A stretch of DNA of 25,187 nt from a virus. The notes below the pieces were generated by a model. The model saw only the letters and a list, made by a program, of their open reading frames with translations, made no database searches and was not told the origin of the DNA. The translations under genes and the position numbers were made by a program. This document shows, in pieces, positions 1 through 25,187 of the stretch; position 1 is the first letter of the stretch; the number at the start of each line of letters is the position of its first letter. The stretch is from IMG/VR virus record IMGVR_UViG_3300047562_000459, positions 1 to 25,187 of that record; one strand, given 5' to 3'.

Positions 1-196
1 AAAGATTGGCTACACGCACCACATGCTGCCTATTGATAAGGCCGTGAAGGTAGCCGAGATGTTATCTGATGCGGAAGCAATGGAGACTGACTACCACACT
101 GTGTGTGGTTACAAGTTCACCACTGATGCTTACCCCATTGAGATCAAGGTGTTATCAACCAGAGACCGTGGCGAGCTAGAGCTGCTACGTGATTAA
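1..196 (+). CDS. Hypothetical protein, C-terminal fragment
   Basis: An open frame enters from the left edge (first full codon at base 2) and ends with TAA at 194-196, giving the last 64 residues of a protein. The visible part ends in CGYKFTTDAYPIEIKV and then a charged LSTRDRGELELLRD tail. Its codon use matches the downstream genes and it lies just upstream of the AAA+ ATPase on the same strand, so it probably belongs to the same transcription unit. I recognise no family, and its start and full length lie outside the window. Confidence 0.6.
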   Translation, partial: KIGYTHHMLPIDKAVKVAEMLSDAEAMETDYHTVCGYKFTTDAYPIEIKVLSTRDRGELELLRD

Positions 197-252
197 CCAA
201 CCCACTAACTTGTTGTAACTTACTTTTACTTACGTCCTAGGAGGACACTATT
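197..252 (+). promoter_or_regulatory. Leader and Shine-Dalgarno of the AAA+ ATPase gene
   Basis: This 56-bp gap between the left partial gene and the ATPase start is AT-rich. It carries TAACTTGTT at 206-214 and TTTACTTAC at 225-233, and ends in a strong ribosome binding site, TAGGAGG at about 238-244, 8 bases before ATG 253. The nonamer TAACTTGTT recurs in two other leaders of this window (3175 and 4809), and TTTACTTAC recurs at 9795-9803. I see no convincing -35/-10 pair here. Confidence 0.45.
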
Positions 253-1266
253 ATGCGTATCAAGCACATTGCACCACTCATCGCCAAGCGTTACCTCAGC
301 CCAGCCGTTCGCAAGCGTGCGCTGTTCCTTAAAGGCCCAGCAGGTATCGGCAAATCAGAGGCGGTGTTCCAAGCGTCGGACTTTCTATCATCACGCGTGG
401 ACGACTGGCGTGGCGTTATCGACATTCGTCTCAGCCAGATGCAGCCCGAGGACTTGCGCGGTATCCCAGCCGTAGATCACACCCACAAGATTGCAGAGTT
501 CTACCGGTTCAATACGTTACCGACAGATGGCGCGGGTATCATCTTCCTCGACGAGATCACATCGGCGGCACCAGCAATACAGGCAGCGTCCTACCAACTA
601 GTGCTGACACCACAGGACTTTGGCATCCCAGACACATGGATGGTGATGGCAGCAGGCAACAGGAAGTCTGATCGTGGTGTTACCTTCAGTATCGGTGGCC
701 CACTACTCAATCGGTTCTGTCAGGTCGATGTGGAGACTACCCTCGACGATGTGCGGGATCACGCGGTCAAACGTGGTATTCATGCGGCTATTACATCGTT
801 CTGGTCTGATCGACCGGACTACATCCACAAGTCTGAATTTACCGGCGGAGAAGTTAGACCGTTCCCTAGTCCACGTTCGTGGTTTGCGGTCAATGACATT
901 CTGCAACTCGACCTACCTGATGACGTGCGCGTGGAGTGCATCAAGGGTGACATCGGCGAAGAAGCAGGCATTGCGTTCGAGGCACACATGCGCGTGTTCC
1001 AAGAGACACCACGCATCGACGACATCTTAGAAGGCAAGGATGTACAGGTGCCCGATAAGATGAATGCGCTGTACTGTGTCGCCATGGGTCTCGTTGAGCG
1101 GATGGATAAGGACAACGCGTCTAACGTGTGGAAGTTCTTAGAGAAGTGCCCCGGTGAGATTCAGAATCTCACGTTCAAGCTGGCGTTCAAGCGCGACAAG
1201 TCCATAAGCAAATCAGCAGCGTTCACCAAGTGGGCGGCAGCTAACCAGTCGGCGTTCTCAGCATGA
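253..1266 (+). CDS. MoxR-type AAA+ ATPase
   Basis: This 337-residue protein is an AAA+ ATPase of the MoxR/dynein-like type. Residues 28-35 (GPAGIGKS) form Walker A, residues 96-101 (IIFLDE) form Walker B, and the following ITSAAPAIQAASYQ fits the MoxR/AAA_5 pattern. MVMAAGNRKSDRG at about 130-142 fits sensor 1. MoxR ATPases are known to work with VWA-domain partner proteins as chaperone-like machines, for example RavA with ViaA. A VWA/metallopeptidase gene lies 344 bp downstream on the same strand, so this is probably such a pair. ATG 253 is supported by a strong Shine-Dalgarno. The gene overlaps the next one by ATGA. The substrate is unknown. Confidence 0.88.
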   Translation: MRIKHIAPLIAKRYLSPAVRKRALFLKGPAGIGKSEAVFQASDFLSSRVDDWRGVIDIRLSQMQPEDLRGIPAVDHTHKIAEFYRFNTLPTDGAGIIFLDEITSAAPAIQAASYQLVLTPQDFGIPDTWMVMAAGNRKSDRGVTFSIGGPLLNRFCQVDVETTLDDVRDHAVKRGIHAAITSFWSDRPDYIHKSEFTGGEVRPFPSPRSWFAVNDILQLDLPDDVRVECIKGDIGEEAGIAFEAHMRVFQETPRIDDILEGKDVQVPDKMNALYCVAMGLVERMDKDNASNVWKFLEKCPGEIQNLTFKLAFKRDKSISKSAAFTKWAAANQSAFSA

Positions 1267-1583
1267 GGGCGCACATGGAGTGGAACGAGGGGGTGCAGAA
1301 GTATTGGCCCAACAACAAGCCTGTGTTTGAGAACAACGCAGGTCTGATGGGTGACCGCACATACGAGCGGGAACTGGTCAACTTCTACTGTGTAACTCCC
1401 TACATTAAATCGTACATGGGCAGTGCCTACGAGCGGTACGACCGCAAGTGGGTGATACAGATAGCTAGCATAATCGGTGCTGACAAAGTGGAGTACGACA
1501 GCAAAGAGGAAGCCATGCTAGCGTTCCGTGGACTAGTTGAACTGAGTGACGTGCTGGCTATACACAGCGACATACCATTTTAA
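1263..1583 (+). CDS. Hypothetical protein between the ATPase and VWA genes
   Basis: This 106-residue protein is rich in aromatic and charged residues and has no membrane segment or signal peptide. The start at 1263 is chosen because its ATG overlaps the ATPase stop codon as ATGA, implying translational coupling. An ATG at 1275 (MEWNEG) is an alternative. I recognise no domain. Its position between a MoxR ATPase and a VWA/metallopeptidase suggests an accessory role in that module, which is inference from location only. Its TAA stop codon is the first three bases of a 16-bp palindrome. Confidence 0.7.
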   Translation: MRAHMEWNEGVQKYWPNNKPVFENNAGLMGDRTYERELVNFYCVTPYIKSYMGSAYERYDRKWVIQIASIIGADKVEYDSKEEAMLAFRGLVELSDVLAIHSDIPF

Positions 1584-1596
1584 TCCCGTGGGATTA
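1581..1596. repeat. Palindrome TAATCCC-GT-GGGATTA, copy 1
   Basis: TAATCCC (1581-1587) is separated by two bases from its inverted copy GGGATTA (1590-1596). The first three bases are the stop codon of the 106-residue gene. The Shine-Dalgarno AGGAG of the VWA gene starts immediately after the second arm. A nearly identical element at 3160-3175 also begins with a stop codon. It could be an RNA hairpin affecting re-initiation, or a binding site for a dimeric DNA-binding protein. Confidence 0.7.
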
Positions 1597-1609
1597 AGGA
1601 GACTTACTG

Positions 1610-2842
1610 ATGACTTATTCATTTGAAGAAAAGCGACTCGACCTAGCTTACAGCAAGCTGGGTCTTAAAGAGCCATTCATCGCAGCCGTGATGAGCCGGA
1701 TAACGCGGGAAATTTCCCCCGCTGTACCGACAGCGGCGACCAACGGTGTGTGGGTTAAGTTCAACCCGACGTTTATGGCAGAGCAGACCGACGCCCAGTT
1801 GTTCGGCCTTCTTGTTCACGAGTCACTGCATGTTGTGCTGATGCACATGTGGCGACGTGAAGGGCGGGACATGAACCTGTGGAACTACGTCAACGACGCC
1901 ATCATCAACGCGTACTGTAGAGCACGAGGCTACATGTTGCCCGAGGGTGGTGTGTTTATCGACTGGGTTAACGAGGGCATGTCCTCTGAAGAAGTGTACG
2001 ACAAGGTGAAGAAAAACCCCCCGCCACCGCCACCACGACCCACCAAAGGTAACGGTGACACTCCGAGCGAGAACGACGGACAAGGCGACGGCAACTGCAA
2101 GGGCGACGCCAGCGACGGCGATGGGCAAGGCAGCGGCGACGCCAGCGGCGGCTCTGACTACCCCAAGGGTGGCTTTGGTAACTCTGGCGACATCGAGGAT
2201 GCACCTGACGAGGCGACGAAAGCTGACCTTGAGTCGGCGATACTGGCAGCGGCTAAGATGGCGAAAGAGTGTGGGCAAGGCAACGCGCTGATCGACCGCA
2301 TCATTGACAGCATAGGTAAACCCTCAGTGCCGTGGAGCGAGGTGCTGCGCATGATGATGTCCGAGACAGCACGAGACGACTACTCGATGGCACGACCACG
2401 CAGACGGTATGTATCTCAAGACTTGTATCTGGCATCGCTGCACAGCGAGACGCTAGGTGGATTGTTGGTGGGCTTCGACGTGTCGGGGTCTGTCACTCCC
2501 GAGGAGGCCAACCAGATTGCCGGTGAGATACGGGCCATATCCTACGATACCAACCCAGCGTTTGTTGAAGTTGTGTACTGTACGGATGTCATCACTAAAG
2601 TCGAGCGGTTCGACAACTTCGACGAGATAGAGCTGCGCCCAACAGGTACAGGCGGTACGCGGTTCAAGCCTGTGTTCGACCATCTCGAAAATTCAGAAGA
2701 CGACTACGTAGGTATGATCTACTTCACCGACATGTGCGGTGACTTGAACGAACTGATTGAGCCAGAGATACCTGTGATCTGGGCTGATACCTTCGGCAAA
2801 TCTGAAGCACCATTCGGTACGCAAGTCCGCGTACAACTATAA
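1610..2842 (+). CDS. VWA-domain protein with HExxH metallopeptidase-like domain
   Basis: This 410-residue protein has two domains. The N-terminal half resembles the putative metallopeptidase domain found before VWA-like domains (DUF2201 type): LLVHESLHVVLMH carries HExxH at H70-H74, followed by a VNDAIINAY segment that may complete the site. A low-complexity linker follows at about 134-200, with six prolines and then Gly/Asp/Ser-rich sequence. The C-terminal VWA-like domain has a MIDAS motif, D290-V-S-G-S294, plus a TGTGGT loop and YFTDMCGD, supplying the expected metal-coordinating Thr and Asp positions. AGGAG at 1597-1601 supports ATG 1610. With the upstream MoxR ATPase it forms a classic ATPase-VWA pair. 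Whether it is an active protease or only a metal-binding adaptor cannot be told from sequence. Confidence 0.85.
   Translation: MTYSFEEKRLDLAYSKLGLKEPFIAAVMSRITREISPAVPTAATNGVWVKFNPTFMAEQTDAQLFGLLVHESLHVVLMHMWRREGRDMNLWNYVNDAIINAYCRARGYMLPEGGVFIDWVNEGMSSEEVYDKVKKNPPPPPPRPTKGNGDTPSENDGQGDGNCKGDASDGDGQGSGDASGGSDYPKGGFGNSGDIEDAPDEATKADLESAILAAAKMAKECGQGNALIDRIIDSIGKPSVPWSEVLRMMMSETARDDYSMARPRRRYVSQDLYLASLHSETLGGLLVGFDVSGSVTPEEANQIAGEIRAISYDTNPAFVEVVYCTDVITKVERFDNFDEIELRPTGTGGTRFKPVFDHLENSEDDYVGMIYFTDMCGDLNELIEPEIPVIWADTFGKSEAPFGTQVRVQL
2102..2147 (+). repeat. Low-complexity linker repeat within the VWA gene
   Basis: The 13-mer GGCGACGCCAGCG occurs at 2102-2114 and again at 2135-2147, inside a GC-rich stretch encoding the Gly/Asp/Ser linker. 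This suggests the linker grew by short duplication. The same stretch gives long but spurious open frames on the minus strand. Confidence 0.6.
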
Positions 2843-2853
2843 GGGGTAAGACA

Positions 2854-3162
2854 ATGGATACCGACAACACAATTATCAACCGACTGTCCCGCTTCGAGCG
2901 GGACACCAAGACTCGCCTGACACGCATAGAGTCTAAACTTGTTCGCGGATTCGAGGAGCTGGGCATTAGTACTGATACTAACGACGACTGGCTAACCGTC
3001 GATGACGAGGCACGAATAGTCTATGTAGACACAATCGGTAGATCACTGATGGTGCTACTGGCTGACATGTCCCGTGCGGGGGCTACGCACTTTGGCGACC
3101 ACTACGAGGTTGTACACAAGGGCATCACCGTCGCAGTTGTTGAGCTGCGAAAAGTAATATAA
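2854..3162 (+). CDS. Small hypothetical protein after the VWA gene
   Basis: This 102-residue protein starts at ATG 2854 behind AAGGGG at 2841-2846, 11 bp after the VWA stop. Residues 1-35 are strongly charged and probably helical or coiled-coil (repeated R/E/D with leucines). The rest looks like a small alpha/beta domain ending in GITVAVVELRKVI. No known family is recognised. The tight spacing suggests co-expression with the ATPase-VWA module. Its TAA stop forms the first bases of the second 16-bp palindrome. Confidence 0.72.
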   Translation: MDTDNTIINRLSRFERDTKTRLTRIESKLVRGFEELGISTDTNDDWLTVDDEARIVYVDTIGRSLMVLLADMSRAGATHFGDHYEVVHKGITVAVVELRKVI

Positions 3163-3175
3163 TCCCATGGGATTA
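3160..3175. repeat. Palindrome TAATCCCATGGGATTA, copy 2
   Basis: This is a perfect 16-bp inverted repeat starting at the stop codon of the 102-residue gene. It matches copy 1 at 1581-1596 in 15 of 16 bases, and the A after the second arm is also shared. A perfect -10-like hexamer TATAAT (3158-3163) overlaps its left arm, but the best -35 candidate (TTGTTG at 3137-3142) is only 15 bp upstream, so promoter activity is doubtful. The Shine-Dalgarno GGAGAC of the next gene follows 11 bases after the palindrome. Confidence 0.72.
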
Positions 3176-3186
3176 ACTTGTTTATT
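3173..3186 (+). repeat. Leader 14-mer TTAACTTGTTTATT, copy 1
   Basis: This AT-rich 14-mer lies directly before the ribosome binding site GGAGAC of the 361-residue gene. An exact copy lies at 4807-4820, just before GGAGG of the microprotein gene. It may act as an A/U-rich translation enhancer or RNA processing site. Confidence 0.5.
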
Positions 3187-3197
3187 GGAGACTTATT

Positions 3198-4283
3198 ATG
3201 ACTAACATCCGAACTACTAAGCCTGTAACACTCGACCAAGACCAGATCAATAGATTCCTGTACGGAGTGACGACGCTGTACCGTGGGTACCGTCGTCAAA
3301 ATAACCCGTTCGCACACAACCGTAGCTACTTCGAGGATAACAAGCGCAAGCACGAGGCACATTTCGAAAAACTATCATCGGAATACCACGGCGGCGTAAT
3401 GCTAACGAAGGACTACACGGAATACTTCGACTGCAAAAACAGCATGGAAGAACTTGGGTTTATGGCACCTATCAAAGTGCGGCGTGTCATCAACGACCTA
3501 AAACTGCGTATGCCGTACCTTGAGTTCTACCCAACAGCCGATTCAAACTACAAATCAGTCACTGTGCTACACAAAGGCTGTGACTTCCCATCGGGCGAGC
3601 TAGAGTGGAATCCATACGAAACGCGCTACAAAATTCTGTCTCCCATGTGCAACGACATGCGCAATGGCGGGCACTATACTGCGGACGACGACCGAGCGGC
3701 ACAATTATGTCGCAAGTACTTTAGGATACGACCGCCCAACAGAATGGTGCCTTTTATAACATTGCATACAGCAGTGTCAGAGTTAGACTTCGACAAGCAT
3801 CTGCGGCAGCTACAGCGGCAGCAGCGCGAGCTTCAAAACGAGGCCATAGGAACTAACTTCGGTGGCAGAGAAATAGCCAATGAGTTGTTCTTGTTCTTGG
3901 AGGCGTACATCGACATAGTGCCGCCTCTCATACGAGACAAAATACTCAAATACCGTGAGACAACCGTAGAGTACACTGACTACTACGAGCTATCTAAGAT
4001 ACTGATGCACGTAAAGATGGTGGATGAGCAATCTGTCTACACGATGTGGAACAGAAGTCATACAATAAGCAACTTACACTCAAGTAATGTCAGATATGAT
4101 GAATTGTCACTCACGTTTACTGAGCCTACGTCACAAATGTCCGTAGACTTCATCACCAAAATAGGTCAACTGGCGTTAGAAGATATAGGTGTGTACGTGC
4201 CAGAAGTGGGTATGCGTATGGGCAACGGCGAGTACATCATCTACGGCGCGGACTTACCTGAAGCCCAAGAACCTATGGATTAG
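3198..4283 (+). CDS. Hypothetical protein, 361 residues
   Basis: I do not recognise this 361-residue soluble protein. ATG 3198 has GGAGAC at 3187-3192 as ribosome binding site. It is rich in Tyr, Arg and Asp. A Gln/Arg-rich helical stretch with the pattern LRQLQRQQRELQ lies at about residues 202-213. There is no signal peptide or clear membrane segment. The C-terminus is acidic (LPEAQEPMD). It follows the ATPase-VWA cluster in the same direction and is preceded by the second palindrome, so it may be a further member or a substrate of that module. A structural role cannot be excluded. Confidence 0.72.
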   Translation: MTNIRTTKPVTLDQDQINRFLYGVTTLYRGYRRQNNPFAHNRSYFEDNKRKHEAHFEKLSSEYHGGVMLTKDYTEYFDCKNSMEELGFMAPIKVRRVINDLKLRMPYLEFYPTADSNYKSVTVLHKGCDFPSGELEWNPYETRYKILSPMCNDMRNGGHYTADDDRAAQLCRKYFRIRPPNRMVPFITLHTAVSELDFDKHLRQLQRQQRELQNEAIGTNFGGREIANELFLFLEAYIDIVPPLIRDKILKYRETTVEYTDYYELSKILMHVKMVDEQSVYTMWNRSHTISNLHSSNVRYDELSLTFTEPTSQMSVDFITKIGQLALEDIGVYVPEVGMRMGNGEYIIYGADLPEAQEPMD

Positions 4284-4287
4284 TTGT

Positions 4288-4524
4288 ATGGCTATTATTC
4301 TTGTTATTGGCGAGAACGAGATAAAACTAGATTCACTAGACGAGTTCGATAATGTTCTCGACCAACTGCTAGAGTACAGAGCGTCGTTCATTGAAGAGTC
4401 TTATACGTATGATGATGGCAAGAGAATAATCGACGCCATACACGTACTAATAAACGAGTTCAATGGACTACAACTAGCCACTAAGGTTGCGTTAGTTTAT
4501 GGAGAAGGCTGTGTCTTACATTAA
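4288..4524 (+). CDS. Small acidic hypothetical protein
   Basis: This 78-residue acidic protein begins MAIILVIGENEIKLDSLDEF and looks like a small alpha/beta fold with helical segments. ATG 4288 lies 4 bp after the previous stop. The frame remains open upstream to 4189, but that would overlap the 361-residue gene by about 95 bp, so the shorter start is preferred. The ribosome binding site is weak, suggesting translational coupling. No family is recognised. Confidence 0.55.
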   Translation: MAIILVIGENEIKLDSLDEFDNVLDQLLEYRASFIEESYTYDDGKRIIDAIHVLINEFNGLQLATKVALVYGEGCVLH

Positions 4525-4705
4525 CTGGAAAGCTACTGACAGGGAAGTCACAGACATCGCGAGCGTCTACGAGGGTGCGCAGAATGTAGCGGACATGTTC
4601 AAAGAGCCTGTGTTTATCTACAGAGACCTGACTATACAACGTGAGTATTTAGCTCTAAAACAACGCGATTATTTGATTGTCGATACAGTATATCCCAGCA
4701 GATAG
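4499..4705 (+). CDS. Small hypothetical protein overlapping its upstream neighbour
   Basis: This 68-residue frame starts at ATG 4499, inside the last 26 bases of the preceding gene, and ends 7 bp before a sigma70-like promoter. The start has only a weak ribosome binding site. It contains VSYINWKATDREVTDIASVY and a C-terminal YLIVDTVYPS segment. The family is unknown. It is probably the last gene of the left transcription unit. It is kept because no alternative gene covers this stretch, but the support is modest. Confidence 0.5.
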   Translation: MEKAVSYINWKATDREVTDIASVYEGAQNVADMFKEPVFIYRDLTIQREYLALKQRDYLIVDTVYPSR

Positions 4706-4711
4706 CAACAC

Positions 4712-4739
4712 TTGATATTACCATCTGTGGGCGTATACT
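4712..4739 (+). promoter_or_regulatory. Sigma70-like promoter
   Basis: TTGATA (4712-4717) and TATACT (4734-4739) are separated by 16 bp. Each hexamer differs from consensus at one base. The promoter lies in the 128-bp gap between the left gene cluster and the microprotein gene, pointing rightward, with a start expected near 4746. It is the best promoter seen in the window and would allow host RNA polymerase to transcribe the replication module. Confidence 0.65.
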
Positions 4740-4745
4740 GAAATT

Positions 4746-4808
4746 GATCCCTCTGCGCGGGGTCACACTCCTAAAAGTATTTGCCCCGTCTAGCGCCGGG
4801 GCTTTTTT
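4746..4808 (+). ncRNA. Candidate attenuator leader or short RNA
   Basis: Transcription from the 4712 promoter would produce about 60 nucleotides before reaching an intrinsic terminator. A first hairpin can form between GATCCC (4746-4751) and GGGGTC (4759-4764). CGGGG at 4758-4762 can instead pair with CCCCG at 4784-4788, which is the left arm of the terminator, so a terminator/antiterminator switch is possible. No matching known riboswitch or T-box class was recognised. A stable short RNA is the alternative reading. This is inference from pairing done by hand. Confidence 0.4.
4783..4808 (+). terminator. Intrinsic terminator before the microprotein gene
   Basis: The stem GCCCCG (4783-4788) pairs with CGGGGC (4797-4802) across an 8-base loop and is followed by six T residues (4803-4808). 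It would end the left gene cluster and also sits just downstream of the 4712 promoter. Confidence 0.8.
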
Positions 4809-4820
4809 AACTTGTTTATT
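4807..4820 (+). repeat. Leader 14-mer TTAACTTGTTTATT, copy 2
   Basis: This is an exact copy of the 14-mer at 3173-3186. It overlaps the end of the terminator T-tract and is followed by ACGGAGG, the ribosome binding site of the 28-residue gene. Confidence 0.5.
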
Positions 4821-4833
4821 TACGGAGGAACCT

Positions 4834-4920
4834 ATGAACTGGTTCAAACATGAGGGCTTACATGCCCTAGCTTTTTTGTGCTTCATAATCATCATTTACT
4901 CGTTTGTGGCGGAGATATAG
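4834..4920 (+). CDS. 28-residue single-pass membrane microprotein
   Basis: ATG 4834 is preceded by a strong ribosome binding site, GGAGG at 4824-4828 with a 5-base spacer, and the frame ends with TAG at 4918-4920, directly abutting the next ATG at 4921. The product starts MNWFKHEG. Residues 9-26 (LHALAFLCFIIIIYSFVA) form one hydrophobic segment long enough to cross a membrane, and the chain ends Glu-Ile. It is the first gene after the terminator. Very small phage membrane proteins can inhibit host functions or act in lysis, but no function can be assigned. It is below the size cutoff of most gene callers. Confidence 0.65.
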   Translation: MNWFKHEGLHALAFLCFIIIIYSFVAEI

Positions 4921-5160
4921 ATGCCAGCTAAGAAAAAAGACGCGATCAACCCGTCGCACTATAAGAAGGGTGACATCGAGTGCATCGACGCAATGGTCGC
5001 TGCCTACGGTGAAGAAGAGGTGCGTATCTACGCGAAGATAGCGGCGTTTAAGTACGGCTGGCGGCGTGGAGACAAGGACGAAGAAGCCCAAGAGGTAAGA
5101 AAGCAGATGTGGTATCTGCGACGCTCACTCGGTGAAGATCCAAGGGGGGAACATGGTTGA
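4921..5160 (+). CDS. DUF3310 family protein
   Basis: This 79-residue protein carries the DUF3310 signature near its N-terminus, INPSHYKKGDIECIDAM at about residues 9-25, followed by the usual KIAAFKYGWRRGDKDEEAQEVRKQMWYL helical part. DUF3310 occurs widely in phages, usually as a small stand-alone protein and sometimes within larger ones such as T7 gp1.7, a nucleotide kinase. This short form has no visible kinase motif and its function is not established. It abuts the microprotein gene and overlaps the following gene by 8 bp, so it lies in an early or replication operon. Confidence 0.85.
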   Translation: MPAKKKDAINPSHYKKGDIECIDAMVAAYGEEEVRIYAKIAAFKYGWRRGDKDEEAQEVRKQMWYLRRSLGEDPRGEHG

Positions 5161-5416
5161 GCTAGGTATAGGCAAGAAGCGCATCCATGTGAACCAGCAT
5201 GTGATACGCAGGAATAATAAAGTAGCGGAAGGTGGCGAGCTTGAGCCACCGATAACCGTCAAGCACAAGGGCGGCAATACTTACGCCAAAGGCGTCATCA
5301 TCTATGGCGCATCTAAAGTTGTGTACTCCCCTGACAAGCCACTGTCTTGTGGTGCAAAGGTGTGGATCGAAACCGACAGCGAAGTTGCATTGGAGGGAGT
5401 ACGTGAGAAGTCCTAA
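5153..5416 (+). CDS. Conserved small phage protein, unknown function
   Basis: This 87-residue protein has the pattern IHVNQHVIRRN, then ITVKHKGGNTYAKGVIIYG and KPLSCGAKVWIET. From memory this resembles a small unnamed phage protein often found near replication genes. The start is set at ATG 5153 because AAGGGGGG lies at 5142-5149, whereas the frame open from GTG 5132 has no good ribosome binding site. It looks beta-rich and soluble. It overlaps the DUF3310 gene by 8 bp and the polymerase gene by 14 bp, indicating tight co-translation. Confidence 0.78.
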   Translation: MVELGIGKKRIHVNQHVIRRNNKVAEGGELEPPITVKHKGGNTYAKGVIIYGASKVVYSPDKPLSCGAKVWIETDSEVALEGVREKS

Positions 5417-7265
5417 AATAAAAACCGTATTCATAGATTTTGAAACGTATTACGACCAAGAGTACTCGTTGAGCAAACTACAGACCGATGCGTATGTGCT
5501 GGACGACAGGTATCAAACTATCATGGTCGGCTACAAGATCGGCGACGAGCCGACTAGTGCGCTGGTTGGCAACGAACAGCAGATCAAACAAAAACTAGCT
5601 AACTTGTGTGACTGGGACGAGGTGGCAGTGTGCTGCCACAACACGCTGTTCGACGGGTTTATTCTGACGCAACGATATGGTGTGTACCCGCGTTTGTGGA
5701 AAGACACGCAAGCTATGTCTCGCATGTTGCATCCGTACCTAAAGTCTCACTCGCTGGCGAACATGGCTAAATTCTATAAGCTGCAAGCCAAGGGCGACGC
5801 CGTGCACAACATGAAAAGCAAGCGCCTAGAAGACTTTACCAAAGACGAGTTCATGGACTATGTAAACTACTGTTTGGGCGACGTGGACATCTGTGCCGGA
5901 CTCCATAACGAGATGATCCAGTTCACGCCAGTGCTCAACCAGATACTTATCGACATGACCATACGCATGTTTACTGAGCCTAAGTTCGTCGGCGACATCG
6001 ACATGATGAAAGACTTGTACGCAAAAGAAGTGCAGCGTAAAGAAGGTCTTTTAATGGCGGCTAATTCAGATCCCAAAACGATAGCGTCGAGTGCCAAGTT
6101 CGCAGAAAAATTACGTGAGCTAGGTGTGTTCCCTCCGACAAAGATCAGCCCGCGCACAGGCAAAACAACTTACGCGTTTGCCAAAACCGACAAAGAGTTC
6201 CTAGCGTTGCAGGATCATCCTGACGCAGAAGTGCAAGCGTTGGTCGCTGCGCGTTTGGGTACCAAGACAACCATCGCCGAGACACGCGCAGAGCGTTTTA
6301 TACAGATGGCTGAGCGTGGCCCACTGCCTGTATACCTCAACTATTGGGGCGCTAAAACGACTGGCAGGTACAGCGGTGGCAACCAAGTTAACTGGCAGAA
6401 CCTACCCGCACGAGGCATATCTGCGGGTTTGCGCAACGCATTGAAAGCACCTAAAGGTCACAGCGTGCTAGTGGGTGACTCGTCCAACATAGAACTGCGG
6501 ACGGTGATGGCCCTCGCCGGACAGAAAGATGTTATTGAGAAGTTGGAGAAAGGCGTAGACATGTACTGCGACTTTGCCAGCAAGCTGTTTGGCAGAGATA
6601 TCACTAGAGCTGACAAGTCCGAACGGTTCTTAGGTAAGACAGCTATGCTGGGCCTACAGTATGGTGCTGGCGCTGCACGGTTTATGGAGATGGCGAACAT
6701 GCAGGGGCGAGACTTCGGCGTGAACATAACGCTAGACAGAGCCTATGAAATCGTCGAGCTGTACCGCAACATACACTATAAAGTCGTGAAGCTATGGCAA
6801 CACTGCGAGCATTCCGTACTGCCCAACATCCATAAAGAAAACTGGTTAGAGAACGTCGATGTTAACGGCTGGTTCATTACGCAAAGCGGTGGCTTCGGTA
6901 GGCCGGGAGAGCCGGGAGTTGTGTACCACAACTTACGGTATGAATCAGACAATGAAGGTAGCGGCTGGGTATACACGATGGGTCGCAACGAGTCCGTGCG
7001 AATCTTCGGCCCGAAAGTTGTAGAAAATCTTTGCCAACATGCTGCCATGCACATTGTTATGTGGCAGACTGCTAGGATACACCGGAAATATCCGGTTAAG
7101 CTGTCAGTGCACGACGAAGCTGTATGTATAGTGCCTGATGACCAACTTGTTGAAGCGCGAGCCTACATGGAAGAATGTTTGAACCTAACGCCACCTTGGT
7201 GTCGTGGGTTTATCCCTGTCGATTGTGAGACAGAAGTAGGCGCGTCGTATGGGGAAGCTAAATGA
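5403..7265 (+). CDS. Family A DNA polymerase with 3'-5' exonuclease
   Basis: This 620-residue protein is the replicative DNA polymerase. The exonuclease domain shows FIDFET (D12, E14), CCHNTLFDG and YCLGDVD. The polymerase domain shows motif A GDSSNIELR (D359), motif B RADKSERFLGKTAMLGLQYG at about 407-426 and motif C SVHDEA (H570, D571, E572). All the expected catalytic acids are present. The start is GTG 5403, six bases after a perfect GGAGG at 5392-5396. The longer open frame from ATG 5304 would run through the preceding gene. No 5'-3' nuclease domain is present. It overlaps the next gene by ATGA. It lies in a module that resembles the polymerase/VRR-NUC/SNF2 cassettes of many phages. Confidence 0.93.
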   Translation: MRSPKIKTVFIDFETYYDQEYSLSKLQTDAYVLDDRYQTIMVGYKIGDEPTSALVGNEQQIKQKLANLCDWDEVAVCCHNTLFDGFILTQRYGVYPRLWKDTQAMSRMLHPYLKSHSLANMAKFYKLQAKGDAVHNMKSKRLEDFTKDEFMDYVNYCLGDVDICAGLHNEMIQFTPVLNQILIDMTIRMFTEPKFVGDIDMMKDLYAKEVQRKEGLLMAANSDPKTIASSAKFAEKLRELGVFPPTKISPRTGKTTYAFAKTDKEFLALQDHPDAEVQALVAARLGTKTTIAETRAERFIQMAERGPLPVYLNYWGAKTTGRYSGGNQVNWQNLPARGISAGLRNALKAPKGHSVLVGDSSNIELRTVMALAGQKDVIEKLEKGVDMYCDFASKLFGRDITRADKSERFLGKTAMLGLQYGAGAARFMEMANMQGRDFGVNITLDRAYEIVELYRNIHYKVVKLWQHCEHSVLPNIHKENWLENVDVNGWFITQSGGFGRPGEPGVVYHNLRYESDNEGSGWVYTMGRNESVRIFGPKVVENLCQHAAMHIVMWQTARIHRKYPVKLSVHDEAVCIVPDDQLVEARAYMEECLNLTPPWCRGFIPVDCETEVGASYGEAK

Positions 7266-7948
7266 GCAAAATGCCGCTGTCGTACAGCAGACTAAGTACA
7301 TTTGAGAACTGCCAGCAACAATTTGATTACTTATACGTGTCCAAGACTGTCCAATCCGTAGGTAGCGATGCTACTGAGTACGGGGATAGAGTACACAAAC
7401 TGTTAGAAGACTATGGCAAGGGTGAGCTTGACGAAGAAAATCTCACCGAAGAAGGCAAACTGTCTCTAAAGAAGTGGGGCAACATCGTCGATACGATTAT
7501 GTCCCGTGGAGGCGATAAGTACTTCGAGCACCAGATGGCGATCAACGAGAACCTAGAGCCTGTTGGCTGGTTCGATAGCGACGTGTTCTTTCGTTCGATT
7601 GCTGACGTGCTAATAGTTGACGGCGATACGGCTTATTGTTTAGATTACAAAACGGGCAAGGTTAGAGAGTCACCAACCCAGTTGCAGTTGTTCGCGGCGA
7701 TGGTGTTCTGGCATTTCCCAGAAGTACAGAAGGTTAAGACCTCGTTTATTTGGTTACGGTTTAATCAGACAACAAACACGACGTATGAACGTCGTTACTT
7801 AGATTCGCTGTGGGGCGCATTGAAGCCTCGCATCGACAAGGTGCATGAGACTGTTGAGCTTGGTGTGTTTGAAGCTAAGCCCAGTGGTCTATGTCCATGG
7901 TGTCCCGCGCAGGACATTTGCCCAGACGCAAGGAGAAAAAGAAGGTGA
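7262..7948 (+). CDS. PD-(D/E)XK exonuclease, Cas4/RecB-like
   Basis: This 228-residue nuclease begins MSKMPLSYSRLSTFENC. The core shows D115 in SIADVLIVDGD and D128-Y-K130 in CLDYKTGK, the PD-(D/E)XK pattern. One Cys near the N-terminus (C17) and three at the C-terminus (C211, C214, C220 in CPWCPAQDIC) match the iron-sulfur cluster arrangement of Cas4 and AddB-type nucleases. Related genes (DUF2800 and Cas4-like) sit beside the polymerase in many phages and probably process DNA ends in recombination-linked replication. No CRISPR array or cas1 is nearby, so a CRISPR role is not supported. ATGA coupling joins it to the polymerase. Confidence 0.87.
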   Translation: MSKMPLSYSRLSTFENCQQQFDYLYVSKTVQSVGSDATEYGDRVHKLLEDYGKGELDEENLTEEGKLSLKKWGNIVDTIMSRGGDKYFEHQMAINENLEPVGWFDSDVFFRSIADVLIVDGDTAYCLDYKTGKVRESPTQLQLFAAMVFWHFPEVQKVKTSFIWLRFNQTTNTTYERRYLDSLWGALKPRIDKVHETVELGVFEAKPSGLCPWCPAQDICPDARRKRR

Positions 7949-8250
7949 AAAACGAGGGGGATGTTAAGAAAGCTGTCCGCAAAGTATTAGATAGCATCGA
8001 CAAGTGCTACTACTTCATGCCGCCAGCTAACGGTTATGGTAGGTCGGGTATCCCCGACTTTATCGGCCAAGTAAACGGTTACTTCTTTGGTATAGAAACC
8101 AAGTTTGGCAACAACCAACCGACTGCGAATCAGACACGCGAGATAGGTCGGATACTGCAAAGTGGTGGTCAGTGCTGGATTGTCCGCGAAGGCATATCAC
8201 TGACTGGCTGGGAAAATGAGTTTCGGGGGTGGGCTGCACTGTGCTCGTAA
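7945..8250 (+). CDS. VRR-NUC domain nuclease
   Basis: This is a 101-residue stand-alone VRR-NUC nuclease, a PD-(D/E)XK subfamily linked to cleavage of branched DNA. Key residues are E4, D38 in GRSGIPDF, E51-T-K53 in GIETKFG and Q63. The start is set at GTG 7945, which overlaps the previous stop as GTGA and has AAGGAG at 7930-7935. An ATG at 7891 would need a 58-base overlap with the previous gene. Its end overlaps the helicase start. VRR-NUC plus SNF2 helicase is a recurrent phage gene pair. Confidence 0.88.
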   Translation: MKNEGDVKKAVRKVLDSIDKCYYFMPPANGYGRSGIPDFIGQVNGYFFGIETKFGNNQPTANQTREIGRILQSGGQCWIVREGISLTGWENEFRGWAALCS

Positions 8251-9794
8251 TTGAGGAACAGCGTAAGGTTGTATTGAACACGTCGGCCAATGACAACATT
8301 GCCGAAGTCATACCTCATGCCAAGCGTATGAGTAAAGACGGGCAAGACTTGTTGGTTGTACCTCACGGGGTGCAGGAGTCGATGGTGCTGAGAAACATGG
8401 GTGTGTCTGTACCGCCACCTATAAGGCACTACTACGACTATCCGGCGCGTTTCAAACCGATGGATCATCAGACGGCTACCGCCGAGTTCCTGTCGGGCCA
8501 TAAACGCGCGCTGTGCCTCAATGCCCCCGGCACTGGTAAAACGATAAGTTCGATCTGGGCTGCTGATTTTTTGCTCACTGTCGGTGAAGCTAAGAAGGTA
8601 CTAATTATAGCCCCGCTATCTACCCTCAAAGAAGTGTGGGGTAGAGAGCTAAAGATCCACTTGCCGCACAGGTCTTTTCAGATCATCACTGGCACTAGGC
8701 AGAAGCGCCTACAACTACTGGGAACACCGGGGTTACAGTACGCCATCATTAACCACGACGGCTTCACTGGACTGTCCGATGTTATGAAGGACTTCGACGT
8801 AGTTATCTACGACGAGGCCACCGCGCTAAAGACACCAAGTTCTAGGCGGTACAGGGTATTTTATCAGTGGGTGCGCGACCACAACCCGTGGCTATGGCTG
8901 CTTACAGGCACGCCCATATCGCAAAACCCGACCGATGCGTGGACGCTGGCGCGCCTTGTTGAAAGCCAACATGTCGCCAAAAGCTACACATCTTTTAAAG
9001 AATTAGTGATGCAGAAGGTTTCTCAGTTCCGATGGATACCCAGAGAGAACGCACTGGAAACTTGTAAGAAGGTTCTTCAGCCGTCGATTCGGTTCTCGCT
9101 GGATGAGTGTAAAGACTTGCCGGACACCAACTTTGTTAACCGCAAGTGCGAGCTAACTAGTCAGCAGAAGAAAGCCTTTAAAGAGATGCAGGACAAGGCT
9201 GTGACTACGTTCAGCGAGGGGCAGGTAACCGCCGCAAACACTGCCGTGATGCTGTCCAAACTTTTGCAAATATGCTGCGGTGTGGTGTATAGTGATGACA
9301 CGTCGATTGAAGTTGATGCCAAGCATCGCTACGACGCACTGACTGAATTACTGGATGAGATCGGTGGCAAGACCATCGTGTTTGTACCGCTTAAAGGCGT
9401 GCAGCACTGGTTGATGAAGAAGCTACAAAAAGATGGTTACGACATCGCGCTAGTGAATGGTGATGTTAGCAAGAACGCCCGTGACCAAATCTTTAATGAC
9501 TTCCAGCACACTGATAAGCCACAGATATTGCTGGCACATCCGAAGGTGGCTGCGCATGGGCTTACGCTCACAGCGGCTAAAGATATTATCTGGTACGCCC
9601 CAATCTATTCGTTGGAGCAGTACGAGCAAGCGAATGCGCGCATACGTCGGTTGAGTACCGAGGGAAAGACGACGGTGTGGCATGTGATGGCTACTAAGTT
9701 CGAGCGAGAACTTTATAGTCGATTAAGGCACAAGAAAGATACGCTCACTGAGTTCCTCGATCTTGTGCAAGGTATCAACCATGACGATGACTGA
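8241..9794 (+). CDS. SNF2-type DEAD/H helicase
   Basis: This 517-residue superfamily 2 helicase of the SNF2 class has Walker A NAPGTGKT (K100), motif II YDEAT (D191, E192), motif III LLTGTPISQNP and a C-terminal helicase domain with motif VI QANARIRRLSTEGKTTVWHVMA. Such phage proteins probably remodel or translocate on dsDNA at branched or blocked sites together with the VRR-NUC nuclease. GTG 8241 is preferred because GGGGGTGGG (8225-8233) lies at suitable spacing. GTG 8229 in the same frame is possible and would add four residues. Confidence 0.9.
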   Translation: MLVIEEQRKVVLNTSANDNIAEVIPHAKRMSKDGQDLLVVPHGVQESMVLRNMGVSVPPPIRHYYDYPARFKPMDHQTATAEFLSGHKRALCLNAPGTGKTISSIWAADFLLTVGEAKKVLIIAPLSTLKEVWGRELKIHLPHRSFQIITGTRQKRLQLLGTPGLQYAIINHDGFTGLSDVMKDFDVVIYDEATALKTPSSRRYRVFYQWVRDHNPWLWLLTGTPISQNPTDAWTLARLVESQHVAKSYTSFKELVMQKVSQFRWIPRENALETCKKVLQPSIRFSLDECKDLPDTNFVNRKCELTSQQKKAFKEMQDKAVTTFSEGQVTAANTAVMLSKLLQICCGVVYSDDTSIEVDAKHRYDALTELLDEIGGKTIVFVPLKGVQHWLMKKLQKDGYDIALVNGDVSKNARDQIFNDFQHTDKPQILLAHPKVAAHGLTLTAAKDIIWYAPIYSLEQYEQANARIRRLSTEGKTTVWHVMATKFERELYSRLRHKKDTLTEFLDLVQGINHDDD

Positions 9795-9817
9795 TTTACT
9801 TACCGGAGAAAACATCC

Positions 9818-10198
9818 ATGAACTACGAAGAAGCAGCAAAACGCTATACACAAGTCCGCGATGAAATCGACGCCCTCGACAGAGAGTACAAAGACAACAA
9901 AGCGAAACTAAAGGAGAAGCTGGTAACACTAGAGAACTGGTTTACTAGCAAAGCGCAGGAGGATGGTTTAGAAACAATCAAGACACCTCTTGGTACGGCT
10001 TACTGGTCAAGGCACCAGTCGGCGACAGTTGCATCACGGGAAGACTTCTTCTCGTTTTGTAAGGAGCACGATGCGTGGGATTTAGTTGAGTCCCGTGCGT
10101 CCAAGACGGCTGTGCGTAGCTATCTTGAAACTTATGGGGAGATACCCCCCGGTATCAACTACAACACAGTCCGTGTTTTTAACTTCCGCCGTAACTAA
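9818..10198 (+). CDS. Conserved phage protein with N-terminal coiled coil
   Basis: This 126-residue protein begins with a charged helical region (residues 1-45, many Lys/Glu/Asp). A compact domain follows with IKTPLGTAYWSRHQSATV and ends EIPPGINYNTVRVFNFRRN. From memory this layout resembles a widespread unnamed phage family located beside SSB-like genes, with N-terminal helices and a closing PPG motif. A role as helper of ssDNA-binding or replication proteins is inferred only from neighbourhood. ATG 9818 has CCGGAGAA at 9803-9810. Confidence 0.75.
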   Translation: MNYEEAAKRYTQVRDEIDALDREYKDNKAKLKEKLVTLENWFTSKAQEDGLETIKTPLGTAYWSRHQSATVASREDFFSFCKEHDAWDLVESRASKTAVRSYLETYGEIPPGINYNTVRVFNFRRN

Positions 10199-10210
10199 GA
10201 GGCTTATATT

Positions 10211-11092
10211 ATGAATAATGTAATGAATGTCCCAGATCACATTGCTGATCGAATCCGCGCCCGCCAAGAAGGTGGGAAGAAATCCAGTATTGCAGACGCT
10301 ATTGTAGGTAGTGAAGGTACTTCTATCCCTCGGATTAGTATCAGGTCTGCAAGGTACCGTTTGTGTGAGGGCGGTGTTGAAACTGTCGTCGGTACGACGC
10401 TTGATGTAGTCATCGTAGGCGCAAACCCCCGCGTGTCTAAGGTTTTTTACAACAAGGCGTATGATGGTGACAGCACCGCCCCCACATGTTTCTCTAATGA
10501 TGGGGTCAAGCCCCACCCCTTGGTGGAAAGCCCCGTATGCAATAGCTGCGCAGGGTGTCCACATAACGAGCTTGGCTCTAAGGTTCTTCCTTCAGGTGCC
10601 AAATCTAAGCTGTGTGCCGACCAGCGCCATCTCGCTGTAGTAGCCGCCGCCGATCCTAGCAAGGTATACGCGCTGACAATCCCTGTGTCTGCCATGAAAG
10701 GGCTGCGTGAATACTTCAAAGAGCTTGGAAATTACGGCCTAGCACCAGAAGAAGTCATCACAGAGCTAGGCTTTGACGACGAGGCGAGTTATCCTAAGAT
10801 TGTGTTCAAGCACAAGGGTTACGTACCGGCATCTAAGATAACGCTTATCGACGAGTTATCCGAGCATGATTCCGTGAAAGTAGCGACCCGACAACTTGAC
10901 GCCGTGGGGACTACTCTTGCTGCACCTAAAGCAGAGACAAAACTGGAAGCGCCAAAGCCGTTAATTGACGATGCTTACGAAGAAGAAGCTGAGCAGAAAA
11001 CCGCGCCAGTGAAAAAGGAGAAGCCGAAAGTGGAGCCTGTTAAGCCATCTGAAGAATTAGCGGCTAGCATAGCTCAACTTTTCGACGAGTAA
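10211..11092 (+). CDS. Putative single-stranded DNA-binding protein
   Basis: This 293-residue protein has a short N-terminal region containing KSSIADAI (residues 24-31), then a beta-rich core with a cysteine cluster CNSCAGCPHN (C110, C113, C116) and C135. A low-complexity Lys/Glu/Pro linker follows from about 235 to 280, and the end is acidic (SIAQLFDE). A beta core, disordered linker and acidic tip are typical of SSB proteins and T7 gp2.5. The position between an SNF2 helicase and a primase fits. A strong terminator follows immediately, which may allow higher expression than the primase. The OB fold is not proven by sequence. Confidence 0.6.
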   Translation: MNNVMNVPDHIADRIRARQEGGKKSSIADAIVGSEGTSIPRISIRSARYRLCEGGVETVVGTTLDVVIVGANPRVSKVFYNKAYDGDSTAPTCFSNDGVKPHPLVESPVCNSCAGCPHNELGSKVLPSGAKSKLCADQRHLAVVAAADPSKVYALTIPVSAMKGLREYFKELGNYGLAPEEVITELGFDDEASYPKIVFKHKGYVPASKITLIDELSEHDSVKVATRQLDAVGTTLAAPKAETKLEAPKPLIDDAYEEEAEQKTAPVKKEKPKVEPVKPSEELAASIAQLFDE

Positions 11093-11106
11093 GTAGTAAC
11101 GTGTCT

Positions 11107-11132
11107 AGCCCCGCCTGTGCGCGGGGCTTTTT
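11107..11132 (+). terminator. Strong intrinsic terminator between SSB-like and primase genes
   Basis: AGCCCCGC (11107-11114) pairs perfectly with GCGGGGCT (11121-11128) across a 6-base loop, followed by a T run to 11132. It starts 14 bp after the SSB-like stop codon. The primase frame reads through it if extended to GTG 11101, so that start is unlikely. Confidence 0.85.
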
Positions 11133-11151
11133 GTCTAAAGCGGGGATTAGC

Positions 11152-14118
11152 GTGGATACAAGAACATTTTTAGAAAGAGTCCATGCCAAATCAGATCAGT
11201 TAGTAGTTTGTTGCCATAGGCCAGATGCCAGCGGTAAGCGCAAAGAGGGCATATTCTGGCAAAGGGGTTCGTATAATTACGCTGAAATTGATAAGGCTGT
11301 AAGTGACATTACCCAGTGGGATGCAGAGCCAAACACTACCGTTTATTACACCGTCGGTTCGTTCGCAGACCATGAGTACAGCAAAGAAGGTAGGACTAAG
11401 TGGTATAGAAAGGCGCAGTACGCGACCCATTTTAAGGCCATAACTTTCGATTTAGACATCGGCGAAGGTAAGCAATACACGACACAGAAAGACGCTTGTA
11501 TCGCACTTGTTGATGTAATACAGAAGATCGGCCTACCCTTCCCAATGCTTGTGTCATCAGGCAAGGGGATACATGTTTACTGGCCGCTGGAGCAGGAAGT
11601 ACCCAAGCGGATATGGTTGTTGTTATCGACGGCACTCAAAGCTGCGCTAGCTGAGTACCAGTTAGAGATAGACACTACAAAGATTAACGACCCCTCGATG
11701 GTGCTACGACCTGTCGGGACGCACCACAAGAAAGATCAGCCTTGGCGTGATGTAGCGGTACTGCGCGACTGCGCCGACCAAGACCCCATGGTTTTGGCAG
11801 GTGTACTCAAGAAATGGGCTAAAGGCGTGCCGAATATCGCCAGTAAGCCTAAGCGCAAGTCCAGCATTGCCGATGCTATCTTGTCATCGAACGACGTAAT
11901 ACTTGAGGTTGTAGCCGAACACTGCAAGCAGATTAACGCACTGGTAGCCAGCGGTGGGTTCTCGGACGCTAACGGTGACCCAGTAGAAGAGCCACTGTGG
12001 AGAGCTTCATTAGGTATAGCCAAACACTGTACCGACCAAGAGGCTGCTGTGATTGCGTTGGCAGGGCAACACCCAGACTTTGACCTAGACGCCAACATGC
12101 GCAAGCTGGAGGGTTGGGGTGACCATGGGCCGACTACATGCGACAAGTTTGCAGAGCTGTGCCCGTCTGGGTGTGAAGGGTGCCCGCACAGGGGCAACAT
12201 CAAGAGTCCAGCTAGGCTAAGCGCGACCACTAAAGTCGTCGTAGAAACTGAGTCCGGCAAAGAGGAAGAGCACGAGCTGCCGGACGGCTACATCATACGC
12301 GACAACTGTGTGTATAAAGAGGTTAAAGAAAAGGTAGAGAGCAACGACGCTAACGGTAACCCAACAACCACTGAACAAGTTGACTGGGTTCTAGTATCTC
12401 GCTACCTGATGCACGTTACTGGCATATTTAAGAACTACGAGAACGGAGCTACAACGTTCAGGTTGGCTGTCAAATACCCCATGGTGGGGTGGACTGAGGA
12501 AGATCACGAGGTGGCTGTGCTATCCCCCGGCTCTACCTTCAACACGTTCCTCAACAACCGCCAGATATTTGACTCAAAGACTCCGGCGCAGCAGGAAAAA
12601 ATAAGGGTATTTATCGTGGATTATTTAGCGAAAGTCCAGAGTCTGAATCCTACCGGCGTGGACTTCACACACTTCGGCTGGCAGCGGGACGGCTCCTTTG
12701 TTTGTGGTCGGGAAGTCATTGGCGCTGACGTGGGGGTCGATGTCATGCGCAGACTCAAAGGGTCGGCTACTCGGTTCGATGAGATCGTGAGTACCAACGG
12801 CACCCGCGAAGGCTGGGTAGATGCCATGAAGCTGCTTAACAAGCCCGAAGCCGTGATGGTTCGCCGGATGATGTTCCTTGCCATGGGTAGCGTGATTAGC
12901 CGTGCAGCGGGCAACTGTACAGGAGTTGTGTCTATCTACTCCCCACGTACCAACACGGGCAAGACGCTATCGCTGTTCGCCATCAACAGTATGTTCGGCC
13001 ATCCGAAAGAGCTACTGCTGAGCAAAGAGGACACATCCAATGCGCTGTACAGGATACGCGGCGTACTGAACCAGATGCCTTGTACGATTGACGAGATGAC
13101 TACTGTAGACGCGGCGGCTGCGGTCAAGATGGTTTACAACCTCAGTGCTGGTGTAGAGAAGAACTCTATGGATCAGCGGCGAGAGCTACGACAACCTGTA
13201 CGATGGACGGGGCCAACGTTCATCACGACCAACGTATCGTTCTACCACCAGTTCGATCAGGCACAAACGAACGACTCCGCATTACGCGCACGCTGCATCG
13301 AGTACTTGCATGAAGACCAGTCGCTAGTTATCGAGGAGGGAGAAGACGGTATAAGTGAGGCCAACAAGTTCGTAGACAAGTTGTTCGATAACTATGGCTG
13401 GGCGTACCCTGAACTTGTTAGAGCTGTAGTGTCTGCTGGTGGCGACCAAGAGCTGTGGCGCAAGGTACGACCCGTGTTCATTAAGAAGTTCGGCAACGCG
13501 TTTGCCCCTGACGATAAGTACGCAGCGCCCATGATAGTTTGTGGCTGGATTATGAGCACCATCGCCAAGAAGCTGGGGCTTATCAGTTTCGACGTAGACC
13601 AGACTGCGCAAGACTGGATCGACTTCGTGCGTAAAACCCATGAAGACCACGAAAAGAATCAAGCCGACGCCATAGACATCGTTAGTCAGTTCCTAGCTGA
13701 GCACAACGACCAGATCGTGCACGCCTACAAGAAGGACACCGACCTTAAAGAGTCCGTACAGATGCCACCGCCAGACAAGGCTGTAGCGCGTGAGTTAGTT
13801 ATCACTGATGCTAACAACGACTTGAAGCGTGGCAGCTATGTAGCAATCAACATTCCTATGTTCAAGAAGTGGCTAGCTAGAACCCGAGATGACATTGAGC
13901 GGATTTCACGCGAGCTTAGGAGTATGCACGCGCTGATTGCAGACCGACAACGCGTCACGCTGTTCAAGGGCTGCGCTAAGGACAATCCGGGTCAGTCGTT
14001 CTGCCTTATGGTAGACTTGACGCATCCACGGTTTACTGAGGGCTTGGAAGGTACCGAGGCTATCAAGAACAGCACGGTGCTACAGGCCATATTAGGAGGT
14101 CAGCAACATGCCCCGTAA
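11152..14118 (+). CDS. Primase-polymerase / helicase fusion protein
   Basis: This 988-residue replication protein joins an archaeo-eukaryotic-type primase (PrimPol) to a helicase. Primase motifs are FDLDIGEG (D100, D102), SSGKGIHVYW (H141) and LRPVGTHHKK (R186 to H192). KSSIADAI follows at 236-243, and a probable zinc site at C330, C337, C341, C344 (CPSGCEGCPH). The C-terminal ATPase has Walker A PRTNTGKT (K604) and Walker B TIDEM (D647, E648), close to DUF927/D5-type helicases. It likely unwinds DNA and makes primers for the family A polymerase. GTG 11152 is the first plausible start after the terminator and has weak GGGGA at 11142-11146. The frame is open upstream to GTG 11101, but that codon lies before the terminator hairpin. 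The gene overlaps the HNH gene by 11 bp. Confidence 0.85.
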   Translation: MDTRTFLERVHAKSDQLVVCCHRPDASGKRKEGIFWQRGSYNYAEIDKAVSDITQWDAEPNTTVYYTVGSFADHEYSKEGRTKWYRKAQYATHFKAITFDLDIGEGKQYTTQKDACIALVDVIQKIGLPFPMLVSSGKGIHVYWPLEQEVPKRIWLLLSTALKAALAEYQLEIDTTKINDPSMVLRPVGTHHKKDQPWRDVAVLRDCADQDPMVLAGVLKKWAKGVPNIASKPKRKSSIADAILSSNDVILEVVAEHCKQINALVASGGFSDANGDPVEEPLWRASLGIAKHCTDQEAAVIALAGQHPDFDLDANMRKLEGWGDHGPTTCDKFAELCPSGCEGCPHRGNIKSPARLSATTKVVVETESGKEEEHELPDGYIIRDNCVYKEVKEKVESNDANGNPTTTEQVDWVLVSRYLMHVTGIFKNYENGATTFRLAVKYPMVGWTEEDHEVAVLSPGSTFNTFLNNRQIFDSKTPAQQEKIRVFIVDYLAKVQSLNPTGVDFTHFGWQRDGSFVCGREVIGADVGVDVMRRLKGSATRFDEIVSTNGTREGWVDAMKLLNKPEAVMVRRMMFLAMGSVISRAAGNCTGVVSIYSPRTNTGKTLSLFAINSMFGHPKELLLSKEDTSNALYRIRGVLNQMPCTIDEMTTVDAAAAVKMVYNLSAGVEKNSMDQRRELRQPVRWTGPTFITTNVSFYHQFDQAQTNDSALRARCIEYLHEDQSLVIEEGEDGISEANKFVDKLFDNYGWAYPELVRAVVSAGGDQELWRKVRPVFIKKFGNAFAPDDKYAAPMIVCGWIMSTIAKKLGLISFDVDQTAQDWIDFVRKTHEDHEKNQADAIDIVSQFLAEHNDQIVHAYKKDTDLKESVQMPPPDKAVARELVITDANNDLKRGSYVAINIPMFKKWLARTRDDIERISRELRSMHALIADRQRVTLFKGCAKDNPGQSFCLMVDLTHPRFTEGLEGTEAIKNSTVLQAILGGQQHAP

Positions 14119-14359
14119 CTACAGAAAAGAGTACGACAACTACCAAGGTAGTGAAGAGCAAAAGAAGAAACGAGCTGCGCGTAACGCGGCTCGTCGTCAG
14201 ATGGAGAAGAAAGGCAAGGTACGGAAGGGCGACGGCAAAGATGTTGACCACAAGACGCCTATGGCGAAAGGTGGCGGTAACGGCAAGGGAAATTTGCGCG
14301 TTACCAGTAAATCTAAGAACCGTTCGTTCCCCCGTACCAAGTCAGCACGGATGAAGTAA
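14108..14359 (+). CDS. Small HNH endonuclease
   Basis: This 83-residue, very basic protein has the HNH pattern VDHKTPMAKGGGNGKGNL followed by KNRSF: D-H of the first motif, N in GNLRV and the last N in KNRS. Its N-terminal half is a Lys/Arg/Ala-rich helix likely to bind DNA. Small phage HNH proteins can assist DNA packaging by terminase or act as homing-like nucleases. It is compact and lies at the end of the rightward operon, not inside another gene. TAGGAGGT at 14093-14100 supports ATG 14108. Its stop codon directly abuts the stop codon of the convergent leftward gene. Confidence 0.8.
   Translation: MPRNYRKEYDNYQGSEEQKKKRAARNAARRQMEKKGKVRKGDGKDVDHKTPMAKGGGNGKGNLRVTSKSKNRSFPRTKSARMK
14160..14193 (-). 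terminator. Possible leftward terminator inside the HNH gene
   Basis: A 23-base inverted repeat (14171-14193) has 9-base arms around a 5-base loop. On the minus strand it has one C/A mismatch and is followed by TTTCTTCTTTT (14170 to 14160). It lies about 170 bases past the stop of the last leftward gene, where the late transcript could end. On the plus strand there is no T-tract. The mismatch makes this a weak call. Confidence 0.35.
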
Positions 14360-14563
14360 TTACTGCTTCTTAACTTCGCCGCCGGGCATGAAGCTGTGCA
14401 TCTTGTCGTTGTTCAGCTTCGGTGCCTTCATAGCGCCGTCAGACATGAAGTTAACCATCTTCTGCTGGCCGATAGCTACGCCTGAGTGTGACGCAAAAGA
14501 GTGCTTCTCGCCCATGCAGCCGCCAGCTTTGTCCTTCTTACCGCCTTTTTTCATACCGTACAT
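14360..14563 (-). CDS. Small Gly/Lys/Met-rich protein at the end of the late operon
   Basis: This 67-residue basic protein starts MYGMKKGGKKDKAGGCMG and contains two related segments, KMVNFMSDG (35-43) and KMHSFMPGG (54-62), with a partial third at 20-28 (KHSFASHSG). ATG 14563 has GGAGAC (14570-14575) as ribosome binding site, in a leader closely resembling the one before 3198. It is the last leftward gene, 30 bp after the giant protein gene. No family is recognised. Its location suggests a minor virion or morphogenesis component. Confidence 0.65.
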   Translation of the reverse strand: MYGMKKGGKKDKAGGCMGEKHSFASHSGVAIGQQKMVNFMSDGAMKAPKLNNDKMHSFMPGGEVKKQ

Positions 14564-14593
14564 AATAACGTCTCCGTTAGTTGAGTCCTAAGT

Positions 14594-17500
14594 TTAATCC
14601 CTACCGTACAACTTGTCGATCTCTTCACGCATTTCCGTGTTGAGGCTGTCGATCTCTTTGTACAACCTATCGAAGTCTGGAGCACCAGACCGCATCTCTT
14701 CTCGCTTAGCGCGTGATACGGCAATGCCGTAGTCCCGCTTGAGCTGCTTTTCTTCGATCCGCTTGTACATCATCTCTTCAGTAACGTTGGGATCGTAGAA
14801 CTTGAGACCAAGGGCACGGGCAGCGAACAAGCTGGTCATATCCCTACCACTAATCGTCTGCTCTCCAGTTGTGTAGTCGATCGCTTTGCCGATGTTGCGA
14901 GTGCTAACCATGGGTGGCAAGAACATATCTAGCATTAAGCCAGCGTTCGTCAGCGTGACATCAAAAGCAGAATCAGTAGGCTCATTCAACTTCTTGCCAG
15001 TATATGTGTTGGTGTTCAAGAACATACCTAGGATAGACACTAGTGGGCCGTTGGGAGTGAAGCCTCCGGGCCAGCCCTCATACCCCATAAACCCAGCAGG
15101 GGTGCTGCGCATGGTAGACGAGAGCGGTATGTAATCACCTAAGCGGAAGTACACAGGGTTTTGATCGTCGCCCAAGAAGGGCAAGCGAATCATGGCGTTC
15201 GGCCCCATGTTGAAGAACAACTTATCGTTGTACAGCTTACCTAGCTTGTTGCGATCTTCTTCGTCTTCCCCAGCCATAGCCGCCATAGCAGCATCAAGTA
15301 AGGCGTAAGAAGTAAGGACGTTGGCTACCATCCAAGGGCGAGTCAGCGCGATGCGTCCAAGCATGGGTATAGCGGCGTATGTCCAAGAGGCGAACGGCAT
15401 AACCGTCTGCCGCGCATACTGCAAATACTTAGCGTCGATGTCGTAGTTCAAGAAGGCATCACGACCAAAATCACCTGCTTGTTTCCACTGGTCATCGGTA
15501 AGCTGCTGACCGTTATTGCCTGCCTGAAGCTCGCCAGCACGGTTCATAAATGCGGCCAAGCGGAACACGTTATCTTCAGCGGCGTACAGCTCCAACATCT
15601 TCTTGTCTTTGTCGGCTAGCCAGTTGCCAACAGACTTAGCGGTATCTGACTCAAGCTGCAACAACTGAGCTACACGCCCCGGCACGCCTTTATCATCCAT
15701 CTCTGGCTTGATCTTGTCGCGCATGGCGCGATAGCGTTCTTTCTTAACTTCTGACGCAGAGAAGTTGCCTAGTAGAGCACCTGATTTCTCGAACTCTTTT
15801 AGGATACGCAGATCGGCGTCGGTCAGGGCGTCTGGGTTACGCGCAGCCTTATACATGACATCGGCAGCTCGGCGTAAAGTCTTAAATGTGATCCCGTGCA
15901 TCATCATAATAGTGACGTTAGAAGCCACGTTAGTGATGTGTGTGCCGGGGTTACGGGTTGTCTTAGCCAGCTTGAATTGACGTAGTGCGTCGTTGTACGT
16001 ACGCATAACACCTTTATCGAACAGGGTATGCTTGCTAGACATATCTACAATCGCGGCGTACACAGGGCCGTGCACCACTTTGCCAGCCAGATCGCCCCAT
16101 ACTTTGATGGGCAAGCCTTGGTCTTTGAGCGCCTGAGTATCTGGAATACGAACAAGTGTACCGGTGCGACGTAACTCACCTGCGACAAGTCCAGATTTAA
16201 GCTCCGAAGCACTGGCTACGGCTACTCGCTCTGGGTCAAACGGCCTAACTGTTTCGCCGTCTGCTGCCGTCTGCTCAAGGTACTCGTTGTATTGATCCAC
16301 GCTGTCGAAGACAACCGGCACCTCGCCACGCTCAAACGCAGCTTGGTCAAACTCACCATTGGCGTCGCGGCCTAGGTTAGCTAGCCCACTAAAGAACCGC
16401 TTAGACGAGTAGTAGGTACCAAGTGTGTTAGCCGTGTTCAAGATAGCAATGCCGATTTGGTCGGCTGCTTCCATCTTATTGCCGTCTTTTAGCGCGTCAG
16501 CTATGGTCTTGTTGGATGTGAACTGGAACTTACCTCCGGCTACGTCCTTGCCAGACCACTTTACGTTCATGTCGATTGGAAACGATTCGCCAGCCTCGTT
16601 GTCGATGACGACGCCACCCGCAGCGTTAGCTATATCTTCACGGACAAACCCTATGGTCTTGCCATGGTCAGAGCGTCCAGCGACAGCGCCAACTACTCGG
16701 TAGTAAACAGCATCAGAGTCAAACACCGCACCGGCTTGATCCAAGCCAAGCCACTCTGGATTATCGCTCTTTTCTAAATCCTGCTTCCGGCCACCAAAAA
16801 TTTGACTGAGCTTGCGCTGTCCTACAGAGCCGCTACCGATGTCGCTCTCTTTCTCCACGAAGATTAGCGACTCGCTGAACTTGCGCCCGTCGAAGAACTG
16901 CTTATAAGACTCAGGTAGTGCGGTCTTAAATGTCTCAAACGCTTCCAACAAGTTGTCCGCACGAGTCTTCATCAGCTTGCTTTCTGGAACACCGTTGAGC
17001 GCGGTCTTGTCGCCATCGAGATAAGCAATAAACTTCTGTGCAGATGCCAAGTCACGCTGGATTAGGTCTCGCAGGTGGTTAGACACCAGCTCGGCTAGCT
17101 GCACACCAGTGTGCTTCTCGTTCTTAAAGGTCTGGAAGACTTTCTTTAGTTGCTCGCCAAAAGCCAGCATGGGGTTGAAACCACGCAGTACTTTCTCTGA
17201 GCCGGGGAACGCCTTAATCACAGCCTCGCGCACTTCGGACGCTAGCGTCTTCAGCTTGCTAGGCATATCAGCGGGCAGAGCCTTACCCAGCAAAGTAAAC
17301 AAAGGCTTGGTTAGGCCGTAAGTCCCTTGCTTACCATACTCCTGCAAGTCAACATCAACTTGTTGCTGTGTCGATGGTGCTGCTCCCCCACGGACGGACT
17401 GCTTGAGAACCTTGCCCCTTCTGCTAGGCTTGCCACCTTCTTTACGAGCTTTGTTCAATAACGACACTGTTGAGTTAAGAATGTCGTTAGCTGCCGTGTT

Positions 17501-20500
17501 CTCTACACCTAGGAACTTAGATACTAGTTCAGTGAGGTACCGCCACACGTTATTAACGGCGTCTAAAAACGTTTTAGACTCGGCGTTGCGCGCTTTTACC
17601 TTAGTAGTTAGCTCTTTAAACTCAGACAGCGTGTTACCATAGGAGATAAGCTCAAGCACAGCATCAAGCTCAGCTTGGGGAGCGAAAGTGCCGTCTTTCC
17701 TCTGCTGGCCGCGCACGTTCTGCAACGTGTTAACAACGTCTATAGCAGTCTGTTTATCTTGCGCAGACATACTAGTAACTTTGTCGAGACGCCCGGCTTG
17801 TATGAAATCAACTATATCTGTGAGCGTATTTTTAAGCAGAGCGACTTCTGGAGCCGTTTGGTTCCGATATACGTAGCCTTGCAGGGCGACGTGTAGGGAC
17901 TCGTGCACGATTTCTTCTGGCGTGGTAGCGCGCCGCAAGTAGACTGTATCGTCTTTAGGATCGTAGTAGCTGTTCGCTTCGTCGGTAAACTTCACTGACG
18001 CATCTTGCTGACGCTCACGCAGAGTATCAATCAACATCTTGCGTAATGCCAACGTACCTACGCGCGGCGTGCCACGTCCCGGAGCACCTACAAGGTTGAG
18101 GATACCGCGCAGTCCTTTCTCTTTACCGAACTTTTTGGTTCTACCTTTGCCCTCAGTAGCGGCGGTCTCTAAATCAGCGATAAAGCCAGCGTCAACTTCT
18201 TCACTAGATAACCGCTTTTGGCGACCTTCTGGAGCAGTCTGTGTAACCCCCTCTAACGCGCCATCTTTATACGCAGCCCAAGCATTAGATAGGACTACAT
18301 CAACTTTATTTAGGTATTGCCCGCGAGTATCAGTCCTAGCTTTTTCGCCGAACAGTTCTTTCATGTACGGCCTGATCTTGCCATCTACTTTGCTGGACTT
18401 ATTCTTGTCCTTTTGCGCAGCTAGTTTGTTTATGGCTATCATCGCGTCTACAGTATTTGGGCTACCAGCTACGCGAACAAGTTCGTCCATAGCTGCCTTA
18501 GTTTCTGCCGCTAAAGCCTGTAGTTGCTCGGCGTTAGCGCCAGCCATGTCCACAGCGCCTTGGTCAGACAACCCCTCTGCTTGCTTAGCGTCAACTAGAT
18601 TCTGCCTAGCATTATTGTATGCTCTGGCAGCTACAACAGCTTTTTTGAACGCTTCGTGAACCTCAGTCATTTTTGCGCTGAAGGTATCCGTGGTGTCTGC
18701 GTCTCTAGCAGGGGAACCTTGTTGGCGGACTATAGGCTTAGGGTTAGGCTTAGTAGAGCGCATCATCTCTACCACGCCCTTCAACACTTGCTGGGGCAAC
18801 GATATATCGCCGCCAACCTTTCCGACTTTAGAGGAAACTTCGGCTTTCAAGACCTGCGCTACGTCAGAGTCATCCACCATAGCCGCTTCTTCAACTTCTT
18901 CCTCGGTGACAAGCTCTTCCTCGGGTGCCGTGGTCTGCACTACTTCGCCGCGTGACTCAGCAACAGGCTCGGCTACAGGCTCAGCAACAGGCTCGGCTAC
19001 AGGCTCAGCAACAGGCTCGGCTACAGGTTCGGCTACAGGCTCAACGATTGGAGAAGTTGGCTCTACTACAGGCGCTTGCTCTTGCTCGGTAGCAACGGTA
19101 GTTACTGGCGCAGCTTCTTCTACGGGGGTAGCTGCAAGGCTGGCTTCTCTGTCTAGCTGCGCTTGCTCTACTTGTGCCTGCCCTTGTTCTGGGGTCAACT
19201 TGCCTTTGCGTACACGCACCAACGCTTTGCGAGCGGCTTTACCACGAGCATCTATTTCTAAAGTATCACGCAACTTGTCGATGTGATACTCGAGCGCAAA
19301 CAACTGAGCACCTTGTTCGCTGTACTCGTTACGTAAATCAAACTCCATAGAGGCGATAGCGATCTCAAGGTCTCTACGCTCTTCGGCGGTCTCTTGGGCG
19401 CGTTGCTCCGCTTGCTTACGCAGCTTAGCGGCTTCTCTGCCACGCGTGCGCTTGCCTATATCTGGGGATGATTCTGCTTCTAACTTGGCAAGGCGCTCTC
19501 TGGCAGCGAACAACTCTTCGCTTTCTGGTATTGACTGGTTAAGTTCAGTCAACTTCTCCTGTGCAGCTTTAAGCTCAAGCCTTGTAGCCTCTCGCTCGCG
19601 CGAGTTCATGCGCTGCTTAGCCAGCTTCTCTAACTCTTCGAGACCGTTGGTGTCCGCTGCTATAGCTTCGACTTGTTCGTCGAGTTGTTCTTCCGTGAGG
19701 ATAGGCTTGCTTCGTAGGCGGCGCTGCTCCTCGATGTACTGCTCTTTGTAGCGGAGGATGTCCTCTGGCGTAGATATATCTTTCTCGGTAGGCTGAGCAT
19801 CTTTAGGTTTGAACGCAGCGTTGACCACACCAGAGAAGCCGCCGCCGACAAGTGCACCGGAAACCACGGCGTTTAGACGACGCGATGCAATTTCTTCTGG
19901 CGACAAGTCGTCGCGCATACCGATTTCTAGTTCGGTTTGGAATGCTTCTGTTGCGCCCTCTGCAACAGCCCCACCAACAAACGCCCTGCCACCACGACCA
20001 ATAGCAGTGGTGGGTACAGTTGTAGTAGCGCCACCCCCTGCCAGATTTATTTCTCTAGTAGCAGCTACACCGGGAGCGCCTAAGCCACGAACAGCGCGGC
20101 CAAGAGCGAAGGGTACGGCGGCTTCAGCCGCTGCGTAAGGGATACCGCCAAGTAGTGCGCCAGCAGCGTCTCTCTCGCCACCCTCTACTGACTCGTTGTA
20201 CAGAGAGCCGACACCATAAGTATAACCAGCAGCTAGGGAGCCTACGCCAGCGCCCAAACCTAACCCACCAGTGGCAGCGCCAGCAGCGAGAATACCGCCC
20301 ATAATGGGCACTTGTTGCCCCACCTGCCCGGCGAAATAAGAGCCAAAATCGCCTATACCCTCTACGTCTTCGATACGTTGGGGTACTTCTGGGTTAATGG
20401 CTAACGCAGCTTGCGCTTGCTGGGAACGGACTTCTGACTCAAGAGTATTTCGTAGGCCAGTAGCACCCAATGCTTCTGCAACAGCGGCACCGGCACCTGC

Positions 20501-20710
20501 GGCCATGGCCTGTACTTGATCTACACCTGCCGACGCACCGGAGGTAAACGCTGAGCGCCCCATGCCGGTCTCAACGCCAAACTTAGACGCTACCTTAAAA
20601 GGGTCTTGCCCTGTACCTCTGGCGTATTCAAGTACAAGCTCTTCATCGCTCTTGTTGGCGTACTCTTCGCTTACTTGGCTACGTAAGTCCTGTAGGGTGA
20701 AAATTGCCAT
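14594..20710 (-). CDS. Giant virion protein (ejection/polyvalent type) with zincin-like motif
   Basis: This 2038-residue protein is the largest gene here. Residues 1-45 form a compact charged start, and about 50-290 contain several Gly/Ala-rich hydrophobic segments. A long charged coiled coil runs from about 310 to 480, and seven tandem EPVA units lie at 557-584 before an acidic stretch. IVHESLHVALQGY gives HExxH at H936-H940 with the surrounding zincin pattern. The C-terminal third includes THITNVASNVTIM and a hydrophobic MPFASWTYAAIPMLG segment near 1764-1805, resembling domains of phage large polyvalent proteins. Its place after two Ala/Gln-rich proteins parallels T7 gp16, though gp16 has 1318 residues. 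It is probably ejected with the DNA and may process proteins. No transglycosylase motif was found. AAGGGG lies 8 bases before ATG. Confidence 0.75.
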   Translation of the reverse strand: MAIFTLQDLRSQVSEEYANKSDEELVLEYARGTGQDPFKVASKFGVETGMGRSAFTSGASAGVDQVQAMAAGAGAAVAEALGATGLRNTLESEVRSQQAQAALAINPEVPQRIEDVEGIGDFGSYFAGQVGQQVPIMGGILAAGAATGGLGLGAGVGSLAAGYTYGVGSLYNESVEGGERDAAGALLGGIPYAAAEAAVPFALGRAVRGLGAPGVAATREINLAGGGATTTVPTTAIGRGGRAFVGGAVAEGATEAFQTELEIGMRDDLSPEEIASRRLNAVVSGALVGGGFSGVVNAAFKPKDAQPTEKDISTPEDILRYKEQYIEEQRRLRSKPILTEEQLDEQVEAIAADTNGLEELEKLAKQRMNSREREATRLELKAAQEKLTELNQSIPESEELFAARERLAKLEAESSPDIGKRTRGREAAKLRKQAEQRAQETAEERRDLEIAIASMEFDLRNEYSEQGAQLFALEYHIDKLRDTLEIDARGKAARKALVRVRKGKLTPEQGQAQVEQAQLDREASLAATPVEEAAPVTTVATEQEQAPVVEPTSPIVEPVAEPVAEPVAEPVAEPVAEPVAEPVAESRGEVVQTTAPEEELVTEEEVEEAAMVDDSDVAQVLKAEVSSKVGKVGGDISLPQQVLKGVVEMMRSTKPNPKPIVRQQGSPARDADTTDTFSAKMTEVHEAFKKAVVAARAYNNARQNLVDAKQAEGLSDQGAVDMAGANAEQLQALAAETKAAMDELVRVAGSPNTVDAMIAINKLAAQKDKNKSSKVDGKIRPYMKELFGEKARTDTRGQYLNKVDVVLSNAWAAYKDGALEGVTQTAPEGRQKRLSSEEVDAGFIADLETAATEGKGRTKKFGKEKGLRGILNLVGAPGRGTPRVGTLALRKMLIDTLRERQQDASVKFTDEANSYYDPKDDTVYLRRATTPEEIVHESLHVALQGYVYRNQTAPEVALLKNTLTDIVDFIQAGRLDKVTSMSAQDKQTAIDVVNTLQNVRGQQRKDGTFAPQAELDAVLELISYGNTLSEFKELTTKVKARNAESKTFLDAVNNVWRYLTELVSKFLGVENTAANDILNSTVSLLNKARKEGGKPSRRGKVLKQSVRGGAAPSTQQQVDVDLQEYGKQGTYGLTKPLFTLLGKALPADMPSKLKTLASEVREAVIKAFPGSEKVLRGFNPMLAFGEQLKKVFQTFKNEKHTGVQLAELVSNHLRDLIQRDLASAQKFIAYLDGDKTALNGVPESKLMKTRADNLLEAFETFKTALPESYKQFFDGRKFSESLIFVEKESDIGSGSVGQRKLSQIFGGRKQDLEKSDNPEWLGLDQAGAVFDSDAVYYRVVGAVAGRSDHGKTIGFVREDIANAAGGVVIDNEAGESFPIDMNVKWSGKDVAGGKFQFTSNKTIADALKDGNKMEAADQIGIAILNTANTLGTYYSSKRFFSGLANLGRDANGEFDQAAFERGEVPVVFDSVDQYNEYLEQTAADGETVRPFDPERVAVASASELKSGLVAGELRRTGTLVRIPDTQALKDQGLPIKVWGDLAGKVVHGPVYAAIVDMSSKHTLFDKGVMRTYNDALRQFKLAKTTRNPGTHITNVASNVTIMMMHGITFKTLRRAADVMYKAARNPDALTDADLRILKEFEKSGALLGNFSASEVKKERYRAMRDKIKPEMDDKGVPGRVAQLLQLESDTAKSVGNWLADKDKKMLELYAAEDNVFRLAAFMNRAGELQAGNNGQQLTDDQWKQAGDFGRDAFLNYDIDAKYLQYARQTVMPFASWTYAAIPMLGRIALTRPWMVANVLTSYALLDAAMAAMAGEDEEDRNKLGKLYNDKLFFNMGPNAMIRLPFLGDDQNPVYFRLGDYIPLSSTMRSTPAGFMGYEGWPGGFTPNGPLVSILGMFLNTNTYTGKKLNEPTDSAFDVTLTNAGLMLDMFLPPMVSTRNIGKAIDYTTGEQTISGRDMTSLFAARALGLKFYDPNVTEEMMYKRIEEKQLKRDYGIAVSRAKREEMRSGAPDFDRLYKEIDSLNTEMREEIDKLYGRD
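18959..19042 (-). repeat. Seven tandem 12-bp units encoding (EPVA)7
   Basis: Seven 12-bp units encode Glu-Pro-Val-Ala. On the plus strand they alternate between two forms ending GCAACAGGCTC and GCTACAGGCTC, so most of the array is a 24-bp repeat copied about three times, with one unit carrying a C-to-T change. The near identity of alternating units indicates recent expansion. The product is probably an extended proline-rich spacer. Confidence 0.9.
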
Positions 20711-20721
20711 CTAAGCGCCCC

Positions 20722-22356
20722 TTATTGTGCAGCTTGTCGTCTAGCCAGTTCCGCAGCGGCGGCTTCTCTTCTAGCTCCTGTAAACTCTTGCGTAGCCTGC
20801 ATAAGTTGTTGCGACGTTAAATTAGTAAGCGGTCTGCCTTCACGGATATTTCTGTCTAGCGCGATGCCGACGTTAGACGCAGCTAGACCTTGTTGTACGT
20901 AATCAACACCTTCACCAACGGCACTGGCTACGCCCCTAGCCGGTACGCCAACAACTTCATCTAGCGTAGCGCCGTACTTCTTGTTAGGGGTAGGATCTGC
21001 CGATAGCCCTTGCGTGGGTGCGGAACCGCCACGCATGAAAGCGGGCGCGTCTGGGCCACCACCCATATCTTCTCCGCTAATTCCTAGCATTCCGCCATAC
21101 TGACCCATCATAGAGAATACAGTTCTGTCTATATTAGCTTTTTGTGAGTCGCTAAGGGTGGCGTAAGATCCGTAGTCGCCCAACAGTTCGCCAATTAAGT
21201 CTTTGCGCAGAGTCATAAAGTCGTTCATATTCTTTACGCCCTGCTGGAAACGTTCCGCTGCTAACGTGTTCGCCCTAATTTCAGCCGCTGCGTACGACTG
21301 TGCACCTAGGAATGGATCTTGTGCTGTTTCTTGAAAGTTAACACGAGCGGCTTCCTCGTTAGGGTAAGACCTACGCATAACTTCCTTACCGTAATTTTTA
21401 TCTTCGGCAATATCGTTGTAGTAAACGACATCAATCGCGCCCGTCTTTTCGTTTCGCTCTATCTTTACGGCTTCATCTGGCGTAATTTCTTTATCGTTAG
21501 AAATCATAACCGCGAGATCATCTAGCGTCTGAGCAGAGTTCAATTTGTTCTCTAAACGAGTAGAGCCTATTTGCTGGAATGCGGTATCTACACCATAGAT
21601 ACCCTGCGCAATGGCCTGCTGGTCTTTAATGTTTAGCGCCTTAAATTCTGGGGTCTCACGGAACTCCATGGGTGTACCATCGAAAGTACTATATTTTTTA
21701 GTCGCTGCCGATAGACGCCGCAGGTCATCGAGTTCAAAACCCTTAGCCTCAATGCCAAGAGAAGTTAGCTCGTTGGTCAACGCGGCGGTTTCTTCAGCCA
21801 TCGCAAGCCTACGGTCGGCGCGTTCTTCCGCACGGGTAGTTACGCCACGCTCAAACCCAGTTTGCTCGATGTCTCGCTGCTCTTCACGCAATGCCATAGC
21901 ACGGGTGTAGGCTCTGTCAGCTTCTTCGCCATATCCCAAACCACGCAGCCTGTCGGCGCGCATACGCTCGATCTGTGCTTCTGACATGGGGGTATATTCC
22001 CCACCGATAGCAGGGGCTGTAGGTTGCTGCATGGCTTGCGCCATCATTTCGGGCGACAGTCCGTACTGGCTGGGTACTTGCCCGATGGGGGTAGTCATCT
22101 GCTGCATCTGCTGCGAGCCAAGTCCTGTCTGACTAGTTGGCGCTAAACCTGCGGCGGCGGCTTGCTGCTGTGCAGATAAACCTGTGCTTACAGAAGCACG
22201 GTCTATACCGTATTGGCGCTCAGCGTTAGCCTGCTGTCGGGCTTGGATGTCGGCCTCGACCTCCCGCATCTCGCGGTTTTTTCTGGCCTCCTTGTACATG
22301 TCGATGGCGTTTTCAACGGTGGCTTGTCCAGCCCGCATTCCTGCTGCAAAACCCAT
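20722..22356 (-). CDS. Ala/Gln-rich internal virion protein (gp15-like position)
   Basis: This 544-residue protein begins MGFAAGMRAGQATVENAIDMYKEARKN and has an N-terminal charged helix, a Gln/Met/Ala-rich region at about 60-120, and long charged helices at about 120-200. A central domain (about 200-350) follows, then a Gly-rich segment near 430-460 and a helical Ala/Arg/Gln-rich C-terminus (AAAAELARRQAAQ). No enzymatic motif is seen. It lies between the S74-containing protein and the giant protein, the place of gp15 in T7-like ejection modules, and its composition suits an internal or tail-tube protein. The start overlaps the previous stop as TAATG. It ends 11 bp before the giant gene. Confidence 0.7.
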   Translation of the reverse strand: MGFAAGMRAGQATVENAIDMYKEARKNREMREVEADIQARQQANAERQYGIDRASVSTGLSAQQQAAAAGLAPTSQTGLGSQQMQQMTTPIGQVPSQYGLSPEMMAQAMQQPTAPAIGGEYTPMSEAQIERMRADRLRGLGYGEEADRAYTRAMALREEQRDIEQTGFERGVTTRAEERADRRLAMAEETAALTNELTSLGIEAKGFELDDLRRLSAATKKYSTFDGTPMEFRETPEFKALNIKDQQAIAQGIYGVDTAFQQIGSTRLENKLNSAQTLDDLAVMISNDKEITPDEAVKIERNEKTGAIDVVYYNDIAEDKNYGKEVMRRSYPNEEAARVNFQETAQDPFLGAQSYAAAEIRANTLAAERFQQGVKNMNDFMTLRKDLIGELLGDYGSYATLSDSQKANIDRTVFSMMGQYGGMLGISGEDMGGGPDAPAFMRGGSAPTQGLSADPTPNKKYGATLDEVVGVPARGVASAVGEGVDYVQQGLAASNVGIALDRNIREGRPLTNLTSQQLMQATQEFTGARREAAAAELARRQAAQ

Positions 22357-23393
22357 TACGCGGCCTCCTCAGTCAGCTCAATCATCCGCATACCCAGCGC
22401 GGCGTAGTCAACCGACGCGTAGCCCAAGTCATCGTAGTGGACAGCATACGGGAAGTGGGTCTCTGCTTCATCAGCCATAACACCCAAGAACACACGATCC
22501 GGTATGCCGGTATACTTAAATGTATATACATTAAGCCCGCTGTTCTGATCGACGTGGTGGAACTTGATGTCTTCCTTGAGGCGGCGGTCTGACGGGCCAA
22601 ACGCGCCTAGGGCAGCGCCGCCTAACCCCATTAAGCCGCCGAACACAGCGCCCTGCTTCTCCATTTGCGAACCATAGATGGATGTCTGTGCGTTGAGTAC
22701 ACCCTGCAACCCTTGCATACCGGTCTGGTATCCACCCATCATCGTGCCAGCACCTTGGCCTAAGCCAGCCATATACTGATTGCCTGCCATTTGTGCTGTG
22801 CCAGCACCGGCAGAGCCTGCGCCAACAGAGCCACCGTACGCAGCGGTAGAAGCCCCTGCCAAGTTACGGCCCAAGCCAGCAGCAGAAGTGCGAAGAGCCA
22901 TGCCACGCTGAACAGCGGCGTCCCTAGCCTGAGTCTGTGCATTAGCTGATTGTGCAGCAAGACCTATCGTAGCCTGCTGCCTAGCTGCACGGGCGGCTGG
23001 AGAGTTGGGATTAAGGCCACGGGCCGCGTCTGATCTAGCCAAGGCTTGTTGTGTGTTACTAAAAGCACGGCCAGCGGCAGCGGCAGCTTCTCCCGCCATA
23101 CGTTCTCGGTACGACTCTGTACTGAACGCTTCAGCGTCTCGGACAAGCCCCTGTTCTAGTGGCCTGAACGTAGCAATTTGGTAGTCGTAATAGTCCTTCG
23201 CCTGTTCCAACTGTTGCTGTTGGGCAGCGATTTGGCCCTCGGCGACACCGGCAAGGAGCGGCTGCATTTCTGCGTACTGTCGCTCAGCGAAGTCTAATTG
23301 ACGCGTGCCTAGCTCTCTGCCTAACTGAATAGCTTCCCGAGATACTTGGGCTAACTCTCTGTAATCTGGCGCTTTTGCTGATTTTCCGCCCAT
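22356..23393 (-). CDS. Ala-rich virion protein with C-terminal S74 intramolecular chaperone
   Basis: This is a 345-residue protein. Residues 1-120 are helical and Gln/Glu/Ala-rich, and about 120-265 are Ala/Gly-rich, similar in style to podovirus internal virion proteins. Residues 266-345 form an S74 intramolecular chaperone: GPSDRRLKEDI contains the catalytic pair S268 and K273, followed by GVMADEAETHFPYAV and SVDYAALGMRMIEL. Such domains help trimerisation and then cut themselves off just before the Ser, here after P267. ATG 23393 is chosen because GGAGG precedes it by 6 bases and it overlaps the previous stop as TAATG. The in-frame ATG at 23405 lacks this support. S74 usually caps tail fibres or spikes, so the N-terminal part may instead be tail-related. 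Confidence 0.78.
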   Translation of the reverse strand: MGGKSAKAPDYRELAQVSREAIQLGRELGTRQLDFAERQYAEMQPLLAGVAEGQIAAQQQQLEQAKDYYDYQIATFRPLEQGLVRDAEAFSTESYRERMAGEAAAAAGRAFSNTQQALARSDAARGLNPNSPAARAARQQATIGLAAQSANAQTQARDAAVQRGMALRTSAAGLGRNLAGASTAAYGGSVGAGSAGAGTAQMAGNQYMAGLGQGAGTMMGGYQTGMQGLQGVLNAQTSIYGSQMEKQGAVFGGLMGLGGAALGAFGPSDRRLKEDIKFHHVDQNSGLNVYTFKYTGIPDRVFLGVMADEAETHFPYAVHYDDLGYASVDYAALGMRMIELTEEAA

Positions 23394-23815
23394 TATGTCC
23401 TCCAACGAGCGCCGCTTTCGGGCGTCATAACTAATACCATCATATCCGCACCGGGAGCGCCGTCCTTCATCACAAATTCTTCCTGCCAGCCAAGGTGCTT
23501 GTCGAACTCGATAATGTGGGGTTCATTAGTCGGCACCATGCCAGTTAACCGCTTTAGTTTACACTTATTGAAAGCATAATCATACGCTGCCTGCAACAAC
23601 TTAATCGTAGCTTTACCGGGCTTGTCGATGGCTATATGGCATGTGGCGTTAGCACCGTTGTAGTTGTTGAATACGATCCCAGCCAGTATGGTTGAACCCC
23701 GCATGACACCTAGGGCGTAGAAGTCTCCCCAGCTACCGGTTTGGCCTACTTTGGCCGCTACCCACGCGCCGATAAGGTCTTTACGGTCAACTACTACGAC
23801 GGTGGATTCGGCCAT
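23393..23815 (-). CDS. GNAT-like acetyltransferase family protein
   Basis: This 140-residue protein has a GNAT-like layout: a beta-rich N-terminal half (YALGVMRGSTILAGIVFNNYNG), an alpha segment KATIKLLQAAYDYAFNKCKLKRLTGMVP typical of the acetyl-CoA binding helix and strand, and FDKHLGWQEEFVMKDG near the C-terminus. Such genes occur often in the structural operons of podovirus-like phages, and their substrate is unknown. The classical Q/RxxGxG/A motif is not clear here, so activity is uncertain. The start overlaps the preceding gene by 22 bp, with GAGG upstream of the ATG. Confidence 0.72.
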   Translation of the reverse strand: MAESTVVVVDRKDLIGAWVAAKVGQTGSWGDFYALGVMRGSTILAGIVFNNYNGANATCHIAIDKPGKATIKLLQAAYDYAFNKCKLKRLTGMVPTNEPHIIEFDKHLGWQEEFVMKDGAPGADMMVLVMTPESGARWRT

Positions 23816-24237
23816 ACAACCTCGTCTATGGACAATATATCTGGGTACTGCTCCGGTAAATCACGTAGTTGTTGTCTGTAAACCCGCCATGCTTCAGCGT
23901 CAACGGGGGCATCTGGCACCTGCGTCCAGTCGCATCCTGCTAGGAGTTCGTTTCTTAACGACCGTAGCTCCCTAATAGCCGCAGCCCGAAGTTTTGGCTC
24001 GTTGAGCCGCCACTCTTTTGCGGCGTAGTTAAACTCGTGCCGATCAGAGGGGCGCTCTGGCATAGGGCGGACTGATTTAGTGGCTACGTCAACGTAGTGA
24101 GTGTCGTAAGCAACCTCGCTATCAACAATTAAACAATTTCCGTCGCAGTCTTTAGCGTACGCCTCTAAGCTCCAGTTAGGGCCGGTTTTGCTGCCCGTAA
24201 TCTGCCCTAAGTTGGTATATGTTATTAGCTTACTCAT
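23794..24237 (-). CDS. Tail assembly chaperone-like protein
   Basis: This 147-residue protein ends with a pattern common in phage tail (fibre) assembly chaperones: RNELLAGCDWTQVPDAPVDAEAWRVYRQQLRDLPEQYP. The N-terminal part looks beta-rich (LEAYAKDCDGNCLIVDSEVAYD). It follows the tail fibre gene directly with an ATGA overlap, the usual order of a fibre followed by its assembly factor. Its likely role is to help fold or attach the fibre encoded just upstream. Confidence 0.75.
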   Translation of the reverse strand: MSKLITYTNLGQITGSKTGPNWSLEAYAKDCDGNCLIVDSEVAYDTHYVDVATKSVRPMPERPSDRHEFNYAAKEWRLNEPKLRAAAIRELRSLRNELLAGCDWTQVPDAPVDAEAWRVYRQQLRDLPEQYPDILSIDEVVWPNPPS

Positions 24238-25187
24238 CGCTTTGACGCCACCACACTCATGCCGTTGGCGAACATTCTCCTACTCCCTGCGTTAGTTTGG
24301 GCGGCTAGGGCAAAATAATAGTTTGTGTTTTTCTTTAGCCCCAGTGCGCTGACATCGAGTGTGTAGTTAACCGTAAGAGTGCCGGAGTGGTTACGTTTTT
24401 TACTCACACCGCAAGATTGCAGCATGGTTGCGCCTGATAGGTTAGCGGTGCTGTTTGGAGAGCTTGGGAAATACGTCCAAGAAGAAGGAAACGCGCTGCC
24501 CTCTCGGATAAATAAATTTAGCCTAACAGTTTCGTAATCACTCCCGCTAGTAGCCGCACTGTAGTTCATAAACCCCACAACAGTAATAGCTTCAGGGGCT
24601 ACGTTGTCGTCCGCCCAACTAAGCGGTGATGTGTCACAAACTTTGCTCCATGAACTGCCAGCGGATGTCTCTGTACCGGAAATTGCTATAGAGGTGCTTA
24701 GATTTTCGTTAGACGCGCCCAGCGGCACCGTAACCGCGTTTTCGCCGATTTTTAGGGTATTAACTTGTGCGTTGCCAATGACAGCTTCAGTAACCGCCAA
24801 GCTCTGGAAGTACGTCTCTATGTTGTTTTGTGTGATCTTGTCCTGAACCCAAGCGAATAGGCCAAGGGCATCTCCGTTGTTGTCGAGTATCTTCTCTCCC
24901 TTCAACTCGTAAGGCTCAATAACCACTTGGTCTATATGAAGCACCGCCAAGTCCGGCAGTGCCGTACTCATATAGATATTAAACGACATCCAGTCAAAGC
25001 GACCTATACCACTAGTGTTAGAACTTGTAGGCTCAACAACTAGTTCAGTGGTAAACCACGTATCGCGGCTCCTTACTACTCTGTCTTGGTACCAGTAGTA
25101 GTTAGCTGGGTAGCGGACTATATTGTCTGGATCGTCATCGTTAAGTATGTCTTCTCGCAGCACACGGGCATAAGCAAAAGCGTCTGC
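24234..25187 (-). CDS. Tail fibre or tail-tip protein, C-terminal part
   Basis: The leftward frame is open to the right edge, and the visible 317 residues are the end of a longer protein. There is a GTG at 25163, but the coding frame continues upstream of it (ADAFAYAR before that codon), so it is not taken as the start. The first part (about 120 residues) holds AWVQDKITQNNIETYFQSL and then EAVIGNAQVNTLKIGENAVTVPLG, a repeat-like pattern seen in fibres and host-specificity proteins of tailed phages. The rest is a Ser/Thr/Asn-rich beta domain, likely the receptor-binding tip. It overlaps the assembly chaperone gene by ATGA. Confidence 0.65.
   Translation of the reverse strand, partial: ADAFAYARVLREDILNDDDPDNIVRYPANYYWYQDRVVRSRDTWFTTELVVEPTSSNTSGIGRFDWMSFNIYMSTALPDLAVLHIDQVVIEPYELKGEKILDNNGDALGLFAWVQDKITQNNIETYFQSLAVTEAVIGNAQVNTLKIGENAVTVPLGASNENLSTSIAISGTETSAGSSWSKVCDTSPLSWADDNVAPEAITVVGFMNYSAATSGSDYETVRLNLFIREGSAFPSSWTYFPSSPNSTANLSGATMLQSCGVSKKRNHSGTLTVNYTLDVSALGLKKNTNYYFALAAQTNAGSRRMFANGMSVVASKR

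Follow-up and report, generated by a model that had tools for sequence, protein, structure and literature searches.

The RavA-ViaA, NorQ-NorD and CbbQ-CbbO systems each combine a MoxR ring with a VWA/MIDAS partner, and in NorQ-NorD the VWA domain plugs the ring while its MIDAS grips the target at an acidic patch (PMC9976466). A viral MoxR-VWA pair, p618/p892, is carried by Acidianus two-tailed virus, in which p618 is a virion component; this system is without the peptidase domain (PMC7824862). The available part of the same paper also describes jumbo phages of group 2.2 in which a MoxR gene accompanies a vWA domain fused to an N-terminal metallopeptidase, and proposes that the pair acts in virion assembly; it mentions neither a third partner nor copies on plasmids (Iyer 2021, PMC7824862). 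In N4 the pair is represented by gp24/gp25 (PHROGs 1297/1314; Schitoviridae), which are core genes of N4-like phages, have no assigned function, and are middle transcripts in N4 (PMC4193335; PMC2784036).

Here we describe such a pair from an uncultivated phage group, in a window of 25,187 nt (IMG/VR record IMGVR_UViG_3300047562_000459, positions 1 to 25,187) with the module of interest at 253-4283. As in the jumbo phages of Iyer 2021 and as in N4 gp24/gp25, a MoxR gene is linked to a vWA/N-terminal-metallopeptidase fusion; the domain architecture and pairing are those of the jumbo phages (PMC7824862), and both families and their order are those of the N4 pair, to which the window pair is about 25-31% identical. 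ATPase-VWA/peptidase pairing in phages is already known and is not new; what is new here is a DUF3150-like partner gene, its sharing with plasmids, a 102-aa companion, and a palindromic array. Neither the DUF3150-like gene nor the 102-aa companion was found in the N4 stretch compared and, in contrast to N4, no RNA polymerase of the N4 type is seen in the window: neither a giant virion RNA polymerase nor RNAP1/RNAP2 was recognised in this incomplete 25-kb fragment.

The module shares its strand and region with replication and presumed early genes, while the structural genes are on the opposite strand; among its neighbours are genes for a DNA polymerase, nucleases, a helicase and a primase. The polymerase is closest to those of Rhizobium RHph_TM and Pseudomonas KPP25-like phages. 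No window gene matched the PADLOC defence models. A sequence-only reading of the window had called five ORFs in the module, and we found all five where they had been placed (Table 1).

Table 1. Annotated features in and next to the module, in window coordinates.
Feature	Coordinates	Strand	Basis
3' end of small gene of the clade's ~76-aa family	2..196	+	HMM from relatives matches the window peptide at 1.8e-11
MoxR-type AAA+ ATPase (predicted), 337 aa	253..1266	+	AAA_5; phrog_1297 1.7e-70; invariant motifs; PDB profile matches
106-aa gene between the ATPase and VWA genes	1263..1583	+	fast-evolving positional family
16-bp operator-like palindrome TAATCCCGTGGGATTA	1581..1596	.	TAA serves as stop of the 106-aa gene
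410-aa protein, predicted metallopeptidase domain + VWA	1610..2842	+	PF13203, PF09967; alignments; AF2 model, Foldseek
102-aa clade-specific companion, no known family	2854..3162	+	adjoins the VWA gene in the clade
Second 16-bp palindrome TAATCCCATGGGATTA	3160..3175	.	TAA serves as stop of the 102-aa gene
361-aa gene	3198..4283	+	homologues only in the nearest subclade

The ATPase and putative metallopeptidase-VWA pair

On its motifs and profile matches, the 337-aa protein is a predicted MoxR-type AAA+ ATPase. Its Walker motifs are intact, as had been claimed (Walker A, G28-S35, GPAGIGKS; Walker B, I96-E101, IIFLDE), and residues G31, G33, K34, D100, E101, N136, R154 and R208 do not vary among 17 aligned phage homologues, which extend to phages at 24-25% identity. 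From what we know of AAA+ motifs, we take N136 to be sensor 1, R154 the Arg finger, and R208 sensor 2. The Pfam AAA_5 match is marginal (23.2 bits against a cut-off of 22), and the PDB profile matches are to Midasin and to CbbQ/NorQ.

The 410-aa protein has an N-terminal gluzincin-like domain, an acidic/Gly-rich linker, and a C-terminal VWA domain with a full MIDAS. Its two halves match PF13203 (DUF2201_N, "putative metallopeptidase"; 2.3e-35, 123 bits against a cut-off of 23.2) and PF09967 (DUF2201, VWA; 2.8e-16, 60 bits against 26.4). In an alignment of 24 sequences that takes in the N4-like phage Pollock, CRP-7 and phage G, residues H70, E71, H74, H79, N92, D96 and N100 of the peptidase half are invariant, as are the MIDAS residues D290, S292, S294, T350 and D374. 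We suggest that D96 is the third metal ligand because of its invariance and its position. The "HNH endonuclease" label carried by phrog_1314 is rejected for the window protein, which is DUF2201_N plus DUF2201.

An AlphaFold2 model of this protein is of modest confidence (pLDDT 73, pTM 0.51). In Foldseek searches its VWA half matched an ArnB-paralogue VWA2 and the Midasin MIDAS (5a8j, 8ql1), and its N-terminal half matched selecase (4qhi; prob 1.00, E 0.018), SPRTN (6mdx; prob 0.93, E 0.071), and also jannalysin (4jix). The probabilities were mostly high and the E-values modest (0.002 to 0.3), with no match below E 0.001. The sequence-only reading had looked to a metallopeptidase fold around H70-H74, and the resemblance of the predicted model to selecase, SPRTN and jannalysin bears it out, supporting a gluzincin-like metallopeptidase fold for the HExxH half.

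The same reading had taken both proteins to be intact and the module to look functional, and we find the pair to be real, conserved and apparently functional. HExxH is present in 65 of 67 IMG/VR relatives, the two that lack it being truncated copies, and DxSxS in all 67; both motifs are kept by every full-length relative examined, to about 25-30% identity. We found 749 phage records with an ATPase homologue and 563 with a VWA/peptidase homologue. The two genes are strictly coupled: among 67 distant loci found with the ATPase family (IMG/VR, about 32-37% identity), 59 have the VWA gene nearby, and in the other 8 the downstream sequence ends within 200 nt (7 loci) or after 1.1 kb (1 locus). Every full-length copy in the distant loci has HExxH and DxSxS intact. 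Genes of the gp24/gp25 type, core genes of N4-like phages, have kept the peptidase and MIDAS sites in all full-length copies examined.

A parallel with RavA-ViaA had also been drawn. It stands as a functional analogue, in that the window pair would likewise join a MoxR ring to a VWA/MIDAS partner, but it does not extend to the partner's N-terminus: DUF2201_N and DUF2201 are the sole Pfam families above cut-off in the VWA protein, whose N-terminal half is a predicted metallopeptidase and not of the ViaA type. In this it also differs from NorQ-NorD and CbbQ-CbbO.

Small genes packed around the pair

The 106-, 102- and 361-aa proteins had been put forward as members of no recognised family, and we too obtained no significant Pfam or PHROG match for any of them. 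All three had also been named as candidate adaptors or substrates, and we do not find them to be equal candidates: the 102-aa gene is constant in this clade, the 106-aa gene dispensable and the 361-aa gene local.

Co-occurrence with the pair in related phages, raised earlier for the small genes as a group, holds for the 102-aa gene. Starting from this gene, we found a VWA gene upstream in 78 of 80 loci, and the two exceptions are both cut by a contig end; starting from the VWA gene, we found it after that gene in 66 of 67 relatives, the one exception again being cut at a contig end. The gap between the two genes is nearly constant (median -10 nt), while that between the 102-aa gene and polA has a median of 2974 nt and ranges from 1.0 to 5.4 kb. 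In distance matrices the 102-aa protein gave no stronger signal of co-evolution with the VWA protein than with the DNA polymerase (partial r 0.29 vs 0.49). The protein has a long helix (3-35) followed by a beta-beta-alpha-beta-beta domain. It has no PHROGs or Pfam family and no PDB fold match, no homologue was found in the isolated phages or bacterial genomes searched, and a single BFVD match was to an uncultured-phage protein (57% identical). With neither a known family or fold nor a homologue in those isolates and bacterial genomes, the 102-aa protein is in our view a probable clade-specific accessory, a constant companion in this clade only.

A small gene that evolves fast, and of which there are sometimes two copies, nearly always occupies the interval between the ATPase and VWA genes. 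In the window this is the 106-aa gene, whose ATG overlaps the ATPase stop and whose product matches the positional family weakly (E 0.01), though best among all window ORFs; its C-terminal DIPF is common to the nearest relatives. The positional gene is absent in L059-L061, three relatives with only 66 nt at that position, and it appears to be a rapidly diverging and dispensable gene. The 361-aa gene, with homologues restricted to the nearest subclade, is probably outside the core machine, and we rejected it as a general partner. Small genes also adjoin the pair in the distant group; homology between these and the 102-aa, positional and 361-aa genes was rejected, with hhalign probabilities of at most 2.3%.

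A DUF3150-like third gene in phages and on plasmids

By its distribution, the more general candidate partner is a DUF3150-like gene and not the small packed genes. Nearly all the contigs that we compared encode, ahead of the ATPase, a member of a ~293-aa family, and this family is homologous to the DUF3150-annotated protein of phage MinM2 (hhalign 99.5%), where the gene lies between the ATPase and VWA genes. We call the family DUF3150-like because at E 0.01 Pfam DUF3150 recognises only 5 of the 14 members, the first of them with 22.1 bits against a cut-off of 24.9, and because the best-known member is below that cut-off. Among the distinct clade loci whose upstream sequence exceeds 2.2 kb, all 44 have the gene upstream of the ATPase, at a distance of 93-1679 nt. 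In relatives a small gene of the ~76-aa family separates it from the ATPase. The window starts inside that small gene, so this phage's DUF3150-like gene would lie to the left of base 1, beyond the window edge, where the sequence-only reading could not have seen it.

The gene also accompanies the pair in divergent phage contigs (L160, L176 and L202). It was not found in the stretches compared around the pair in N4, CRP-7, Pollock and Rhizobium phage RHph_TM3_14A, nor in those of 64 of the 67 distant-group loci; the MoxR-DUF3150-VWA triad is not universal.

We found the same triad on plasmids. Operons of Cupriavidus (pRK1-1), Paraburkholderia (pPHS1_P) and Rhodovastum (RHOApb) have the three families, the HExxH and the MIDAS of the phage clade; they differ in gene order, which is ATPase-DUF3150-VWA on these plasmids and DUF3150-small-ATPase-small-VWA-102 aa in the phages. 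In a Simplicispira locus the ATPase is about 3 kb upstream, and ten further loci of the Cupriavidus/Ralstonia group all have the triad with HExxH and MIDAS intact. For the scan of the collection we used a single plasmid DUF3150-like protein as query, the 14-member alignment being too diverse. In all, the triad with both sites intact is present in 14 of 14 plasmid/bacterial loci examined, mostly contiguously, and the plasmids that bear it are conjugative and other large plasmids. The term DUF3150 was not found in the literature collection searched, and publications outside that collection may use it. A third gene that links the phage and plasmid versions would define a three-part machine that could be purified.

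Possible function of the module

On the model of NorQ-NorD, the ATPase subunits would assemble into a hexameric ring. The VWA domain would dock on this ring and, through its MIDAS metal, grip a target complex by an acidic patch. The gripped complex would be distorted as ATP is hydrolysed, and the tethered gluzincin-like domain could cut a segment that becomes exposed. The DUF3150-like protein would be the third part of the machine, encoded just upstream and beyond the fragment, and the 102-aa protein may serve the VWA subunit as a clade-specific adaptor or cofactor. The module would belong to an early region, with a repeated dimeric operator marking its gene junctions, and its target would probably be a host complex or a defence system encountered soon after infection, not the virion. 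We lean, if only slightly, towards this account of a MoxR machine of phages and plasmids with a DUF3150-like third part and a probable early host-complex or defence target.

A role in virion assembly or maturation, in which the MoxR-VWA pair would reshape a structural complex while its peptidase domain trimmed structural proteins, is to our minds unlikely, though it has precedents. It is the proposal made for the identical domain architecture in Iyer 2021 (PMC7824862), it finds an analogy in the tail development of Acidianus two-tailed virus, whose p618 and p892 bind each other and whose p618 binds virion proteins, and phage RPP1 has four virion genes near its gp24/gp25 homologues (PMC4193335). 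Plasmids, however, make no virions, and their possession of the triad weakens a purely virion-assembly role on the presumption that the target is of the same type in phages and plasmids. We favour an intracellular target over virion assembly because of these plasmid copies, the position of the module with replication and presumed early genes and opposite in strand to the structural genes, the early-region palindromes at the module (see below), and the middle transcription of the N4 pair (PMC4193335); these are evidence and not proof. The link between phages and plasmids is in itself a reason to seek the target inside the cell rather than in the virion.

The HExxH half might instead bind metal without cutting, leaving a machine that is a chaperone only, which would be compatible with any of the targets considered. 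The N-terminal domain of NorD, to which a role in specificity or as a stator has been ascribed (PMC9976466), would be a model for such a half. We doubt this reading, since a pure scaffold would not need H70, E71, H74 and D96, which are invariant in the aligned phages, nor the HExxH that is kept on plasmids.

We consider it improbable that the machine strips or cleaves DNA-bound proteins for the phage and plasmid replisome, as in DNA replication or the handling of DNA-protein crosslinks: the SPRTN match, found beside those to selecase and jannalysin, is generic for small gluzincins, no DNA-binding domain was recognised, and the palindromes stop before polA, even though the genes for DNA polymerase, nucleases, helicase and primase are nearby, the order ATPase-...-VWA-...-DNA polymerase-exonuclease-VRR nuclease-SNF2 helicase recurs in Rhizobium phage RHph_TM3_14A, and 35 of the 67 distant loci have an exonuclease gene upstream.

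A palindrome array in the module's region

Two 16-bp palindromes, TAATCCC(G/A)TGGGATTA, occur in the window, one at the 106-aa/VWA junction and one at the 102-aa/361-aa junction; in both, the upstream gene ends on the TAA, and a ribosome-binding site comes next. The operator-like palindrome TAATCCCRYGGGATTA is present in 6-11 copies in 13 of 15 long clade contigs, while a reversed control pattern gave none. Of the 331 unique perfect 7-2-7 palindromes that the clade loci contain, 244 have TAATCCC arms, and their flanks are near-random. The sites listed group in one region per contig, most of them about 25 nt before a start, and only 15 of 221 fall inside ORFs of 100 aa or more, vs 53% of random positions. 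A palindrome is upstream of the ATPase in 29 of 40 loci and of the VWA gene in 32 of 48, and none was found upstream of polA (0/60 loci). It was absent from the four plasmid stretches examined. Some relatives without the standard palindrome, in sister subclades, carry the symmetric variants TATTCCCRYGGGAATA or TAATTTTGCAAAATTA.

Because both arms change together and are uniform within a genome, we infer that the palindrome is the operator of a dimeric DNA-binding regulator; a search for a candidate regulator gene identified none. An RNA hairpin is less likely, since the arms show no compensatory variation within a genome, and the hairpin energies of the single palindromes are unremarkable (z -0.9 and -2.2). 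A sequence-specific RNA-binding protein may conceivably recognise the palindrome. From its position and gene content, the module's region would be an early region, and the array could serve as an entry point to the control of early genes for this uncultivated phage group. A bolder account, rather unlikely in its entirety, would make the triad a mobile-element establishment machine of phages and conjugative plasmids that unfolds and cuts a host or defence complex early after entry, placed in this clade within an early regulon under a phage-encoded dimeric regulator with which the operators have co-diverged.

The nearest likeness to the array is with the start-associated sequences of cluster K mycobacteriophages, which are also short clade-specific repeats before many gene starts (PMC3203893). 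Those are 13-bp asymmetric repeats thought to act in translation initiation (PMC3203893), whereas the palindrome described here is a perfect or near-perfect 16 bp with symmetric subclade variants.

Operator-like palindromes and a candidate regulator

Among 226 loci of related phages, 125 carried the palindrome TAATCCCRYGGGATTA. Its sites are gene junctions, and most long contigs contain 6-11 copies. Symmetric subclade variants also occur: TATTCCCRYGGGAATA in loci L034, L120, L124, and L128, and TAATTTTGCAAAATTA in L056. A family of approximately 200-residue proteins, present on 13 contigs, is a possible candidate for a regulator that would act on the palindrome; no domain was recognized in the L333 member or its relatives.

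Features of the window and of related loci
Feature	Location	Strand	Remarks
Operator-like palindrome TAATCCCRYGGGATTA	window 1581-1596 and 3160-3175		clade-wide
~200-aa protein family	L333 6315-7019 and relatives		close to start of palindrome array
2038-aa ORF	window 14594-20710	(-)	internal HESLH at residue 936; EPVA-repeat stretch
Virion protein	window 22356-23405	(-)	Peptidase_S74 domain at the C-terminus, an intramolecular chaperone (E 9e-6)

The ATPase-VWA module and its relatives

The 106-aa protein encoded between the ATPase and VWA genes (window 1263-1583) and its counterparts in the nearest relatives (L002, L003, L005, L006, and L034) end in [DE][IV]PF-COOH, with DVPF among the C-termini of this set, an ending that resembles the C-terminal tail of bacterial SSB. 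The intervening small gene appears to be tandemly duplicated in L041, L044, L049, L062, L063, L064, and L067.

PHROG 1314 is labeled "HNH endonuclease", a label also present in many RefSeq phage records, yet its member in the window is a DUF2201_N + DUF2201 metallopeptidase-VWA protein. In phage Pollock (L070 4193-5981), an HNH homing endonuclease gene appears to interrupt the ATPase gene, which is similar to N4 gp24.

By polymerase and layout (window 253-9794 and locus L138 compared), the nearest isolate is the 61-kb Rhizobium phage RHph_TM3_14A, in which the order is as in the window: ATPase, three small genes, metallopeptidase, polymerase, exonuclease, VRR nuclease, and SNF2 helicase.

A large ORF

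The 2038-aa ORF had no significant match to a Pfam family. It is similar in size to a putative polyvalent protein from phage PTXU04 (2198 aa) that is required for infection according to CRISPRi-ART (PMC11879866).
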